From: Thermoplasmata archaeon
GTDB taxonomy: Archaea > Thermoplasmatota > Thermoplasmata > Thermoplasmatales > Thermoplasmataceae
Reading direction: 5' to 3'
Assembly (NCBI GenBank): GCA_021794355.1
Contig: JAJYRA010000029.1
Location: 1 to 64,000, forward strand
Length of the DNA stretch: 64,000 nt
Part shown: positions 1 through 64,000 of the stretch, one piece after another
Position numbering within the stretch: the first letter of the stretch is position 1
Layout: each line of letters opens with the position of its first letter
Notes under the pieces: model-generated
What the model saw: the letters and a program-made list of their open reading frames with translations, nothing else
What the model was told of the DNA's origin: nothing
Database searches by the model: none
Translations under genes and position numbers: made by a program

Positions 1-2
1 TA

Positions 3-131
3 AGAATTAAAAGAGGTGTGTTCAGATCTGCAAAGGGAATACTGATACATGGAGATCTCAATGCAGTATACAACATAATAAAAAAAGCAATCCCTGAAGC
101 GTTTGTGAACGGGATAGAGGGTATTGGATAG
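3..131 (+). CDS. tnpB: C-terminal end of IS605-family TnpB (partial at window edge)
   Basis: An open frame enters from the left edge and ends at TAG 129-131. It reads RGVFRSAKGILIHGDLNAVY and then NIIKKAIPEAF, which is the conserved C-terminal pattern of TnpB (RG-F-S--G--I--D-N-A-NI). In intact family members the aspartate of the GD/AD-N segment belongs to the RuvC-like nuclease centre. TnpB is the RNA-guided nuclease of IS200/IS605 elements. Only the last 42 residues are visible, so it cannot be judged whether the gene is whole. The next 170 bases would hold the element's right end and guide RNA if the element is intact; I could not define that boundary. Confidence 0.75.
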   Translation, partial: RIKRGVFRSAKGILIHGDLNAVYNIIKKAIPEAFVNGIEGIG

Positions 132-305
132 TATCCACGAAGTTTAAGCATCAAACAGATGATAACTTCCAAAGGTTTGTGTTAACATGGTTAATAGAAA
201 TCATAACCTGCAAAGATGCCATGAGTGATTGGATGGTCTCAAGAAATGCGGAGACTCGTACTCTACCGGAATATTCAAATCTGATTAATATTTAACTATT
301 ATTGG

Positions 306-1040
306 ATGTTAAAGAGTAGAAACAAAAGGATCATGTTATTTTCGATTTTTATAGTCCTTATAGTTGCAGTTCCAATTTCTTTCCTTGAATTCTTTCCGTC
401 AAGGGAACCTGCAATCTCAGTAAGTGATGGAAAAAAATTCTATGCGTGCGATGCCAACTTCTCTGCCCGCATTCTGCCTCTGTGGATTCCAAATGTTACA
501 GCATCAGCATCAATTGGAGAGAAAGGATATCCAAATTCATCATTATCCCTGACCGCCCGGGGATATGAGCACTACACTGAAGGGCCGAGACCAATGTTTT
601 ACATTCTTATCAACGTGAAAGGGAGCCTGCCTTCCAATCTTCATCCCTCTGGTCTGATGTTGACGCAGAACCTGAGCTCTCCCGGATTTAATTGTTCGCG
701 GCCAACTGGTTTTTTTTACCGTGCTAGACATGCCATTATGACAAATACATCATATAGCAAAACATATAGTAATACAAGTCTACCATGTGCTGGCTTTTTT
801 GGTGATTCTTCATGGAACTTTGAATTTACCATAGAGAATCACGCAAAGGCCAGTTCGCATTCGCTTTTCAACTTTTCTGTGAGTTCTGTGAGAGGTGCCT
901 GCTTCGTTTCTGTGATTAGCGGCCCCTTATATTTCCCCCACCCAGGAGACACGTACTATACGACCATAAGTGCAGAGATTCTTGGTCTCTCCAAACCCGT
1001 ATCTGTACAGGTAGAATTTGCTTTTAAGGATGTGATCTGA
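306..1040 (+). CDS. Hypothetical exported/membrane-anchored protein
   Basis: This is a 244-residue protein of unknown function. Residues about 8-28 form one strongly hydrophobic segment after a basic N-terminus (KSRNKR), so it is a signal anchor or uncleaved signal peptide. The rest is rich in Ser, Thr, Asn, Pro and aromatic residues with several N-x-S/T sequons, as expected of a surface-exposed archaeal domain. Four to five cysteines are spread through the outer domain and may form disulfides. It stands alone between the TnpB remnant and the convergent trmG10 gene. I recognise no family; a small surface lipoprotein-like or pilin-like role cannot be excluded. Confidence 0.5.
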   Translation: MLKSRNKRIMLFSIFIVLIVAVPISFLEFFPSREPAISVSDGKKFYACDANFSARILPLWIPNVTASASIGEKGYPNSSLSLTARGYEHYTEGPRPMFYILINVKGSLPSNLHPSGLMLTQNLSSPGFNCSRPTGFFYRARHAIMTNTSYSKTYSNTSLPCAGFFGDSSWNFEFTIENHAKASSHSLFNFSVSSVRGACFVSVISGPLYFPHPGDTYYTTISAEILGLSKPVSVQVEFAFKDVI

Positions 1041-1098
1041 ATGAGTGCAACGGATCAGTGGCATAGTACAAGGAAGACAATGAATTGAGGTTTGATTT

Positions 1099-2067
1099 TT
1101 ATCTCCTTATGAGTCTCGTAAAATTTCTGGTTAGGGATTTATGAACTTTTTGTTGTAAAACAACATCGATATTGAAGTAATTTTCAAAATACCTCAGATT
1201 GTTTGTGTTGTCCGTGACTATGCATGCCCTTGCGTTATCCTTTAAAATACTGTGCATTTTTTCTGCAGATTTGGTATAGAATTCTTCTCGTTCCATGGAT
1301 ATATGGGAATTTCGTCCATAGGGGAAATCTGTAACTATTCCGTCAAATTTTTCCTGAAACTGAAGGTTCAGGAAATCTGCCCTAGCAATTTCGTAGTCCC
1401 TGATTCCAAAGTATTTTAGATTCATCCTTGCTCCCACTGCCATTTCATTTATGATATCCACTCCAAAAACCCGGTATCCCTTGATTCCAGCCTCCATCAG
1501 AATCCCCCCTCCACCACAGAATGGATCCAGTAGGATGGAACCTGAGGGAAAATAACCCATGTTAACCAGGAATGAGGCGTACATTGGATCCATGGAAACA
1601 GGTGAAAAAAAAGGTCTCAGAGGGGCTTTCCTTTTTGCTTTTTCCACATTGTTTCTATTATAGATCTGTTCCACTATATACCATCTATCCAGATGATAGG
1701 CAAGTATGACGAAATCAGGATCTGAAAAGGAAATTTTGCCCATTCCCCCAAGAAGATTTCCTATTTCTCCCTCATCCTCCGTTCCATGACATTTTCCACT
1801 GTCTATGACCCTCACAAAAAATTTACCCTGCCTCAGCTTTATTTTAGAAATTTCACCCAGTTCATCGACGTCTCCTAAAATCAATCCGGCTCTCTTGGTG
1901 AAGGCAAGGCTTTCAAGATTTTCAATGTCCTTAGTTATAAATATATTAAGATCTTTCTCAACTACATTATAATGAAGTTTCCTATGAAAAACACTGAATA
2001 TCTCCTCCCTGGCAAACTCGTGTGTACCTTTCTCGGTCTCGAGTAAAATAAGATCAGATGAACCCAA
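1099..2067 (-). CDS. trmG10: THUMP-domain tRNA (guanine-N2) methyltransferase, TrmG10 type
   Basis: The 322-residue protein has an N-terminal THUMP-like RNA-binding region and a C-terminal Rossmann methyltransferase. Motif I is DPFCGGGG at about residue 180 (AdoMet binding) and the catalytic motif IV is DFPYG near residue 246, where most relatives have DPPYG. Archaeal members methylate N2 of guanosine 10 in tRNA; TrmG10 is the best fit, though Trm14 (G6) is a close relative. It starts at TTG, supported by GTGA six bases upstream, 14 bases after the rpo11 stop codon, so the two genes are probably one transcript. Confidence 0.8.
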   Translation of the reverse strand: MGSSDLILLETEKGTHEFAREEIFSVFHRKLHYNVVEKDLNIFITKDIENLESLAFTKRAGLILGDVDELGEISKIKLRQGKFFVRVIDSGKCHGTEDEGEIGNLLGGMGKISFSDPDFVILAYHLDRWYIVEQIYNRNNVEKAKRKAPLRPFFSPVSMDPMYASFLVNMGYFPSGSILLDPFCGGGGILMEAGIKGYRVFGVDIINEMAVGARMNLKYFGIRDYEIARADFLNLQFQEKFDGIVTDFPYGRNSHISMEREEFYTKSAEKMHSILKDNARACIVTDNTNNLRYFENYFNIDVVLQQKVHKSLTRNFTRLIRR

Positions 2068-2081
2068 TTGGAGTCACTGAT

Positions 2082-2429
2082 CTAGTTATCGGTTGGCTTA
2101 TCCTTCTTTAAATCGACAATTCCCAATTGCGGTTCATCGTTTTTCTTTAATTCCTTATTCAATTCGTTTGATAGATTTTCAAAAACTTTACTCAACCTTT
2201 TAATTGACCTCTTTACAGCTGCCTGAGGTTTACCGGACTTTACCTTAACATAAACCCTTGGGTTGTCTATAACTGGGTGTTTTATGTAATATCTTGATTC
2301 GGTGACCTGCTCATCCTTCTGTATCTCTTCGACGAGTGGTCTAAGAAGAGTATTGTCATAGTTCATTATTTCAAATGTGATTGAATCTTTCTGCTTCTCA
2401 ACAATACTTATTTTGCTTTCCATCAACAT
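2082..2429 (-). CDS. rpo11: DNA-directed RNA polymerase subunit Rpo11 (RpoL)
   Basis: A 115-residue protein with the Rpo11/RPB11 signature: a short beta strand, then NYDNTLLRPLVEEI, and YYIKHP with NPRVYVKV. This subunit pairs with Rpo3 in the alpha-like assembly platform of archaeal RNA polymerase. A charged tail (ELKKNDEPQLG onward) extends beyond the core fold. A TATA-like TTTAATATA lies about 20 bases upstream of the ATG, which suggests a leaderless transcript; a second ATG two codons in is equally possible. It is followed at once by trmG10. Confidence 0.9.
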   Translation of the reverse strand: MLMESKISIVEKQKDSITFEIMNYDNTLLRPLVEEIQKDEQVTESRYYIKHPVIDNPRVYVKVKSGKPQAAVKRSIKRLSKVFENLSNELNKELKKNDEPQLGIVDLKKDKPTDN

Positions 2430-2482
2430 GATATTGAAAACGGTATATTAAAAATTAGCATTTGCACATGTCTATTAGTAAA

Positions 2483-3373
2483 TTAATTTTTTGGTTTATT
2501 TTTAATTTCCCAGTAACTCCTTTCGACTTCAACATTAATTCTGTCCATGTAATTATTCAGATTTGTTATATCTTCAAACTGTATTATGAACAGAATTGAG
2601 TTGGTCATACCGTTTTTCTGATTCAGGAAAAAGTCAAATTCCTGCAGTTTTAAGTCCGATTTTATCTGGTCTTTCTTTAAGTTTAAGCTGTCCATTATTT
2701 CGCTGGCGTTTGTATCGGCAGGCATGGTAGAGACAAATTGATACCTTATCTTCCTTCCCTCGTTGAGTTTGGTAAATATGGCGCTACCGAAAAGTATTGT
2801 GTTGGGAATGAGAATGCTTCTCCCGTTGGTCATTCGGACTCTTGTATGAAGTGTTTTTACATCTTCCACCGTTCCCGTAAGAGTTTCAGGAAACATCCAT
2901 GAAAATATTGAGATGGTTTCCTCAGGTTTGAGGAATCCCCCTGCAGTTACCAGTATACCAGAGAGTATACTTGTTACAACAGATTGAATTGCAAAACCTA
3001 TAATCACACCACCTATAGCACCCCCGATAAGTGCTCCCTGTAGGTTGATTCCAACGTAAAGCAGAAAAATAGTTATGGCTATGGCATAAATAACTATCCT
3101 TATGATGATGTATACCCCATTGAGGTTTCTTTCACCATTACTTCTGGTACCAATCTGTGAAAAAAGTCTCTTAAAAATTTTCAGCAATACCATAGATATA
3201 ATGCCAATTATGAGCGCTACGAATGCATCCTTAACGTAAGTGTCGTAACCCTGAGGAATACTCAAGATGGATGCAATTACAGGATATTCTATTTCAAATA
3301 GGTAAACTACTAAAACGGCAATTATGATGCTAATAACTGACTTCCACAAACTTCCCCTTTCCTGCTCGTCCAC
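2483..3373 (-). CDS. mscS: MscS-family mechanosensitive channel
   Basis: This 296-residue membrane protein starts at GTG. It has about four hydrophobic segments in the first 150 residues; the last is Gly/Ala-rich (GALIGGAIGGVIIGFAIQSVV), matching the pore-lining TM3 of MscS channels. It is followed by the beta domain (SGILVTAGGFLKPEETISI, TGTVEDVKTLHTRVRMTNG, ILIPNTILFGS), the most recognisable part of the family. MscS channels open under membrane tension and release solutes on osmotic downshift. This is likely important in an organism without a rigid wall, though that context is inferred. It is monocistronic by spacing. Confidence 0.9.
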   Translation of the reverse strand: MDEQERGSLWKSVISIIIAVLVVYLFEIEYPVIASILSIPQGYDTYVKDAFVALIIGIISMVLLKIFKRLFSQIGTRSNGERNLNGVYIIIRIVIYAIAITIFLLYVGINLQGALIGGAIGGVIIGFAIQSVVTSILSGILVTAGGFLKPEETISIFSWMFPETLTGTVEDVKTLHTRVRMTNGRSILIPNTILFGSAIFTKLNEGRKIRYQFVSTMPADTNASEIMDSLNLKKDQIKSDLKLQEFDFFLNQKNGMTNSILFIIQFEDITNLNNYMDRINVEVERSYWEIKNKPKN

Positions 3374-3436
3374 ATAGTCGTATAACTCTAATCTAAATAA
3401 TTTTTCTTAAATTATCTACATAAACTGTGAAAGTTC

Positions 3437-4138
3437 TTACCGACCCAAGAAATTCATAATTAGTTTTATCAGGAACGGCTGCTTTCTTTGTAAGATTACA
3501 GGATCGCTTTGGTCCCCAATTACCATCTTTGCCTTGCCGATTAACACCCCATAACTGTCCACTTCATCTATTAGGTGCAAGGCCCTGGCCCTTAAGGGTG
3601 TATAAACACCACTCTTGCCAACTTCCTCTATTTCTTCATCACTCAGGTGGCGATTCTCCCTTACAACCTTGATAAAAAAGTCATAAACCTCCTTGAGCAT
3701 TGATTTCTGCTCGTTTAACGACTCTTCTGTTGGGCTTTCAAAAGGGTTCATGGACGATTTCTTTTCGCCCAAGCTGACAATGTTCATCTTAACTCCGATC
3801 TTTTCGATCACTCCTGTCAGGTCTGGTGACATGGAGATAACACCGACTGAACCAACTATGCCGGTGTTTATGGAAAATATCATCTTTGCCCCGCATGCAA
3901 TCATATAAGCACCGGATGCAGCCGTTCCTGTTACAATTGCGATAACAGGCTTAACACGATTTGCCCTCTGAATCCGATCGTATATCATCTCTGAGGCACT
4001 GGCACTTCCTCCACCAGAGTTTATTTCCAGAATTATGCCTTTTACCTTGGAAGTACGCTTTGCAATTTCCAATTGAGTTGATACATAGTTTTGCATCCTT
4101 TCATTGATGTTTCCGTGAATAAGGATCGTGTAAATCAT
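3437..4138 (-). CDS. sppA: S49-family signal peptide peptidase (SppA-like)
   Basis: A 233-residue serine peptidase of family S49. The nucleophile is Ser75 in GTAASGAYM and the general base is Lys127 in GEKKSSMNPF. Their spacing of 52 residues equals that of characterised single-domain SppA proteins. The GGGSASASE oxyanion region precedes them. SppA degrades cleaved signal peptides in the membrane. Unlike most relatives, this one has no clear N-terminal transmembrane anchor; it begins almost directly with the protease fold and ends with a weakly hydrophobic tail (PFLIKLIMNFLG). It may therefore be soluble or peripherally bound. The ATG at 4138 has no in-frame upstream alternative that would add an anchor within the 5' spacer. 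Confidence 0.85.
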   Translation of the reverse strand: MIYTILIHGNINERMQNYVSTQLEIAKRTSKVKGIILEINSGGGSASASEMIYDRIQRANRVKPVIAIVTGTAASGAYMIACGAKMIFSINTGIVGSVGVISMSPDLTGVIEKIGVKMNIVSLGEKKSSMNPFESPTEESLNEQKSMLKEVYDFFIKVVRENRHLSDEEIEEVGKSGVYTPLRARALHLIDEVDSYGVLIGKAKMVIGDQSDPVILQRKQPFLIKLIMNFLGR

Positions 4139-4408
4139 AGGGTTAGATAGGAAACCAACTATTAATAAAATGTTATTTTTTCTTTCCTATTAGCTGGAAT
4201 GCGTGGATTATTCACTTAACAACAACCTCCAATGAAAAATTAAATTGGTGATATTCAAAGGACAAGCGAATCATAAATTCTATTCAAAAAAGAATTTGTA
4301 TATACAGGTTAAATTAGAAAGCGCATAAAATGAGCAGGTAATTCTAAAAATTATAATACAAAGAAATTATTTCTAAGGGTTAAAGAGGATAATGCTATAG
4401 GTGATCAC

Positions 4409-5554
4409 ATGAAAGTTCCTGATAGAGTCGTAATACTTGGTGACAGAGAAGCCGCTGTAATGGCTGCAAATAAGCTTGTAAACCGAACAAACAAGAAAGA
4501 AATTGAGATAATTATGATTGGAAGGAGGAATAAATTTGAATTTACAGACTCCAATATTTTTGTCCCCTCTTCATTGGTAGACCATCATTTATTGGAAAGG
4601 GGGATGAATTCCCAGCTTCGAATGAGTGTTGAGTACATACAGGATGAGGTTGTTTCCCTGAATATAAAGGATAAAAGCCTCAACACCAGAAATGGAAGGG
4701 TGGTAAGATATGACTATCTTATAATTACCAATCCAACTGAGGAAGACCATTCAACAATTAACGGTTTTTCTGAAGATTCCAGAACGCTTGAATCGGTTCA
4801 GGAGGCCCTCAGGCTAAGGGAGGACCTGCATACAATGAAAAGAGGAGAAATAGTGATATATCAGGATGAGACACATTCCAACAGTCCTCTTATGGGAGCG
4901 AACCTTGCTATTTTGTTATCAAACCAGTTTAAGGAAAAGGGATTGGACAAGGATGTTAAGATATCATATATTAATTCAGCCAATACCATAATAGAAAGTG
5001 AGGAGTTTCACCACAGGATTGATTCAATTCTCAAAATGAATGGTGTCAAAACCACCTACGGCTTTGAGCTTTCACAGTTAAATGTCAAGAATAAGGAACT
5101 CCAGTCCAAGGATGGTTCAACTGTAAAGTATGATATACCAATCATATTTGCACCTTCAGTTTTAAAACAATATCTTTCAAATGCAGGATTCCCAAAGTCT
5201 GACTCGTCTCCCATTGAAATGAACTTCAAGACCTTGAGTGTGAAAAATTATCCTGAAATTTTTATTTCATCAATGGAACAAAAATACATAACCAACTTCT
5301 GGCAGATAAATTATGGAGAAATTGATTACATTACTGCAAAAATAGCGCATGAAATTAGTGGATATCCCGAGCCAGATAACTACAATGGTGGGGAGTACAT
5401 TGACTACTTAATCAGTGAAAGTGGGAAGGCTATTAACATCGTGATAGATCCATCAGGAGATTACAGTGAAGGCAGGGTAAACAAGAGTGATTATTTGTTG
5501 AAGTTGTACGCATATCACTCGTTCTTCGGCGGTTATTCACAGGGGTTTTTGTGA
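4409..5554 (+). CDS. Sulfide:quinone-oxidoreductase-like FAD protein, probably non-canonical
   Basis: The 381-residue protein has the layout of the SQR/FAD-dependent pyridine nucleotide-disulfide oxidoreductase fold: an N-terminal beta-alpha-beta unit (RVVILGDREAAVMAANKL), a second nucleotide-binding-like region and a C-terminal membrane-facing tail. SQR oxidises sulfide and passes electrons to quinone. Two features argue against classic chemistry here: the dinucleotide motif is GDREAA rather than GxGxxG/A, and the translation contains no cysteine, while SQR needs redox cysteines. The start is supported by AGGTGATCACATG. It heads an operon with DUF1641 and OsmC genes. DUF1641 is a frequent SQR neighbour, which supports the family assignment. 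Confidence 0.7.
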   Translation: MKVPDRVVILGDREAAVMAANKLVNRTNKKEIEIIMIGRRNKFEFTDSNIFVPSSLVDHHLLERGMNSQLRMSVEYIQDEVVSLNIKDKSLNTRNGRVVRYDYLIITNPTEEDHSTINGFSEDSRTLESVQEALRLREDLHTMKRGEIVIYQDETHSNSPLMGANLAILLSNQFKEKGLDKDVKISYINSANTIIESEEFHHRIDSILKMNGVKTTYGFELSQLNVKNKELQSKDGSTVKYDIPIIFAPSVLKQYLSNAGFPKSDSSPIEMNFKTLSVKNYPEIFISSMEQKYITNFWQINYGEIDYITAKIAHEISGYPEPDNYNGGEYIDYLISESGKAINIVIDPSGDYSEGRVNKSDYLLKLYAYHSFFGGYSQGFL

Positions 5555-5564
5555 GGTTATAAAT

Positions 5565-6038
5565 ATGGAAAATGAAAAACAGGAAAAGGATCAAATAGAA
5601 TTGGCACTGTCAGAACTCATGGAGGATGATCAGACCTTATTGAGTGTTTTAAATCTGGTAAAGATTTTTAAAGAGTCTGGGAATCTTGAAGTCTTGGAGA
5701 AATTGATTACGGAAAATTTGCCGGGAAATACGAAGTCATTCACGTCTCTTCTTGATAAAAGGGAGCTGCACCTTGGCGGTATATCTCTTGCAAATGTAAT
5801 GCTGGGACTGATGGCATCCCTATCAGGAAAAACCTCACAATCTGCATTAAACATTCTGCTTTATAATAGCGACGAACTGTGGGATTCCATGATAGATGGG
5901 GCAAAGCAACCGGAGAATTTTTCCATTTTAAGACTGATGGGTACGTTAAAGGATCCTGAGGTTGCAGCTGGTCTCAGTGCCATGTTGAATGCCCTCAAAA
6001 CCCTTGGGAAATTGCTTACCAAGGTGGACAGAGAATGA
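5565..6038 (+). CDS. DUF1641 family protein
   Basis: A 157-residue, mostly helical, soluble protein. Its C-terminal part, TLKDPEVAAGLSAMLNALKTLG, carries the DUF1641 hallmark (LKDPEVxxGLxxLLxxLKxLG). DUF1641 proteins are commonly encoded beside SQR-like flavoproteins and certain dehydrogenases; their molecular role is not settled. A GAGGT ribosome-binding site precedes the ATG, and the gene begins 10 bases after the SQR-like stop. Its own stop overlaps the next start (ATGA), so the three genes are translationally coupled. It may be an adaptor or stability factor for the flavoprotein; that is inference. Confidence 0.85.
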   Translation: MENEKQEKDQIELALSELMEDDQTLLSVLNLVKIFKESGNLEVLEKLITENLPGNTKSFTSLLDKRELHLGGISLANVMLGLMASLSGKTSQSALNILLYNSDELWDSMIDGAKQPENFSILRLMGTLKDPEVAAGLSAMLNALKTLGKLLTKVDRE

Positions 6039-6484
6039 CCTTAAGCGTAGATTTCCATTATGAAAATGGAATAGGATTCAAGAGCGACGGGGAGGATAAG
6101 GAGAGCGTCTTTCTCAGGGACCCCATAACAGATAATAAGAGAGTATATTCCCCCACTGAAACCATGCTTTTTGCAATGGCCGGATGCTCCTCCTACGATG
6201 TTGTATTGATACTTTCCAGAATGAGGAAAGAAATAAAGTCATATGGAATGCACGTTGACGCCGAAAGGGAGGAAGAAGAACCAAAAGTACTGAAGAGTGT
6301 AAATTTCCATTATTCAATAGAAGCGGATGTAACCAAGGAACATGTAAAAAGGGCCATAAACTTATCACTTGAAAAATATTGTAGTGTAACAATACTCGCC
6401 AGGAGGGGAGGTGTTAAAGTTACATACTCCCTAACCCTCAATGGAAATTTGGTATGCGAAAAGCAGGCTCCGCATATTGATTAG
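6035..6484 (+). CDS. OsmC/Ohr family protein
   Basis: A 149-residue OsmC-fold protein. The two conserved cysteines are in AGCSSYDV and EKYCSVT, with the helix motif YSPTETMLFAMAGC. OsmC/Ohr enzymes use this cysteine pair to reduce organic or lipid hydroperoxides; some family members work on other thiol chemistry. The start ATG overlaps the DUF1641 stop by four bases. Placed with a sulfide:quinone-oxidoreductase-like protein, a role in sulfane-sulfur or peroxide stress is plausible but not shown by the sequence. The catalytic residues look intact, unlike those of the flavoprotein at the head of the operon. Confidence 0.85.
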   Translation: MTLSVDFHYENGIGFKSDGEDKESVFLRDPITDNKRVYSPTETMLFAMAGCSSYDVVLILSRMRKEIKSYGMHVDAEREEEEPKVLKSVNFHYSIEADVTKEHVKRAINLSLEKYCSVTILARRGGVKVTYSLTLNGNLVCEKQAPHID

Positions 6485-6786
6485 GATAATTTTCACCTGA
6501 GTATTTAGTAGGAGATTTTCCGGTTTTTTGCTTGATGCCTGCTGTGCGAGTATATTAAAAAACAGTCAGCAACTTACTTCCAGATGTTGCCGAGCACTGA
6601 AATTTGACCAGAATTTTATCCCACTGTTGCGAGGATCATCCTAAGAACATTAATATTAGGAAAGGCCTAATTTTCCTATTGTTATGAGTAAAAAGCAAAG
6701 GGGCAACAAGCAAGTGATTTCACAATGATGAAGATGACTTCCCGAGTGGAAAACTTAATCCCATCTTACGAAATCATTTCAGTTAT
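6485..6786. other. Spacer between convergent transcription units
   Basis: About 300 bases lie between the OsmC stop and the stop of the minus-strand threonine-synthase-like gene. I see no gene. A 7-bp inverted repeat (TAGGAAA/TTTCCTA, about 6658-6678) could be a hairpin. A 14-codon ATG frame at 6684 is too short to support. Confidence 0.5.
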
Positions 6787-7830
6787 TTACCTCATTCTAT
6801 GATTCATAGAACCAACATTTTTCATCCCATGCCCTGTGAGCAATAATAAGGTATTTTCATCAAGGTTATATTTCTTAAAAGCTGCATAGGTTACAGAGGA
6901 ACTGTATTCACAATCCAGGCCCATTTTCAGTAGTTCCCTTTTTGCATTTATAATTTCAGTTTCTGAAACTGTTTCGCATCTTCCATAGGATTTTATCACG
7001 GAAGATAACAGGGCATGTCTTAGGGGCAATACTCCGGTAAGAGCGTCTGCTACGGATGGTCGGGTATTCTTTTCAATTCCATTCAGGTGATTATACATTC
7101 CACTAGCCCTTTCTGGCTGGATTGCCCATAAAGTTGGTATCCTGCCTATTAGGCCATTTTGGAAAAGGTGGGAAAACCCTTCAAATACTCCAAGATAAAG
7201 TGTTCCAGTGGAAAATGGGATTATAATATCATCTGGTATTTTTTCACTCTGCTCAAATATTTCGTAGGAAATCGCTCGAAAACCATCATAAAATTCTGGC
7301 CAATATTGATGCCCAAGATATTTCATTCCACTATTCTTAGCTGCGTTCTCAACGGCACTCCTGTTTCCGGTTACTTTAACCAGTTTAGATCCATATTCCT
7401 CTATCTGTTTTAGCTTATTCAGGTTCGCAGTCCTAGAAGCAAATACTGTAGAATTAAGATTCAGAATATTGGAAAAAAAGGCAAATGAAGCTCCTGCATT
7501 CCCGGAAGAATCTTCACAATAACTATCTACTGAGTTCAGGTACCCCTTTTCGTTCAGAAATGAAAAAAGGGTGTTCATCCCTCTATCCTTATAGGAAAGA
7601 GTGGGGTTGTAATATTCCAATTTAGCCTTAAACTTCTCTTCGGTTATAATGGGAGTTCTTGTTCCAATTTCAATTAGAGGTTTGGTGAAATAATCAAAAT
7701 TTCCTGCTATCTCTCTTTCATATGGCCCAGATACTCTTATTATGAAGGGTGAATTACAAACACTGCACAATAATTCAAAATTTTCCCTTGGGTTACCACA
7801 CTTACTGCAAAAAACTTTTGATAATACCAT
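6787..7830 (-). CDS. thrC: Threonine synthase-like PLP enzyme
   Basis: This is a 347-residue fold-type II PLP enzyme. A zinc ribbon (C8, C11, C22, C25) opens the protein, as in many archaeal threonine synthases. Lys81 in NPTLSYKDRG is the PLP Schiff-base lysine, EDSSGNAGASFA is the cofactor loop and STGTLYLG binds the PLP phosphate. Threonine synthase converts O-phosphohomoserine to threonine. It is the last gene of the tuf-rps10-fusA run, 41 bases after fusA, but a TATA-like AT-rich stretch in that gap may give it its own promoter. Threonine synthase is favoured over cysteate synthase because of the zinc ribbon and loop sequences, with some uncertainty. Confidence 0.78.
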   Translation of the reverse strand: MVLSKVFCSKCGNPRENFELLCSVCNSPFIIRVSGPYEREIAGNFDYFTKPLIEIGTRTPIITEEKFKAKLEYYNPTLSYKDRGMNTLFSFLNEKGYLNSVDSYCEDSSGNAGASFAFFSNILNLNSTVFASRTANLNKLKQIEEYGSKLVKVTGNRSAVENAAKNSGMKYLGHQYWPEFYDGFRAISYEIFEQSEKIPDDIIIPFSTGTLYLGVFEGFSHLFQNGLIGRIPTLWAIQPERASGMYNHLNGIEKNTRPSVADALTGVLPLRHALLSSVIKSYGRCETVSETEIINAKRELLKMGLDCEYSSSVTYAAFKKYNLDENTLLLLTGHGMKNVGSMNHRMR

Positions 7831-7871
7831 TATATCATATGGTATTTGATTTTAAAAATTTATATGAAAAA

Positions 7872-10073
7872 TTAGAGAGATGAGTAATAGTCTTCGTTGT
7901 AGGGTTCGGGCTTGAGACCTTTTCGTGTTCGTATTTTTGCAACAACGTCTTTCTGAATTTCAGGTGGAACTTTCTGGTATCCTGAGTTTTCCGAACTCCA
8001 TAAAACTTTTCCTCCTGTGGCACTTCGAATGGCCGATGCAAATCCGAACATTCCCGAAACGGGAACTCTGGCAACAATAACAATATCATCACCCTCTATG
8101 TTCATCTCATCCACTACCCCTCTTCTCTGCTGAATTTCATTGGTCACGGAACCCATAATTTCCTGTGGAACATTTATGTAAACCTTTTGAATTGGTTCCA
8201 TGAGTACCCTCCTCGCCTGACATATGGCTCCATAGAGAGAATTTCTCCCAGCTGGAATTACCTGAGCAGGTCCTCTGTGAATGCTGTCTTCATGAAGTTT
8301 CGCGTCTACCAGAGAAGCTTTAAGGTGGGTCATTCCCTCGTTTGCAAGAGGTCCTCTTTCCACAATCTCCTTGAATGATTCCAGAAGAAGTTCCATGGTT
8401 TCGTCCAGATACTGAATACCCTTAGTGACATCGAACATTATATTTTCTCCCATGACGGAGGTTATACCTCTGGCAGTGTCTCTATCTATTCCTGCATTTT
8501 GCAATTGCTCTACAATTGCCCTCTTATCCTTGAATTTTGAACCCTGAGGTAGTACTCCTTCCTTGATTAAACTAACAACTGATTCTTCCAGAGGTTCAAC
8601 CTTAAAGTAAAATCTGTTATGCTTGTTTGGTGACTTACCTTCAAATGGCCCTCCGGTTCTTTCAACTGTTTCTCTATAAACCACTATGGGGTCAGATGTT
8701 GTGACCTCAATTTTATAATCATTTTTTATCCTGTAAAGTGTGACCTCAAGATGGAGTTCTCCCATACCTGATATTAAATGCTCACCCGTTTCCTGATTGA
8801 TGTTAATCTGGATTGATGGGTCCGCTTTGGATACGGTTTTCAACACGTCAATTAACTTTGGTAGGTCGGAAGTGTGCTTTGCCTCGATAGCAAGTGTCAC
8901 AACCGGATCTGTATAGTGAGTCATGGGTTCGAATGGTTCCATTTCTGAAACTGCAGAAACTGTTGATCCTGCGATTGCACTCTTCAATCCGATAACTGCA
9001 GCAATATTTCCAGCAGGTATCGAATCTACCTGTATTCTATCAGGACCAACCATCATTGCTATGGTTTGAATTTTAAATTTGCCCGAGGTACTGCTGATAT
9101 ATAACTCCTGACCTTTAATTAGAGTTCCACTAAAAACCCTGCCCACAGCAATTTCTCCTGCGTGAGGATCCACAATTATCTTGGTTATCATCATTGCAAG
9201 AGGCCCCTTTGTATCACAGACCATCATTGATTTACCCACCTGTGTTTCCAGGTCTCCATGCCAGACGTTTGGAATTCTGTACTTCTGTGCCTGCTTTGGA
9301 TCCGGGAGATGATGTACCACCATATTAAGGATAATCTTGTGAAGGGGTGCCTTTTTTGCAAGCTCTTTTTGCTTCCCTTCCCTTACCATTGTAACAATGT
9401 CATTGAAATTAACATTGAAAACCTTCATTGCCGGTACGGATATGGCCCAGTTGTTGTATGCAGAGCCAAAGGATACTTTGCCATCCTGCACGCTTAATTC
9501 CCATTCCTTTTTGAACTGCTCAGGTGCATATTTTGAAATTAATCTATTAACATCATTGATGATTTTGATGAATTTTTTTTGCATTTCATCGGCATTCAGC
9601 TTCAATTCATTTATGAGCCTGTCAACTTTGTTGATGAACATGGTTGGTTTCACAAATTCCCTGAGGGCTTGCCTGATTACAGTCTCTGTTTGAGGCATAA
9701 CACCCTCTACTGAGTCAACAACTATTATACAACCGTCAACTGCTCTCATTGCTCTGGTTACGTCTCCACCAAAATCGACGTGACCGGGTGTATCTATAAG
9801 GTTAATTAAATAGTCCTTCCCATCCACCTGATGGACCATTGATGCGTTAGCAGCGTTGATTGTGATACCCCTTGCCTGTTCCTGTTCATCAAAATCAAGC
9901 ATCAATTGTTTGCCGGCAAGTTCTTCACTCATCATACCTGCACCGGCTATTAAATTATCACTGAGGGTTGTCTTACCATGATCTATGTGTGCTGCAATAT
10001 CTATATTTCTTATGCTTTCAGCCTTATTTACAAGAGTTGATGCTTTCGCAATATTATCTTCCTTTCGTCCCAT
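7872..10073 (-). CDS. fusA: Translation elongation factor 2 (EF-2)
   Basis: A 733-residue GTPase that drives ribosomal translocation. G1 is AAHIDHGKTT, the switch I/II region contains ARGITI and DTPGHVDFGG, and G4 is NKVD. Domain IV holds HRGPAQVIPAGR, where the His is the diphthamide site of archaeal and eukaryotic EF-2. Length and domain order are normal. It starts 28 bases after rps10, so tuf, rps10 and fusA probably form one transcript. The order is unusual: in most archaea fusA precedes tuf and rps10. Confidence 0.97.
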   Translation of the reverse strand: MGRKEDNIAKASTLVNKAESIRNIDIAAHIDHGKTTLSDNLIAGAGMMSEELAGKQLMLDFDEQEQARGITINAANASMVHQVDGKDYLINLIDTPGHVDFGGDVTRAMRAVDGCIIVVDSVEGVMPQTETVIRQALREFVKPTMFINKVDRLINELKLNADEMQKKFIKIINDVNRLISKYAPEQFKKEWELSVQDGKVSFGSAYNNWAISVPAMKVFNVNFNDIVTMVREGKQKELAKKAPLHKIILNMVVHHLPDPKQAQKYRIPNVWHGDLETQVGKSMMVCDTKGPLAMMITKIIVDPHAGEIAVGRVFSGTLIKGQELYISSTSGKFKIQTIAMMVGPDRIQVDSIPAGNIAAVIGLKSAIAGSTVSAVSEMEPFEPMTHYTDPVVTLAIEAKHTSDLPKLIDVLKTVSKADPSIQININQETGEHLISGMGELHLEVTLYRIKNDYKIEVTTSDPIVVYRETVERTGGPFEGKSPNKHNRFYFKVEPLEESVVSLIKEGVLPQGSKFKDKRAIVEQLQNAGIDRDTARGITSVMGENIMFDVTKGIQYLDETMELLLESFKEIVERGPLANEGMTHLKASLVDAKLHEDSIHRGPAQVIPAGRNSLYGAICQARRVLMEPIQKVYINVPQEIMGSVTNEIQQRRGVVDEMNIEGDDIVIVARVPVSGMFGFASAIRSATGGKVLWSSENSGYQKVPPEIQKDVVAKIRTRKGLKPEPYNEDYYSSL

Positions 10074-10101
10074 AAAAACACCTTTAAAATTTTAAAAAAA
10101 A

Positions 10102-10416
10102 TTAATTTTTCATTTGGATTTCTATTTGTACGCCATCAGGTATTGAAATCTTCATAACCTGCTTTAGCGTTCTCTCATCCCCATCAATATCTATGAGTCG
10201 CTTATGAACTCTCATTTCCCAACGATCCCATGTAGGAGAACCTTCTCCATCTGGACTCTTCCTAACTGGTACCATAAGCCTTTTTGTTGGTAGAGGGACT
10301 GGACCATGTATGTCTACACCTGTCCTTTGGGCTATTCCCTTAATTTCCTTGCATACCTCGTCCACAACTCTGTGATCGGTTCCACTTAATGAAATTCTAG
10401 CTCTATATGATACCAT
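10102..10416 (-). CDS. rps10: 30S ribosomal protein uS10
   Basis: A small ribosomal protein of 104 residues beginning [14 protein letters not shown], with [27 protein letters not shown] and [13 protein letters not shown], the uS10 signature. The frame is open further to a GTG at 10425, but ATG 10416 is preferred because that GTGA then acts as a ribosome-binding site nine bases upstream, and because family members begin here. The coding region starts ten bases after the tuf stop. uS10 lies in the head of the small subunit. Confidence 0.95.
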
Positions 10417-10426
10417 AAAATTCACT

Positions 10427-11701
10427 TTACTTTGTTTCTATGTCCATACACAGCCCAGCTGCCACAGTTTGACCCATATCTCTGATGGCAAATCTACCCA
10501 GCTGCGGGAATTCAGCAACCTTTTCGATAACCATTGGCTTATCTGGGATCACTTTCACTACTGCAATATCCCCGGTTTTTATGAACTGAGGGTTGTTTTC
10601 CTTGGTTGTACCATCCTTGGGATTGATTGTTTTAACAAGTTCTTCAAACCTGCAGGCGACCTGTGTTGTATGCACATGGAATACCGGTTTATACCCGACT
10701 GCTATGACACTGGGGTGGTTGAGAACTACAATTTGAGCGGTGAATGACTTAGCCACTGTTGGTGGTGCGTTTACGGGTCCACAAACATCTCCTCTTTTGA
10801 CGTCATTCTTTGCAATTCCTCTTACGTTAAAACCGATGTTATCTCCAGGTTCAGCTGATGGTAGTGACTCATGGTGCATTTCTACTGATTTTACTTCTCC
10901 CTGTTTATTGGCTGGCATAAATATGACTTTATCACCAGGTTTGATTACTCCGGTCTCCACTCTTCCAACTGGAACTGTGCCTATTCCAGTGATGGAGTAC
11001 ACATCCTGAACTGGTAGTCTTAAGGCTTTGTTGGTTGGCTTTTCAGGAACTTTAAGTGATTCGAGAGATTCAAGTAGGGTTGGTCCGCTGTACCATTTCA
11101 TGTTCTCTGATTTTTTGGTTATATTATCTCCCTTGTACCCGCTAATGGGTATTATGGGGAAGTTCCTGTATCCAACGGATGCCATGAATTTCTCAATTTC
11201 TGCCTTTACCTCTGTGAATCTTTTCTCACTGTATGGAGGCTGTACTGAATCCATCTTATTGGCCAGTACTATTATCTGCTGTACACCAAGAGTTTTTGCC
11301 AGAAATGCATGTTCTCTGGTTTGAGCCATAATTCCTTCTCCCTCTCTAGCGGAGATGACAAGCATTGCAGCATCTGCCTGGCTTGTTCCAGTGATCATAT
11401 TCTTCACGAAGTCCCTGTGACCTGGAGCGTCTATTATAGTGAAATAGAACTTATCAGTCTCGAATTTTCTATGAGATAGATCGATTGTAACTCCCCTTTC
11501 TCTCTCTTCCTTGTACCTATCCATTACCCAAGCAAATTCGAACGTTGCTTTACCTTTCTCATCGGCCTGTTTCTTGTAATCGTCAATGATATGCTGTGGA
11601 ATCTCTCCGTGCTCGAACAGCAATCTTCCTACTAGAGTAGACTTTCCATGATCAACATGCCCTATCGTTACCAAATTTATGTGTGGTTTTTGCGTTGCCA
11701 T
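10427..11701 (-). CDS. tuf: Translation elongation factor 1-alpha (EF-Tu equivalent)
   Basis: This 424-residue GTPase delivers aminoacyl-tRNA to the ribosome. G1 is GHVDHGKST, switch I is [11 protein letters not shown]3 is DAPGHRDF, G4 is NKMD; domains II and III follow at normal length. It heads the tuf-rps10-fusA run. A GGTGA ribosome-binding site stands four bases before the ATG, and an AT-rich TATA-like tract lies 40-50 bases upstream. Nothing in the sequence departs from the family. Confidence 0.97.
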
Positions 11702-11705
11702 TTAT

Positions 11706-11752
11706 TCACCTTTTATTTATCTGAGTTAACCCGTTAAAGGATTTTATTTATT
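11706..11752 (-). promoter_or_regulatory. tuf promoter and ribosome-binding site
   Basis: On the minus strand, AATAAATAAAAT (11741-11752) is a TATA-box candidate, followed by the GGTGA ribosome-binding site (11706-11710). The 5' leader would be about 15-20 bases, longer than the leaderless genes elsewhere in the window. Confidence 0.55.
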
Positions 11753-12160
11753 AAACTCTTCGTTAGGTAATTTATAATAGTTATAATAGGTTTTCCAATT
11801 AACCGCTTTTTCTATTTGAATGCTTACTCAATTCACATTTTACCATATCAGGGCATAATTGAGCTAATTATTTTCATTGAGAACTGCCCCAAAATTCTAT
11901 TTTCCTGTTTAATACATCAACCGGAACTTCTTTCTGATGAATAGATGAACTTTTTTAATGAATAACACGAATGATACTCAAAAAGAGGGTCAGATGGCTG
12001 AAGCTCTACACATTCCCATATTGTGAATTTTGCACATTTCATTTTCTTCAGCGGGTTATGAATCTTTCCGTGTTCTTGTTTTAAGCTCCTTTAGAATCGA
12101 AACATTTAATTTCACTGTTTATATTTCGATTAGTTTAAAGTACACCTTTAGAGGGATTGA
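11753..12160. other. Divergent spacer between tuf and rps3ae
   Basis: About 400 bases separate the two divergent translation genes. The right part holds the eS1 promoter (TTTATATTTC and TTTAAAGTA, 15-45 bases before ATG 12161). A TGATGA at 11935 followed by CTGA near 11998 resembles C/D-box spacing only loosely, with no D'/C' pair. I see no gene. Confidence 0.5.
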
Positions 12161-12805
12161 ATGGCCGGAGAAAGATCTAACAAAAGAATTAAGGATAAGT
12201 GGAAAGAAAAAAAATGGTATAGAATTATGGCACCAAGTCAGCTGGGCGGCAAGGAGATAGCCATGACAGTTGGTAATGGGCCGGAAAACATAAAGGACAG
12301 AATAGTAGAGATACCAATTTCTGATTTTTCAGGTAATTTCAAGAAATCAAATGCAAAGCTTGAGTTCAAGGTTGTTGATTGCGTGGGAACAAAGTGCAGC
12401 ACCATATTTGTTGGGCACTCTGTGAATGATGATTATATAAGAAGAATGGTAAGGAGAAGAAAAGAAAGAATTGATATCGTGAGGCAGGTAAAGACAACTG
12501 ATGGATATGAATTTATCTTGAAGGTTGTTGCCATAACTGACAATAAATTGACAGCAGCCAAGAGCATCGAACTGAGGAATTCTATCACACAGATGGTTTC
12601 CGATAAGGTCAAAAACATGGATTATTTTGAATTTGCAAGGTTTGTAATAGAAGATGAATCAGTAAACGAAATACTGACAGGGGTAAAAGATGTATATCCC
12701 CTGAAGAAACTTGAGTTCAGGAAATCAGAACTGGTTAGCTCCGGGGAGAAATACAACTTCTCCGTTCCGGATGAGCCTGTAGAAGCACAGCCACCAGTTC
12801 AATAA
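12161..12805 (+). CDS. rps3ae: 30S ribosomal protein eS1 (S3Ae)
   Basis: A 214-residue basic protein with the eS1 pattern: KDKWKEKKWYRIMAP near the N-terminus, GPENIKDRIVEI, CSTIFVGHSVNDDYIRRMVRRR, and the C-terminal IEDESVNEILTGVKDVYPLKKLEFRKSE. eS1 sits on the platform of the small subunit near the mRNA exit. It is monocistronic; the tRNA-Met gene follows 19 bases after its stop and may be on the same transcript or use its own promoter. Confidence 0.95.
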   Translation: MAGERSNKRIKDKWKEKKWYRIMAPSQLGGKEIAMTVGNGPENIKDRIVEIPISDFSGNFKKSNAKLEFKVVDCVGTKCSTIFVGHSVNDDYIRRMVRRRKERIDIVRQVKTTDGYEFILKVVAITDNKLTAAKSIELRNSITQMVSDKVKNMDYFEFARFVIEDESVNEILTGVKDVYPLKKLEFRKSELVSSGEKYNFSVPDEPVEAQPPVQ

Positions 12806-12824
12806 ATATACAATCCCTTTTTAT

Positions 12825-12912
12825 GCCGGGGTGGCTTAGTAGGTGGAGCGCCGGACTCATAAGAGTTTTCTGAGAAATCCGGAGGTCTCGGGTTCGATCC
12901 CCGATCCCGGCA
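12825..12912 (+). tRNA. Elongator tRNA-Met (CAT) with a short intron
   Basis: The 5' GCCGGGG pairs with TCCCGGC at the 3' end, with A73 and no encoded CCA. The D arm is GCTT...GAGC and the T arm TCGGG-TTCGATC-CCCGA. The anticodon stem CCGGA/TCCGG encloses CTCATA plus about 15 extra bases (AGAGTTTTCTGAGAA) and A38. This puts an intron after position 37, the canonical archaeal site. The GCCGGGGTGGCTTAG start fits elongator rather than initiator tRNA-Met. Splicing by the archaeal endonuclease is expected. Confidence 0.93.
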
Positions 12913-13034
12913 TGCCAATCAACCAATACTATTACTGTTTGAATCTTATGAAGAAGATGATGGTTCCCATATTTTCTAAATGGAATTGCCTTCAATCAAT
13001 ATCCTTCTGGAGTTATTTTTAGAGCAATAAACAC

Positions 13035-13640
13035 CTAAGAATTGGAATCCCTGATTTCTCTTGCGGTGTCTATTGACTCCGAGGTACCAAGTCTTTCAAG
13101 GTTCTCAATTACGTTACTTATATCTTCCTTAGAATGATTCTGACTCATTTTCCAGTTTGCAATTGTTTCATTCACATCTATCTTAAATGCCACAATTTCT
13201 CTGATCATATTCTGATAATAGCTTTCTTTCTCCTTTTTCAAATCTGACCATTCCTTATCAAACCTGTCACTTAACCTCTTCAATATGTTTTCAGTATTTT
13301 CACGGTCAACAAGTTCCATTGGTCCTGTCATTCTAATTATAACATAATCCCATGTTGGTACTGAGGATTCCTCAATATACCATCTCGGAGAAATATAATG
13401 ATGCGGGCCGAGAAAGAGAACGGTTACCTTTTTGCCCACTGATGTTCTCCACTGTTGATTGTTTCTGGCCATATGACCATAAAGAGTTATCCTATCGCTA
13501 TTAAAATCGAAAATGAAAGGAATGCCCGTATTTTCAATGTTATCTCCGTTGATTGAAAGCAAAATGCCAAAACTGTTCTTTTCCAGAAACTTCTTAATTT
13601 TCTCCCTGTTCCGGTTTAGGAAATAATCAGGTGTATACAT
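13035..13640 (-). CDS. PaiB-like FMN-binding split-barrel protein
   Basis: A 201-residue protein from the ATG at 13640 (the frame is open to 13673). It shows the PaiB/FMN-binding pattern: MYTPDYF start, GHMARNNQQW, HYISPRWY, VPTWDYV and a C-terminal NWKMSQNHS. PaiB proteins adopt the flavin-binding split barrel of the pyridoxamine-phosphate oxidase superfamily; in Bacillus PaiB is described as a negative regulator, but many relatives probably act as flavoenzymes. The start is chosen because homologues begin at MYxPxxF. A perfect 16-base inverted repeat lies 44 bases upstream and may be its operator. Confidence 0.8.
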   Translation of the reverse strand: MYTPDYFLNRNREKIKKFLEKNSFGILLSINGDNIENTGIPFIFDFNSDRITLYGHMARNNQQWRTSVGKKVTVLFLGPHHYISPRWYIEESSVPTWDYVIIRMTGPMELVDRENTENILKRLSDRFDKEWSDLKKEKESYYQNMIREIVAFKIDVNETIANWKMSQNHSKEDISNVIENLERLGTSESIDTAREIRDSNS

Positions 13641-13683
13641 GATCAGAGATAATGGTAAACCATGACTTATCACTTTTCACGTA

Positions 13684-13699
13684 ATATGTCTTGACATAT
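13684..13699. promoter_or_regulatory. Perfect inverted repeat, candidate operator
   Basis: ATATGTC-TT-GACATAT is a perfect 7-bp inverted repeat with a 2-base spacer, 44 bases upstream of the PaiB-like start. Its position over the expected promoter suggests a dimeric regulator site; the regulator is unknown. Confidence 0.4.
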
Positions 13700-13899
13700 C
13701 TTCAAGTTTGCCTTCGTCTGTATCTCTCCTGTTCCGAGCAGATCCGCTGTCTTTATTGTTTCTGAGTATTGTGTCGAGATAAAAGGGGAATCGAACCTTA
13801 ATATTCACCGTTTAGTGGTGGGACTTATGTTAGGGACCTTAATTTGTTGATTTAAATATATATAATTGAAGTCTGTCCAATATTAAGGGAAGGAGAAGA

Positions 13900-15306
13900 T
13901 CATTCTTTAACACTGGAACTCATGACCGTATTCTTCTTACTGATCGAGGACCTTGCCATAGTAAAGGTCGTTATTATTATGGCTATCACCAACAGTGAAA
14001 GACCGATTGCCTCGGGAACCCAGAATAGGGTTATCACATAGGTTAGAAGCCCAAATGCCCCTATTATTGTTCCAGCCCCAATGAAATAAACGATGATTCT
14101 CCTTTCCCTTTCGTTTTCCTGTATATAATGCATTATGACAAGTATTATCCCTGCTAGGAGAGGCATCATAAAGAAAGCAAAAAGCAGGTGACCATTTGTA
14201 AATGCCATGTCATATCTGTACCCTGGGCCACCATTTGGCGGGGTACCGGGTGATCCAAATCCGTAATATGCCTCGTTAAATTCCATTGAGTATCCAACTC
14301 CGAACATTACTGCCATAGTTGCTACCCATGTAAACAACTCCGAGAGCTGAACGAGGCGATCGATTGGTTTCTTAGAAAGCACGTAATACAGCCCAACTAT
14401 TGCTATCATCGCTCCTAACCCAACAATACCAGTTTGACTGTCGTCAAGGGCTAAGCCATTCATTTGACCTGGACCAAATGGGGCAATGGTAGGAATTACG
14501 TAAGTGCCAAATGATGATATCACATATAGATAAGTGAAAGAAATAGTTCCAAAGACGGCAACTACCATTCCAAGATTTACCACATTTCTTTTGAAACTCG
14601 GCAGCCTTTCATAACCAAAACTAACCACGGCAAGCGCCACTATACCACCCATCACAGCAGGGAGCATTTCGTGCGAATGGGAAGTAATAAGGTTTCCAAG
14701 GAAAACTTGAAGGCCGCCTATGCTCGTGACATAATTATTGAAGATGGGAAGCGAAGCGTAGCCAAACAAAGTGCCATACTCATAGATCATCCCCATGACT
14801 GCGGCTATTCCCGCTGATACGGTAGCGACTATGATAAGCGCGTATGCACCCCAAATCTTTTTGACTTTTTCCCTGTTTTTGAATGGTAGTACTGTTAAGC
14901 CCACGAAAAAAAGGAGGGCAAGAATGCCCATCCACAAGTCTCTCATTGCTTGCAGGGCATAATCAACAGTTTGGGTGCTGGTCGGGTAAAAAAAGATAGT
15001 CCCAAGGGCCGTCAAAAATAAGATAGGGTATGTGCTAAAATTAATAATTCTTCTTGTTGTTGTTCCCAACTCGAGCAACTCTGCGGCATATAAAAGCAGT
15101 AAGAATACAAAAGGGATCATGATAGTGTGATAGAAATTTACCATGTCAAGGGTAAAATCACCAAGGTGGAACCAATTCACACCGGAAAGGAAGGGACTTA
15201 TTGCCAGGAAAACAGATATGAATGCAAGCGTGCTTAAAAGGTTGTACTTGACATTCAGGAGCACCATCATAAGTCCAGACTTTGATTTTTTCTTATGTTC
15301 ACTCAT
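13900..15306 (-). CDS. Polytopic membrane protein, about 12 TM, candidate heme-binding
   Basis: A 468-residue membrane protein with about twelve hydrophobic helices and short loops. I do not recognise a named family. Histidines sit inside or at the ends of helices: FYHTIMIPF near residue 60, SHSHEML near 210, and NGHLLFAFFMM near 395. This arrangement recalls membrane heme proteins, but the helix pattern does not match the HPEVY and HH/HxH motifs of heme-copper oxidase subunit I. It is divergent from heme O synthase with a 104-bp shared promoter region, which makes a link to heme or respiration plausible (inference). Confidence 0.55.
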   Translation of the reverse strand: MSEHKKKSKSGLMMVLLNVKYNLLSTLAFISVFLAISPFLSGVNWFHLGDFTLDMVNFYHTIMIPFVFLLLLYAAELLELGTTTRRIINFSTYPILFLTALGTIFFYPTSTQTVDYALQAMRDLWMGILALLFFVGLTVLPFKNREKVKKIWGAYALIIVATVSAGIAAVMGMIYEYGTLFGYASLPIFNNYVTSIGGLQVFLGNLITSHSHEMLPAVMGGIVALAVVSFGYERLPSFKRNVVNLGMVVAVFGTISFTYLYVISSFGTYVIPTIAPFGPGQMNGLALDDSQTGIVGLGAMIAIVGLYYVLSKKPIDRLVQLSELFTWVATMAVMFGVGYSMEFNEAYYGFGSPGTPPNGGPGYRYDMAFTNGHLLFAFFMMPLLAGIILVIMHYIQENERERRIIVYFIGAGTIIGAFGLLTYVITLFWVPEAIGLSLLVIAIIITTFTMARSSISKKNTVMSSSVKE

Positions 15307-15410
15307 TAGATATCAAGGATATTACTAACAAATTTTATTTAAATAGTTAGACTGATATATGAGGGTACAGTAAAATCTGTCAGAATTTAATATTCACTAA
15401 ACGGTAGGTA

Positions 15411-16295
15411 ATGTTTACAATGAGAATCTTAAATCTATTGTGGTTGTTTATCAGGTACACGAAGCCAAAGGTATGGCTGTTGTTAGTTTTTGTAGGTGCA
15501 GTGGGTGCGGTTCTGGCTAGCAGGAATTTTGGAGTGAATTATTTCGATCTAATTATTATAGCGATTGTTTCCCTAATTGCGGGTTCAGCTGGGTCGGAGG
15601 CACTCACAAACTACATTGATAAAGATATAGACTCTATTATGCTCAGGACAAAAAGGAGGCCATTGGTCACGGGTGAGATTGCACCCTGGAGAGGTTTGAC
15701 CCTGGGATTAATTCTGGTGGCCTCCTCAATCCTAATTCTTGTAGCATTCCGAAGGTTCATCGCTGCCGGTTTTCTTTCGGCTGGAATAATTGACAATGTT
15801 ATAATTTATAGTTATCTTCTTAAACGCAGGACTCCCTGGAGTATTGTTCTTGGAGGATTCTCTGGAGGATTTCCAGTCATTGTCGGATGGTATACGGTCA
15901 CATCCACATTTTCTGTTATACCATGGATACTGTTTACCCTGGTTATGGTGTGGATACCCGTGCACATCTGGAGCCTTGCCTACCGGTATAAAGATGACTA
16001 TAAACGTGCCGGAATACCTATGTTGCCGGTGGTTTTTTCAAACAGGACTACTGCTATGTGTATTTCCTTTTCTGCCCTACTTTTAGTAGCTTTCTCCATA
16101 TTACCGTACTATTTTGGAGAAGGTTCAATAACGTACATCATTGTTGTGTCACTTATTTCAATTCCCCTGATCTTCTTCGCCATATCCTTTGCGAGAAAGG
16201 AGGATCAAAAAAGTTCGTTTACCCTCTTCAAGTATTCAAGTCCTTATCTTACATTGATATTCATTCTATTCCTGGTGTTGAAACTTTTACATTAA
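15411..16295 (+). CDS. ctaB: Protoheme IX farnesyltransferase (heme O synthase)
   Basis: A 294-residue UbiA-superfamily prenyltransferase with about nine TM helices. The first Asp-rich motif is NYIDKDIDSIMLRTKRRPL and the second is YRYKDDYKRAGIPMLPVV; YSYLLKRRTPWSIVLGG is typical of CtaB. The enzyme attaches a farnesyl group to protoheme IX to make heme O for terminal oxidases. A second ATG three codons in is an alternative start. No oxidase subunit gene is visible in the window other than the unassigned divergent 12-TM protein. Confidence 0.93.
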   Translation: MFTMRILNLLWLFIRYTKPKVWLLLVFVGAVGAVLASRNFGVNYFDLIIIAIVSLIAGSAGSEALTNYIDKDIDSIMLRTKRRPLVTGEIAPWRGLTLGLILVASSILILVAFRRFIAAGFLSAGIIDNVIIYSYLLKRRTPWSIVLGGFSGGFPVIVGWYTVTSTFSVIPWILFTLVMVWIPVHIWSLAYRYKDDYKRAGIPMLPVVFSNRTTAMCISFSALLLVAFSILPYYFGEGSITYIIVVSLISIPLIFFAISFARKEDQKSSFTLFKYSSPYLTLIFILFLVLKLLH

Positions 16296-16657
16296 AGTAA
16301 AATTGAGTGATGATACCTTCTATTTTCACACTGAGTCTCGAGGGGATGGCATCCAATCATTTTTCATTGTGGATGAGCCAAGGCCTATGTTCTCCCCCAT
16401 ACTGTTCCAGTGCGTGAAGCATATCGGGATGTTGACTCCGTTGGATTTTTCAACATCAATGTTATCTCCTATTTAGCTACTGGAATAGTTCGCTTGAGGT
16501 ATTCCAGAAATGCCATCAAGCTCCACATTATCCCCAAAACATTAAGTGATGGCCTGAGGCAAGAAACATGGTCAAATCCCTCGTAAATGAGGCTGGAATG
16601 ATAAAGCTCCATACTTATACAGCATGGTACTGGTGCTCAGCAACCTATTCTTCAACG
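16296..16657. other. Spacer with a decayed open stretch
   Basis: About 360 bases follow ctaB. One plus-strand frame stays open for about 69 codons (roughly 16379-16585, ending TAA) without an ATG near its beginning; it includes VGFFNINVISYLATGIVRLR. It may be a gene relic, but I could not assign it. Confidence 0.3.
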
Positions 16658-17830
16658 CTAAACGTTTGCCAGTCTAAACCTTTCCCTGTAACTCTTAATA
16701 GTCCTGTAGAAGAACGTAAGAATGGCTGTTGCTATGAATCCCGGAAATGCCACATAAATCCAGAATAGAATGTGACTTGACACAATGGGAAGAAATATTC
16801 CTCCCAGCAGGGGACCAACAGCTCTTCCTGCGGAGCAGAATGCATTATATAAACCAATATTTGTCCCTATCCTTTCCTTTCTGGATATGCTTGCAACTAT
16901 GGAATAACCATTTGGAAACGAGAGATTTTCACCCATGGTAAAAACAGCTGTGGATAAGAGCATTTGAAAAATGGTGGAGTCCAGTCCATATGATGCAAAG
17001 CCGATGGTATAAATAAGGCCTCCCACAACTAGGGATGGATATTCCCCAAATTTTTTGGAAATTTTGTAAAATAATGGCTGGGTAAGTACAACGAGCAAAC
17101 CGTTTAACATATACACTATCCCTATTTCATAGTACTGGCCTGAGAATATGCCAAAGGAATAGAGCGAAAGTGAAATGGTTTCCTGTGCCTGCACCATGAA
17201 TATCAGGAGAGCTGAGACGGAGATAACCATAAGGGCAAGATTGCTTGTGTTGAATTTTATGGGTTTTGTTTCTGCCACAGCATCAACCCTGGACACAAGG
17301 AGAGCGATGAAGAAAGATAAAAAAGCTGTGAGGGTGAAAAAATAGAATACCCCGGGAAAACCGTATAGTGATAGTAATAACCCGCCTATGGCAGGTCCAA
17401 ACCCCCATCCAAGATTATTTCCGACCCGCATAATGGAAAACCCTTTCAGCTGAACCTTACTTGATCTGGAAATTAATGCATTGGAAGATGGAGATTGAAG
17501 GGCATTCAGGACCATTATACCTCCAAAACTCAGGGGGAATAGAAACGGAGAATTGGTCACTCCCCTGTACAAGGCAATTACCATACTTAGGATGAATGCA
17601 CCCATGAGAAATACGACGAAAACGGTCTTGTGACCAATTTTGTCACCGATTCTTCCCCCTCCATACTGTGCAAAGGATGAGATGATGCCACCTCCCATAA
17701 AAACAAGGGCCGCAAAGAATGTGGAAAGGCCAAGGAATTTGGTCATGTAAATGGATCCATATATCCATACGGAAGAATAGCCCATCCCCCTTATGGCTGA
17801 AGATATGGTCACGACCTTTACATTATCCAT
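16658..17830 (-). CDS. MFS transporter
   Basis: A 390-residue major facilitator protein with about twelve TM helices. The loop 2-3 signature is GGGRIGDKIGHKTV and the N-half ends with WGFGPAIGGLL, typical of drug/metabolite-type MFS carriers. The substrate is unknown. It lies 47 bases downstream of the Lrp/AsnC-type regulator on the same strand, so the two are likely cotranscribed. It is similar in layout to the minus-strand MFS gene at 23282-24514, including the MGENxxFPNGYSIV/MGENIISPSINTII segment, suggesting paralogues. Confidence 0.85.
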   Translation of the reverse strand: MDNVKVVTISSAIRGMGYSSVWIYGSIYMTKFLGLSTFFAALVFMGGGIISSFAQYGGGRIGDKIGHKTVFVVFLMGAFILSMVIALYRGVTNSPFLFPLSFGGIMVLNALQSPSSNALISRSSKVQLKGFSIMRVGNNLGWGFGPAIGGLLLSLYGFPGVFYFFTLTAFLSFFIALLVSRVDAVAETKPIKFNTSNLALMVISVSALLIFMVQAQETISLSLYSFGIFSGQYYEIGIVYMLNGLLVVLTQPLFYKISKKFGEYPSLVVGGLIYTIGFASYGLDSTIFQMLLSTAVFTMGENLSFPNGYSIVASISRKERIGTNIGLYNAFCSAGRAVGPLLGGIFLPIVSSHILFWIYVAFPGFIATAILTFFYRTIKSYRERFRLANV

Positions 17831-17877
17831 TATAAAGGAGAGATTCCATATTCATATAAATAGGTGGTTTTGGACTA

Positions 17878-18309
17878 TTATTTCACTGAGGAAAAGACGG
17901 AAACTGTTTCAGATCTTTCCACACCAGGAACTGCCCTCAATTTATCCAGAACAAAATCTCCGATTTCCTCGGTGGATCTTCCCCTAACTTTTATGAGAAG
18001 GTCCCATTGACCAGCAACAATGCTCACCTCGTAAACCTCCTTGAATTCGGCTATTTTCAAGGCGACCTCCCTCTGTTTCACGTTGGCCTTTGGATCAAAT
18101 GAAACAAATATATAAGCCATAGCTCCAAGCCCGATCTGGGAATAATCAGGAATAGCAGTAAACCCCCGTATAATTCCAGACGCAATCATATTCTGCATTC
18201 TTTCATAGATTGTTATTCTTGGAATATCAAGATTTCTTGAAATATCTGCTATTTTATCCCTCCCATGCTCAATCAAATATTCAAGTATGTGACGATCCTT
18301 GTCATCCAT
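17878..18309 (-). CDS. Lrp/AsnC-family transcriptional regulator
   Basis: A 143-residue regulator. Residues 1-60 hold the winged helix (DRHILEYLIEHGRDKIADIS, IPRITIYERMQNMIASGII) and residues 65-140 the RAM/AsnC effector domain (AYIFVSFDPKA, YEVSIVAGQWDLLIKVRG, VPGVERSETVSVFSSVK). Such proteins form octamers and sense amino acids. It is divergent from the asparagine synthetase gene at 18441, an arrangement like asnC-asnA in enteric bacteria, so control of asnA and of itself is likely (inference). Confidence 0.9.
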   Translation of the reverse strand: MDDKDRHILEYLIEHGRDKIADISRNLDIPRITIYERMQNMIASGIIRGFTAIPDYSQIGLGAMAYIFVSFDPKANVKQREVALKIAEFKEVYEVSIVAGQWDLLIKVRGRSTEEIGDFVLDKLRAVPGVERSETVSVFSSVK

Positions 18310-18440
18310 TAACAGGGTATTTTATCATCCTATTTAACTTTTTCAAAATGTCTGAATTTGCCTCGTAGAAGTGATGTATTAATACGAAATGTTCAAAATT
18401 ACCAACGAAATGTTATATTTCAGTGTTTAATATCCATATT

Positions 18441-19373
18441 ATGCAAGAAGTTGTATCTACGGTGTTGAGAGATCACCTGAAAGGTGAGAGATTGAGAATT
18501 GCGCTGGAAGTTAACACACTGGTGAGGAGAAAAATGGCAGACCTTTTAATAGAGAAGGGCTTTCTTGAAATACCACCTGTGATTTTTTCATCGGTTACAG
18601 ACCCGCTGAACCATCCCGTTTATGATCCGACCTTTGAATATGAAGGATCCAGATATTCACTCACGAAGAGCATGATATTCCATAAACAGATGATTGTGCA
18701 GGAAATACCGAAAATTTTTACATTCTCTCCAAACGTGAGACTAGAAACTCCTGATAAGGCTGAGACAGGAAGACACCTGCTTGAATTCACCCAGCTTGAT
18801 CTTGAAATGCTCAACGCACCAAGGGAAGAGTCCATGAAACTGGCAGAAACCCTGATTTCAGAGACCATAAGGGAAGTGAGGAAGAAATTACCAGACAGGT
18901 TGAGATCCCTTCACAGGGAACTGCCCATACCAAAAACACCTTTCAAGGTGTTTAAATTCACCGAAGCAAGGGAAAAATACGGGAAAGATTTTGAACAAAA
19001 ACTGTCTGAGATTGAAAAAGAACCGTTCTGGATAATCGATATCCCCCTTAAGGAAAGAGAGTTCTATGATAGGGAAAAGGATGATGAGAAGGGAATATTA
19101 AGGGATATGGACCTGATTTATCCGGAGGGGTTCAATGAGGCAATATCAGGGGGAGAAAGGGAGTTTGAAATTGAGAGGATAAGGGAGAGAATCCTGGCAA
19201 AAGGCCAGACCTTTGAACAGTTTAAATGGTATCTGGATTATGCCTCAGGAGGCATGGAACTTTCTTCAGGATTTGGCTTAGGAATTGAGAGGTTTACAAG
19301 GTTCATCTGCGGATTTAAGAGGATTGAGGAGGTTCATCCATTTCCCAAGGTTCCAGGAAAATTTTGCATCTGA
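18441..19373 (+). CDS. asnA: Asparagine synthetase A, archaeal AsnRS-related type
   Basis: A 310-residue class II aminoacyl-tRNA-synthetase-like catalytic core without the N-terminal OB-fold anticodon domain. Motif 2 lies in TGRHLLEFTQLDLEM and motif 3 in GGMELSSGFGLGIERFTRF. This matches the archaeal asparagine synthetases related to AsnRS (AS-AR), which make asparagine from aspartate, ATP and ammonia. ATG 18441 is preferred; a GTG at 18423 is also in frame. The divergent Lrp/AsnC-type regulator supports an amino-acid biosynthetic role. A truncated AsnRS is the alternative, but nothing suggests loss of a longer N-terminus. Confidence 0.85.
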   Translation: MQEVVSTVLRDHLKGERLRIALEVNTLVRRKMADLLIEKGFLEIPPVIFSSVTDPLNHPVYDPTFEYEGSRYSLTKSMIFHKQMIVQEIPKIFTFSPNVRLETPDKAETGRHLLEFTQLDLEMLNAPREESMKLAETLISETIREVRKKLPDRLRSLHRELPIPKTPFKVFKFTEAREKYGKDFEQKLSEIEKEPFWIIDIPLKEREFYDREKDDEKGILRDMDLIYPEGFNEAISGGEREFEIERIRERILAKGQTFEQFKWYLDYASGGMELSSGFGLGIERFTRFICGFKRIEEVHPFPKVPGKFCI

Positions 19374-19567
19374 TTTCCTGGACATTGTCACTTTTGTGTT
19401 GATAATTTGAAAATGGAAAATACTGTGGAACAATTGCTTGGAGCAAAAACCGCACTATTCTCCGGTTCAAGCAAATGCTCACAAAATCACTGAAATCCGT
19501 AAAGGGAAAAAATCGACTAAGATTTGACAGTGTCATTTCCTGAAAAAGGATATATGATTGAAAAGGT

Positions 19568-21358
19568 TCACTGAGACTGCACTAAATAGGTGATTATTTT
19601 ATTTCCCTTCAAAGCTTTCTCTATATTTATACCGGTTTCACTGTCCACCTTTATCCTAATGATACCCTTACTGGATGTTCTCCCCTGAAGTACCATAAAA
19701 TCATCTATGTAAATATTTACCAGGCTATTTTTTTCATGGCAGTGAAGATAGATTATTCTGTTCTTGATCTCCATACCCACTTCTTTTTTTTGGTTTTGAT
19801 CCTCAGAAACCACGTCAATGGAGACACCCAGACTCTTTTCCAATTCCCCGATGTTTGAACCTTTTCTTCCCAGAAGTTTTGGTCTCATACTTTCAGGAAT
19901 ACTTACCTTTACCCGCCTTTTTCCCTTCTGTGTAACCGTGACCTGATCTGAGCCCAGGTATGCTGAAATCCTCTCCTTCACCCTGTTGACTGTTCCCTGA
20001 TCCATGGGAGGGGTTTCCTCCATCTCCTCTATGGGTATAACTACAATCTGCTCCCCAAATGAGTATATTTCATACAGATCTTCTCTGGTAAGGGCATCCT
20101 TCACCTGAATTACAGGCCTGGAAAGATCCTCCTGAACCATGCCCCGTGGAACTTTCACAGTATGAGTTATGGAAAGATATTTAGAAATCTGACCGTCCTT
20201 TACAAAAAGTATGGTGTCGATTACCTGAGGAATCAGCCCCAGTTCAATTCTCCCTATGAACCTGTGAAGAGCGTCTATGGGTTTTGTTGCGTGCACAACA
20301 CCGACCATACCAACTCCTGCCATTCTTAGATCCGAAAACACCCTGAAATCCGATGTGACCCTCATTTCATCGAAAATAGTATAGTCATTCCTCACAAGCA
20401 GGAGTATGTCCCCGGTCTTTTCCATTGAACCCTCCATGGCCGTATATTGGGTTATCTCCTTGTTTACCTGGAGATCTCTGGGCTTTTCCATTGTCTTCAC
20501 GATCATTCCCTGTTCATTCAGATCATCTGCCAATGCCTGAACGAAAGTGCTCTTTCCTGCTCCGGGGCTACCTGCCACAAGAATGCCGGAGGATCTGGAC
20601 TTGATGTGGTTCATGATTTCTTCCGGTATGTTATAGTACTCCAGATCTTTCCTAGTTACGGGCCTCACTGCTGTAATTTCTGCCGTACTGGAAAAGGGTG
20701 GCCTTGCAATTACTATCCTGTATATATTCAGCTGGATCACGGTGGCCCCAGCCATGTCCATCTCAATGAAAGAGTCCTTCTCGTTGCCTGCTCTCTTGAT
20801 GAGATTGTTTGCAAGAGCATCCACATCCGCTGAACTCATGAACTTCTCACCCCTAACCATTCTTACATTTCCTGGAGTTCCCGTTTTTATCTTCACAAAA
20901 TTGTCAGATTTAATATGAACTGAAATTGTATCCTTTTCAAAAAAATGCTCGATTTTCACGGCAATTTTTTCATCAGGTTCCAGATAGGTTACCTTAATCC
21001 CCTTCAGAAGAGCAATACTTTTTTGGACAATATCACCCGTAACAAGGGTTCCATTGAAATCCATTGCTATTGATCTGATTATTTCGTCTATTTCTCCATT
21101 GTGCCCGTTAATTTTCTGCCATTGGGTTGGTCTCTTTCCGAAAAATTCTATGCTTATGTTCTTTTTCTTACAGATGTCCCTGATCTTTGTGAGTTCGTCC
21201 AGGGCTGCGAAACCAACAGATCTGCTCTGATTTGCCTGATGTTCGACTTCTGCAAGTAATGCTTCACTTATTATTATTCGGGATTCCTCCTTCAACTTGC
21301 TTATAAATTTTGTAAATCTTCCATCTACTATGACAGATGTGTCCGGAATATAATCCAC
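19568..21358 (-). CDS. pina: PIN-domain/KH ATPase (PINA-type)
   Basis: This 596-residue protein starts at GTG. Residues 1-140 are a PIN nuclease domain (Asp6 in YIPDTSVIVDG, further acidic residues in EVEHQ and VTGD). The central part is a VirB11-like ATPase with Walker A GSPGAGKST at about 263-271 and FDEMRVTSDFRVFSDLRMAG. A KH domain follows (LLGRKGSNIGELEKSLGVSI). Archaeal PINA proteins are hexameric ATPases reported to promote Holliday-junction migration with Hjc; that role comes from the family, not this sequence. Length is normal. It is divergent from the asparagine-synthase-like gene by 48 bases. Confidence 0.9.
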   Translation of the reverse strand: MDYIPDTSVIVDGRFTKFISKLKEESRIIISEALLAEVEHQANQSRSVGFAALDELTKIRDICKKKNISIEFFGKRPTQWQKINGHNGEIDEIIRSIAMDFNGTLVTGDIVQKSIALLKGIKVTYLEPDEKIAVKIEHFFEKDTISVHIKSDNFVKIKTGTPGNVRMVRGEKFMSSADVDALANNLIKRAGNEKDSFIEMDMAGATVIQLNIYRIVIARPPFSSTAEITAVRPVTRKDLEYYNIPEEIMNHIKSRSSGILVAGSPGAGKSTFVQALADDLNEQGMIVKTMEKPRDLQVNKEITQYTAMEGSMEKTGDILLLVRNDYTIFDEMRVTSDFRVFSDLRMAGVGMVGVVHATKPIDALHRFIGRIELGLIPQVIDTILFVKDGQISKYLSITHTVKVPRGMVQEDLSRPVIQVKDALTREDLYEIYSFGEQIVVIPIEEMEETPPMDQGTVNRVKERISAYLGSDQVTVTQKGKRRVKVSIPESMRPKLLGRKGSNIGELEKSLGVSIDVVSEDQNQKKEVGMEIKNRIIYLHCHEKNSLVNIYIDDFMVLQGRTSSKGIIRIKVDSETGINIEKALKGNKIITYLVQSQ

Positions 21359-21406
21359 CCATGGTTAATCCTTAAGGTTATTTATTGGTTATGATATGGA
21401 AAAAAG

Positions 21407-22126
21407 ATGGAACTCCACGACCATGCCCTAAAACTCATTCAAATGCTGAAGGCACAGGAGGCATCAGTAAAAAATGCAGCTTTTGCTCTATCCGGAGGTG
21501 TGGACAGTTCCCTTCTATTCCAATTATTGGGAATGGAAAAGCGACCATATATTGTGGGTGTTGAAAATTCCCAGGATTTGGAAATTGCCATGAGGTACTG
21601 TAATTTCATTAACGTTTCACCTGAGAGGCTGGTTGTCACGGAATCAGAAATAGATGAATTCTCAGGAATAGTTAAAAAAATCGATCCAAAAATTTCATTC
21701 CTTGATCTGGGATTTGAAACTGTACTTGCAATCCTTCTGGCCAGGATCAGGGAGGAGAGACTTGTTACGGGTCAAGGAGCTGATGAAATTTTTTATGGAT
21801 ACAGTAAATTCAAGGATGGTAGGGCAATGGATAACAGATCCAGTCTGGAAAAACTGTTCAAGGTAACACTTCCAAGGGAAGAAAGGATCGCGAATTATTT
21901 TGGAAAAACGCTCATAACGCCCTATCTTAACGCTTCCCTTGTATCTAATTTCGCCAGTCTCAGCGTGGCAGAACATATTAGGGGAAATGAAAATAAGATC
22001 ATATTGAGGGAAGCGGGAAAGGTTTGCGGTCTCCCTGAATTCATTTATAATAGGAGCAAGAAAGCAGCCCAGTATGGATCGGGAGTGAAGAGGATTCAGG
22101 AAAAACTGTTCATTAAAAAATGGTGA
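21407..22126 (+). CDS. Stand-alone asparagine-synthase-type PP-loop domain
   Basis: A 239-residue protein holding only the ATP-pyrophosphatase half of glutamine-dependent asparagine synthetase: PP-loop SGGVDSS (residues 29-35), TGQGADEIFYGYSKF and the closing KKAAQYGSG. The N-terminal class II glutaminase domain with its essential Cys2 is absent, and no upstream frame supplies it. It must use ammonia or a separate donor, or catalyse another adenylation/amidation. The next gene (MFS) begins eight bases after the stop with the ribosome-binding site inside this gene's end, so the two form an operon. Confidence 0.82.
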   Translation: MELHDHALKLIQMLKAQEASVKNAAFALSGGVDSSLLFQLLGMEKRPYIVGVENSQDLEIAMRYCNFINVSPERLVVTESEIDEFSGIVKKIDPKISFLDLGFETVLAILLARIREERLVTGQGADEIFYGYSKFKDGRAMDNRSSLEKLFKVTLPREERIANYFGKTLITPYLNASLVSNFASLSVAEHIRGNENKIILREAGKVCGLPEFIYNRSKKAAQYGSGVKRIQEKLFIKKW

Positions 22127-22133
22127 TACGGAA

Positions 22134-23285
22134 TTGAAAAGGCTCAGCGGAAGAAATAGCATCATTCTTTTACTCGTGCTCAGGGCACTGTATTCAATGA
22201 ACTGGTACAATGTTTCACCCATGCTTTTTGACATTACCTCAACCTACCATGTAAACGCTTCCCTTTCAGGCCTCATACTGTCGGCTTTTCTTATGGGTAC
22301 AGGATTGTTCCAGATTCCTTCAGGGCTCGTTGCTTCAAAGATAGGATCAAAAAACACCGCCCTGACTGGCATGGCCATAATGTCTATCGCGGCAACCACC
22401 TCCCTGATCTCAAACAATTTTACGGTTTTTCTTGTTACGAGATTTATAGTTGGCCTCGGTTCGGCGTTTTTCTTTTCCTCGGGAATAGCTGTTCTCAACG
22501 ATATAGATGAGAAAAATGTCAGCAGGAATATAGCTGCGTTCAACACTGCCTTTGCTGTTGGCGGTGGATTCGGTGTGGTCGGATTCGCATACTTTCTTCA
22601 GTTTGCACCATGGCAATTACTTCTGGCCATTGGTGGATTTGTTACACTTATCCTCACCATTCTAGCCTTTATACTCATAACTGACCTCACTGTCAAAAGA
22701 ACAACTAGGGGGGATTTTGGAAAGAAGATCTACAAGAGAATCACATCAAAACCCCTCATATTGCTTTCCATGTCTCTGGCGGGATACTGGGGCCTAAACT
22801 TCACGTTTGAAGAATACCTACAGCCATACGCCACCAATCTGGGTTTCAGTGGGACAGTCTCCGGGTTTATAGGATCACTTTCACTCTTTGCAGGATTACT
22901 GGGAATGCTGTTGTTTGCATTTTTTGCAACAAAGAAGGCATCCATAGTGCTGCCAGGCCTTGTTGTATTCATTTCAGCCGTGATCGCATTTCAGTTTTTT
23001 GGGTTGCCCTATTATCTATTCCTCACAGCAATACTGGGTGGTAGCATAAGTGTCATAATATTTTCCCTGGAATATGCCTACGTGGTAAAGATTGAAAGTG
23101 AAAAACAGTTTGTAGCTCTTGGAATTTCCATAGTGAATGCACTCCAAATAGCCACAGGATCCACAATCACATTTCTCTTTGGGTACTTATTCGCCATCAA
23201 TCCGGAGGAATCGTGGATATGGCTGGGCATAATAGCCCTTCTTTTCCTGCCGCTGGGTGCATCTGTATGGAAAGTGAAAAACTAA
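22134..23285 (+). CDS. MFS transporter
   Basis: A 383-residue MFS protein with about twelve TM helices; loop 2-3 reads SGLVASKIGSKNTAL. It starts at TTG, supported by GGTGAT six bases upstream that overlaps the stop of the preceding PP-loop gene. The substrate is unknown. The pairing with an asparagine-synthase-like amidator could mean transport of an amino acid or a modified product (inference). Its stop overlaps the stop of the convergent MFS gene by four bases. Confidence 0.83.
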   Translation: MKRLSGRNSIILLLVLRALYSMNWYNVSPMLFDITSTYHVNASLSGLILSAFLMGTGLFQIPSGLVASKIGSKNTALTGMAIMSIAATTSLISNNFTVFLVTRFIVGLGSAFFFSSGIAVLNDIDEKNVSRNIAAFNTAFAVGGGFGVVGFAYFLQFAPWQLLLAIGGFVTLILTILAFILITDLTVKRTTRGDFGKKIYKRITSKPLILLSMSLAGYWGLNFTFEEYLQPYATNLGFSGTVSGFIGSLSLFAGLLGMLLFAFFATKKASIVLPGLVVFISAVIAFQFFGLPYYLFLTAILGGSISVIIFSLEYAYVVKIESEKQFVALGISIVNALQIATGSTITFLFGYLFAINPEESWIWLGIIALLFLPLGASVWKVKN

Positions 23286-24514
23286 TTGTTATGTTCGCTC
23301 ATATGAACCTTTTTCCAGAGTGGTATGGCAGAAATAAATAAAATAGTTCCAAGGATCATGATGGGATACCAGATAAGGCCAAGATCCGCAGCAAAAACGG
23401 TGAGTAAAAGAGTACCCAGCACCGGAGCCAATGGTGTAACCATGCCTGTGAGGACCTGGAAGGACGTGAAATACTGTCCCCTCTTATTCACAGGTGCAAT
23501 TCTACTGATAATGGTGTTTATGGATGGAGAAATGATGTTTTCACCCATGGTGATAAGAATTGTGTCAAGAACGAGAAAGGTAAACCCCTGGAAGAAAGGC
23601 AAAATGCTGAAGGATAGGAGATAAACTATATAGCCCAGATTAATCCTTCCAATATCGTCCATCTTTCTCAACAACCTGTTCACAGGAAGTTGCCCAAGTG
23701 TAACCACAACACCATTCACAGAGTATAGAATTCCAATGTCCAGATCAGTCATGTGGTCAAAGCCCTTCCAGAAGAATGTCAGCGTTGTTCCCCACTGTCC
23801 CATGATGAGGAAGAACAGTGAGATCAGTATTGCAACAATAAAAAATGGCCGGTCCTTAAACGCCTTCAGAATGTCTGGTTTCATGTTCAGCTGTTCATCT
23901 TTTTCTTCTCCTTTTACTGGTGCCGTTTTCTTCAGGAATTTCATATAAACAAATAGTTCGGTCACAGAGAATACTGAAGTTAACAAGAATATGTAGCCAT
24001 AGCCTATGCCAGCAATAAAACCACCTATGGCTGGTCCAAGGGAAAACCCAAGATTCTGAAGTATTCTGACTATACTGAAAGCGGAATTTCTCTCTGAAGC
24101 AGTTGAGTTGTCGGAGATAATAACATTGTCTGCTGCACCAATTATATTCATCAGGGGTTCGCTCAATATGAGAACTAAATAGATCAGGTACAGGTTGCTG
24201 TTACCGAATATGAACACAGTCAACAATATGAGAAGAACGGCCAGAAGGGTATTGGAAATTATAATCACTGTTCTGGGACCGTGCTTATCTATGAACCCTC
24301 CGGCCACCAGGGTTAGTGGCAGTGATGAAATTGCCATCAGGAATATTACAAAACCAATAATTAGATAGGGAACATGCCTGATCACCAGCAGGTATAGGGG
24401 CAGGAAAATCCACATCTGGGATCTGGCCAATACTCTGATAAACTGGTTTGATGCAACAACAGTTATTCCATTCCTCTTCATTAGGGATACAGTTTCAGAG
24501 TTAGAACCTATCAA
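23282..24514 (-). CDS. MFS transporter
   Basis: A 410-residue MFS protein with about twelve TM helices and the loop signature GGFIDKHGPRTV. GFSLGPAIGGFIAG ends the N-half, and MGENIISPSINTIISRIAPVNKRGQY is a conserved C-half stretch shared in pattern with the 16658-17830 carrier. The substrate is unknown. It is convergent with, and overlaps by four bases, the MFS gene on the plus strand. Confidence 0.83.
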   Translation of the reverse strand: MIGSNSETVSLMKRNGITVVASNQFIRVLARSQMWIFLPLYLLVIRHVPYLIIGFVIFLMAISSLPLTLVAGGFIDKHGPRTVIIISNTLLAVLLILLTVFIFGNSNLYLIYLVLILSEPLMNIIGAADNVIISDNSTASERNSAFSIVRILQNLGFSLGPAIGGFIAGIGYGYIFLLTSVFSVTELFVYMKFLKKTAPVKGEEKDEQLNMKPDILKAFKDRPFFIVAILISLFFLIMGQWGTTLTFFWKGFDHMTDLDIGILYSVNGVVVTLGQLPVNRLLRKMDDIGRINLGYIVYLLSFSILPFFQGFTFLVLDTILITMGENIISPSINTIISRIAPVNKRGQYFTSFQVLTGMVTPLAPVLGTLLLTVFAADLGLIWYPIMILGTILFISAIPLWKKVHMSEHNN

Positions 24515-24608
24515 TTATTTTCACACCCAATGTTTGATTTACATATAAGCATGATTTATTACACGCAGAATTACATTCAGTCGGACCATAACACACTAAT
24601 CTACTAAC

Positions 24609-25306
24609 GGCCTTTTCTAAAAACCCCTCTTCTTTCTCCGATCAGGTCTGATTGTATTTTGAGGTTACATGCTCTAGAGAATGCGTATTACAGCGGAGAA
24701 ATGCGTAATTGATTACAGATAGCTTTATACATAATATCATGATTCTTATCTATGGACATAGTAAATTACGACCTACATGAGAAATACGATCAGTTGAAGA
24801 AATTTGGCGATAAGCTTTCTGACATAAAGGATATGATAGATTGGGATCGGATCAAACCGATGCTTGATGATCTTTACAAGAACCATACAGGGGTGGGAGG
24901 TAGACCCAACTTTGATCCTGTGTTCATGGCCAAGATCCTGTTCCTTCAATCTCTATACAGTCTGGTAGATGAGACCATGGAGAAGGAGGTCTATGATCGG
25001 ATCTCCTTCATCAACTTCCTAGATTATCCTGAATCGATCCCAGATTCAAGGACAATCTGGCTCTTCAGGGAGAGATTGTCCTCAACAGGAAAGGACAAGA
25101 TGATCTGGGAGGGGATATGGAAAGAGTTTGAGGAGAAGGGCATAAGAGTAAAATCGGGTACAATACAAGATGCATCCTATGTAGAATCGGATCCGGGAAA
25201 GCACGGAAAGAAGAAGCCACCTCCCATCGATCTAAACAGAAATTTATTGAAATTCTTTCGAAAAGATAAGTAATTGGTGAAAATTTAATAGTTGTTAGAA
25301 ATTGTC
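24609..25306 (+). mobile_element. Remnant of an IS5-like element with TIR-like ends
   Basis: About 700 bases carry a truncated transposase (24752-25273). The right end GTTGTTAGAAATTGTC (25291-25306) matches the terminus TTTTTAGAAATCGTC of the 133-bp elements in this window at 13 of 15 positions. On the left, CCTTTTCTAAAAACCC (24611-24626) resembles the opposite terminus. The element lost the catalytic C-terminal half of its transposase by internal deletion. The left end is less certain because the matching stretch is AT-rich. Confidence 0.5.
24752..25273 (+). pseudogene. Truncated IS5/IS1182-like transposase (N-terminal DUF772 part)
   Basis: A 173-residue frame with the N-terminal transposase pattern: a DWDRIKPMLDDLY stretch, then GGRPNFDPVFMAKILFLQSL and the conserved FLDYPESIPDSRTIWLFRERL. 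It ends shortly after GTIQDASYVESDPGKHGKK, where the first catalytic Asp (DAS) of the DDE centre is present. The rest of the catalytic domain is missing, replaced by PPPIDLNRNLLKFFRKDK before the stop. It cannot be an active transposase. Confidence 0.85.
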
Positions 25307-25310
25307 TAAT

Positions 25311-25961
25311 ATGGAGATTTCGTACGATATTGACATCGAATTCAAAAGGGGAACCAAGAAGAAAGATTTGAATGCGATGAAAACTCTTATGAAAGGTGCA
25401 CTTCCCGACCTCAAAAAAACAGGCATAGCAGTTGAAGAGGATATAGGTGAGCTTATGGCCATTCACGTACCAAATATTACCCTTCGAGCTGTAATTTCTA
25501 AAGTTACTCACATCGGTATACAGTTGAAGAATGATTTGGAAGCGGGAAGGAGTTACGCAAATTCAATAATGAATAAGATAACTAATGATGTATTCAATGA
25601 TAGAAAAGAATTGATTTCAGAAATTGTGACCAGCATAAGATTTGACAGCGATATAGATAAGGATTTGGTAGGGAAATATATAAACATAAAGGAAGTCGAT
25701 AACTTCGGAAATAGGATTTTGAGGCAAATAGAACCTGGAAGTGTTGATTTCGAGACCCACAACGGAGAAATTCGAGAAGATTTTATTTTCATGGCTATCG
25801 GGAAAAGCAAAAGTATACTATTCTCAAGAACGGAAACAATGAAACAAATTCCAATGGACTTTGTTGAAGAAATGTTCAATAAAGGCAAAGGTGGCATGCA
25901 AGAAATAATTGAAAGCGAAGGAGTGAAGTTAATTGCAGGTATCATGAAAAAGTTAACCTGA
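25311..25961 (+). CDS. Hypothetical protein next to the IS remnant
   Basis: A 216-residue soluble protein of mixed charge, rich in Lys, Asp, Glu and Ile. No TM segment, signal peptide or metal motif is evident, and I do not recognise a family. ATG 25311 is chosen over the TTG at 25302. The ATG lies five bases after the right end of the IS remnant, and an AAATTTAATA tract about 25-30 bases upstream, inside the remnant, may be its TATA box. Its 3' end overlaps the IS110-like relic by nine bases on the other strand. It could be cargo or a neighbour captured by the insertion. Confidence 0.5.
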   Translation: MEISYDIDIEFKRGTKKKDLNAMKTLMKGALPDLKKTGIAVEEDIGELMAIHVPNITLRAVISKVTHIGIQLKNDLEAGRSYANSIMNKITNDVFNDRKELISEIVTSIRFDSDIDKDLVGKYINIKEVDNFGNRILRQIEPGSVDFETHNGEIREDFIFMAIGKSKSILFSRTETMKQIPMDFVEEMFNKGKGGMQEIIESEGVKLIAGIMKKLT

Positions 25962-26300
25962 CATGTCCCCCACCCTCATATTTTCTATAAATGTTTGCAT
26001 GTCTTCGGTGCTTACCCTTTTCACCCTGGAAGCGCTTGATTCCATATTCTTTATCTTCCTTGCATTCAGTTCACTGTAGTCATGGATGAATTCCCTGCCA
26101 TTTTTCAACATTGAGTATATGGCGGTGGACAGACTTCTCGCAACTGCAACAATGGCAACGTACTTGTTTCTCCTCTTCATGATTCGAAGGTATTTTTTCC
26201 TGTATTCAGGGCGTCTACTCCTATTTTTCCAAGTGACTTCTCAGAGAAGTATGGATTTGAATATAAGTTGGTATATCTTTGCTTCAAGGATTCGTCAAAC
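25953..26300 (-). pseudogene. IS110-like transposase C-terminal relic
   Basis: On the minus strand a frame reads SRRPEYRKKYLRIMKRRN and then KYVAIVAVARSLSTAIYSML. The basic stretch followed by hydrophobic AIVAVAR is the C-terminal end of IS110/IS116-type transposases. The frame continues open upstream to about 26370 without a start codon and without recognisable upstream transposase sequence; the catalytic DEDD and serine regions are absent. It is a fragment, not a gene. A plus-strand ATG frame of 43 codons at about 26314 overlaps it and has no support. Confidence 0.6.
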
Positions 26301-26574
26301 AAGGGGTTGATAGAATGAGTGAACCAGGACAGATTTGTGCAAGGGAAAGTGAGGCTGTGAAGGTCACAAAAATAATCCTAGCTGCCAAAAAGGTGCGCAG
26401 GATAAGTAAGAATCAAAGAGCTTTCACAAATTTTTGGTGTTAATTGGGTTGCGAAACCTGATGTGCAAATCTTATTCGAGCATCTTTATCACAGGAAATA
26501 GATAAACAATTTTTTCAGTTCTCTCATAGATAACATTAAATTTTTTGTTATAACCTGATTTCATTTGGTGAAAA

Positions 26575-26799
26575 TCTGACATATCTCCCCCGCATAGAAG
26601 AGAGGAGTTTTTTGGAATGAACTCAGCAATAAGCAGAATGTTTTTTGCACTCTCTCCACTTGTGGGAACCAGTCTATTGACAATGTTCATTTTTGAACCA
26701 ATGCTGACATGGATCTTCCTCTCGGTTGTTTCTGTTGCCATTCTCGCAGGGATTCTGTGTATTTATAGGCAAATAACCAGAAAAGAGTTATCTACCTAA
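26575..26799 (+). pseudogene. C-terminal relic of an MFS transporter
   Basis: The frame reads SDISPPHRREEFFGMNSAIS and then RMFFALSPLVG, the loop 10-11 and TM11-12 pattern of an MFS carrier, and ends with ILCIYRQITRKE. It is open from just before 26575, upstream of the first ATG (26617), but is cut off by a stop further upstream. Only about 75 of some 400 residues remain. With the IS110-like relic it marks this stretch as decayed accessory DNA. The bases from 26800 to 27013 show no further gene. Confidence 0.7.
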
Positions 26800-27013
26800 A
26801 ATATTTCTTTCTGGCATTAAACCATTTCCTGTACAACATCCAACCAGATTTTTCCAATTTAGACTGAGCCACCTTTACTTGGCTGAGGGTAATCAAGAGC
26901 TTGCCCATATAGGTGGGTACTGCATGTCATTACATATAAGTAGGGAAAAATCGCTCAAGGTATCCCAAGATAAATTATCAAAGTTCACAGCTGTTTATGA
27001 AGGTAGCATTTAA

Positions 27014-27856
27014 TTACAGCATTGCCAGAAATTCGGAAACGAGCATGAAACCTCTCTGTTCAAAAACTTCCCTTTCCTCTTTATCAACTGGTTCCAGGAA
27101 ATCTGCATATAAAAATGGGCCTTCTGATTTTTCGCTAGAAACCATGTTGCCCATTCTTTTTAAGGATTCTTGGATCTGTGTTTCATCCACGAATGGTTTA
27201 AATGCAGTTGCAACCTCACTTACTCCATTTCCATAATGATCCAACACTGAGACTATGTCATAAGCATCTTTATGTTTATAGCGATCGCCCAGTGCGATTC
27301 CTTTCGTGCCAAGACACCCCACTACATCAAGCATTTTAAAATCAATTTCTGTCATAGCACCATTAGGCATCTCTCCTTTCATGCGGTACAGGAAATTATG
27401 CTGTAAACCCAATTCTGCTCCCAACATAGTGCGTGCCCTCAGATCAGATTGCACTCCTCTATGGCGATGTTCCCTTCCCTCTCTCAGTTCCGGAGACGTG
27501 AGAAAATCCACCGTTATATCTCTATAAATATCATCCTTTCCCCTGATACTCCGCTCAAATGTGAACTGCTTACCGGGAGTTTGTTTCCACCCCGTTTCCA
27601 TTATCAATTCCACAATTGTCTGGTATTCATCATCCTCAACACGATCGGGATCCACAATAAGATCTATATCGATTGAACCGACATGCCTGAAATTGTCTTC
27701 CGGTGTCTTGTGTGACTCTAATAGCAGATATGGCACCCAACCTCCAATTAAAACGATGGCTTCCTTGTAAGGCCTTAGTGTGCGAATTAACTCAACGAGG
27801 GCACTCTTTGAGGTGACGATTAATTGATCTTCAAAAATCCGATGAAATACGTGTCT
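27014..27856 (-). CDS. AbiEii-like nucleotidyltransferase (toxin), start unclear
   Basis: This is a nucleotidyltransferase of the AbiEii/AbiGii kind. The conserved LIGGWVPYLLLE and then HVGSIDIDLIVD form the GG...DxD core of the fold. Conventional gene calling would begin at GTG 27736, but that removes the GGW motif. The same frame is open and homologous-looking upstream to 27856, directly after the TAA of the AbiEi-like gene, and contains no ATG, GTG or TTG in those 120 bases. The two genes share one reading frame. AbiEii toxins of type IV systems modify tRNA or GTP metabolism; the partner is the antitoxin. I annotate the full open stretch. Confidence 0.72.
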   Translation of the reverse strand, partial: RHVFHRIFEDQLIVTSKSALVELIRTLRPYKEAIVLIGGWVPYLLLESHKTPEDNFRHVGSIDIDLIVDPDRVEDDEYQTIVELIMETGWKQTPGKQFTFERSIRGKDDIYRDITVDFLTSPELREGREHRHRGVQSDLRARTMLGAELGLQHNFLYRMKGEMPNGAMTEIDFKMLDVVGCLGTKGIALGDRYKHKDAYDIVSVLDHYGNGVSEVATAFKPFVDETQIQESLKRMGNMVSSEKSEGPFLYADFLEPVDKEEREVFEQRGFMLVSEFLAML

Positions 27857-28939
27857 TTAAGAGGTATCTACCTCACTGATGTTTTTCTCAAGAAGTTTTT
27901 CTGCCTGCTCTCGCCCACGAGCCGGGTAAGTGAATAGATCTATATAGAGTTGGATGTTACTAACCACTTTTACGCCCCTGATTTCCCGGAAATCCATAAA
28001 GATGCCATCGTCATAGGGCTCAAAAATCCTGATGTTGGCTCCAGATGTTGTTGGTCTAAGATCAAGTTTCCTTACCAAATTATCTATGTCGCCGGATACG
28101 TATACCCAGACATCGTTATACCTTACAAATGGTGATACCATAGATGCCCCAGCCATTCCGGTTAATGCATATTTCAAATCCAGTTCATCACCTACCTTGA
28201 CGACTTTTGATATTATTTCCTCCGGGTTTTTTGCAAAAGAGAAGAAACCAGTTGATCTGCTCTTTTCTACTGTCCAGTTTGATGCCCAATCCTTGAGAAG
28301 TCTTTTCGGATCTACTAGTTTAATGCTCTTATTTATTTCTCGTGAGATATAGCCTTTATCTTCAAGCTGATTTATGACAAAGTAAACTCCGGCAGGGCTC
28401 ATTCTACAGATACTGGCAAGTTCTGTAATCTTCCACTGAGTATCGGGAGCATTAAGGATTGTTCGTATAATGCGAGTCGCTTTGGGCGCAAATATGCCTC
28501 TACTGAGACGCCTCTCTGTTTCCCTCTCATTGTTGCTGATACGATCCACGAGAACTGAGCCAAATTTTAGATATACATCCCCTATTAAATCAATATAACC
28601 GATGTTTTCCGAGGTTAAAATTTCCCTTGACTTTTCACCAACATAAGGGGCAGCGAACACTGGGTATTTTTCCTTATCATTTCCAACCAATTTCCTTAGT
28701 TGATAAATGGAACTTTGGACAATTCGCGGCTCTCCACTGGATTTAACCTCAATAAGTAGGCATTTTTCAAGATCTCCAATTCGAGCTTTGACTATGACAT
28801 CAGCGCGACTACGTTTGCCTATTGATACTTCTAAAGATATGTCTTCTATGTTCAAATTTGGCAGCAGAATGGGTAGTTTTTCAGCGAGCTTAGCAATGGT
28901 CTCCCGCTCATTCATCGGATGATATTTAGTGGAATACAT
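27857..28939 (-). CDS. AbiEi-like winged-helix antitoxin/regulator
   Basis: A 360-residue protein with two parts. Residues about 20-120 resemble a restriction-endonuclase-like fold (ADVIVKARIGDLEKCLLIEV and KSSGEP). Residues about 165-220 form a winged helix (WKITELASICRMSPAGVYFV, LEDKGYISRE). The remainder matches the C-terminal domain of AbiEi-type regulators. In type IV toxin-antitoxin systems AbiEi represses its own promoter and antagonises AbiEii. A perfect 16-bp palindrome lies four bases upstream of the ATG. A second ATG at 28915 would place that palindrome over the promoter, as expected for autoregulation. Confidence 0.75.
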   Translation of the reverse strand: MYSTKYHPMNERETIAKLAEKLPILLPNLNIEDISLEVSIGKRSRADVIVKARIGDLEKCLLIEVKSSGEPRIVQSSIYQLRKLVGNDKEKYPVFAAPYVGEKSREILTSENIGYIDLIGDVYLKFGSVLVDRISNNERETERRLSRGIFAPKATRIIRTILNAPDTQWKITELASICRMSPAGVYFVINQLEDKGYISREINKSIKLVDPKRLLKDWASNWTVEKSRSTGFFSFAKNPEEIISKVVKVGDELDLKYALTGMAGASMVSPFVRYNDVWVYVSGDIDNLVRKLDLRPTTSGANIRIFEPYDDGIFMDFREIRGVKVVSNIQLYIDLFTYPARGREQAEKLLEKNISEVDTS

Positions 28940-28942
28940 ATT

Positions 28943-28958
28943 TTTACCAATTGGTAAA
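28943..28958. promoter_or_regulatory. Palindrome upstream of the AbiEi-like gene
   Basis: TTTACCAATTGGTAAA is a perfect 16-bp palindrome, and GGTAAATTACC overlaps it to form a second, shorter one. Its place immediately before the AbiEi-like start suggests an autoregulatory operator. Confidence 0.5.
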
Positions 28959-29013
28959 TTACCTAATTGTATTCAAAATGGATGTCGATTCAAAATATTA
29001 ATGGTTTTCTATG

Positions 29014-30288
29014 TCAAGCTTGAAGTAACCATTTCCACAGCGGTATTGCTTTAATAGCGGTCCCCTCATAACTGAAAATATCTTCATAATTCCACGTTAT
29101 CAGAATAAGTTTAGTGCAATGGAGCAGAGCCGACGCACTAATGAGCGATTTTATTTCCCTTTTCTCTATGTCATCCTTGCTTTCTGAGTATGTCACATTG
29201 ATAAGCTCTTTCACATCTATTCCTGATTTTAAAACGAAGTCAACTTCATGATCGTTGTAGTCCTTGAAGTAATATATTTCCAAGTTTCCCATAAAATAGC
29301 TTCTCCTCCTCAAAAGATCAATGTAGACGATGTTTTCCATCATATTCCCAATGTTTTCGGTTGATCTTGATGATGCATGATTGATCATGCCGGTATCAAT
29401 GCAGTATGTTTTCTTTACGCTTTTCTCTATTTCCTTTGGCTTGAATGAAAATTTCTTCAGTTGAAGAATCAGGTAGGACTCTTCCAGATACGATAAATAG
29501 TTTTTTGCTGTGTGGTCGCTTTTCAATCCAAAATCATTCTTTATTTTATTATAGCTTACGTATTTCCCGGCATTTCCGATCATGGTCATGGCTATCTCCC
29601 TGAAAGTGCTCTTATACGATATGTTGAACCTGGAAATTATGTCCTTTTCCACGAGGTCGTCATATAAACTCTTAAGGTAAGGCCCTGGGCTCTCCCCGCT
29701 CACTACTTCCGGGAATCCGCCATTGTTCTTGTAATTGTCTAGCTCATGCTTAATCAAATTCTCATCCCTTGTTGTTTCCGGGTTTCGATTAATCTTCTTT
29801 GAAATTAAGTGTTCCCTGAAACTGAAAGGGAAAATTTCAAGCGGAATATGCCTTCCTGTGAGATGTGTAGATAGCTCCTTACTCAACAACCTGGAGCTTG
29901 AACCCGTAAGAAATACATTATAACCATTCCTGTGCAGCTTGTTTACAAATAATTCCCATCTATCCACATTCTGAATTTCATCAAGAAAAATTATATTGAA
30001 CCTCCCGTTAAGTTCAACCAACATTGAAAGTATATCGTCAGGATCGGCGTTCAGAAGAATTCTCTCATCAAAATTTACATATCCCACATTTTTTCCTGAA
30101 AGCATTGAAGCCGTAAACGTTGATTTTCCAGACCGCCTCACTCCAACAATGGTCTTGATTAAAGTGCTCTTTTCGTAGATTTCATAGTTCTTGCTGAACT
30201 CACGCTCAATATAGTTATCCTTGTGGATAATATGCTGGAATTCTCCCTGTTGGTCCCGAAGTATAGTCTTCACATTCATTGCATTCAT
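29014..30288 (-). CDS. DUF4143-type AAA ATPase
   Basis: A 424-residue ATPase of the AAA_14/DUF4143 type. Walker A is GVRRSGKSTF, Walker B is IIFLDEIQN, sensor 1 is LTGSSSRLLS, followed by TGRHIPLEIFPFSFREHL. The C-terminal DUF4143 part includes YFKDYNDHEVDFVLKSGIDV, which carries an endonuclease-like D-E/D-x-V pattern. Family members are abundant in archaea; their function is unsettled, and many lie near mobile DNA. ATG 30288 is preferred over the TTG at 30354: a TATA-like TTAATACTAAAC lies about 20 bases before it, and a palindrome covers the TTG. Confidence 0.85.
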   Translation of the reverse strand: MNAMNVKTILRDQQGEFQHIIHKDNYIEREFSKNYEIYEKSTLIKTIVGVRRSGKSTFTASMLSGKNVGYVNFDERILLNADPDDILSMLVELNGRFNIIFLDEIQNVDRWELFVNKLHRNGYNVFLTGSSSRLLSKELSTHLTGRHIPLEIFPFSFREHLISKKINRNPETTRDENLIKHELDNYKNNGGFPEVVSGESPGPYLKSLYDDLVEKDIISRFNISYKSTFREIAMTMIGNAGKYVSYNKIKNDFGLKSDHTAKNYLSYLEESYLILQLKKFSFKPKEIEKSVKKTYCIDTGMINHASSRSTENIGNMMENIVYIDLLRRRSYFMGNLEIYYFKDYNDHEVDFVLKSGIDVKELINVTYSESKDDIEKREIKSLISASALLHCTKLILITWNYEDIFSYEGTAIKAIPLWKWLLQA

Positions 30289-30339
30289 AACACGAAGTTT
30301 AGTATTAATCTTCGCATTATCAGTGCAAATAATGCCAAC

Positions 30340-30355
30340 ATTGGTTATAACCAAT
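30340..30355. promoter_or_regulatory. Palindrome upstream of the DUF4143 ATPase
   Basis: ATTGGTTATAACCAAT is a perfect 16-bp palindrome 52 bases upstream of the preferred ATPase start. It shares the half-sites TTGGT and ACCAA, in inverted order, with the palindrome at 28943-28958. Confidence 0.4.
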
Positions 30356-30442
30356 CACTAAAAAACAGATTTAAGAGGGTGGGACGTAATTATTTTTTAC
30401 CTTTTTCCTGATTTGTTCAAGTATTTTTGTAGAGTTGAGTCG

Positions 30443-30628
30443 CTATTCCCTGTCCATCTCCCCTTCTGATTTTGTGATTATTACGTATACTCTCTTGCCC
30501 AGGTACCTTCTGGGCACATCTGCCTTTGCAGATGTCCCCTGCTTGGTTACTGTCCTTTCCAGTATGCCTTCTATTTTATCGTCTGTTATGCTCAACCTGT
30601 TATCAAGGACAAAGACTTTCCTGCTCAC
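30443..30628 (-). CDS. DUF2080-like transposon-associated small protein
   Basis: A 61-residue protein, GTG start, reading KIEGILERTVTKQGTSAKAD and then VPRRYLGKRVYVIITKSEGE. The pattern VTKxGxxAxxxVPxxYxGKxVxVI matches DUF2080 proteins, small SpoVT/AbrB-like swapped-hairpin proteins encoded by archaeal transposons. They probably bind DNA and regulate their element. No transposase is left next to it. A degenerate second copy on the opposite strand lies 75 bases away. Confidence 0.65.
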   Translation of the reverse strand: MSRKVFVLDNRLSITDDKIEGILERTVTKQGTSAKADVPRRYLGKRVYVIITKSEGEMDRE

Positions 30629-30703
30629 ATGGAGTTACCGCAACAATCAATATAAGTATGTCTATAGACATGCTCTTATTAATGCAGGTCATACAGTATA
30701 GAA

Positions 30704-30862
30704 ATGGTGAAGATAGAGGAAAAAACAGAGATCACAGTGAAGGGAATATAGGGATTTGTTGAGAGGAGAGTCACAAAGTTTGGATCAGGCGCAAAGGTAG
30801 ACTGCCCCAAGGAATTCCTTGGTGGGAGGGTTTATCTTATAATAACTCGGAACAAGGAATAG
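30704..30862 (+). pseudogene. Second DUF2080-like copy with a nonsense codon
   Basis: From ATG 30704 the frame reads MVKIEEKTEITVKGI, then a TAG at 30749-30751, then GFVERRVTKFGSGAKVDCPK and EFLGGRVYLIITRNKE. It aligns throughout with the intact copy at 30443-30628, so a single nonsense mutation broke it. The bases from 30863 to 31138 show nothing further. Confidence 0.7.
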
Positions 30863-31138
30863 TGTCCCACACTCGCTGGATCGCTGATAATTGCCGGTTT
30901 GTGAGCGTAGTGAGTAAAATCAATGAAAAAGTTAGGTGATTAAGGTATTAATCTTCTAACAATCTCCCAACGCGTGTGTATAATTCTGCTCCAAAATAAG
31001 CAGCCCAAATAAAAAATATATTTTTCCGATGTTAAGGAGTCAGTTTTTGTTTTCATCGTATGATGTGATGGAGCTCGCTTCTTCGTTCAATCAAGAGACG
31101 TATCAAAGTTAATTAAGATTGGATCATTTGTTCATTCA

Positions 31139-31840
31139 ATGGAAATCAACCTAGATGCGGTTCTATTAGAATTGTCTAAATCAAGACCTATTTTTCACGG
31201 TGAATCCGATTTTCAATTTTCTTTGGCATGGAAGATCAAATCTATGTCTCCCGAGATTGAAGTTCGCTTAGAAGTCCCGTTTTTGGGTATTGATCAGCGA
31301 CGAATACGTTTGGATATACTATGCAAAGACCAAAATGGAACTTCGTATGGGATCGAACTGAAATATTTTACAAGAAAACTTGTCACACAATGTGGCGATG
31401 AATCATTCAAGTTAAGAGATCGGGGTGCAATCGACCACCAATGTTTTGATTCCATCAAAGACATCCAGCGGCTGGAAGGTTTGGTTGACTCTGACAAGAT
31501 CTCTGTTGGTTACACTGTTTGGCTGACCAATGACAAGTCAATATGGGAGAGAAGTTGGGAGAGAAGTAAAAAAAGTGCATTCTACGAACAATTCAGGCTT
31601 TTTGAGGGTCGAGAAATTAAAGGTAGAATGGACTGGGGTGAGGGGACAAGCCTTGGCACAAAAAAGGGGAGAAACTACTCACTGAGTTTGATAGGGACTT
31701 ATAAGATTGCTTGGTACGATTATAGTAACATGGATAAGTGCTTCAAAAGTGGATATAACGGCAACGATCTCTTCAGATATTCACTAACGAGGATTTCTAA
31801 TAACCGTAAAAATGGAATCTTTCAATTCATTGACTCTTGA
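31139..31840 (+). CDS. PD-(D/E)XK nuclease-like protein
   Basis: A 233-residue protein with a PD-(D/E)XK pattern: Glu22 in FHGESDFQFSLAWKI, Asp59 in RLDILC, and Glu73-x-Lys75 in YGIELKYFTRK. This is the nuclease core seen in restriction and transposon-defence enzymes. The DNA target is unknown. It sits in the accessory island with the AbiE-like pair, so a defence role is likely but not shown. The last 17 residues (RISNNRKNGIFQFIDS and stop) are encoded by the 133-bp repeat element, so the native C-terminus was probably replaced. Confidence 0.6.
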   Translation: MEINLDAVLLELSKSRPIFHGESDFQFSLAWKIKSMSPEIEVRLEVPFLGIDQRRIRLDILCKDQNGTSYGIELKYFTRKLVTQCGDESFKLRDRGAIDHQCFDSIKDIQRLEGLVDSDKISVGYTVWLTNDKSIWERSWERSKKSAFYEQFRLFEGREIKGRMDWGEGTSLGTKKGRNYSLSLIGTYKIAWYDYSNMDKCFKSGYNGNDLFRYSLTRISNNRKNGIFQFIDS

Positions 31841-31921
31841 TGAAAAAGGCGTATCCGTCTGTGTTAGGGGAAACCTATCAGGTTAGGGTTCTTCAGGATA
31901 CTTGGGTTTTTAGAAATCGTC
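31789..31921 (+). mobile_element. 133-bp MITE-like element, copy 1
   Basis: The element begins GAGGATTTCTAATAACC and ends GGTTTTTAGAAATCGTC; the ends are 17-bp inverted repeats with three mismatches. Two other copies of exactly 133 bp are at 41607-41739 (reverse) and 51918-52050. It provides the 3' end of the nuclease-like gene and overlaps the stop codon of the convergent radical SAM gene. Confidence 0.85.
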
Positions 31922-33050
31922 AATAGGAGTTTATCGTTTTATTGAAAGCATTTTTCTGTCTCACTGGAATATAAAGGCACATGGGATCTGATTCCAGGTA
32001 ATTTCCCGTTTCATGATATGCCCTGGCTCTCGATCCGCCACAGTCTAAATTAAATTCACAGTTTGAACACTTTCCCACAAGATTTTTTGGATCCAATAAA
32101 TTGCCTAAAACATCGCTGTCCTTAACAATATCACCTATTTTATTTATTTTCACGTTTCCTAGCTTTAAATCAAACAATCCGGAAACATACACATTGCCTG
32201 TGGAGGACAAAAATAGAGTTCTAGTCTTTCTTGAATTCTGTTTCCTTGAAGGTATTTCCAAACTCATCAGATCGAGTCCACAAAGACGTCGAGTTTCTTT
32301 CACAAGTTCTCTGAAAATTTCTCCACCCTCAACCCTTCCCTCTTCAATGACCTGGGCTTCAATGCGTTTTATTTCTGGTGCTTCCACTGTCCTTATGGAG
32401 TATCCACCCAGTTTAAGAAGATAAAGATATTTCAACACTTCTTCAGAATCAATAGAGGATATGGGCTCCTCATTGGCTCCCCTTCCTGTTTTTATCAGGA
32501 AGAAAAGTTCCCATGTCCTGATTCCAAGTTTGTTTAATGTGTAAAGTACAAAGGGCAATTCCATCATGTTTCTTCGCATGATGGTTGTGTTTATCTGCAA
32601 CTTTAAGTCTTCAGCTCTTATCATACTTGCAATTTCCACAGTTTTCCTGAAGGAACCTTTCATATTTCTTATATGATCATGAGTTGAAGGGGACCCGTCA
32701 ATAGATAGGGATATGGATTTTACACCATTTTCTTCCATCGAAAAAAGCGTTTCTGGATTAAGCTTGTCTCCTGCAGACATACTGACAGAAAAGTTCAAGT
32801 CGAGATGGGTAGCATCTGCCATAATCCCATTAAAATCTGGGTGCATAAGCGGATTTCCACCTGTGAAGACAATATGGGGCTTTCTTGGAAAGGACTGGGA
32901 TATATTTTCCAAAACGCTCTTAATCATCGGTCTCCTCATTTCATCATCCCCAAATTTTTCTATGGACGAAGCCCTGCAATGGATACACTTATAATCGCAG
33001 GCTTTTGTTAATTCTATAAAAAATAAATCCGGGATATAGTTCTGATCCAT
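31920..33050 (-). CDS. Radical SAM/SPASM protein
   Basis: A 376-residue radical SAM enzyme. Cys18, Cys22 and Cys25 (ACDYKCIHC) bind the [4Fe-4S] cluster that cleaves AdoMet. A C-terminal SPASM-type region has CSNCEFNLDCGGSRARAYHE and PMC for an auxiliary cluster. The ELTKACxxxCxHCRA start resembles the AhbC/AhbD and TIGR04053 groups, so a role in alternative heme synthesis is possible, as is peptide modification; I cannot decide. The stop codon straddles the edge of the 133-bp element. The start faces rmuC across a short AT-rich spacer. Confidence 0.78.
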   Translation of the reverse strand: MDQNYIPDLFFIELTKACDYKCIHCRASSIEKFGDDEMRRPMIKSVLENISQSFPRKPHIVFTGGNPLMHPDFNGIMADATHLDLNFSVSMSAGDKLNPETLFSMEENGVKSISLSIDGSPSTHDHIRNMKGSFRKTVEIASMIRAEDLKLQINTTIMRRNMMELPFVLYTLNKLGIRTWELFFLIKTGRGANEEPISSIDSEEVLKYLYLLKLGGYSIRTVEAPEIKRIEAQVIEEGRVEGGEIFRELVKETRRLCGLDLMSLEIPSRKQNSRKTRTLFLSSTGNVYVSGLFDLKLGNVKINKIGDIVKDSDVLGNLLDPKNLVGKCSNCEFNLDCGGSRARAYHETGNYLESDPMCLYIPVRQKNAFNKTINSY

Positions 33051-33216
33051 AAAATGATAATTAGGTAATTAAATATGAAATCATACCCCTACATATTAGC
33101 GTGAAATTCAAAACCATGACTTCAAATCTTAAAATAAATTTTTAAAAACTTACAGCGGAGCTACAGATCGTGGAAAATAATGGATAAAAATTTAAATGTC
33201 ATACACATGTCATACC

Positions 33217-34404
33217 ATGGATTCTCTGGAAATATTCCTTTCTGGTTTTCTTTCAGGATCTATTATTTTCATTGTGATTACGTATTTAATAGCTGCAAGG
33301 ACACATAGAATGGACATATTCAGGAATAGAGATATTATAAAATCCATTTCCATGGATGTCCTGAAAGAATCGACAGATCAGAACATCAAGGTTTCCGAGA
33401 ATGTACTGAAAAATGTCACAACGAACACTGCCGGTGTTCTGGAAGAAAAGAAGGCTGAACTGAAGTCCATAATTGACCCCCTGAGAATGGAACTGGATAA
33501 TTATCGTAAGGGAATAGAAAATATGGAAAATATCAGGCGTGAGGATTACGGTAACATAAAGCAATTTCTTCACAGCCTGGGAGAAATAACGTCTAAGATT
33601 CGCGACGAAACAATCTCAATGAACCAGATGCTTAAAAATTCACAGAGCAGGGGGAGATGGGGAGAAATCACGTTAAGGAGAATAGTCGAAAGTGCAGGAT
33701 TGGTTGAACATATTGATTTTGATCAGCAAGTTCATATCGATAGCGGTGAAAGACCAGATATGGTTATCCATCTTCCCGGTAATAAAGACGTTATCGTTGA
33801 CTCAAAGGCCCCCTACAAGAAATTTATGGAATCCCATGAGGTCGAAGACCAGGACCAGAGAGAGAAAATTTTGAAAGAGTATGCCTTTGATTTGAGGAGA
33901 CAGATTAAAAACCTAAGTTCCAAAGATTATTCCCGAAAAATGGAGTTTTCTTATGAATTTATTGTGATGTTTCTTCCCCAGGAGAATATGCTGCAGAGTG
34001 CCATGAGTTATGATCAGGAACTGGTGGATTATGCCATATCAAACAAAATAGTCATGGCCACACCCCTAACCTTTTTTGCTCTTCTTAAGGTTATTCAGAT
34101 GTCGTGGAAAGAAGATTCCATGATCAGGAATTCAGGAAATCTGGTGAAGTTATCAGGAATAGTTTATGAAAGAATATCCGGCATGTATGAAAGGATCAAT
34201 AAGGCAGGAAAGGACATCAACACATTAATCAGGGATTATAACTCTCTGATAAGCTTCAGTGAGAGCAGGGTATTGCCTTCCCTGAAAAAAATGAACCAGA
34301 TAGGAGAATTAAGCAGATCGAACGTTGAAATTTCCTTTGATGTTGATGAATACGTCAGGGAACCGTCAGAGGAAAAATGGAAAGTTGAAGATGGTAAATC
34401 CTGA
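33217..34404 (+). CDS. rmuC: RmuC-family DNA recombination protein
   Basis: A 395-residue protein from the preferred ATG 33217 (the frame is open to 33196). One N-terminal TM helix (residues about 4-24) precedes a long coiled coil to about residue 130. The RmuC core follows: SRGRWGEITLRRIVESAGLV, RPDMVIHLPGNKDVIVDSKAP, and FLPQENMLQSAM. RmuC proteins have a PD-(D/E)XK-like nuclease core and limit inversion recombination in E. coli. A TATA-like AAAATTTAAAT 20-30 bases upstream of 33217 suggests a leaderless transcript. Confidence 0.9.
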   Translation: MDSLEIFLSGFLSGSIIFIVITYLIAARTHRMDIFRNRDIIKSISMDVLKESTDQNIKVSENVLKNVTTNTAGVLEEKKAELKSIIDPLRMELDNYRKGIENMENIRREDYGNIKQFLHSLGEITSKIRDETISMNQMLKNSQSRGRWGEITLRRIVESAGLVEHIDFDQQVHIDSGERPDMVIHLPGNKDVIVDSKAPYKKFMESHEVEDQDQREKILKEYAFDLRRQIKNLSSKDYSRKMEFSYEFIVMFLPQENMLQSAMSYDQELVDYAISNKIVMATPLTFFALLKVIQMSWKEDSMIRNSGNLVKLSGIVYERISGMYERINKAGKDINTLIRDYNSLISFSESRVLPSLKKMNQIGELSRSNVEISFDVDEYVREPSEEKWKVEDGKS

Positions 34405-34974
34405 ACAATGCAATTGTTTTTCACAAAATTTCCAGGTTATTGAGGCAGCCCGTAAAACTGGGTTCTCCTAAGAGGAAATACCTGAATTCCTCTCAACATA
34501 AAGTGATATATTTCATTGCCTGGAGTATTGCCCGCCAGACGGATGATGATGGACTCCTCCCTAGGATGTTATACGGATAATCTTGAATGTTCGCAGGGGC
34601 ATAAGGGTTTCGAGGGAATGCTTTCAGTGATGAGGAGAGATATATTACACAGAACCTCTGCTGTGTCATAGAGTTTTGAAATTTAAGTGATGAATTGGAC
34701 GTAGCTTCTGGGGCATAAATCTGTACATTGTCTTATTATAGCTTCAATTTATGTGTTCTAATGATGCTTCACCTTTGAGAAATCCATGTAGACTACAATC
34801 GTAAACACCATTTTTCAGATTTCACGACCTTATGAAACCATATTAAAATGAGTGTACAGCACGTGAATCCCTATGGGTGTTGTAAAATATAGAGGGAAAT
34901 TCAATCAATCACCTTAAATTTTTATCCCTCATTCATCCACCAAATTCAATGGTGGAAATTCTCAATAGTGAATA
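34405..34974. other. 570-base spacer without a recognised gene
   Basis: No frame of useful length or recognisable domain is present on either strand between rmuC and the exonuclease gene. Stretches such as the one around 34440-34500 are interrupted by stops and could be relics. The last 100 bases upstream of 34974 are AT-rich, consistent with transcript ends of the minus-strand gene. Confidence 0.4.
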
Positions 34975-35739
34975 CTAAATTTCAAGGGTCAATATTAAGG
35001 GAGCATGATCTGATCCTTGTATATTCTCAAGAATATCTGACGATTTTACATATTCCCTGAGAGATTCTGAGATAATGAAATAATCTATCCTCCATCCTAT
35101 ATTCCTGTTCCTTGCGTTTCTCATATATGACCACCATGAATATCTGTTTGGCTCTTCATGAAACATTCTGAACGTATCAACAAACCCATTTTCAAGGAAG
35201 GTTGTCATCCATGAACGTTCTTGCTCAGTAAATCCGGCATTGTTCACATTTTCCCTAGGCCTGGCAATATCAATTTCCCTGTGAGCAAAATTCATATCAC
35301 CGCATATAATCAGCGGTTTCTTTTTCTCCATATTTTTGGCCCATTCCAAAAAGAGTTTATTAAATTCCATCTTGTAATCCAATCTTTCAAGGGTTCTTCT
35401 GGAATTGGGAAAATAGGAGTTGACAAGATAGAATTCTTCATATTCCACAGTCAGAACTCTCCCCTCCACATCAAATGCTTGATTTCCGATTCCTTTGATA
35501 ACATTCAAGGATGATAGCTTTGAGAGGGTCATTGTTCCGCTATATCCCTTTTTTTGTGCTTCGTTCACAAAAATTTTATATCCAGACGTGGAAAGTTCCA
35601 TGGGAATGAAATCTGAACTTATTTTGGTTTCCTGCATGCACAGTACTTCCGGCGAAACTTTTTGGATGAAATCCATTAGGCCATGCCCTAGGGCAGCTCT
35701 CATTCCATTCACATTCCATGATACCAGTTTTAATTCCAT
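34975..35739 (-). CDS. xthA: Exodeoxyribonuclease III / AP endonuclease
   Basis: A 254-residue Mg-dependent endonuclease of the ExoIII/APE1 family. The motifs in order are VSWNVNGMRA, CMQETKI (metal-binding Glu), NSYFPNS, CGDMNFAH, IGWRIDYFI and GSDHAPL (catalytic His). It incises at abasic sites and trims 3' blocking groups in base-excision repair. Length and motifs are complete. It is monocistronic, divergent from the EamA transporter 99 bases away. Confidence 0.93.
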   Translation of the reverse strand: MELKLVSWNVNGMRAALGHGLMDFIQKVSPEVLCMQETKISSDFIPMELSTSGYKIFVNEAQKKGYSGTMTLSKLSSLNVIKGIGNQAFDVEGRVLTVEYEEFYLVNSYFPNSRRTLERLDYKMEFNKLFLEWAKNMEKKKPLIICGDMNFAHREIDIARPRENVNNAGFTEQERSWMTTFLENGFVDTFRMFHEEPNRYSWWSYMRNARNRNIGWRIDYFIISESLREYVKSSDILENIQGSDHAPLILTLEI

Positions 35740-35838
35740 TATGGGTCATTATGGTTTCTGGAATATACTTTCTTTTCTGATATTCATATAAGTATTTATT
35801 CAGCAACGAACTCCCTCTAAATCGTGGGTTAACAATAA

Positions 35839-36687
35839 ATGATTATTCTTCTTCTCACTCTGCCCTTCCTAGCACTTATATTCTGGACTTTATCAAATTC
35901 TTACATAAAGAAAACACTTAAATTCCTTGACTCAAATACGCTTTCTATCTTAGTAGCAGGAGCGGGATTGATCCCAATTTTTATTTTTATTTTTTTGGAT
36001 GGAGGTATAATACTTAATCCCATACTTTTACCTCTCGGAGTGATCTCAGGCATTCTATTAGGATCGGGCTACCTCCTTTTTTATAGGGGACTTGGAGTGG
36101 AATCCCTTTCAGGCACAGGAGTTACACTGAATATTCAACAGGTTATTGTAATATTCATCAGTATTTTTTTCCTGAAAGAGGCTGTGAATGATTTCGAATA
36201 TATGGGTATATTTTTAATAATAATGGGGGCAACTCTGGTTACGGTGCAAAATTCCCCATCCAAAAGGAAATTCCTTATAATTGCAGGACTAGCAAATATT
36301 GCGTGGGGATTATATTACCTTCCCCTCTCTGAATCGATTCTCATGGTTCACTTCAGTGCCATGCCCCTGTTCATCGGAAGGTTGGTGGGATTTATATTCG
36401 TAATCCTCGTTAGTTATAGGGATCTGAGAAAAGGACATCCTGCTTTGAAAACGAAAATTCCCTATGCCATTGGTTTCATTGCAGGGATTTTTGATGGACT
36501 TGGCAACATTTTTTACTCTTTTTCCATACAGATGGGAATTTTTGTGGTGTCTGGAGCCATTGTGGCCTTGATTCCGGCAACACTGGCAATCATAGGGTTT
36601 TCATATTTCAAGGACCGTATGACGGGGTTAAAGCTCGCAGGAATAATAGTTTCTGTTATGGGAGCGATTCTTATTTCCCTCTCTTAG
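35839..36687 (+). CDS. EamA/DMT-superfamily transporter
   Basis: A 282-residue membrane protein with ten predicted TM helices in two five-helix repeats, the layout of EamA-type drug/metabolite transporters. Each half closes with the family pattern (FLKEAVNDFEYMGIFLIIMG and YFKDRMTGLKLAGIIVSVMG). The substrate cannot be told from the sequence. The gene stands alone. Confidence 0.85.
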   Translation: MIILLLTLPFLALIFWTLSNSYIKKTLKFLDSNTLSILVAGAGLIPIFIFIFLDGGIILNPILLPLGVISGILLGSGYLLFYRGLGVESLSGTGVTLNIQQVIVIFISIFFLKEAVNDFEYMGIFLIIMGATLVTVQNSPSKRKFLIIAGLANIAWGLYYLPLSESILMVHFSAMPLFIGRLVGFIFVILVSYRDLRKGHPALKTKIPYAIGFIAGIFDGLGNIFYSFSIQMGIFVVSGAIVALIPATLAIIGFSYFKDRMTGLKLAGIIVSVMGAILISLS

Positions 36688-36879
36688 GGTCCCTAAGGTG
36701 CATAATTTATTTTCACTGGAATCTACCGATTATCCGAAAATTTCTTACTTCATTGTTTTCTCAAAGTATCCTATCAATTTCAGTAAAGGGAATGATGTGA
36801 AACAAGAAAGCTCATTTTCAATGTGAAAAATTAACCACAAATACGCAAAATTTATGTGTTATGGTTCTTATATAAAGAT

Positions 36880-37251
36880 ATGGAAAAGATACTCATAGAT
36901 TACAATAAGAATGATCATAAAATAACCGTAAAAACCATAGACACCCCTATAAAGATTGTTTCAAGCGGAGAGGTAATTGCTGAGACCAGTGATGCAATTT
37001 TACTCAGTGAACAGGATCACGATGATACGGTATATGTTCCCATAAGGGATGCAAAACTGAAGTTTTTCAAGGAGTCCAAAAAAACAAGTAAATGCCCATA
37101 CAAAGGGACCGCAGATTACTATTCCCTTTTAATAAACGGAGAGGAAAAGACGGATGTTGTCTGGAGATATATAAAACCAACTCTAGACTTTATTCCCATA
37201 AAGGATTACGTTGCATTTTATTCCAATGCCATCGAAAAGATCCAGTATTAA
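36880..37251 (+). CDS. DUF427 family protein
   Basis: A 123-residue protein with the DUF427 pattern: IVSSGEVIAETSDAILLSE, YVPIRDAK, the hallmark KTSKCPYKGTADYYSL and a VAFYSNAIEKI ending. The fold is a small beta-rich domain; its biochemical role is unknown. ATG 36880 is preferred over the in-frame GTG at 36856, because AAAATTTATG about 30 bases upstream may be the TATA box and homologues begin near this point. Confidence 0.85.
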   Translation: MEKILIDYNKNDHKITVKTIDTPIKIVSSGEVIAETSDAILLSEQDHDDTVYVPIRDAKLKFFKESKKTSKCPYKGTADYYSLLINGEEKTDVVWRYIKPTLDFIPIKDYVAFYSNAIEKIQY

Positions 37252-37268
37252 TATTACTGAAACGAAAT

Positions 37269-37835
37269 TTATTTTTTCTGAATTTTGATCTCGTCCACCA
37301 ATTTCTGTAATAACTGCCTGATAAGATTTACCGCCATTTCATCTGTTAGCCTGCTCTCTGAATTGAATTTTGTATGAGCAAAACTTATGAAAACTTCCGG
37401 ACGATTGATGATCCTGGAATCCATAAATCCCATTACCTGCCTCAGGTGATACTGTGCCCTGGCACCTCCCAGCATACTGGGTGAAGCACTCACAACTACA
37501 CCAATTTTTCCAGTGAACGGGTTATCCTGTGGCGGTCTTGATGAATAATCCAATGTGTTTTTGAGAAATCCCGGAATGGAGAAGTCATACTCTGGTGTGG
37601 AAATCAGGAAACCGTCAGCCTGCCTGATTTTATTTTTGAAATTTTTTACCGCATCCGGCTGATTATTGTCCAGATCCTGATTATACAAGGGAATTCCACT
37701 AATGTCTATTATTTCCAGTTCACTATTATCTGGCATCAGCCTCTGGCATTCCTTTAACAGCATTAAATTGAATGAACCCTTTCTGAAACTTCCTCCAAAC
37801 CCTGCTATTTTAATAGTTCTCTCGTTGTCATTCAT
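37269..37835 (-). CDS. NADPH-dependent FMN reductase
   Basis: A 188-residue flavodoxin-like oxidoreductase. GGSFRKGSFN binds the FMN phosphate and TPEYDFSIPGFLKNTLDYSS is the second signature of the NADPH-dependent FMN reductase/ChrR/azoreductase group. Such enzymes reduce quinones, chromate or azo compounds with two electrons. It is convergent with the DUF427 gene, 17 bases apart. A collapsed efflux pump and a MarR regulator lie upstream; this may once have been a detoxification locus. Confidence 0.88.
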   Translation of the reverse strand: MNDNERTIKIAGFGGSFRKGSFNLMLLKECQRLMPDNSELEIIDISGIPLYNQDLDNNQPDAVKNFKNKIRQADGFLISTPEYDFSIPGFLKNTLDYSSRPPQDNPFTGKIGVVVSASPSMLGGARAQYHLRQVMGFMDSRIINRPEVFISFAHTKFNSESRLTDEMAVNLIRQLLQKLVDEIKIQKK

Positions 37836-37957
37836 TTAACAGGAATATTCCGTTCCTATAGAGATTTTACTAATTTTATTCACTGGTAAAGCAGGGGATC
37901 ATTAATTTTCAAATTAAATTTTTTTTTCAAAAATACTTTATATGTTTTAATATTTAC

Positions 37958-38431
37958 ATGTTGATTATTATGGTGAAGTATAAATGGGTCGCTCTTTCAA
38001 ACACAACTCTTGGTGATCTGATGGCATCAATTAATGGAACCATAATATACATGCTTGGTTTTGAAAGCGGGATGTTTGCAGCTCCAAATACGGCAGCTAT
38101 AATGAACTCTGTTTCGACAGAGAACAGGGGAATATCCTCAAGTATGGTTGCAACCGTCAGAAACGATGCCCAAACCGCCAGTATGGGTATATTCTTTACC
38201 ATAGTGATTCTTGCCCTTTCAATTAATTTACCCCATTATTTTAACATAGCCCTGGCATCTGCCCATGCATCCGTTTTATCTTCTGCCCTTGACAGCACCC
38301 CTCCAACCGCGACAATATCTTCTGCATTTTTGAGTTATAATCTAATGGGAACCATTTTAGGTACATTACCAAAGTCCCTTGTTTCCCAGCAGAGCTCCAC
38401 AATCATAGGAACACTGGAAAGTAATACCTGA
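37958..38431 (+). pseudogene. DHA2-type MFS transporter with a large internal deletion
   Basis: The 157-codon frame starts like a DHA2 (14-TM) drug exporter, MVKYKWVALSNTTLGDLMAS, but after about 30 residues it jumps to the C-terminal half: GFESGMFAAPNTAAIMNSVS, ENRGISSSMVATVRNDAQTA and the final helix. About 300 residues are missing, with the frame kept. The product cannot form a transport channel. The junction lies near position 38050. The MarR regulator 230 bases downstream may have controlled the intact gene. Confidence 0.8.
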
Positions 38432-38662
38432 TTCCCTCTGACACTTGCTCAGCAATGACGCATCCACTCAGGGATTCGTTCCACATTAATGAAGTGCTAT
38501 CCATAGTTGCAGCGGTATTATCTTTATTAAGGAGTAAAAGATATTATCAACCTTGATGAGTCCTCGTAATGATCCAATCTCTGACGCAAAGGAAATGGAA
38601 ACTCCAAGTGTTTCAGATGATATTCATAGAGGTAGAATAAATGGGAAAAAGGTGTTAAAGAA

Positions 38663-39136
38663 ATGAGCGAAGGAGGAGAGCCTATAGAGGTATGGAGAAC
38701 AATGGTGGAAACCTGGAAGGTCTGGAAGAGAGGAGTTGAAAGGAATTTGCAAAGAATCGACCTGGACAGCACTGAATATTCCATATTGAGGCGTCTCGTG
38801 GAATGTGGTAGTATGCCCATGGTTCAGATGGCCAACCAAATAATGGTAACTCAGGGTTGGATAACGGGCCTCATTGATTCAATGGAAGAACGAGATCTTG
38901 TTGAACGATTGAGAAGCAAGGACGATAGAAGGGTAATCCAATTGAACATAACCGAAAGGGGAAGAAAAGTATTTGAAGAGGCAAAGAAAGTTCATATGGA
39001 GTATATTGAAAATTGCATAAAACATATGGATAAAGATACAATTCTTAAAACAATAAAACTTTTGAAAGATCTAAAGGAAAATGTTGAAAACTCCGAGTTT
39101 CCACCTATTCCAGATAACAAAGCACCCACTGAATGA
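38663..39136 (+). CDS. MarR-family transcriptional regulator
   Basis: A 157-residue winged-helix regulator. The helices run TEYSILRRLVECGSMPMVQM, ANQIMVTQGWITGLIDSMEE and the wing is RSKDDRRVIQLNITERGRKV, the MarR signature. The C-terminal helix forms the dimer. MarR proteins usually repress efflux or stress genes and release DNA on binding phenolics or oxidants. The nearest likely target, the DHA2 transporter upstream, is a pseudogene, so its present target is unclear. Confidence 0.9.
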   Translation: MSEGGEPIEVWRTMVETWKVWKRGVERNLQRIDLDSTEYSILRRLVECGSMPMVQMANQIMVTQGWITGLIDSMEERDLVERLRSKDDRRVIQLNITERGRKVFEEAKKVHMEYIENCIKHMDKDTILKTIKLLKDLKENVENSEFPPIPDNKAPTE

Positions 39137-39605
39137 TTCAATATTTTTTCTTCGTATCTCTTTTGAACAGAACCCGCGGAGTTCTTTTCTCCATATTTTA
39201 TCCACCTCAACATACATACTTTTCATTTCGGGTTCCGTGATGCAATGGGTGATGAGATATAGTTGTAATTTTGTGTTTCACTTTCCGATGGAAATATCCT
39301 CATGATCTTCCCAATGACACCATGTTTAACCATGGCATTATCTGCCACATCTCTGAGGATTCAATCCATAGATTCTGAAGACATATAAACTCATTTTAAT
39401 TTCTTGAACCTCACTGCATGAATGCAAATTCCAACCTATTATAAGAAGTTCAAAAGTGAAGATCAGAATTTAAGGATGTAGTCTTCTCCTCTTATCAATT
39501 ACAAATAAAAATATAACTCCACGGATGAAAGAGAATAAACCGCTTAGGAGAAAAGATTTTAAGTAATATGTTTCGTATGTTACATAGTTCAATAGAGTGA
39601 AAAAT
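39137..39605. other. 470-base spacer before the glutamate decarboxylase gene
   Basis: I see no gene. The right part has the gadB promoter candidate (TTTTAAGTAATATG, about 39557-39570) and the GTGA ribosome-binding site at 39597. The left 350 bases show no open frame with family resemblance. Confidence 0.4.
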
Positions 39606-41000
39606 ATGGTATCAAGAAAAGTAAAAACGGAAAGCATAAATGCTGCAAAATTGCAATATTCCAGCAAACACAATAGGTTTTTGAACAATGATGTTCCCAA
39701 GTACTCTTTTCCTGAGAGGGAGATGCAACCAAGGGCTGCGTATCAGTTAATACATGATGAACTAAATCTGGACGGAAACCCCGATCTTAATCTAGCAACC
39801 TTTGTCACCACATGGATGGAACCTGAGGCCGATAAGCTGATCATTGAGAACCTGCATAAAAATTTCATAGATCATTTTGAATACCCACAGGTTGAGGTGA
39901 TTGAGGAGAGAATAGTGAATATCATGGCTAACCTTTACAACGTACCAGATAAGGAAGATTTCATTGGAACATCCACCATTGGTTCTTCAGAGGCCATAAT
40001 GCTCGGACTTCTTGCGCATAAATGGAACTGGAAGCAAAAACGCATAAAGGAAAAGAAGAGTTTCGATAGACCAAATGTGGTTTTTGGTGGAGATACTCAT
40101 GTTTCATGGGACAAGTTCGCCAGGTATTTTGATGTTGAACCCAGGGTTGTTCCAATTGCAGCGGATCATTTTACCATTGACTCCGATAGAGTTAAAGAAA
40201 TGGTTGATGAGAATACCATTGCAGTTGGGGTTGTTCTTGGAACAACATTCACCGGTGAATTTGATCCTGTTTCAGAAATCAATCAGATGCTTCTGGATCT
40301 GAAAAAGGAGAAGGGGCTTGATGTGCCAATTCACGTGGATGCTGCCAGTGCTGGCTTCATAACCCCCTTTTATGAACCTGATTTTAAATGGGACTTCAGG
40401 TTAGAACAGGTTAAATCCATAAATACCTCAGGGCACAAATTTGGCTTGGTATATCCAGGTCTCGGATGGCTCATATTCAGAAATGAAAAACTACTACCTG
40501 AAGAACTGAAGTTTTATGTGAATTATTTGGGTGATGAAATGCCAACTTATACACTCAACTTTTCCGAAGGCAGTTCAATGATAGTCGCTCAATATTACAA
40601 TATATTGAGACTTGGGAAGGAAGGGTACTCTTCCATTGTATGCAAAATGATGTCAAATGCCCATTATCTGGCTGATCAACTGAAGAAGTCCGGTGAGTTT
40701 GAACTTCTAAATGATGCAAAGCATATTCCCGTTGTCACATTCAAACTTAAGGATGAGGGAAAATTTACAGCCTTTGATCTATCCTATAAGATACGGGAGA
40801 GGGGCTGGATTGTACCGGCTTATTCATTGCCTCCAAAGGCTGAGAAAACAACCATTATGAGAGTTGTTATAAGGGAAAATTTCACTGCAGATATGGTTGA
40901 TATTTTTGTATCGGATTTAGTAAAAGCTAAGAAAACCCTTGATAAGGGCACGAAAACGCCTGAACAAAGAGATGTCAGGAAAGGACATCCAGTGTCCTAA
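39606..41000 (+). CDS. gadB: Glutamate decarboxylase
   Basis: A 464-residue group II PLP decarboxylase. TFVTTWMEPEADKL, GTSTIGSSEAIMLG, HVDAASAGF and INTSGHKFG (PLP Lys278) match GadB. The enzyme turns glutamate into GABA, using up a proton, and underlies glutamate-dependent acid resistance. ATG 39606 is chosen because the GTGA at 39597 then acts as a ribosome-binding site. No glutamate/GABA antiporter gene is near; a small two-TM protein follows on the other strand. In an acidophile it would help pH balance (inference), or it may be an archaeal tyrosine/aspartate decarboxylase, which is less likely from the motif set. Confidence 0.9.
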   Translation: MVSRKVKTESINAAKLQYSSKHNRFLNNDVPKYSFPEREMQPRAAYQLIHDELNLDGNPDLNLATFVTTWMEPEADKLIIENLHKNFIDHFEYPQVEVIEERIVNIMANLYNVPDKEDFIGTSTIGSSEAIMLGLLAHKWNWKQKRIKEKKSFDRPNVVFGGDTHVSWDKFARYFDVEPRVVPIAADHFTIDSDRVKEMVDENTIAVGVVLGTTFTGEFDPVSEINQMLLDLKKEKGLDVPIHVDAASAGFITPFYEPDFKWDFRLEQVKSINTSGHKFGLVYPGLGWLIFRNEKLLPEELKFYVNYLGDEMPTYTLNFSEGSSMIVAQYYNILRLGKEGYSSIVCKMMSNAHYLADQLKKSGEFELLNDAKHIPVVTFKLKDEGKFTAFDLSYKIRERGWIVPAYSLPPKAEKTTIMRVVIRENFTADMVDIFVSDLVKAKKTLDKGTKTPEQRDVRKGHPVS

Positions 41001-41036
41001 TATTTCCTTGGATTTTAGAAAAATAAGATATTTGGT

Positions 41037-41255
41037 TCACAGATCAAATTTGTTAGTATAATATTTTCCGATTAATATGTTAGCAAACATCACAAACCCT
41101 GAAGCTATGGTTGCGGTCAAAAATCCTACAATAATGGAAAAAATCATAGAATCATTAAAAAGTAGAAATGCAAGTGGCACAAAAGCGACGAAATAGCTGC
41201 CCGATGTGACTGCGGCTAATTTCACTGCATTTCTCCTATTTAGAGCCTGATACAT
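41037..41255 (-). CDS. Small two-TM membrane protein
   Basis: A 72-residue protein with two hydrophobic helices (about 18-36 and 40-62) and a basic N-terminus, ending KYYTNKFDL. I do not recognise a family. Its size and the convergent position beside gadB may be coincidence. The frame is consistent with membrane codon use, which is the main support for its being real. Confidence 0.4.
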   Translation of the reverse strand: MYQALNRRNAVKLAAVTSGSYFVAFVPLAFLLFNDSMIFSIIVGFLTATIASGFVMFANILIGKYYTNKFDL

Positions 41256-41606
41256 GGCAGATTTATTCTGACGGATTATTTAAGAGTGCCTTGAGACTGA
41301 TGGGAGTGGTATAATTCATCCTTATTACGAAATACATGAGGGGATTGCCGGTTATTTCTTTGCTTTTCACTATTAAACCTTAATTTTCCAATGCGCTTGT
41401 TGATCCGGTTACTTTTAAGTTCTCAGAAAGTCCGGTATAGAACCTATTCTTCGGCATGGTCGTCCCTCTTGATATGGATCGCATTTATCATTGGGATTTC
41501 TCTTGCCTTTTCATGTTTCTCTTTCCTACATTCTTCCCCAACTCAATTGCAACTTATCTTAATATATATTTAATCCCATAAGACAAGTTTGCCTCAATAT
41601 TTAAGG
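41256..41606. other. 350-base spacer left of element copy 2
   Basis: No gene is supported. A plus-strand frame of 60 codons from ATG 41391 is hydrophobic at its end, but has no recognisable domain or good start context. Confidence 0.4.
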
Positions 41607-41739
41607 GACGATTTCTAAAAACATAGGTTTCTTGGAAAACCCTAACTTAATAAGTTTCCCTCAACGCGTACGGATAAGCCTTTTCCTTCAAGAGTCAATG
41701 AATTGAAAGATTCCATTTTTACGGTTATTAGAAATCCTC
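41607..41739 (-). mobile_element. 133-bp MITE-like element, copy 2 (reverse orientation)
   Basis: Reverse complement of the element at 31789-31921, same length, with the same terminal repeats (GACGATTTCTAAAAAC and TTATTAGAAATCCTC as read on the plus strand). Flanking AAG on both sides may be a 3-bp target duplication. Confidence 0.85.
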
Positions 41740-41848
41740 AAGGGTAGTTCGTATGAGTCAAATAGAAAAACAGCTCAGTTTTTAAAGTACCCTTTTCATG
41801 CAAATTAAAAATTGGTCTCTGTTGATTATATTGCTGTTCTGCTTTTCT

Positions 41849-42109
41849 CTATTTCCCTGGTTTCCCCCTGAGTCCAACTATTGTAAGAACTATGCCAATT
41901 ATGATGAAAATTCCCCCTGCAATGATTCCACTTATACCTACATTATAATCATTTTCCGCTTTATTATAATAACTCTTACTAAGGAGACCCAACCCGCCAT
42001 AGGCGTTTACCAAAGCAGTGTAGTTTCCGTATGCTATTATTCCAAATACCAAACTGATAAATCCTATTATCAACAAAATAATTCCAAAAATAATAATTCC
42101 ATCTCTCAT
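41849..42109 (-). CDS. Small membrane protein, two TM
   Basis: An 86-residue protein: helix 1 is residues about 5-27 (IIIFGIILLIIGFISLVFGI), an outer loop has Tyr, Asn and Lys, and helix 2 is about 58-80 (ISGIIAGGIFIIIGIVLTIV), ending in a basic GKPGK tail. It resembles many small archaeal hairpin membrane proteins of unknown role. No partner gene is adjacent. Confidence 0.5.
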   Translation of the reverse strand: MRDGIIIFGIILLIIGFISLVFGIIAYGNYTALVNAYGGLGLLSKSYYNKAENDYNVGISGIIAGGIFIIIGIVLTIVGLRGKPGK

Positions 42110-42482
42110 ATTATTAAATAAGCACTGAGTATAATAATATTCCTATATTCCCTTGTAATATTCCATATGGTATCAAAGCACCCTTAGTCTTTAATCTGTG
42201 CAATTCCCTCTTTCGGTTCCTTTGCTGATAGCTGATAGTTTGCTTCCGGTACGCGGCTATATACACTGTCCAGCTATTGAGCAAGATGCTCATGTGTAAA
42301 GTCGATCATGTTTACTGTGAATAACCAGGTATCTCGATTAATCACCTTAACCAGATCGTGGAACAGAAAGACTGAGATTATTATGGCTCCGTTCGTTGCT
42401 TAATAGACAGTTGGTCTGACTGGATGCAGTAAATAATTAAATGGGCCTTTCAGTGAGGGAATACTATGAGGATTTGACATTA
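42110..42482. other. Spacer upstream of the VapBC-like pair
   Basis: About 370 bases without a recognisable gene on either strand. The right end leads into the direct repeats before vapB. Confidence 0.4.
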
Positions 42483-42509
42483 ATGTAAATGTTTATAACA
42501 TGTAAATGT
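42483..42509. promoter_or_regulatory. Direct repeats upstream of vapB, candidate operator
   Basis: ATGTAAATGT occurs twice exactly, at 42483-42492 and 42500-42509, 17 bases apart centre to centre. This lies just before ATG 42521 and overlaps an alternative in-frame ATG at 42506. The arrangement suits binding by the antitoxin-toxin complex for autoregulation. Confidence 0.4.
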
Positions 42510-42520
42510 ATAGTACGTAT

Positions 42521-42754
42521 ATGGGGAAAACTGTCACTGTAAACCTCGATGAAGCTGTTGAAAAGAAATTCAGGGAAAAGGCAATGCTAAAGTATGGAAA
42601 CAGAAAAGGGTCTCTTGCCAAGGCACTCAATGAAGCACTTGAACAGTGGCTCAAAAGCGACGGTAAAGACGTGTTAAGCGAGAACTTAAGATTACTAGAC
42701 ACTGGCATAGAGATGAAGAAATGGGTATTCAAACGTGAAGATTTGTATGAATGA
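42521..42754 (+). CDS. vapB: VapB-like antitoxin
   Basis: A 77-residue protein: MGKTVTVNLDEAVEKKFREK is a ribbon-helix-helix-like DNA-binding start, and a C-terminal acidic/Trp-containing tail (MKKWVFKREDLYE) would thread into the toxin's active site. ATG 42521 is preferred over 42506, which sits inside a direct repeat. The gene overlaps the PIN-domain gene by eight bases, typical of an antitoxin-toxin operon in that order. Confidence 0.82.
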   Translation: MGKTVTVNLDEAVEKKFREKAMLKYGNRKGSLAKALNEALEQWLKSDGKDVLSENLRLLDTGIEMKKWVFKREDLYE

Positions 42755-43175
42755 TGACATCTTTTACGACACAAACATCCTCTTTTACGCTTACGATCTC
42801 TCTGAACCAAGTAAGAGGGAGGTGTGCAAAACACTGGTTGGTCGAGTATTTAGTGGTGAGACTAAAGGATTTATTTCCAATCAGATACTTGTGGAACTGT
42901 ATAATGCACTGACACGCAAACTTGGGGTGAAAGCAGATACGGCGAACCTGATCGTTGAGTCTTTCTTGGCTTCACCGAATTGGCTTAAGATCAGCTATAA
43001 CCACTTCACTATCAAATCCGCCCTAAATACATCAAAAGCCTTTGGAGCTCCTTTTCTTGATTCACTCATTGCAGAGACTATGAAGGAGAACAGCATAAGT
43101 CATATAATCACGGAAAATGAGAGGGATTTTATGCAAATATCAGGAATATATGTCGAGAACCCAGTCAAACATTAG
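42747..43175 (+). CDS. vapC: VapC-like PIN-domain ribonuclease toxin
   Basis: A 142-residue PIN-domain protein from ATG 42747 (a GTG at 42735 is also in frame). The acidic cluster is Asp8 in IFYDTNILFYAYD, a Glu in QILVELYNALTRK, and Asp in GAPFLDSLIAE, with NERDF near the end. VapC toxins cleave tRNA or rRNA to stop translation; the target here is unknown. The start overlaps vapB. Confidence 0.85.
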   Translation: MNDDIFYDTNILFYAYDLSEPSKREVCKTLVGRVFSGETKGFISNQILVELYNALTRKLGVKADTANLIVESFLASPNWLKISYNHFTIKSALNTSKAFGAPFLDSLIAETMKENSISHIITENERDFMQISGIYVENPVKH

Positions 43176-43307
43176 GGTTATGGTTCTTATCAGCTAAGAA
43201 CAATTGAATCCTGGCATACTCGGATAAGCACAAAGATCAGAGGGAATTCTCTTTTTTAATGATAAATTTACTTGTTGAAAAATGCGGTATTCAATAGGTT
43301 TTATCTT

Positions 43308-43658
43308 CTAATCTGCAGGGAAAAAGTCAAGTTGCTCTAGGGGTATCCCTATGGACAATCCATATTCAACAACTGGTTTCCAGGTTTCTATATTTGAGGT
43401 ACCCCCAAAAATTATTGAGAAAATACCACAAAGAACGTATTCTTGGAATAAAAATGAGAGTAATATGGGATGCTTCCTCTTATTTTCTGGCCCCCCGACA
43501 ACAGCCTTGAAAAACTTTTCAATATAAGCACCTTTTATGCCAACTTTTATGGGTACACAGTCTTTTCCTTGCCACTGCCCAAGGATTACCCCATTTTCTA
43601 ACGTGAATTCATGCTTTATATTCCCTTGAACCACGAAACCATGAAGTTCATATTTCAT
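43308..43658 (-). CDS. Hypothetical protein
   Basis: A 116-residue protein with no recognised family. The N-terminal half looks beta-rich (KYELHGFVVQGNIKHEFTLE, GVILGQWQGKDCVPIKVGIK), and one moderately hydrophobic stretch (ILLSFLFQEYVLCGIFSIIF) occurs near residue 75. The ATG is plausible and the codon use resembles neighbours. It lies between the VapBC pair and tRNA-Pro. The assignment as a gene rests only on frame length and composition. Confidence 0.4.
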   Translation of the reverse strand: MKYELHGFVVQGNIKHEFTLENGVILGQWQGKDCVPIKVGIKGAYIEKFFKAVVGGPENKRKHPILLSFLFQEYVLCGIFSIIFGGTSNIETWKPVVEYGLSIGIPLEQLDFFPAD

Positions 43659-43711
43659 TATATGCGAAACAGTCTAAGGCAACATAGGAACATTGTCAAA
43701 CTGGAAAAATA

Positions 43712-43784
43712 TGGGTCTGCCCGGATTTGGACCGGGGTCTCCAACTCCCGAAGCTGGAAGGATACCAGGCTACCCCACAAACCC
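43712..43784 (-). tRNA. tRNA-Pro (CGG) with unusual T loop
   Basis: On the minus strand GGGTTTG pairs with CAGACCC, followed by A73. The D arm contains AGCCTGGTA with G18-G19 and A21. The anticodon stem CCAGC/GTTGG holds loop TTCGGGA, anticodon CGG for proline. The T stem is CCCGG/CCGGG, and its loop is TCCAAAT rather than the nearly universal TTCxAxx, so position 55 is C. No intron and no encoded CCA. Confidence 0.9.
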
Positions 43785-43822
43785 TTTCGATCTGGAGATA
43801 TTTCATTTTCATATTTAGTTTT

Positions 43823-44959
43823 CTATATACCAAGGTTCGAGAATTCTTCCCCTTGATTGGGTTGACCAATTTTTCTAATTTTTCCGGAAATTGAAATGAA
43901 AATCAGGCCAAACAGCAAAAATAGTAGACCCGTATTTGGGTCCGTTGCTGGAGGGATATATATTCCCATATCCTGAAACAATACCCAGATTAAGCCTATG
44001 AAAAGAAGAGAAAGGAAAATGCCAATACGGATGTTGAAAAATGTCACGAGAGCAGCAGTTATTAAGAGCAATGACATGAAAATATTAAGATAACTTTCCC
44101 TGAATAAGAACAGCGGATATGTGTGATTCAACAAGAAATAAACATAAGGACTTTCACCCTGTTGGCTTATGTTCATATAGATATCGAAGGAGAGTTGTCC
44201 ACTATTCCAGAAGGTATTCCCTGGAATCAATTGCAATATGGCACCTATAATAAGTATGGTGGTTAATGTGTATTTCATATAATTTTTAAGATAACTCCTA
44301 TCGGAAAATCTTTTGGAAACATATGGCATAGCCAAAAATACATATATCAACGCTGAACCAGGAAAACCTGTTAGGATGGAAACTCCAGCTTTGGGAATTC
44401 CACCAAATCCTTCTCCAAATATCCAAATTATAACACTCCACATTATAGATATTATGGAAATTATTTTTAGACACTTTTGGCTGTTATTCAAGAGGAATGC
44501 CGATCCAATAAATATCTGAAGGGCTCCGCTGAGAGCATCGAATTGGAAAGGATGAAGAAGCCACGTGTTATAACCGATCATAAGAAATTGTTCAACGTTC
44601 ATAAATGGAATTGCTTGAATTGCGGGCAATATCACAACTGAAAGAAATCCATAGGGCATCTCCGGCTGAAACTGGAGAACCCCATCCACAATCCATAAAA
44701 TTCCAAGTACAAGGCGGAAAGAGCTGCTGATATTACTCCTCTGATCATTCCTTAAGGCTTCTCGTATAATGAGAGCACTCAGTATACCCAGTGTGGAATA
44801 TATACCGGAGTAAATGTAAAATTTATTGATTTCTGATTTGGGTATATAATAAAACTGAAGGTCAAAATGAAAGATGAAAATAACAGGTATGATAAGAAAA
44901 ACTAATAAAATGACAGAAATGAGTAAATTCCAAATGCTAATTTGCATCCTTGACTTCAT
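43823..44959 (-). CDS. Polytopic membrane protein, about 10 TM
   Basis: A 378-residue integral membrane protein with about ten helices. Conserved-looking segments at helix ends are WIVDGVLQFQPEMPYG, PFQFDALSGALQIFIG and FGEGFGGIPKAGVSILTGFP followed by GSALIYVFLAMP. I recall proteins with this pattern in acidophiles and Gram-positive bacteria but know no function. The charge pattern suggests it is not a classic MFS or ABC permease. It is monocistronic and begins 115 bases from the divergent aIF5A gene. Confidence 0.55.
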   Translation of the reverse strand: MKSRMQISIWNLLISVILLVFLIIPVIFIFHFDLQFYYIPKSEINKFYIYSGIYSTLGILSALIIREALRNDQRSNISSSFRLVLGILWIVDGVLQFQPEMPYGFLSVVILPAIQAIPFMNVEQFLMIGYNTWLLHPFQFDALSGALQIFIGSAFLLNNSQKCLKIISIISIMWSVIIWIFGEGFGGIPKAGVSILTGFPGSALIYVFLAMPYVSKRFSDRSYLKNYMKYTLTTILIIGAILQLIPGNTFWNSGQLSFDIYMNISQQGESPYVYFLLNHTYPLFLFRESYLNIFMSLLLITAALVTFFNIRIGIFLSLLFIGLIWVLFQDMGIYIPPATDPNTGLLFLLFGLIFISISGKIRKIGQPNQGEEFSNLGI

Positions 44960-45074
44960 ACTAAAAGGGATAGTTCACGCATTTATTATATAGTTACATT
45001 ATATATCAGGTTAAAGTCAAATTTGGCTGTTGATCAGTAATGTAATCTGATAAAGAATAAAAGGACGTGATTAA

Positions 45075-45464
45075 ATGGGATGGCAGGAAGCAGAAGTTAG
45101 AGAACTAAAAGTTGGTAGGTACATGATGGTGGATGATATTCCATGCAAAATAATGGAAATAAATATGTCCAAACCTGGGAAGCACGGTGAGGCAAAGGCA
45201 AGAATCGTGGCCATTGGTATTTTTGATAATCAGAAAAAGAGTGTGGTTTTTCCGGTAAAGCATAAGGTTAAAGTACCGATGATTGAGAAGAAAAATGCTC
45301 AGGTTTTGAGTGTGGCAAATAATGAAGTTCAGTTAATGGACAGCGAAACGTTCGAGACATTTGTAATACCACTGGAACCGGATCAAATAGATAAAGTCAA
45401 GGCAGGCACAGAGGTATCATATTGGGAAGCCATGGGAACCAGAAAGATCATGCTGCAGAACTGA
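45075..45464 (+). CDS. eif5a: Translation initiation factor 5A (aIF5A)
   Basis: A 129-residue protein with an N-terminal SH3-like barrel and a C-terminal OB fold. Lys36 in [12 protein letters not shown] is the site of deoxyhypusine/hypusine modification, with the residues around it intact. aIF5A helps ribosomes pass proline stretches. A GTGAT ribosome-binding site precedes the ATG. The agmatinase gene begins within or right at its end, so polyamine synthesis and the polyamine-dependent factor are co-transcribed. Confidence 0.95.
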
Positions 45465-46327
45465 GTGCACTAGCCTCTCTCAAACGGATTGCAGATGCGA
45501 CTTTCAATTATGAAGATGCGCGGTATGTAATTTTTGGTGTTCCCTTTGATTATACCTCATCCTACAGACGGGGATCATCAAAGGGGCCAACGGAAGTTAG
45601 GCTCGCATACGATAACCTGGAATCCTTCGATCTTGATTATGGTGTTGACTTTTCAGAATTACCCATATGCGATATAGGAGATATTTCTGTAAATGAGGAT
45701 GCCGCGGAAACAGTTGATCTTGTTGAGGAAGTGATAAAGATAATAAGAAACGATGAAAAGATACCCATTATGATAGGCGGAGAGCATTCCATAACTGGAG
45801 GCTCCATTAGAAATTTCAGGGAATCCAGCATGATAATCATAGATGCACATTCAGACTTCAGGGATTCCTATATGGGAAACAGGAACAATCATGCATGTGT
45901 TACCCACAGGTCACTGGAAGTTTTAGGTGAAGGAAGAATATTTTCCTTTGGGACAAGATCCACTTCGAAGGAAGAGTTTGAAGACCCAGACTATGGAAAA
46001 GTAACATTTATTCGCTCCGAATACGTGAAAAACAATGGAATTGAAAAGAGCTTTTCCGAAATTGCCCCTAAACTGAAAGAAAGCATATATTTCTCAATTG
46101 ATATGGACGGGATAGATCCTTCCCAGGCTCCTGGAGTTGGTACACCTGAACCCTATGGACTTAGGGATTCTGATGTAAGATATCTTATTAGAAAATTAGC
46201 AAGGAAAATAAAGGGATTTGACATACTTGAATTTACTCCTGACTTTGATAATGGAAATACTGCAATGCTAGCGGCAAAATTAATTCAGGATTTTATTGGA
46301 AGCAGGGAAACGAAAAATTATTTCTAA
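45422..46327 (+). CDS. speB: Agmatinase (arginase superfamily)
   Basis: A ureohydrolase of up to 301 residues. The two-manganese ligands are all visible: His in [11 protein letters not shown]-x-H-x-D in [10 protein letters not shown], and D-x-D in [10 protein letters not shown]. The GTPEPYGL segment is typical of agmatinase. It makes putrescine and urea from agmatine. The start is uncertain: the frame has a TTG at 45422, 43 bases inside the aIF5A gene, a CTG at 45461 forming CTGA with the aIF5A stop, and no ATG or GTG before [20 protein letters not shown]. Putrescine leads to spermidine, needed to modify aIF5A, so the pair is functionally linked (inference). Confidence 0.88.
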
Positions 46328-46627
46328 TTCACGAGATTGCTAAAAAAATCCTTCCCACCTTTCGTTAACATATTTCGGGGAAATAAATGGAATGATTATT
46401 TTGCATTTTATAATTGTATAGTAAGCACCCTCTGGATGAGGGAAATCACAAGTGGGAATCTCTGGTCATACTTTGGTTCATGTCTGTTAAAAATATGTAG
46501 GATTGAGATCACAAACTAATTAACTCTAAGAGAAAAGAGAGTGATAATCACATATACTGAGTTCCATAAGATTTGTTAAATAGAATGCGTTCTATAGGAA
46601 AAAATTAATATACTTTTCACATCTCAG
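46328..46627. other. 300-base spacer before the surface-protein gene
   Basis: No gene is supported here. A TATA-like TTAATATACTTTT (46605-46617) precedes ATG 46628 closely, in keeping with a leaderless or short-leader transcript of the large gene. Confidence 0.45.
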
Positions 46628-49600
46628 ATGATTATGCATAATAAATCCATAGTGATGATAGTTGCATTGATAATGGTGTTGATGGCTCTCTCTCCTGTGA
46701 TGGGTATGAATTTTGGAGGATCTTCCTCTGCGACTCATCATAAAACAATTTCTGTGGATGCCAGTAAAGGAAACAGTCCAAATTCTCCTTTGACAAATGC
46801 AACAAGTGCTTATTATAATAAGACAGCAGTATTGTCTGAAATTAAGGACAAAGGAATAGATTCAAAATATGCTTATCTTCCAAATATGAATTATAGATTG
46901 CCAGTCAAGAACGGCCTTGTTCAACCTGAGTATAGATCCTATCCTGCTCCAATGGGATTAAGTGATTTTGGCCTTAACACGACCAAGGGTGTCCTCTCGG
47001 CGTATAACTTGACCACCTCTTCGATCTCCAGTTCCCTTTCACTGAATAGTGCTGATGCTTTTTACGCAGGAAACCCATCTTTTCCGCATGGCTTTTCAGC
47101 CCAGTTGAATGCTGTCCTTAACGATGTTACCGTGAAAGGGAAGTCCTCATATGTCTTCTGGACCCAGAATGTGATGTTTTACTCATCACGAACACATCAG
47201 CTAATGTTCATAGACAATGTGTGGAATTTCTCGTCACCCTCCATGCCAAGGGGTACAATATATTCTGGAAATGGATTGGCAAATAATGCTTTCCCAACCT
47301 TCTATTATGACGTGGGACCAATCTTCACATTAAACTCTCCATTCAAAGTATCGCTTTATCTCAATTCTACCGTTATTGGGGGGAGGAGTACACTATTTTT
47401 TAACTACTCCATTAGATCTTCAACGGTCGATAATAGTGGGAGCTACGATAAGGTTGTTTTCAACTCAACTTATGGTATGCCCTCAGGTTACTCAGCACCT
47501 GCTCCACACTACCTCATCAGTGGTAACACTGTTACTCCGATGGGTCTTCTTAACGATGCGGAATTCATTCTTGGAGGGCCAGGAGGGGGCTCAACCGTCA
47601 GCATGTATTCATTGAACGCTACAATGGAACTGAAATATCTCTCCGCTTCCGGTGTGTATATGAATGTACCATCAGCTTACGACTATGGTACTGATACTGG
47701 TGAAACTTCGGAGGGTGTGGCAGTTGCATGGTCCCAAAGCGGTAAGGCAACGCTTACTACAGGACCCTCCCTTCTTTACGGGATGTGGAATGTTTCATCC
47801 ACGACGCAAATGAAATGGTATGCAGGAACAATCACACCGAGCAATTCCTTTGTTTTCGTGAATCCTGGTTCCGTGTATTCCATGCCAAACGCATCATGGG
47901 TCCCTCTTAGCATTGGAGGGAAATACAGGTTCGAACTTCCCAGCCAGCCATATGTAATGAACGTATCCCTCAGCGGCTACAGTCCAAAAGTGGAAAGCCT
48001 TTTGGGATCAATGTCAATTTCACTTAGCAGAGGTGGGTATGGCACATATACACCTCTATATGCAATGGGCAATAGTCAGATACCATACATTTCCTACAAA
48101 GGTTCTGGAACTGTGACAAATCAGTATATGCTATTCAATGGTTCGACAGGTCAATCTAGCAGCGTTTATTTGATTACCAATGACTTCGGGTACACCGTGT
48201 TCTTCGGTATGCTCATTTACAACGTAAGCTCATATGTCACGGCCGAGAATCAAACTCTCTTCACTTCAGGAACAGGTTTTGGCTTCGGTGTACCTCTTCC
48301 AGATATTATAATGCAGAGCTCAAATTTCTCATTACTATCATCTGTATTCGTTGTCAGTTCTCTTGATTTTTCAGTTAACCCTATTTTGACCGCGTCGTAT
48401 TCCTGTATGAGCTCAGCGTTAAACGTATTCAACTCCACAAGTGTCTACATTGGTGGAAATTACTTTGCTGGTTCTGCAACAGATCTCTATCTCTGGAATG
48501 GCACTGGAAACCTCATTTGGGGTAACAAATTTTTTAACAATCTCTCCTATTTTTCATTTGAAGGAATCGACATGAGTTCATCCGGAAATATGATTTACAA
48601 CAACTATTTCTGGGGTATGCTTTTCGATGTATTTGCAAAGCACTTTAACTATAATGGAACATTTACAACAAATTCATGGAATATAACCAGAGAAAGTGCC
48701 TCTATTTTACACTCATTCAATGGTTACGAATTTAAGGGAAGCATCATAGGAACATCCTATCAGGGAGGTAACTATTGGTGGAATTATGCAAACGAAACTC
48801 CTCCTTTCGATGACAATGGATTCATATGGGCCTCCAAATGGAGTTCCTCTGAACCTCAGGGCGATTTTGTTCCTCTGGTTGCCAATTACGCGCATTTCAT
48901 TGAGAAGGGACTACCGGCAAATATGACGCCTTTTTACCATATAATATTCAACAACACCTACGCCTTCTCAACCAACCATAGCAATGAGATAAGCCTTAAT
49001 GTTTTGAATGGAACATATCCATTTACGCTTCCAGTCGTGAATGAGATAAGTTTTCGAACTTTTACCACAATAACCAAATTCATCCCCTCGCCGACATCAG
49101 GGAATTTGAGTCTCGCAGGACATGTGGTAACCAAGGAAATAAACTTTACCGCAAATTACATCGTAAAATTCACTGAAACCGGTCTTCCAACTGGAACAGA
49201 ATGGTTTGTGAACCTTTCAACAGGGTCATACCACACAACCGGAAGCTACATTGATATTTATCTCCCCAATGCATCATACTCATACAGTATTGCTTCAACA
49301 GATAAGGCACTTCCAGTAAGGAGCGGAACATTTACGGTCAATGGAAAACCTCAAAGTGTTGCCGCTGTGTTCCCGGCTAAATACAGCCTGGAATTCATTG
49401 AGAAGGGATTACCGACCGGTACGCAGTGGGGCATCACAGTGAATAAGACACAATACACATCAACTTCAAACAGTATAAATGTTAAACTTACAAACGGAAT
49501 GTACAATGCACAGTTTAGTTCACCATCGGGATATTTCCCAACTCCATCACAATACCAGTTCACTGTTAATGGGGGAAATCAGTCATTTGAGATCTATTAT

Positions 49601-51364
49601 GCTCATTCCAGCGAAGAGAAATTCATAAACCCGATTGGGACAATATTCCCCGCAATAGAAAAGACCCTACCTGGAAGCGTGCTCAATACGAGTAACCATG
49701 ATTTATCTTTTGGCTCTGCTTTTGACAGTGGCAAGGGTCTTCTATTTATACCTATCCTTAATGAAAATAATATTTCCAAAAGTGGGATATATGTCTACAA
49801 CACCACGACGGGTGAATTTGTAAAAACCATAAGTACAATAGGTGAATATGATGCCGTTTACAATCCGTCCACAGGATTTGTTTATGCTATTTCAGCCAGT
49901 GGAAACCTGTCCGAGATAAACCCATCAACTTTAGAAATAGTCAAGAACGTATCTATCACTTCCCCTTCCAATGGTTTGGCTTTTCTAAATCAGCAGGGAA
50001 ACTACATCTATGCATACATCTCAGGTACAGGAAATATTGTGCAGATAGATGCCACAACCCTGGTTCTAACAAAAAACATCCCAGTTGGATCTTCTGCAGA
50101 TATAAGTCCCTTTTACACAGTAATGGGTGGAAACGCATACTTTGCAAATACAACTGGAGACAAAATTCTGATACTTAACCTAACGAGCAATACAATGAGA
50201 AAAGTAGTCTTGCCAGCGGACTATTCGCCATTGAGTGTAATTCACTACTTTGGATCAAAACTTCTTATTGGTGGCGAAAATTATTCGAATATTATATATA
50301 ATGTTTCCAGTTCAGCCATTACAGTGGGACCTAATATATCCGGGGTTGCAACTTCTGCCACTTATGATGCCATTTCACATTCATTGTATATCTCTTCGTT
50401 GCCCTATCATCTTAACGTTTTTGGTAACATCACTGAAGTCAATCCCGAAAACGGCAATATAATCGCTGAAATCCCTAGTCTTCCTGCTTTGGGTATAGTC
50501 TTCGTTTCATCAATGCAGGAGATATTTGCCAATAATTTCTTTGTTGGCTCTATTTCGTTATATTCAGTACAACACTATTACACGGTAACATTCACGGAAA
50601 CAGGTCTTCCATCAGGAACAACATGGTATGTGAACGGTACAGGTCTTGATTCTGGACCAATAACAGGATCAACTTATTCTGTAATGCTAACAAATGGTAC
50701 ATATGCATACACAATACAGACAAACAACAAGATCTATGAACCTTCACCATCCTCCGGATCAGTCACGGTTAACGGTGGTTCAAAGTCTGTACCTATAACA
50801 TTCTCCCAGGTTAAATATGCAGTAACATTCACGGAAACAGGTCTTCCTGCAGGAACAACATGGTACGTGAACGGTACAGGCATGCATGGCCACGCATCAG
50901 CACCTTCAAACATATCCTTCTCTCTGAACAATGGAACCTATGCATTCACTGTAACAAATCTGGGCAGCTACTACACGACAACATACAGTTTCACAGTAAA
51001 TGTTTCAGGAAAGAAGATCACTGAGACTGTTGATTATTATCACTGGGCCTACATAACTGGAACCATCTCTCCCAATAATGCAACACTCACAATAAACGGA
51101 AAAGCTGTTTCCATATCATCATCGGGTACATTCAATGTATCAGTTGAAACGGGAACATATCATGTTGTTGCCTCTCTCACTGGCTACCAATCATACTACA
51201 ACAACTTCACATTGACAGCTGGAAACATGAAAAATCTTTCAATCACCGTAGAACAGAACTCAAAGCCATCTACCATATCAACGGCAGAGATATACGGAAT
51301 AGTCGGTGCTGTTATTGCAATAGTGGTGATAGTTGGTGCAATAATGTTCTTTAGGAGGAAATAA
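46628..51364 (+). CDS. Giant thermopsin-domain surface protein
   Basis: A 1578-residue exported protein. A signal peptide covers residues about 1-30. Residues about 80-500 match thermopsin (family A5 acid protease), with SYVFWTQNVMFYSSRTHQLM, FIDNVWNFSS and TFYYDVGPI. Residues about 560-720 look like a parallel beta-helix (repeats of N-x-I-x-x-N-x-F). FTETGLP/FIEKGLP repeats start near 757, 847, 922, 1321 and 1400; residues about 1010-1315 form a beta-propeller-like region, and a PEGA-like domain is near 1474. One TM helix (1555-1577) with FFRRK ends the protein. It is rich in N-x-S/T sequons. It is likely anchored outside the cell, as an acid protease or an adhesive surface layer component. 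Confidence 0.85.
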   Translation: MIMHNKSIVMIVALIMVLMALSPVMGMNFGGSSSATHHKTISVDASKGNSPNSPLTNATSAYYNKTAVLSEIKDKGIDSKYAYLPNMNYRLPVKNGLVQPEYRSYPAPMGLSDFGLNTTKGVLSAYNLTTSSISSSLSLNSADAFYAGNPSFPHGFSAQLNAVLNDVTVKGKSSYVFWTQNVMFYSSRTHQLMFIDNVWNFSSPSMPRGTIYSGNGLANNAFPTFYYDVGPIFTLNSPFKVSLYLNSTVIGGRSTLFFNYSIRSSTVDNSGSYDKVVFNSTYGMPSGYSAPAPHYLISGNTVTPMGLLNDAEFILGGPGGGSTVSMYSLNATMELKYLSASGVYMNVPSAYDYGTDTGETSEGVAVAWSQSGKATLTTGPSLLYGMWNVSSTTQMKWYAGTITPSNSFVFVNPGSVYSMPNASWVPLSIGGKYRFELPSQPYVMNVSLSGYSPKVESLLGSMSISLSRGGYGTYTPLYAMGNSQIPYISYKGSGTVTNQYMLFNGSTGQSSSVYLITNDFGYTVFFGMLIYNVSSYVTAENQTLFTSGTGFGFGVPLPDIIMQSSNFSLLSSVFVVSSLDFSVNPILTASYSCMSSALNVFNSTSVYIGGNYFAGSATDLYLWNGTGNLIWGNKFFNNLSYFSFEGIDMSSSGNMIYNNYFWGMLFDVFAKHFNYNGTFTTNSWNITRESASILHSFNGYEFKGSIIGTSYQGGNYWWNYANETPPFDDNGFIWASKWSSSEPQGDFVPLVANYAHFIEKGLPANMTPFYHIIFNNTYAFSTNHSNEISLNVLNGTYPFTLPVVNEISFRTFTTITKFIPSPTSGNLSLAGHVVTKEINFTANYIVKFTETGLPTGTEWFVNLSTGSYHTTGSYIDIYLPNASYSYSIASTDKALPVRSGTFTVNGKPQSVAAVFPAKYSLEFIEKGLPTGTQWGITVNKTQYTSTSNSINVKLTNGMYNAQFSSPSGYFPTPSQYQFTVNGGNQSFEIYYAHSSEEKFINPIGTIFPAIEKTLPGSVLNTSNHDLSFGSAFDSGKGLLFIPILNENNISKSGIYVYNTTTGEFVKTISTIGEYDAVYNPSTGFVYAISASGNLSEINPSTLEIVKNVSITSPSNGLAFLNQQGNYIYAYISGTGNIVQIDATTLVLTKNIPVGSSADISPFYTVMGGNAYFANTTGDKILILNLTSNTMRKVVLPADYSPLSVIHYFGSKLLIGGENYSNIIYNVSSSAITVGPNISGVATSATYDAISHSLYISSLPYHLNVFGNITEVNPENGNIIAEIPSLPALGIVFVSSMQEIFANNFFVGSISLYSVQHYYTVTFTETGLPSGTTWYVNGTGLDSGPITGSTYSVMLTNGTYAYTIQTNNKIYEPSPSSGSVTVNGGSKSVPITFSQVKYAVTFTETGLPAGTTWYVNGTGMHGHASAPSNISFSLNNGTYAFTVTNLGSYYTTTYSFTVNVSGKKITETVDYYHWAYITGTISPNNATLTINGKAVSISSSGTFNVSVETGTYHVVASLTGYQSYYNNFTLTAGNMKNLSITVEQNSKPSTISTAEIYGIVGAVIAIVVIVGAIMFFRRK

Positions 51365-51365
51365 A

Positions 51366-51773
51366 ATGAGTCAGGTTAGTAAGACTCCGTTTATCCTTGG
51401 ATTAACAGGAGGAATTCTGGGATTTTTCATCAGTATTGCTTTAGTGGACATAGGAGATATAATTCATGGAATTGTATCTGGAGTAGGGTCCGCAAGTGAA
51501 GTGAGTGCAGCGAACACTATTAGTTTCCTAGCCGGGATGGGCGTACTTTGGTCAATAATAGGTATAATTGGTGCTTCTCTATCATTAGAAGCCAATAGAT
51601 CAGTGACGGTTACCTCTGGAATTATAATGCTCATGTCAGCTTTCGGAGGGCTTCTTGGATACAGCATAGGCACTGCCTTTTTCCCTTCATTTATCCTTCT
51701 TCTCATGGGCGGAATTATGGCACTGAGAAAAAGTCATATACAGCCTGTACAAGCACCCCCTCAGCCTATTTAA
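51366..51773 (+). CDS. Small four-TM membrane protein
   Basis: A 135-residue protein with four hydrophobic helices (about 10-30, 50-70, 73-90 and 95-118) and a short polar tail with Pro/Gln (QPVQAPPQPI). It begins one base after the stop of the giant surface-protein gene, with AGGAGG-like AGGAGGAAATAAAATG as ribosome-binding site, so it is cotranscribed. I know no family name. It may help to place or stabilise the surface protein (inference). Confidence 0.7.
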   Translation: MSQVSKTPFILGLTGGILGFFISIALVDIGDIIHGIVSGVGSASEVSAANTISFLAGMGVLWSIIGIIGASLSLEANRSVTVTSGIIMLMSAFGGLLGYSIGTAFFPSFILLLMGGIMALRKSHIQPVQAPPQPI

Positions 51774-51917
51774 CTGTTGAAAATACCACGCACGATTTAT
51801 GTAAGCTCTTGAGGTTACTCCACACATCTAACCTCAAGTTATTCAGGTTTAAACGAACTCTTCGTCTAAAAACGCATTCACTTAAATCCTGTTACCGCAT
51901 AATAATTATAATCAACA

Positions 51918-52050
51918 GAGGATTTCTAATAACCGCAAGAATGGAATCTTTCGCTTCATTGACACTAGATGGAAAAGGCGTATCCGTCAGTGTTGGGAGA
52001 AGCCTATCAAGTTAGGGTTCCCCAGGAAATCGAGGTTTTTAGAAACCGTC
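51918..52050 (+). mobile_element. 133-bp MITE-like element, copy 3
   Basis: Same orientation and length as copy 1, with a few substitutions (for example CGCAAGAATGG for CGTAAAAATGG). AACA flanks both sides and may be a 4-bp target duplication. In this copy a reading frame RISNNRKNGIFRFIDTRWKR runs through the whole element and ends at TAA about 52070-52075. Confidence 0.85.
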
Positions 52051-52470
52051 AACAGTAATTTAGGGTTGAATTAAGATAATAAACCGTGCCAAGACTTGAT
52101 GATTATTATACGTAACATTTTGATAACTTCTCATCGGACTGCTTCCGGCTAAATCTCTAATGGATCACGGAATTATCAGTATATCTCATTACTGCTCGAG
52201 ATATAGAATCTTAAAGAGAAGAACGCGTTTGTTGATATGGGCAAAATATTGAGAAAAGAGTCGTGCGGATTCCGGTAACTATTACAAATACGCATTACGA
52301 TTTCCTATAAAATCCCAGTGCGCGATATTTATATTATCTTGAACCTGCTAACCTAATTTTCTTATAACGACAGCCTATGGATATCTAAATCTACGTTCAG
52401 GAGAAGATTATTCATTATACTAAATTGTAAAATTATTGCGGAACGCATAAAAAGGGATCAATTTTCCGTA
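52051..52470. other. Spacer without a recognised gene
   Basis: About 420 bases right of element copy 3 contain only short frames. I see no RNA gene, repeat or promoter that can be supported, other than AT-rich tracts near 52320-52340. Confidence 0.4.
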
Positions 52471-53019
52471 TCATATTGACCCATAATTTTGATCTCTTTT
52501 AAAGTATTGCACCACGTGTGGTCTTGTGAAATAATACAGGAATACAATTCCGAGTATGGTTCCAACGGGGAAGTTGAAAAGAGAGAGGACGGAAAATATC
52601 ATCATGAGGATTCTTGCCCAGTTCTTTCCGGTTAAAAGGGAAAGGGAAGCGATAAGGAATAGTATCCCTATGAACGCGAATACTATAAATAAGATTGGAA
52701 ACAGAGCACCAAATAAAACACCCATACCTATATCTACAAGTCCTCCAAGGAAGCCTAGTATGGCAAGTATTACAACTCCATCCGGCCTTTCTACCTGCCT
52801 TGGTATGCTTGAAAAATTCGATGACCCACAATTGGAACAAACTGCATTAGAAAACGGATTTCTGGCTCCACAATTAATACAGTATTTCACTCTTTCTGCA
52901 TTTCCTATGGGTTGAATTGTTTCTCCGGCATTTCCCGTGGTATTCATCTGGTATCCACAATGATCGCAAAACTCAGCATTATCTGGCACTGCAGCACTAC
53001 AATTAGGACATACTTTCAT
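52471..53019 (-). CDS. Double zinc-ribbon membrane protein
   Basis: A 182-residue protein with two zinc ribbons: CPNCSAAVPDNAEFCDHC at residues 4-21 and CINCGARNPFSNAVCSNC at about 47-64. Three to four TM helices follow (from about residue 80), ending KRDQNYGSI. Similar zinc-ribbon plus membrane domain proteins are frequent in archaea; the function is unknown. It is monocistronic. The other zinc-ribbon membrane protein, at 54902-56026, has the opposite domain order. Confidence 0.75.
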   Translation of the reverse strand: MKVCPNCSAAVPDNAEFCDHCGYQMNTTGNAGETIQPIGNAERVKYCINCGARNPFSNAVCSNCGSSNFSSIPRQVERPDGVVILAILGFLGGLVDIGMGVLFGALFPILFIVFAFIGILFLIASLSLLTGKNWARILMMIFSVLSLFNFPVGTILGIVFLYYFTRPHVVQYFKRDQNYGSI

Positions 53020-53120
53020 TGGTTAACTCGATACATTTATCAATATATATACTTATGTGTAAAAAAATTATGGATCCAAATGAAAACAAATAGGAAAATA
53101 TTGATGACGATAGATTATGT

Positions 53121-53651
53121 TTAAATTCCAATCTTTCCCGCGATCTCTTTACCCTTGGTAATTTCTATCCTGCATGGTGTTGGAAGTTTAATGGATGCCT
53201 TATGTAGAGCCTCCTTCATCTGTTTTGCCCCTTCTGCAGTTACTTTTGCAACCATGATGATATCATTCGCGTGAACCCTTGCTGCAGTCCCAACTGGTTT
53301 CCCAAAGGCATTTCTCATACCACTGGATATCCTATCTGCTCCAGCTCCTGTTGCCATTTTGTGCTCTCTTATTACATGATGAGGGTATGGCCTGATCTGG
53401 AAATAGTAATTTTCAAGACCCAGTGACTCACTTACTTTTCTGTTTATGGAAATCCTTGCAGCCTCAAGTGCGCTGTGCCTGATCTGGCAGCTTTCTTCTG
53501 CAATCATCCTGAACTCAATTGGAAAATCCCTTTTCTGGTTACCGTGTGTAAACGTGGTAATTTTCGGGTAAGGGACACCACCCATGAAATCCCTTCTAGT
53601 ATATGCGGGACCTGATATTTTAGTATACATTCTTGCTGGCTTTGTTACCAT
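53121..53651 (-). CDS. rpl10e: 50S ribosomal protein L10e (uL16)
   Basis: A 176-residue ribosomal protein reading ARMYTKISGPAYTRRDFMGG, GNQKRDFPIEFRMIAEESCQ, FQIRPYPHHVIREHKMATGA and ADRISSGMRNAFGKPVGTAA. It lies by the peptidyl-transferase centre and the central protuberance. Length and sequence are normal. It is transcribed alone, divergent from the MFS gene at 53819. Confidence 0.95.
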   Translation of the reverse strand: MVTKPARMYTKISGPAYTRRDFMGGVPYPKITTFTHGNQKRDFPIEFRMIAEESCQIRHSALEAARISINRKVSESLGLENYYFQIRPYPHHVIREHKMATGAGADRISSGMRNAFGKPVGTAARVHANDIIMVAKVTAEGAKQMKEALHKASIKLPTPCRIEITKGKEIAGKIGI

Positions 53652-53818
53652 TGTAATCTATCTGTAAATACTAAGATGTATAAAAATTGATTGAATGTCT
53701 GTTCGTTTTTATGCGTCCACGGTGAAATTGGAGCAAGAGAATCTCTGACCTCGTTGCAATAATAGAACTCAATAGATTTCATAGAAAATGGATAATAAGA
53801 TAAACCATATTACCCAGA

Positions 53819-54940
53819 ATGGGAAGATTTTCTGCCAACATTGAAACATCATACATATTTGCTTTCTCAACAGTTTTATTTTCCATGGCTTGGTTCTGGC
53901 TCAGTTTTACCTTTCCACTAAGGCTTGTTTCATTAAATTATAACTATTTCCAGATAGGTGCAATTGGCACTTCTGCATCCATTCCCTTTATTCTCATTTC
54001 GTACCTTTACAGGAAATCAAAGAAGGTACATTTGAACCTGGCCCTGAAGCTACCCTTTTTGGTCATGATTGTAGGTTCCCTTCTCCTTCTTTTGGGAAAC
54101 GATAAAAATTCAATTTATATAGGTATAATAGTTTTCACAGGGTTTTTCCAGAGTATGTGGTGGATTTCAGCGGAAATTGAAACGGGCCTTCTCGATCGTG
54201 AGGGTATGGCAGAAAAATATTCTGCAGCATGGGCTATTCCCACAGGGATCTTTCCACTTTTCTCAGGGCTTATGCTTCAATATATTGGATTTTATTCCGT
54301 TTATATAATTGTCCTTCTGCTATCAATAATTGGATTTTTCATTCAACCGATTGATTCAATGGAAAGGGTAAAAAGAAAGGCCAGCAGAAGGATCAATTAC
54401 AGGCTTATAGTCCCAATGTCTTTCACAGGAGTGGGTATGGGATTTATCACTTTTGTCGTTGTGCCCATAATCAGACACAGCAACTATTCCTATCTCCTCA
54501 TAGGATTTTTGCTAACAATATACTGGGTTATGTTTGCAATTGGATCCATTTACGCAAATTTCACGCACATAAAGGATCAGAGAGTATTTTCCATACTTTC
54601 CTGCCTCCTTTCAGCATTCCCTATTATATTGATATTTGGATTCAATATCTTCCTGCTGGCCATTTCGCTGGCAATGTCAGGATTTGGAGGTAGCATGGGA
54701 TTCTCAAAAATTCTCAGTTATGTCAATAAAACTGAGAGCCCCAGAGATGGGGTCTTTTTTTATGAAAGCTTCTTCTCCTTTGGATTTATTACTGGCACTT
54801 TCCTTGGAGGTTTCCTTGCCTTTTATGTAAATATATATCTTGCATTGATCGTTTTCTTACCGGCCATTTTATACTCAATTTACCTGTCCCTATGGAGAGA
54901 ACTAGATCCTATAATTTTTGTTCCTTCCAACCCTGAATGA
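53819..54940 (+). CDS. MFS-like transporter
   Basis: A 373-residue membrane protein with about twelve helices and the MFS two-halves pattern, though the loop 2-3 motif is weak (YRKSKKVHLNL). GFFQSMWWISAEIETGLLDR and SFFSFGFITGTFLGGFLAFY are typical helix-end segments of sugar- or drug-type carriers. The substrate is unknown. Its 3' end overlaps the convergent zinc-ribbon membrane protein gene by 39 bases. Confidence 0.72.
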   Translation: MGRFSANIETSYIFAFSTVLFSMAWFWLSFTFPLRLVSLNYNYFQIGAIGTSASIPFILISYLYRKSKKVHLNLALKLPFLVMIVGSLLLLLGNDKNSIYIGIIVFTGFFQSMWWISAEIETGLLDREGMAEKYSAAWAIPTGIFPLFSGLMLQYIGFYSVYIIVLLLSIIGFFIQPIDSMERVKRKASRRINYRLIVPMSFTGVGMGFITFVVVPIIRHSNYSYLLIGFLLTIYWVMFAIGSIYANFTHIKDQRVFSILSCLLSAFPIILIFGFNIFLLAISLAMSGFGGSMGFSKILSYVNKTESPRDGVFFYESFFSFGFITGTFLGGFLAFYVNIYLALIVFLPAILYSIYLSLWRELDPIIFVPSNPE

Positions 54941-56026
54941 CTGAAATTCTGTCTCCTTGCCGGTCCATATACTTTTGCATTTTTTACATTCCAAATCGCC
55001 TGAATTCTTAATGTAAAACTCCACGGAATCACAGTGCGGACAAACTCCCCTTATGAAGAGCTGTTCGGGAATGTTCCTGGAATCTACTAGGACATTCTTG
55101 TTTTGGCCTGACTTCGGATTCTTGAATTGCTCACCCTGAACCCTATTCGTTTGACCCGATTCCTCACCAGCACTTTCGCTTTGAGATTCAGGCTTTGCCC
55201 TTGCAGGAATATTTGAACTGAAGAATATACTGGTAATGAACCCCAAAAATGCAAATACAAGGATGAGAATGGGATATGCAATTCCTGTCACAGATTTTAG
55301 TACCAATTCTATGGAACCTGACCCGAATGAAAGAAAAACCAGAAAAATAGATAATAATATACCATACCGCTTTGCGAAAATGAACAAAATTGTGAAAATT
55401 AAGAAAAAGAATAGAAACTCATAACCTGTAAAACCATAGAAGATGTAAAAGAAAAAAGCCGCTATGGCAGCCGGAACCAACGTGTATGCATATTTGAATA
55501 AATCCTGTTCCCTATCTCCATCAATGAATGAAGAGAATATGGATGAAGAATTGGAATGGATCAATGGAACAAAAAACAGGGAAAGGATGATCAGGAGAAG
55601 GGATGTGATTATAACAACCTGCTCATAATAGGCAGCTAGACCATATATACCCACGAGTCTGTCAATATGTGGTACCGGTGGGGTGATTGAGGATAGAAGG
55701 GAAAGCATGAGGAATATGAAAAGGAAGCCCTGGGCCACCGGAACTTTTGAAAAACTTCCAGTTTTTGATGGTGTTGTATCGGCCCTGTGAACATAATGAA
55801 CCACCGTCACGATACCCAACAACAACGAGCCCATGGTGGTTATAAGGAAAGTAATTTTCACATTTACCAAAATAAAAAATAAGGAATCCACAGCATACTT
55901 TGTAAATAAGGGCTCTCCAGAAAGCAAATATTTTGAATATAGGGCCATTGTTACCATTATTGTTAAAACAGCTATGATGGAAGCTATAAAAATCTCCACA
56001 GTGTTTAAGACCCTCTTTATTTCCAT
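54902..56026 (-). CDS. Multi-TM protein with C-terminal zinc ribbon
   Basis: A 374-residue protein: about seven to eight TM helices in the first 270 residues, a polar linker rich in Ser, Glu and Gln, then a zinc ribbon (CPHCDSVEFYIKNSGDLECK, with CKKC) at about 335-352. I recognise no family. The gene end overlaps the convergent MFS gene by 39 bases. The zinc ribbon may carry a cytosolic nucleic-acid or protein contact. Confidence 0.6.
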   Translation of the reverse strand: MEIKRVLNTVEIFIASIIAVLTIMVTMALYSKYLLSGEPLFTKYAVDSLFFILVNVKITFLITTMGSLLLGIVTVVHYVHRADTTPSKTGSFSKVPVAQGFLFIFLMLSLLSSITPPVPHIDRLVGIYGLAAYYEQVVIITSLLLIILSLFFVPLIHSNSSSIFSSFIDGDREQDLFKYAYTLVPAAIAAFFFYIFYGFTGYEFLFFFLIFTILFIFAKRYGILLSIFLVFLSFGSGSIELVLKSVTGIAYPILILVFAFLGFITSIFFSSNIPARAKPESQSESAGEESGQTNRVQGEQFKNPKSGQNKNVLVDSRNIPEQLFIRGVCPHCDSVEFYIKNSGDLECKKCKSIWTGKETEFQSFRVGRNKNYRI

Positions 56027-56086
56027 TGTTTGAAATCGCTCTTAAGATAATAAATGTAACCCGGGTCAAAAATTAAGATTTGAATC

Positions 56087-56800
56087 TTATTGAAGGGAGA
56101 GATTAACTCTTGTTCCAACTTTTCCCTTTATGAGATTCGTTTTGAGCTTGATCTGTCCAACTTCCTTTGTATTCTTAACCAAAGTTCCCATTTCAAGCTG
56201 TTCCGGAAGGCCTTTTATCTTCGCCACCCTCAATGTTGGAATATCAGGAACCTTTCCCTTGATTGAAGCCATCAATTCGCTGTTTTTCATGAACTCATCC
56301 CTGCTCATGCTAACATATTCAACTTCCACTTCGCTTTTCAATAACTCATTCGTTTCATTCTCCAGCTGTCTTACCTTTTCCTCGGATATGTCATCTATTT
56401 CCAGATCTATCCAGGCATAGTCTTCATAGGTCTGATTTATTCTGTGAGGGGCGGAAAAATCTTTATACGCGAGACCTGCAAGTACCCTCAGTGCTGTCCT
56501 GAATTTCATATGGTTATATCTTGTGCTCCAGTCTACAACCTCCTTAATGGTCTTTCCCTTGCTGTCTGCTGGATATGTATCATGAGAGATCAGGTGAACC
56601 CCATCTCCATCGTCCCAGACATCTATAATCTCAAATTCCTTTCCATCTATGATTATCTTTCCTTTATCGTTGGGCTGGCCGTATGATGTTGGGTACAGTA
56701 TGCTATCATCAACGATTATATCCGTAAATTCGTTGAAAGTAACGTTTCCTTCCCACTCCACCCTATAAGCATCTTCAAGATATCTGTGTATTGTTGGCAT
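56087..56800 (-). CDS. AlaX-like protein lacking the zinc site
   Basis: A 237-residue homologue of AlaX, the free-standing editing domain that removes Ser or Gly from tRNA-Ala. LYPTSYGQPNDKG (36-48) and the C-terminal VKNTKEVGQIKL align well. However, the first zinc motif HxxxH reads R101-TAL-R105 and the second (C-GGTH) reads E203-MGT-L207, so all four ligands are gone. Without zinc the editing reaction as known is not possible. It may bind tRNA without hydrolysing it, act on another substrate, or be a decaying gene; the conserved remaining sequence argues against recent decay. Confidence 0.8.
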   Translation of the reverse strand: MPTIHRYLEDAYRVEWEGNVTFNEFTDIIVDDSILYPTSYGQPNDKGKIIIDGKEFEIIDVWDDGDGVHLISHDTYPADSKGKTIKEVVDWSTRYNHMKFRTALRVLAGLAYKDFSAPHRINQTYEDYAWIDLEIDDISEEKVRQLENETNELLKSEVEVEYVSMSRDEFMKNSELMASIKGKVPDIPTLRVAKIKGLPEQLEMGTLVKNTKEVGQIKLKTNLIKGKVGTRVNLSLQ

Positions 56801-56914
56801 ATGGATGGAGATTACATATTACATAAATCCTTTATCTTTTTGGCTTGGCTTTTAGCATATCAAGTACTCTAAATCATTGCAATTAATATATATGGGTTCA
56901 GTCTTACCAATCGC

Positions 56915-58195
56915 TTGAAGGACGAAAAGTTGGAATTTATTTACAGGCTTAAACGGGAAGGAGTAAAATATGATCTTTCATTGATGAAAGAATTTGATGC
57001 TCATTACGAATTTCCACACAGTTCCTACAAAATGGTTCACATAACTGGTTCCAATGGAAAGGGATCCGTTTCAAACATGATATTTAATGTGCTTAGACTG
57101 AGCGGCAAAACTGGACTTTATACATCACCCCATCTGGTCAATTTCAATGAGAGGATTTTTCTTCAGGACAACGCCATAAGCGATGCCGAAATTGAAAAAT
57201 ACATGGAAATGTACAGGGAATATATAGAAAAGGGCCTCAAATCAAGGAGAAATCCAACCTTCTTTGAAGTCACCACAGAGATGGCATTTCAATATTTCAA
57301 GGATCATAGGGCAGATTATGCATCCATAGAAGTTGGCCTCGGTGGCAGACTGGATTCGACTAACGTTATAACTCCGGTTGTTTCAGTAATTACTAGGATC
57401 AGTTATGAACACACGGATCGACTTGGCACAACCCTTCAGGAGATAGCAGGGGAAAAGGGGGGAATTATCAAGGATAATATTCCAGTTGTTACAGGAGAGG
57501 AAAAGGATGAACCGCTCAGAACCCTGAAGAAGATTGCAGAAAAGAGAAATAGTAAATTCATAAGAAGTATGGATTATACAAAAGTTACAGGAAAAAGATT
57601 AAGGGACGATGGGACCACTGCGTGGATACGAACACCAACAGAAGAATATAATATAGAACTAAAGCTTATTGGGAATTTCCAGCTGGATAATGCCCGCACT
57701 TCCATTGCAGCTCTGGAAATAATGAACGAAAATATAAGAAAGGAACAGGTAGAAAGAGGTTTGAGCAATGCCAGATGGCCGGGAAGAATGGATGTTGTTC
57801 GCATAAATCCTCTTGTTATCCTGGATTCAAGCCACAATCCATCAGCTGCTCAGACACTGTCAAAGGCCATCAGGGATATATACACAAAAAAACCAATACT
57901 TGTGGTGGGGATGCTATCAGACAAGGATCATTTTTCATATTTTCAGAATATAGCAAACTGTTCAGATCACATTATTTTAACAACGCCTGAAGAGCCGGAT
58001 AGGAAAATGGACCCCATGAAACTAAAACCCATGGCTGAAAAGATATTCAAACAGGTTGAAGTTGTGGAGGATCCCCTGGAGGCCTACAAGATGGCAACAG
58101 AGTTGTCAGATTTTGTTCTTGTTACGGGTTCAATGTATCTTGTGGGTGTTATAAGTAGATTCCTTGGGGAGGATATGACACCTTTCCGGAACTAA
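56915..58195 (+). CDS. folC: Folylpolyglutamate / dihydrofolate synthase
   Basis: A 426-residue Mur-ligase-family enzyme. The P-loop is ITGSNGKGSVSN (about 43-54), followed by YTSPHLVNFNERI, FFEVTTEMAFQYF, VGLGGRLDSTN and the C-terminal DSSHNPSA. These are the FolC signatures; the enzyme adds glutamate to dihydropteroate or to folates with ATP. It starts at TTG 56915; no ATG fits before the conserved region. It is next to cdc6 but that gene has its own 50-base spacer. Confidence 0.9.
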   Translation: MKDEKLEFIYRLKREGVKYDLSLMKEFDAHYEFPHSSYKMVHITGSNGKGSVSNMIFNVLRLSGKTGLYTSPHLVNFNERIFLQDNAISDAEIEKYMEMYREYIEKGLKSRRNPTFFEVTTEMAFQYFKDHRADYASIEVGLGGRLDSTNVITPVVSVITRISYEHTDRLGTTLQEIAGEKGGIIKDNIPVVTGEEKDEPLRTLKKIAEKRNSKFIRSMDYTKVTGKRLRDDGTTAWIRTPTEEYNIELKLIGNFQLDNARTSIAALEIMNENIRKEQVERGLSNARWPGRMDVVRINPLVILDSSHNPSAAQTLSKAIRDIYTKKPILVVGMLSDKDHFSYFQNIANCSDHIILTTPEEPDRKMDPMKLKPMAEKIFKQVEVVEDPLEAYKMATELSDFVLVTGSMYLVGVISRFLGEDMTPFRN

Positions 58196-58244
58196 ACCAA
58201 TTTGTGATCAGGTATGTAATCAGTTTGGTATTAAAAATGCTTTT

Positions 58245-59507
58245 ATGGTAGGCAAGATTAGGAGAGTTTACGGTGATAAGGTGAATCCATTTGATAAATA
58301 TGAAGTTCAAAATATATCTCTAAAGGGCGATTTATCCATACTTTCGGCCATACATCAACCTGAAGAATTTCCCCACAGAGATGAACAGATTAACATAATG
58401 GTGGCTTCACTCAGTGGGATAATGAGGGGGTTTTCTTCAAATAATATTCTTGTGTATGGTAAAACGGGTACTGGTAAAACTTCCATTACCAGATATGTAA
58501 CAGGTATGTTAAAGGAGAAGATTGGGGACAGGATAACGGCCTGTTACGTTAACTGCCAGACCTATGATTCCCCATATTCAATCCTTATTAATATAGCGAA
58601 AAGTTTTCCAGGCAGCGATAATATTCCACCCTCGGGCTGGACACTGGATAGGATCTATGATGAATTGGTGAATAAAATAAAGGGAAGCAAAAAAACCCTG
58701 ATCCTTACACTTGACGAAATAGATAAACTTGTTGAAAAGAATGGTGGAGATTCCCTGTACATTATCCTGAAATTGATGGGAGAGGATGTCGGAATTGGTG
58801 GCACTATTATAGGAATTACCAACGATTCATCCTTCTACGAGAAGTTAGATCCAAGGGTGAAGAGCAGGATGAGCAGAGAATCGGTTATGTTCACCCCCTA
58901 TAATGCGGACCAACTGAAGGATATTCTTCGTCCCAGAGTGGAAAAGGTGTTGTACAAGGAAAATTACGATGAGGCTGCCATAGGATTGTGTGCGGCCATT
59001 GGGGCAAGGGAACATGGGGATGCACGAAAGGCCATTGATCTTATGAGAATATCCATTGAAATGGCCGTAAGGGAAAGTGCCATAAAAATTAACGTTGATC
59101 ACGTTTACAGGGCAAGGGATACCATGGAAATTGATGTGATTAGGGAAACAGTAAAAACCCTGCCAATTCATTCTAAAATAGTTCTTATGGCAGTGATAGT
59201 TTGCGGTGAGAGACATCCAAACTCTGCGACCACCGGTGAGGTTTCAAGCCTCTATTCAGATCTCTGTAGAGAAGTGGGAATACAGCCTTTAACTTCCAGA
59301 AGAGTGAGTGATTATATATCAGATCTTGAAGATTTTGGAATGATCAACACGACCGTAAAGAGTCTGGGGAGGTACGGAAGGACGAGATACATAAGAATTA
59401 CGGGAAGGGAAAATGACCTCAAGAGATTTATCTTGGAAGATCAGGAGCTGGAACCCCTGAAGAACATAAAGAATACGAAACAGTTCAGGCTTGACGAAAA
59501 TATTTAA
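58245..59507 (+). CDS. cdc6: Orc1/Cdc6-type replication initiator
   Basis: A 420-residue AAA+ initiator. Walker A is GKTGTGKT (72-79), Walker B LILTLDEID (152-160), sensor 1 IIGITNDSSF, sensor 2 region EHGDARKAIDLMR, and a C-terminal winged helix (TSRRVSDYISDLEDFGMI). It binds origin DNA and loads the MCM helicase. Archaeal origins often lie beside this gene, but the 49 bases upstream and the 13 downstream contain no repeats I can support, so the origin, if near, is outside these gaps or this is a non-origin-linked paralogue. Confidence 0.93.
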   Translation: MVGKIRRVYGDKVNPFDKYEVQNISLKGDLSILSAIHQPEEFPHRDEQINIMVASLSGIMRGFSSNNILVYGKTGTGKTSITRYVTGMLKEKIGDRITACYVNCQTYDSPYSILINIAKSFPGSDNIPPSGWTLDRIYDELVNKIKGSKKTLILTLDEIDKLVEKNGGDSLYIILKLMGEDVGIGGTIIGITNDSSFYEKLDPRVKSRMSRESVMFTPYNADQLKDILRPRVEKVLYKENYDEAAIGLCAAIGAREHGDARKAIDLMRISIEMAVRESAIKINVDHVYRARDTMEIDVIRETVKTLPIHSKIVLMAVIVCGERHPNSATTGEVSSLYSDLCREVGIQPLTSRRVSDYISDLEDFGMINTTVKSLGRYGRTRYIRITGRENDLKRFILEDQELEPLKNIKNTKQFRLDENI

Positions 59508-59520
59508 GATTTTAAGTTAC

Positions 59521-60213
59521 TCAAAGATCCAGATTCTGCCCCACTTTCATCACGTGTACCTTTGCTTTTGAACCACTTTCGACCAGAGTCTTAAAAACTT
59601 CTGGATTTTGCTGGATGGGCGGAAAAGTGTTATAATGCATTGGGATTGCAACCTTTGGGTGAATCATTTCTACTGCCCTGGCGGCCTCTGCTGGGGACAT
59701 GGTGTAATGACCACCAATTGGCAGCAGTGCAATCTCTGGTTTATACATCTTACCAATTAATTCCATATCCATGAAAACACCTGTATCACCTGCGTGATAC
59801 AGTGTCCTGCCATCCATCTCTATTATCATTCCACCTGGATTTCCCGCATACTTACCATCGTATGATGATGAATGAAGTGCAGGTACTGCGGTTATTTTGA
59901 CACCATTAATATTTACTGAACCGCTGAAATTTATGTCGTGGATTTCAAGGGATTCCTCCTTTTCCTTGAGCAACCATGCAAGTTCCACCATTGTTACAAT
60001 GGGTGCTTTATTCTTTTTTGCTATAAACAGGGCATCTCCAACATGATCCCCATGACCGTGGGTAACAACAATCACATCGGCCTGTACATCCTCCTTCTTT
60101 TTCTGTGCAACCGGATTTCCCTCCAGGAAAGGGTCTATTATGATCCTCCGGCTTCCGGATATCTCGAAACATGCATGTCCATTCCATTTTACGTTCAATT
60201 TTTTTTCTTCCAT
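59521..60213 (-). CDS. UPF0173 metal-dependent hydrolase
   Basis: A 230-residue metallo-beta-lactamase fold protein from ATG 60213 (a TTG at 60222 is in frame). The metal motif is THGHGDHVGD; WNGHACFEISGSRRIIIDPF and the further metal ligands in YHAGDTGVF and PMHYNTFP match UPF0173. The physiological substrate of the family is unknown. It is convergent with cdc6, 13 bases from its stop. Confidence 0.9.
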   Translation of the reverse strand: MEEKKLNVKWNGHACFEISGSRRIIIDPFLEGNPVAQKKKEDVQADVIVVTHGHGDHVGDALFIAKKNKAPIVTMVELAWLLKEKEESLEIHDINFSGSVNINGVKITAVPALHSSSYDGKYAGNPGGMIIEMDGRTLYHAGDTGVFMDMELIGKMYKPEIALLPIGGHYTMSPAEAARAVEMIHPKVAIPMHYNTFPPIQQNPEVFKTLVESGSKAKVHVMKVGQNLDL

Positions 60214-60289
60214 AACAACCAATGGTTTTTTTTCTTAAAAGTTTTCACATAGAAGTATGTTTTTAATATAGTCAAAACACTACCTCTTA

Positions 60290-60898
60290 TTGATTTCCGC
60301 AATTATAATATTTACCGGGCTTGTACTGGGAATCTCGATGGCAGCTCCTCCGGGACCTGTAATGACCATGATAATGAAAAAATCCCTGAGAAGTGTGACT
60401 TCTGGATTTCTCGTGGGCATGGGGGCGATGACTGCAGACATTATTCTCCTAGCCATTGTTATCTTCCTGAGAAAAATAGTTAACCTGACAAAATTTGAGC
60501 CCATAACCTTCCTCCTCGGAGGGATCTATTTCATTTATCTTGCCCTTAAAATAGGTACGGAACTGAAAAATAAAAATGTTCAAAAGTACCCAGAAAATGT
60601 AAAAGATTTCAGCTATTTTAAGGGATTAATCACAGGAATAGTGAACCCCATGCAGATAGGGTGGTGGCTCACTGCCGGGCTAAGTATTCTCGAGGCAGAG
60701 GGGATTTCTCCATTTTATTTTTTCTATGTGGGGATTGTGATTTATGTTTATTTCCTCTGCCTCCTCATTTATAGATCTCATAAAAAATTTCAGGAAAGAG
60801 TTAGCCTGTTCGTTAACGTCTTTAGTGTGTTTGTGCTTCTTGGATTCGGGGCGTATTTTATTTTCTCATTTTTTACCCTATGGGGTTGGCATTTTTGA
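60290..60898 (+). CDS. LysE-family amino-acid exporter
   Basis: A 202-residue membrane protein with about six TM helices. The N-terminal signature SMAAPPGPVMTMIMKKSLRS and SGFLVGMGAMTADIILLAIV is that of LysE/RhtB translocators. It exports an amino acid or related compound; which one is unknown. It starts at TTG 60290. A TTTTTAATATA tract about 20-30 bases upstream may be a TATA box, suggesting a leaderless transcript. Confidence 0.85.
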   Translation: MISAIIIFTGLVLGISMAAPPGPVMTMIMKKSLRSVTSGFLVGMGAMTADIILLAIVIFLRKIVNLTKFEPITFLLGGIYFIYLALKIGTELKNKNVQKYPENVKDFSYFKGLITGIVNPMQIGWWLTAGLSILEAEGISPFYFFYVGIVIYVYFLCLLIYRSHKKFQERVSLFVNVFSVFVLLGFGAYFIFSFFTLWGWHF

Positions 60899-60969
60899 TG
60901 CCTAAATGAAAGAAATTATTATTTAAGACAAACCTTTTATATATTTTTAAGATGTTGCTGAGATAAGAA

Positions 60970-61980
60970 ATGGCTTTAAATATTCAGGATTTGAGATTTG
61001 GTGAAGAACTTCTTAAGACAGGATTCGCCAAAATGACCAAAGGTGGGGTTATAATGGATGTTACAAATGCAGAGCAGGCACGAATAGCTGAAACCGCCGG
61101 GGCAGTGGCTGTGATGGCCCTAGAAAAGGTACCGGCTGACATCAGGGCACAGGGAGGCGTTGCGAGGATGGCCGATCCGGCAAAAATAAGGGAAATAATA
61201 GACGCAGTTTCAATCCCCGTAATGGCAAAGGTCAGGATTGGACATGTAACGGAGGCTCTCACACTGGAAGCACTGGGGGTGGATATGCTTGATGAAAGCG
61301 AAGTCCTGACCCCGTCGGATCCATTCTTTCATTTGAATAAGAAGCAGTTAAAAATACCAACTGTGTGTGGTGCAAGGAACATATCCGAGGCTATCAGAAG
61401 AATATTCGAAGGAGCTGCAATGGTCAGAACAAAGGGAGAGGCAGGAACAGGAAATGTGGTAGAAGCCGTGAGACACATACGAATGGTTAACGAAGGGATC
61501 ACTCTTATAAAGGGAATGGGAAATAGTGACCTTTCAAGGGTTGCAGAAACCGCTGCTGACACCTATTTGAGATTGAGAAAAGACGTAATGCCGAACCTTT
61601 TCCTTAAGGAGACAAAAATGGGAAACGATGATGTGTATTATGGTATGAGTATGCAGCAAATACAGGAAGAGATACTTGGGGTAATAAAAGATATCAAGAA
61701 ACTTGGAAGGCTGCCTGTTGTAAATTTTGCAGCAGGTGGAGTGGCCACTCCTGCAGATGGGGCCTTGATGATGAAACTCGGAGTGGACGGAGTATTCGTT
61801 GGAAGTGGGATATTTAAGTCCCCAGATCCCATTAAAATGGCAAGAGCTGTTGTGGAGGCCGTTGAAAACTATGAAGATTATAGGATGATTGGAAATGTTT
61901 CCACAGGACTATCATCTATGGATGGAAAGGATATCAATGATATCCCTAAGGAGCAGAGGTTAGCTGAAAGGGGAATTTAA
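60970..61980 (+). CDS. pdxS: Pyridoxal 5'-phosphate synthase subunit PdxS
   Basis: A 336-residue TIM-barrel synthase. Lys87 in [10 protein letters not shown] forms the ribose-phosphate adduct, and the second lysine is in [32 protein letters not shown] is the C-terminal phosphate loop. With the glutaminase PdxT it makes PLP from ribose 5-phosphate, glyceraldehyde 3-phosphate and ammonia. pdxT is not in this window. The DUF92 gene begins four bases after the stop. The PLP enzymes GadB and threonine synthase elsewhere in the window would use the product. Confidence 0.95.
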
Positions 61981-61983
61981 GGA

Positions 61984-62715
61984 ATGCCGGGAGATTTCAG
62001 CTTACTTTATGTTCTAGAAGTAGTTATCATCCTGGCTGTTCTTTTTATACTTTCACAACTTTTCAAGCTGTTTGACGTAAGAGGTGCCATAGGTGCGGTG
62101 GTAATAGGGGTCATAGTTTCTTTTATGGGAAATTTAAACTGGTTGATTCTCCTGATAGTATTTGCTCTAGTTTCTCATCTTGCAACCAAATTTAGGTTTG
62201 CTGAAAAAATGGAACTTAAACAACAGGAGGGAAAGGAAGGAGAGAGGAAGATATCCAATGTTTTTTACGGTGGAGCCATTGGAGTTGTTGTGGCTTTTTT
62301 AAACTTTTTTATTCCGTCAACATTTCCGTTATTTGTTCTTTTTGCAGCAGCCTTTGCAGCAATAACCTCTGATACCTTTGGATCTGAAATAGGAGTTGCG
62401 GATAAAAAAACCTACATGATAACAACATTCAAAAGGGTGGAAACCGGGGTCAATGGAGGGATTTCCATATTAGGGGAAATTGCAGCATTGGTAGGATCTT
62501 TTCTCATTGCCATATCATATGTTATTTTAACCAGAACACCGAATTGGGTCTTACCATTTTCGGTCATAATGGGTGCAGGCTTTCTTGGTTGCCAGGTGGA
62601 CTCTATCCTGGGTGCCATTCTGGAGAACAGTAATAAACTTTCAAAGGGGCAGGTAAATTTAGCTGCATCCATAGTTGCTGTCCTGTTTACCATTCCGTTC
62701 ATGCTTTTCCTTTGA
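61984..62715 (+). CDS. DUF92 family membrane protein
   Basis: A 243-residue membrane protein with six to seven TM helices. AAITSDTFGSEIGVAD, VETGVNGGISILGEIAALVG and GFLGCQVDSILGA are the DUF92 (TMEM19/VTE6-like) signatures. Plant members phosphorylate phytyl phosphate with CTP, so an isoprenyl-phosphate kinase role is possible here, where membrane lipids are isoprenoid; that is inference. It follows pdxS at once and is probably cotranscribed. Confidence 0.85.
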   Translation: MPGDFSLLYVLEVVIILAVLFILSQLFKLFDVRGAIGAVVIGVIVSFMGNLNWLILLIVFALVSHLATKFRFAEKMELKQQEGKEGERKISNVFYGGAIGVVVAFLNFFIPSTFPLFVLFAAAFAAITSDTFGSEIGVADKKTYMITTFKRVETGVNGGISILGEIAALVGSFLIAISYVILTRTPNWVLPFSVIMGAGFLGCQVDSILGAILENSNKLSKGQVNLAASIVAVLFTIPFMLFL

Positions 62716-62787
62716 TGCAAATAAAATGATTGATATTTTAAAATCTAGAGTGAAAACACTTACCTTAAAACAGAACTTTTTAAGAAA

Positions 62788-63453
62788 TTACTGGGTTTCT
62801 CTCATGTTGATTAACTGAGAAAGATAGGTAGCCCTTTCATTTGCCAGAATAAGATTAATTTCACCAAACCTCTGTCTTCTTGCCATGGGAAGATAAGCTT
62901 GAAAATTTTCCAGCATATAGTCATTGGCCTGATCCAGGAACTTATCCTGACTGAAAACGATGTCACAGTTTAAACCCTCTTTCGCTTTCCCGTTTAAAAA
63001 ATAAGGGTATTTTGATATTGTTCTGCTTAAACCCATTGTGGGAAGGTAATTATTTGAAATGGAAAAAATCGAACCCTCTCTTGCTATGCTTATGTCTGTA
63101 AGAAGACTCAGTTCAACCCCAAGATCTGAGCATTTTCCATTAACAAGTGAAAATACTGGCTTATTTAACATGGCAACAAAGGAAGCTACTGTATTCACCA
63201 TATCAAGAAATTGCATGTTTTGATTCTTCCCGAAATTCCTGATCCCACTGAGAAAGTTGTCATTTGATCCTGTAATTGCAACAGATTTTACCTTGTCGTC
63301 TGCCATTGCCAGTGAAATGGCCTTCAGGAACTCTTCAAAAAATAATAACGTGACCTTCCCAGCATCATCAGATAGTATGGTGATCACACCGATACCATCT
63401 TCCTGCCAGAAGCTGATCTCTTTGAATCCTGCTACTCTTGGTGCCTTACTCAT
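62788..63453 (-). CDS. Crotonase-fold protein, degenerate active site
   Basis: A 221-residue enoyl-CoA hydratase/isomerase homologue: VAITGSNDNFLSGIRNFGK, NKPVFSLVNGKCSDLGVELS, and LLTDISIAREGSIFSISNNY. The position of the usual catalytic Glu (FGxPEVxLG) holds N (FSISNNYLPTMG), so hydratase chemistry is doubtful. The fold may bind a CoA ester for another purpose. It overlaps the upstream membrane-protein gene by eight bases and is surely coupled to it. Confidence 0.75.
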   Translation of the reverse strand: MSKAPRVAGFKEISFWQEDGIGVITILSDDAGKVTLLFFEEFLKAISLAMADDKVKSVAITGSNDNFLSGIRNFGKNQNMQFLDMVNTVASFVAMLNKPVFSLVNGKCSDLGVELSLLTDISIAREGSIFSISNNYLPTMGLSRTISKYPYFLNGKAKEGLNCDIVFSQDKFLDQANDYMLENFQAYLPMARRQRFGEINLILANERATYLSQLINMRETQ

Positions 63454-63991
63454 TGTAATATGCCAACCTGTAAAGTCTTACCCCAATGCCAACTATGAAA
63501 AGCAGTGCCCCAAGACCCATTCCAAAACCAGCTTCCTGCATAAGGTTTGTTGGGTTAGCCTGGATCATTAACCACAGTATTTCGACAGAAATAATGAAGA
63601 GAATGGACATTATGAAATTAACCGACTTCTGGCTGATCTGAATTCCCTTAACAGGATTTGGAGTTTGCATTGACAGATGGGCATAGTTTGAAGATTTCAT
63701 TGTTCCAAAGGCTGCAAAGGCGGTTGCTGCACCATATGCACCAACACTCAGGGTGTTTGTTATGTTGATGCCATGCATAAGGTTTCCAAGTTCCATTGCA
63801 AGTTCGAAGATACCGAGAGATAGAAGAATTACAAAAACGATGAAAGAGCCAGTTAATTTAACCAGTGAAGTCTTGAAAGCGCCCTTCCTGTAAAGATGCC
63901 CGAATGCCAGGAAGAAACCCATGACTATTACAAATGGTGGTACCAGAACGATTGCTACTCCTGTATTGTTTATTGGTATCCCTGGTGCCAT
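63446..63991 (-). CDS. Membrane protein, about five TM (may extend past window)
   Basis: A 181-residue membrane protein from ATG 63991, with GGGGAG-like ribosome-binding site directly before it at the window edge; the frame may extend further, as a GTG at 63994 is in frame. Five hydrophobic segments are visible. I recognise no family. The stop overlaps the start of the crotonase-like gene, so the two form an operon. Confidence 0.6.
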   Translation of the reverse strand: MAPGIPINNTGVAIVLVPPFVIVMGFFLAFGHLYRKGAFKTSLVKLTGSFIVFVILLSLGIFELAMELGNLMHGINITNTLSVGAYGAATAFAAFGTMKSSNYAHLSMQTPNPVKGIQISQKSVNFIMSILFIISVEILWLMIQANPTNLMQEAGFGMGLGALLFIVGIGVRLYRLAYYNE

Positions 63992-64000
63992 CACTCCCCA

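Follow-up and report, generated by a model that had tools for sequence, protein, structure and literature searches.

Does a toxin gene that runs on in the frame of its antitoxin, separated from it by a single stop codon and provided with no usual start codon, represent an unusual way to limit a toxin, or a toxin that has been lost? The question is raised by a locus within a 64,000-nucleotide stretch of DNA (the window) from a draft genome in 89 contigs of an acid-loving Thermoplasmata archaeon. The first-pass annotation described an AbiEi/AbiEii-like pair with this arrangement and proposed a non-standard toxin start, stop readthrough, or silencing by loss of the start. Our preferred reading, to which we give a probability of about 0.84, is that the locus is an archaeal AbiE-like operon whose toxin was recently inactivated by loss of its start plus a +1 frameshift. 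The features on which the argument draws are as follows.

27857..28939, minus strand: AbiEi-type antitoxin gene, 360 aa, intact (open reading frame, PF09952 match, identity to relatives)
27014..27862, minus strand: AbiEii-like nucleotidyltransferase toxin, probable pseudogene by start loss plus +1 frameshift (frameshift-aware alignment with intact homologs)
27858..27860, minus strand: ancestral toxin start site, TTA in the window and TTG in intact homologs
27829..27839, minus strand: GATTTTTGAAG, five-T run whose additional T shifts the toxin frame by +1 at codon 8-9
27737..27751, minus strand: LIGGW, nucleotidyltransferase motif I (motif definition from PMC3985639)
27659..27682, minus strand: VGSIDIDL, motif II carrying the catalytic DxD, undamaged in the window copy
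27257..27304, minus strand: KGIALGDR...HKDAYD, motifs III and IV, intact in the window copy
28943..28958: putative palindromic operator TTTACCAATTGGTAAA, immediately 5' of the antitoxin ATG
28970..28977, minus strand: TATA-like box TTTGAATA

The junction between antitoxin and toxin

The two reading frames are adjacent on the same strand, and their assignment to an AbiE-like pair in one frame holds. The antitoxin frame (28939-27857, minus strand) ends at the TAA at 27857-27859 and matches PF09952 (AbiEi_2; E 1e-10, 42.5 bits against a cut-off of 21); past the TAA this frame continues without a stop for 280 codons (27856-27014, minus strand). The 280-aa toxin translation matches PF08843 (AbiEii) weakly (E 1e-3, 19.6 bits, under the 22.5 cut-off), and an intact homolog (L004) exceeds that cut-off at 25.1 bits. 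Motifs I-IV (hG[G/S]...DhD, K..R, +DxxD) are present as LIGGW, VGSIDIDL, KGIALGDR, and KDAYD, and the K-x6-R spacing matches K173/R180 of AbiEii, in which the substitution G49A, equivalent to a change of the motif I glycine, abolished toxicity (PMC3985639). The toxin had no match in NCBIfam and none among solved structures searched by sequence, and PADLOC returned weak matches only; a predicted model of low confidence (pLDDT 66) matched the fold of polymerase-beta-type nucleotidyltransferases without significance.

The first in-frame ATG, GTG, or TTG after the TAA is the GTG at 27734-27736 (minus strand). The 40 codons between the two contain no in-frame ATG, GTG, or TTG, only the near-cognates ATT (three) and ATC (two); the first-pass statement that this interval lacks usual start codons is thus correct in frame and incorrect out of frame, where four TTG and one GTG occur. 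Because LIGGW (27751-27737) lies just upstream of the GTG, a product starting there would be without motif I, and homologs start about 41 codons upstream of this GTG rather than exactly at it, as the annotation had considered.

In the archaeal family, intact toxins start at a TTG whose last two bases also begin the antitoxin stop (TTGA), and every assessable family toxin except that of the window has TTG at this position, within TTGA; in the FK3 outgroup the overlap is ATGA, with an ATG start. The window instead has TTAA, at a point where the natural toxin frame began one base before the antitoxin stop and in another frame. The comparison indicates that a G-to-A transition turned the antitoxin stop from TGA to TAA and in doing so destroyed the toxin start. 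About 20 bases past the overlap the window carries an extra T (GATTTTTGAAG, against GATTTTGAAG in the relative G031), which falls at toxin codon 8-9 and is followed by no further lesion in the 281 codons of the frameshift-aware alignment. It is this inserted T that places the remainder of the toxin in the antitoxin's frame, so the shared frame and the missing start are two lesions, not a device. We found a toxin in the antitoxin frame in no homolog; the window copy alone has the arrangement. Silencing by start loss, one of the options originally proposed, is therefore borne out by homologous loci, the lost codon being a TTG; the +1 insertion had been missed.

The toxin sequence has otherwise changed little. 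It is 82% identical to its closest intact homolog, gives a pairwise dN/dS near 0.1 when compared with relatives, and departs from the family at 3 of 135 conserved sites, compared with 4-9 departures at 139-144 sites in intact family copies. The toxin sequence is thus not eroded, and we take the loss to be recent. A toxin tree did not resolve.

Decay of the pair at related loci

To place the window copy among its relatives, we searched 77 genomes of the family and read the genes in a frameshift-aware manner. The window genome itself holds a second pair (G000:C71), with a toxin 75% identical to that of the window, in which both genes are intact and the toxin starts at the TTG within TTGA, the TGA being the antitoxin stop. 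Both genes are likewise intact at G008. At seven loci (the window, G047, G015, G014, G031, G001, and G004) the toxin is broken beside a full-length antitoxin, and outside the window the lesions differ: TGA at codon 26 (G047), TAG at 41 plus a frameshift with deletion (G015), a -1 at 96 (G014), TAA at 93 plus a frameshift at 121 (G031), multiple frameshifts with a 3' part that can no longer be aligned (G001), and truncation to the first ~31 codons (G004). Elsewhere, G044 has two frameshifts in the toxin and a truncated antitoxin, G030 and G038 hold remnants of both genes, G047:C34 is a single lone toxin fragment, and G053 is interrupted by a contig end. Since most relatives are metagenome assemblies, misassembly could account for some of the lesions; the genomes of G001 and G015 each consist of a single contig.

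Toxin-only breaks outnumber antitoxin-only breaks 7 to 1 (binomial p 0.015 given gene lengths). As background, the neighboring DUF4143 ATPase is interrupted by a stop in 11 of its 92 copies in the family, and none of the PF08843 AbiEii matches listed for the same genomes contains one. Broken toxins (8/11) exceed broken ATPases (11/92) with a Fisher p of 4e-5, a rough comparison because the background counts cover stops within matches and leave frameshifts out. The single antitoxin-only break, at G017 (L003 776-1021), has an intact toxin and an antitoxin frameshifted at codon 279, and speaks against a strict toxin-first order. G017 reverses the common pattern, and the lost coupling might silence its toxin. 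A selection test comparing G001 with G000:C71 ran into too few changes and apparent recombination.

An AAA_14/DUF4143 ATPase (29014-30354) lies directly upstream of the window antitoxin. G030, which belongs to another genus, has both flanks, an ATPase 92% identical to that of the window and the sequence beyond the toxin; between them there remain only the operator and an eroded 5' end of the antitoxin, its start lost and its body stopped, the toxin having been deleted. The shared flanks indicate that G030 is the orthologous place at a later stage of decay. At the other homologous loci tested, similarity to the window does not extend past the pair and its promoter, consistent with these having moved together. 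Beyond the toxin, what survives of an MFS transporter gene at 26617-26799 is its C-terminal part, and G030 has the complete gene (L039 1851-3044). A small reading frame at 24752-25273 encodes a DUF772 transposase domain and is probably left over from an IS element; the neighborhood itself is thus decaying.

The retained antitoxin and its promoter

The 1083-bp window antitoxin contains no lesion, is 75-81% identical to relatives, and probably remains functional beside the dead toxin. An N-terminal PD-(D/E)XK nuclease-like domain is followed by a winged helix and a C-terminal AbiEi_2 domain, with fold matches to NucS/EndoMS and MarR/IclR. The resemblance to PD-(D/E)XK nucleases covers residues 1-140: the top Foldseek matches are NucS/EndoMS (E 2e-4, but TM about 0.2-0.4), and one alignment extending from archaea to Alphaproteobacteria shows no variation at D47 or E64-V65-K66; in a separate comparison, one archaeal copy carries D64. 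This nuclease-like domain offers one possible reason for retention of the antitoxin. The domain (D47, E64xK66) is common to plasmid-borne bacterial homologs of the antitoxin. NCBIfam gave weak HTH matches only, a sequence search of solved structures found generic winged-helix proteins, and a pattern scan of viral contigs found no antitoxin relative.

All nine family loci that were aligned have a TATA-like box and, ending just short of the antitoxin start codon, a TTTACCNNNNGGTAAA palindrome. The box reads TTTAAATA in most homologs and TTTGAATA in the window, where the promoter may consequently be weaker than in relatives. The operator arms are retained in every aligned family copy, those with dead toxins included. 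The window genome contains two exact TTTACCNNNNGGTAAA sites, both at AbiEi starts, and no site for the reversed control pattern; family-wide, most sites lie at AbiEi/AbiEii loci. A wider regulon was rejected for perfect-arm sites, given only these two in the genome. Because the promoter palindrome is conserved and its exact sites in this genome are confined to the two AbiEi starts, the antitoxin likely represses its own promoter, on the model of AbiEi and Rv2827c (PMC3985639, PMC7319586). The two operons have operator arms in common, which suggests that each antitoxin could act at the other's operon as well as at its own.

Origin and meaning of the probable toxin loss

In the ancestral design, represented by intact relatives, a promoter carrying a palindromic operator would drive the antitoxin, whose winged helix probably binds that operator, and the toxin would be translated from the TTG over the antitoxin stop, so that toxin synthesis would follow that of the antitoxin through coupling. 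In the window, the G-to-A change in the overlap removed the toxin start and left the antitoxin stop unharmed, and the T insertion ~20 bases further shifted the toxin frame; either lesion by itself should abolish the toxin product. Production of the antitoxin probably continues, and the protein could repress the intact paralog or neutralize its toxin, giving cross-protection. The two lesions, the intact paralog, the conservation of antitoxin and operator, and the differing lesions elsewhere are the observed part of this account.

It is improbable that the lesions are sequencing or assembly errors and that the true genome has an intact toxin. The genome is a draft and the remainder of the toxin shows unusually little change, but two independent errors would be needed in ~25 bases, one of them a substitution that happened to keep the antitoxin stop, next to a 1083-bp antitoxin free of lesions, and comparable lesions occur in the single-contig G001 and G015. 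Slightly less probable still is low-level toxin production, limited by readthrough of the TAA to give a fusion or by initiation at an in-frame ATT or ATC, the regulatory devices raised in the original annotation. The frame is open across the whole toxin and recently constrained, ATT and ATC codons lie in frame, and a toxin sequence in such good condition would also be consistent with weak expression through some unseen route. Against both devices, no homolog carries its toxin in the frame of the antitoxin, the intact ones start at the overlap TTG, and relatives' toxins are broken in several other, unrelated ways that point to inactivation rather than shared control.

Two further alternatives concern the frameshift and seem to us very unlikely. 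Reversible phase variation by slippage of the T run would accord with its length of three, four, or five T among relatives; the run is short, its repair would not bring back the start codon, and the lesions of other broken copies lie elsewhere. A programmed +1 frameshift, with a slippery Phe codon before a stop, is permitted in principle by TTT followed by TGA, which allows a perfect slip into the toxin frame, but initiation at TTA would also be required, and the arrangement is absent in all homologs.

Recent toxin inactivation remains our preferred reading, and it places the locus beside known systems. In type IV AbiE modules, the toxin inhibits growth and the antitoxin neutralizes it without binding. 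The window shares with AbiE the antitoxin-toxin operon order, an antitoxin with an AbiEi_2 domain and winged helix, a DUF1814-type nucleotidyltransferase with motifs I-IV, and an inverted-repeat operator (here predicted) at the promoter, and differs in its longer motif I-II spacing (x23 versus x15), the extra N-terminal nuclease-like domain of its antitoxin, and its dead toxin (PMC3985639). Proteobacterial plasmids, such as those of Sphingomonas panacis (NZ_CP014169) and Mesorhizobium (NZ_CP080526), encode pairs annotated AbiEi and AbiEii whose antitoxins are homologous over 97% of their length and whose toxins lie directly downstream and overlapping, although identity is 26-32% and the toxins are mostly annotated as intact. 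Solitary antitoxins left by toxin decay are also known, and anti-addiction or regulation of related modules has been proposed for them (review PMC7354431; E. coli, PMC10790755). The window resembles these in its intact antitoxin beside a toxin lost through start loss and frameshift, and differs in being archaeal and type IV-like, with a dead toxin that is still recognizable and an intact paralog in the genome.

The window thus probably holds a recent toxin pseudogene and a functional antitoxin, a combination of an already known kind; the new and moderately interesting point, suggested by comparing loci, is repeated toxin-first decay in one archaeal family. A less likely reading is that AbiEi has gained a use by itself in these archaea, through its nuclease-like domain or by neutralizing toxins of related incoming modules, with the toxin repeatedly discarded while antitoxin and operator are retained; the window would then be one instance of this. 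Taken by itself the window is a pseudogene, but the related loci together form a natural series of the death of an archaeal addiction module: mostly toxin first, by differing lesions, while the antitoxin and its operator persist, until both genes are reduced to remnants. A toxin-first order is the prediction for a truly toxic toxin, and the presence of dead and intact copies in one genome makes cross-protection by a leftover antitoxin testable.

Follow-up and report, generated by a model that had tools for sequence, protein, structure and literature searches.

A MITE at the probable edge of an archaeal genomic island supplies the stop codons of two convergent genes

Two stop codons at one short element

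In a 64,000-nucleotide stretch of a Thermoplasmata archaeon draft genome (the window, below), a nuclease-like gene and a radical SAM gene run towards each other and both end at the same short repeat. How did a single element come to close two genes? The initial annotation saw in it a MITE that had hopped between two convergent neighbours, rewriting the C-terminus of one protein and fixing the end of the other. The features concerned are:

31139..31840, + strand: PD-(D/E)XK-like nuclease gene, island cargo, labelled by eye from its D...E-x-K motif
31789..31921, + strand: MITE copy 1, IS5-family-derived, right-hand edge of the island, 133 bp, no transposase gene
31789..31805, + strand: left TIR of MITE copy 1, GAGGATTTCTAATAACC, 17 bp
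31905..31921, - strand: right TIR of MITE copy 1, GACGATTTCTAAAAACC, 17 bp
31790..31840, + strand: tail RISNNRKNGIFQFIDS of the nuclease and its TGA stop, both supplied by the element, 16 codons plus stop
31920..33050, - strand: radical SAM/SPASM gene, best NCBIfam match TIGR04053, below its cut-off

Both stop codons had been placed correctly to the base (31838-31840 and, on the minus strand, 31922-31920). The repeat had been given as 31780-31930, a range that does contain the element, whose precise limits are 31789-31921.

The nuclease-like protein ends in ...FRYSLT/RISNNRKNGIFQFIDS, where the slash marks the entry into the MITE, and its stop codon TGA lies 50-52 bases into the element (start 31789). 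We looked for element-free homologues with the same final residues and found none. All nine aligned homologues without the MITE end differently (FKYSIVEVGGSK, FKYTIISI and FRFLYLPVARP, each before a stop, are among these ends); they stop soon past the F-x-Y strand, and their tails vary strongly in length and sequence. The R and I contributed by the MITE occupy the position of E-V or S-I in the homologues, and the other 14 residues of the tail have no counterpart in the closest of them. The body of the protein is complete. Judged from these alignments, the C-terminus of the nuclease is truly element-encoded, as the initial annotation had it, and we infer that the tail is tolerated rather than functional. 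For annotation purposes, the last 14-16 residues are best left out of family building.

The nuclease-like protein has no Pfam or NCBIfam match, its single-sequence AlphaFold model has a mean pLDDT of 32.5, and its gene has the lowest codon score among the 44 ORFs of the window. It is absent from all 11 congeners, and a wider search of the class found it in the source genome only. The better relatives, none of them a close homologue, come from G037 (39% identity) and from plasmids of bacteria and haloarchaea. Those on haloarchaeal plasmids (L141, L144) stand beside BREX-5 pglZ or pglX genes, and others (L139, L142) among phage packaging or capsid genes.

The repeat family and its IS5-family parent

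The repeat is real far beyond chance. Three copies lie within the window, the second and third being

41607..41739, - strand: MITE copy 2, with an exact 4-bp target duplication
51918..52050, + strand: MITE copy 3, with an exact 4-bp target duplication

and the draft genome holds 25 elements (27 rows in the genome search, from which the 25-nt fragment L027 was dropped and two halves on contigs C33 and C17 were counted as one element). The 17-bp TIRs show two or three mismatches end versus end in well-kept copies. The 4-bp flanks agree with at most one mismatch in 20 of the 25 elements; when flanks of different elements were paired as a control, 65 of 552 pairs did so. Copy 1 is among the five elements that do not show a recognisable target duplication (TAAC versus AATA, three mismatches).

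The left TIR is letter-for-letter the repeat that stands beside IS5/DUF772 transposase matches in three relatives (G048, G051 and G053), at a distance of about 70-210 bases from the match, and a one-base variant stands beside IS5-type transposase matches in G104 and G032; the label MITE is right because of this identity. Two such repeats bracket a decayed IS copy of 1081 bp in G048 (602094-603174), and G104 carries a copy with a stop in its transposase and exact TTAG/TTAG flanks (1039219-1040363). These insertion sequences are thus like the MITE family in the 17-bp left TIR (identical in G048, one base off in G104) and in their 4-bp target duplication. They differ from it in that they contain transposase sequence, decayed or interrupted as it is; at 1.08-1.15 kb, they have only the terminal repeats in common with the MITE. 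The IS copies of G044, G113 and G053 with the repeat GACAWTTTC were considered as the closest parent and set aside, as several TIR positions differ and the GAGGATTTC group fits better. By all sequence criteria tested, the element is an ordinary non-autonomous IS5-family MITE, presumably moved in trans by an IS5-family transposase; calling it a MITE was well founded, given the IS5-type TIR match and the target duplications of most copies.

The window itself contains a related element:

24609..25307, + strand: internally deleted IS5-family copy, 699 bp, TIRs GGCCTTTTCTAAAAACC / GACAATTTCTAACAACT, flanks TAAC/TAAT
24752..25273, + strand: truncated IS5-family (DUF772) transposase ORF, 173 aa, best NCBIfam match IS5, below its cut-off

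This transposase retains DUF772 only, whereas a full-length relative in G044 has DUF772 and DDE_Tnp_1. The deleted copy is a stage between IS and MITE.

Closing a sizeable gene is exceptional for this family: among all elements of the genome, copy 1 alone ends an ORF of at least 100 aa. Eight other ORFs (42-89 aa) enter MITEs from outside; seven end inside and one, at L002, reads through. Codon scores are negative in seven of the eight, but the score is a weak test because the nuclease gene itself scores negative.

Beyond the source genome, a DNA search of 117 genomes of the order found no MITE match in any congener. Matches of any kind occur in six of the 117 (source genome included), four of the six being weaker or partial. 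G061, of another genus, has three copies (L065 and L070) at 83-86% identity. Read together, the copies in G061 and the lack of matches in congeners suggest transfer.

Several further observations concern the family. One MITE is split by a contig break, its parts lying at the end of C33 (L021) and the start of C17 (L019) with TGCA on both outer sides, which suggests that these two contigs join. At L008 (G000:C10:5920-6073), a MITE copy is followed directly by the right end of an IS, AATAGTTGTTAGAAATTGTC, and the pair is flanked by TACC/AACC; it is possibly a composite unit. Another short element, related to the MITE and with termini resembling GACAATTTCTAAAACCC / GAAGATTTCTATAAACC, occurs at L100 (2136-2268), L102 (2385-2497) and L103 (1983-2116). 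A search against Rfam matched two tRNAs only.

Transcription termination at the element

One role that the initial annotation thought possible for the element is that of a bidirectional transcription terminator, which would shield the convergent genes from each other. Copy 1 has T5 tracts on both strands:

31907..31911, + strand: T5 tract, 67 bases past the nuclease stop
31843..31847, - strand: T5 tract downstream of the radical SAM stop
31808-31812, - strand: second minus-strand T5 tract downstream of the radical SAM stop

T5 on both strands is present in 16 of the 24 full-length copies, compared with 9% of 133-base segments drawn at random from the window, and for Pyrococcus RNA polymerase in vitro T5 is described as a sufficient, minimal signal for which hairpins are not needed (PMC2253867). 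However, the tracts were inherited once and not 24 times, since the copies are related, and T5 is found within 100 bases past the stop in 21 of the 44 window genes anyway. Nor are the MITE copies concentrated in convergent gaps: of 26 rows classified with a crude gene finder, 2 were convergent, 6 divergent, 11 tandem and 7 undecided (copy 1 came out as tandem because the nuclease gene escaped the finder). A hairpin scan found no hairpin-plus-T terminator. Going by these sequence features, we consider a terminator role possible but rather unlikely.

The element as the border of an island

The surroundings of copy 1 bear directly on how the two gene ends arose:

23282..24514, - strand: backbone MFS-like gene, named by eye, adjacent to the radical SAM gene in the ancestral order
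24609..31921, no strand assigned: island, about 7.3 kb, that congeners lack between their MFS-like and radical SAM genes
25311..25961, + strand: island ORF, 216 aa, no significant family match
27014..27736, - strand: AbiEii-like nucleotidyltransferase, island cargo, weak (20.1 bits versus a Pfam cut-off of 22.5)
27857..28939, - strand: AbiEi_2 antitoxin-like regulator, island cargo, AbiEi_2 match above its cut-off
29014..30354, - strand: AAA_14 / DUF4143 ATPase, island cargo, PADLOC candidate PDC-S01
33196..34404, + strand: backbone gene that flanks the radical SAM gene away from the island, putatively RmuC-like (named by eye)

We found that the MFS-like, radical SAM and RmuC-like genes are contiguous in 9 of the 11 congeners; of the remaining two, G056 has a contig that ends inside the radical SAM gene and G049 has only a 36%-identical relative. 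In the window, the MFS-like gene lies 7.4 kb from the radical SAM gene. The intervening island begins with the deleted IS5-family copy on its left (24609) and ends with MITE copy 1 on its right (31921), and its ORFs match none of the syntenic stretches in G048, G052 and G054. The cargo is defence-like; the AbiEi-like gene and the weakly matching AbiEii-like gene next to it are a candidate type IV toxin-antitoxin pair of the AbiE kind. On both sides of it, gene order is largely conserved relative to G048. Near-full-length relatives of the AbiEi protein (71-82% identity) occur in seven other genomes of 101 searched, spread over five genera, and the source genome has a second AbiEi copy.

The 64 kb contain three other breaks in gene order versus G048, at 13640-16658, 41000-43823 and 46327-52471. 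MITE copy 2 lies in the second, which borders on a tRNA gene (43712-43784); in the third are MITE copy 3 and an ORF of 1578 aa that has internal repeats.

Copy 1 thus separates island DNA (left) from backbone DNA (right). Taken with the missing target duplication, this arrangement indicates a junction and not a simple insertion between resident genes. Missing target duplications have been ascribed to decay, recombination or adjacent deletions (PMC11708052). As a control we considered two further copies, L023, between trm and pyrB (adjacent in 4 congeners), and L006, between archease and decarboxylase genes (adjacent in 6; these names were given by eye). Both lie between genes that are adjacent in congeners and are plain insertions, so that MITEs are not taken as general markers of islands. 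L006 has two mismatches between its flanks, and because it is a plain insertion by gene order, a poor duplication alone is no proof of a junction. Mutation could instead account for the missing duplication of copy 1, the other copies being only 78-92% identical to it. A 6-mer, ACTAAC, stands to the left of both the IS and the MITE; we treat it as chance rather than as a hidden duplication because the MITE-side copy is nuclease coding sequence.

The reading we favour, with a probability of about 0.72, is that MITE copy 1 is the border of an island that split an old gene pair and that, in this position, it closes both genes. Under this reading, an island of 7.3 kb would have separated the ancestral MFS-like and radical SAM genes, with the internally deleted IS5-family copy as its left border and MITE copy 1 as its right. 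At the right border the nuclease gene would have been deprived of its original final codons and stop; it now reads 16 codons and a stop in the MITE. For the radical SAM gene, the final T of the frame happens to form TGA with the GA of the terminal repeat, presumably near the former native stop. The border itself would have been made through recombination, an adjacent deletion or atypical transposition at the MITE, and not through a fresh insertion.

The end of the radical SAM gene

The radical SAM protein ends in ...NKTINSY, and the T of its stop belongs to the flank while GA represents the first two bases of the MITE terminal repeat. Its stop therefore does straddle the edge of the element, as initially noted. 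Past the C-x-Y-x-P motif, the tail measures about 0-15 residues in homologues and 14 in the window (27 usable homologues of 29, one wrong ORF and one sequence cut at a contig end being excluded). If the island flanks are joined with no base removed (TATTGTTAG), the frame ends in ...NSYC and a stop, one residue longer, 89 bases from the MFS-like start. If either 4-bp flank is subtracted as a duplication, the radical SAM frame reads through. We favour the join with no base removed because congeners have short radical SAM tails. The stop recovered by this join could be due to chance, a nearby chance stop being not unlikely. Since the tail is variable and the join is only one residue longer, the radical SAM protein was probably hardly changed: on comparison of sequences, it is probably unchanged to within one residue. 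To say that the element fixed the end of this gene is therefore an overstatement.

Alternative origins of the junction

One alternative to the border reading is the scenario of the initial annotation: both genes would already have been resident and convergent when a MITE landed between them, giving one of them a new end and determining where the other stops. The coordinates and the reading frames agree with this scenario, most MITE copies have target duplications, and the two control copies are plain insertions. In a variant, the MITE may have entered the last codons of the nuclease after the island was in place and later lost its duplication. Yet the nuclease gene did not originally adjoin the radical SAM gene, as the gene order of 9 of the 11 congeners and the absence of the nuclease from all 11 attest, and copy 1 has no target duplication. 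We consider insertion between resident neighbours decidedly unlikely, and this part of the initial annotation is not upheld.

It is equally doubtful that the island moved as one unit, with an IS5-family transposase acting on its two outermost TIRs, the one of the deleted IS at 24609 and the one of the MITE at 31921. Both edges of the island are exactly such repeats; 39-nt arms at 24588-24626 and 31904-31942 are inverted and 74% complementary, and MITE-bracketed and cassette-type units are described from bacteria (PMC5444012). Against this, the outer flanks read TAAC and AATA where a 4-bp duplication is expected, and the IS has a near-duplication of its own (TAAC/TAAT), as if it had entered alone. 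A second copy of the unit was not seen, and within about 1.5 kb of AbiEi relatives at eight loci there was no convincing repeat of this kind. We therefore do not describe the island as a compound transposon: the outer target duplication is absent, although the outer ends are compatible inverted repeats. A further-reaching version, which we hold to be highly improbable, would pair the dead IS with the MITE as the termini of a mobile cassette by which defence-like genes pass from one archaeon to another, with a MITE end suited to closing genes. Were it true, the MITE TIR would give TGA, TAA or a short open tail depending on frame, plus T5 on both strands.

An assembly artefact, that is a false join through a 25-copy repeat, is barely plausible: the genome is a draft of 89 contigs, one other MITE copy is broken at a contig end, and copy 1 has exact runs of up to 52 bases in common with another copy, but the broken copy has exact runs of 81-124 bases in common with others, and a single contig carries the MFS-like gene on one side of the island and the radical SAM gene on the other, arranged and oriented as in the ancestral locus.

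Comparison with known systems

The locus offers a clean example of short non-autonomous elements becoming gene ends. Two genes that have a MITE in common need not have been neighbours when the MITE arrived, and a MITE-edged island illustrates one way in which an archaeal core locus can take up accessory genes and show no obvious damage.

MITEs are known from several archaea (PMC10969869), and in Cuniculiplasma IS-associated genomic islands are described, some of them defence islands (PMC5155288). Rickettsia palindromic elements, of about 150 bp, add in-frame residues inside host genes (PMC10969869). They resemble MITE copy 1 in being short elements that add residues to host proteins; in the present family, in contrast, a single element out of 25 extends an ORF of at least 100 aa, and the residues it adds are terminal. 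Mobile insertion cassettes and MITE-bracketed units, as described in PMC5444012, are likewise non-autonomous, with IS-type inverted repeats and passenger genes. Unlike them, the island described here has two different elements as its ends and no matching outer target duplication.

The closest parallel is provided by QMITE1 and QMITE2 of Coxiella burnetii, multi-copy MITEs that, as here, supply a bare stop or a tail plus stop at the 3' ends of genes. Table 2 of that report lists 11 genes, with contributions that range from a bare stop to 16 residues and a stop: the overlap is 2 bp for ubiB and 1 bp for kdgK (bare stop in both) and 50 bp, or 16 residues, for nagZ (PMC5896051). The QMITEs are bacterial, are different elements and overlap functional resident genes, whereas the archaeal MITE stands at the edge of an island and one of its two genes is island cargo. 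Donation of stop codons by MITEs is therefore already published for bacteria; what the archaeal locus contributes is that a gene of island cargo and a gene of the backbone are closed by one and the same island-edge element.

Follow-up and report, generated by a model that had tools for sequence, protein, structure and literature searches.

A conserved archaeal AlaX-M paralogue without zinc ligands, probably kept for a non-enzymatic role

The AlaX-like gene and its fold

The DNA analysed here, referred to as the window, is a stretch of 64,000 nucleotides from a Thermoplasmata archaeon (assembly GCA_021794355.1, contig JAJYRA010000029.1, positions 1 to 64,000). On its reverse strand, at 56087–56800, lies a gene for a 237-residue AlaX-M-like protein lacking the zinc ligands of the editing site, which was identified from its open reading frame, the NCBIfam model NF040865, an AlphaFold model and structure matching. 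On the 3′ side of this gene, 60 nt away and on the same strand (54902–56026), lies a gene for a 374-residue membrane protein, for which about eight long hydrophobic helices are predicted, together with a C-terminal Cys4 zinc ribbon.

In the translated frame, RTALR (residues 101–105; 56486–56500, reverse strand) occupies the site of HxxxH, i.e., zinc ligands 1 and 2, and EMGTL (residues 203–207; 56180–56194, reverse strand) occupies the C/D-GGTH site of ligands 3 and 4. Alignment places both segments in the columns of the HxxxH and C-GGTH motifs of canonical AlaX and of solved AlaRS editing domains, confirming the motif assignments of a preliminary description made from the letters of the window. 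Two further residues are invariant among the zinc-less orthologues described below: Arg120 (56441–56443, reverse strand), which is Thr in canonical AlaX, and Trp130 (56411–56413, reverse strand), whose column is always Arg in canonical AlaX-M and is Arg also in the aligned Pyrococcus AlaRS chain.

The AlaXM model NF040865 matches residues 7–236 with an E-value of 6e-48. The score of 163.6 bits is below the curated cut-off of 300 bits, as is that of the canonical AlaX from the same genome, which carries all motifs (279.7 bits). The Pfam tRNA_SAD model matches the window protein weakly, and some of its orthologues score below the Pfam cut-off. The AlphaFold model (mean pLDDT 92.8, pTM 0.90) has as its top structural match the Pyrococcus AlaRS editing region (Z 27, 234 residues), and matches the AlaX-M structures at 25–27% identity, with VIA Z scores of 25.0 for P. 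furiosus 9IUW (rmsd 2.0 over 207) and 23.7 for P. horikoshii and with Foldseek TM values of 0.77–0.79. Weaker matches are AlaX-S (Z about 17.5), the ThrRS N2 domain (Z 16.0) and mL39 (Z about 12). According to the model and these matches, the AlaX-M architecture of an N-terminal barrel followed by a SAD editing domain is present. The protein thus resembles AlaX-M (AlaXp-M; PDB 2E1B, 9IUW; NF040865) in its full-length fold, domain order, Gly-rich loop and many core residues, and the earlier statement that the rest of the fold is well kept is borne out by the family-model and full-length structural matches. However, it differs from AlaX-M in that three ligand histidines are replaced and the Cys position is acidic, in the exchange of the RxD Arg for Trp, and in a set of invariant residues of its own.

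Distribution, ligand history and constraint

Of the 77 genomes sampled from one family, evidently Thermoplasmataceae, 69 carry an orthologue of the zinc-less protein, and a profile search gave the same result; the family includes genomes that we take to be those of T. acidophilum, T. volcanium, Ferroplasma, Picrophilus and Cuniculiplasma divulgatum. All 35 family genomes that are at least 90% complete carry the gene, and the eight genomes without it are all at most 86% complete. Both sampled genomes of one genus (g4) are without it. In one of these (G014; L157), the membrane-protein gene lies between the genes for ribosomal protein L10e and an MFS protein, with the AlaX-like gene absent there, so a secondary loss in that genus is likely. 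Outside the family, a search of 350 genomes from the class at E 1e-55 found no zinc-less AlaX, and the profile search returned only canonical-level AlaX scores from the other genomes of the order. Close relatives with retained ligands, regarded in the preliminary description as a sign of recent decay, were looked for among Thermoplasmatales and were not found.

In a tree of AlaX-type sequences only, computed after removal of the motif columns, all 68 zinc-less rows fall into one clade (SH-aLRT 100, stem length 1.1). This clade, on its long stem, branches with the Asp-type AlaX-M of the order and apart from Cys-type AlaX, its exact sister being uncertain. The phylogeny indicates a single origin in the ancestor of Thermoplasmataceae. 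The genome of the window also encodes a canonical AlaX-M on another contig (C33) with HTAIH and DGGTH, and an AlaRS whose editing site is intact, with HTSTH and CGGTH. The third SAD match of this genome lies inside a 672-residue frame on contig C89, which is probably ThrRS. One draft genome (G084) apparently holds two pairs of AlaX-like and membrane-protein genes, at C69:15985–16680 and C64:2799–3074 (L089, L156), one of them ended by a contig edge, and this seems to be a duplication or a mixed assembly.

The preliminary description had all four zinc ligands lost. This holds in comparison with Pyrococcus AlaX-M and AlaRS, whose ligand set is H-H-C-H; however, the canonical AlaX-M of this order has H-H-D-H, with Asp at the Cys position in 43 of 43 scorable sequences (QADGGTH and similar). 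The acid at position 203, which is Glu or Asp in the zinc-less clade, was therefore inherited, and the loss specific to this lineage is that of three histidines. Position 101 is Arg in every clade member and His in every canonical AlaX, position 105 (the second His) is Arg, Lys, Phe or Tyr, and position 207 (the third His) is Leu, Asn, Gln, Asp, Tyr or Val, with His retained in 8 of 68 sequences, all from three genera (g3, g25 and g29). Co-change between position 105 (basic or aromatic) and position 203 (Glu or Asp) was tested statistically as evidence for a contact. The counts are near-perfect, but since the tree shows a single change between basic and aromatic, this co-change is one event and was rejected as contact evidence. 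The Cys-to-Asp exchange of canonical AlaX-M is itself a natural change at a zinc-ligand position, seen at loci such as L049:265–990 and in other families (L027–L033).

Mean pairwise identity is 0.53 for the zinc-less protein and likewise 0.53 for canonical AlaX (351 genome pairs). The dN/dS of the zinc-less gene is 0.04–0.13 for the computable pairs within the genus of the window, many pairs being saturated at synonymous sites. Judged from these comparisons, selection on the zinc-less protein is purifying and the constraint matches that on the active canonical AlaX. Relative to canonical AlaX-M, five positions switched and then became fixed (H101R, T120R, I124T, R130W and D199P); the Arg of the R-x-D strand is present in 100% of canonical AlaX-M, whereas every clade member has Trp130. 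Newly invariant in the clade are E24-F25-T26-D27, N44, D64, S72 and D74, and W62 is almost invariant; the Gly-rich loop G41-Q-x-N-D45 has been retained. The zinc-less proteins are also more acidic (mean pI 5.1, net charge −8.8) than canonical AlaX (pI 5.9, net charge −5.8).

The membrane-protein neighbour

The membrane protein neighbours the zinc-less AlaX in all 57 genomes that have the corresponding flank, immediately adjacent in 49 and with one predicted ORF between in 8, and the gaps between the two genes are often only 4–32 nt. In the five genomes of Thermoplasma type the two genes remain adjacent, but the membrane gene is inverted. The opposite flank has been repeatedly rearranged: it carries folC/orc in about 32 genomes, a truA-like gene in genomes of the Ferroplasma type and unrelated genes in others. 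In some genera a gene resembling those for tRNA pseudouridine synthases, identified by eye, lies near the zinc-less gene. Two further genes of the window were recorded. The gene at 52471–53019 (reverse strand), near the L10e (uL16) and ribbon membrane-protein genes, encodes a small membrane protein whose N-terminal part bears two zinc-ribbon-like Cys clusters. The gene at 46628–51364 (forward strand) encodes an apparent surface protein of 1578 residues in which FTETGLPxGTTWYVN units recur and a hydrophobic segment lies at the C-terminus.

The membrane protein evolves fast, with about 15% identity across the family, yet the Cys4 ribbon (C329, C332, C347 and C350) is invariant in 18 sequences. 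Family-model searches returned no named family for it, and its AlphaFold model is poor (pLDDT 63.9). Weaker homologues occur without an AlaX-like gene in several other families of the order and in genus g4; their neighbours in the other families gave no functional clue. This occurrence elsewhere suggests that the membrane protein is older than the partnership and that the zinc-less AlaX joined a pre-existing membrane protein.

Possible function and rival explanations

The earlier view that the coordinated loss reflects a new role and not random decay finds strong support in the family-wide clade of single origin, the invariant His-to-Arg exchange and the purifying selection, and is further backed by retention of the gene alongside an intact AlaX and AlaRS. 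If the protein were a decaying or recently inactivated AlaX without function, the scores of some members below the Pfam SAD cut-off would be expected; however, one ancient origin, presence in every near-complete family genome, intact frames, low dN/dS and lineage-specific invariants rule out random decay, which retains virtually no probability.

Since the active site was lost in the ancestor and yet nearly every family member keeps the gene, the protein probably has a non-enzymatic job. We consider it rather likely that this AlaX-M paralogue is a pseudoenzyme kept as a non-editing binding or adaptor protein, probably together with the neighbouring membrane protein. Two precedents show what such folds can become, namely the AlaX-like domain of Plasmodium TrpRS and the mitoribosomal protein mL39, both described below. 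Editing of the AlaX type appears unlikely because the metal ligands are missing and Trp has replaced the RxD Arg. Arg101, together with Arg120, may substitute for the metal and would probably face the acid retained at position 203, a contact suggested by the metal site shared with the parent family. With the metal site replaced in this way, the pocket would bind or hold a ligand without hydrolysing it, and the protein could act as a soluble adaptor working with the membrane protein, its client most likely being a protein or the acceptor end of an RNA.

Loss of zinc by itself is no proof of lost hydrolysis, since the homologous editing site of ThrRS is generally regarded as zinc-independent. 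The protein might then still hydrolyse aminoacyl-tRNA or another aminoacyl ester by a new zinc-independent mechanism on a new substrate, with Arg101, Arg120 and the acid at 203 as the new active site. The pocket is indeed not merely broken, as a number of polar residues within and near it have become invariant, and the retained Gly-rich loop and the strong purifying selection would suit an enzyme. However, positions 105 and 207 may each be basic, aromatic or small, a variability that is unusual in catalytic sites, and the RxD Arg, invariant in canonical AlaX-M, is lost here. The N2 domain of ThrRS (PDB 1TJE) shares the homologous SAD fold but retains a His/His/Cys/His set that is absent from the zinc-less protein. 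We regard continued hydrolysis as improbable. A pseudoenzyme that only binds the tRNA acceptor end, e.g., protecting or delivering Ala-tRNA, with no special tie to the membrane protein, would be consistent with the retained AlaX-M fold and N-terminal barrel and with the pseudouridine synthase-like gene nearby in some genera. A published precedent also exists in Plasmodium falciparum, whose TrpRS carries an AlaX-like domain with Asp, Ser, Asn and Val at the four zinc-ligand positions; this region supports binding and aminoacylation of tRNA, and a role in tRNA binding instead of editing has been attributed to it (PMC3680381). That domain differs, however, in being of the AlaX-S type and fused to TrpRS in alveolates, whereas the present protein is a free-standing archaeal AlaX-M paralogue encoded beside a membrane-protein gene, with Arg, Arg/Lys/Phe/Tyr, Glu/Asp and a variable residue at the four positions. 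Binding of tRNA alone is made doubtful by the greater acidity compared with the active paralogue and by the Arg-to-Trp exchange, and it leaves the persistent membrane-protein neighbour unexplained; we regard it as improbable, to the same degree as continued hydrolysis.

For the pseudoenzyme and adaptor explanation, binding of tRNA or protein without hydrolysis, as proposed earlier, is a plausible specific role. The acidic character would mildly disfavour tRNA or RNA binding, so that an RNA client is no more likely than a protein one, and a protein partner is also suggested by the conserved membrane-protein neighbour. Adjacency alone does not prove an interaction, because the orientation is opposite in Thermoplasma and the membrane protein occurs elsewhere without the zinc-less AlaX.

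In the open literature searched, no description was found of a zinc-less archaeal AlaX or of a Thermoplasma AlaX paralogue. Zinc-less AlaX domains are known in alveolates; a family-wide archaeal paralogue is apparently undescribed in that literature, and its constant pairing with an eight-helix Cys4-ribbon membrane protein is new here. The protein offers a clean natural case in which a tRNA-editing protein lost its catalytic metal once and stayed under selection as strong as that on the active enzyme, beside which it persists across the whole family. Automatic annotation probably labels it "alanyl-tRNA editing protein", which would mislead. Neither protein has a described function, and the membrane protein is a concrete candidate partner.

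A more tentative possibility, argued by analogy and held with low confidence, is that the zinc-less AlaX associates with the Cys4-ribbon membrane protein in a complex that tethers a cytosolic client, such as tRNA or the ribosome, to the membrane. If so, a proofreading enzyme would have been converted into a membrane-coupled adaptor in Thermoplasmataceae. This arrangement is likened to mL39, described in a review as a mitoribosomal protein related to the ThrRS N-terminus and located at the peptide exit near the membrane (PMC4099522). mL39 is a ThrRS-derived, stable ribosomal protein of eukaryotes, whereas the present protein is an archaeal AlaX-M paralogue whose link to the ribosome would be by analogy. 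Common to the two is an editing-domain fold recruited outside a synthetase, and their structural match extends over 147 residues.
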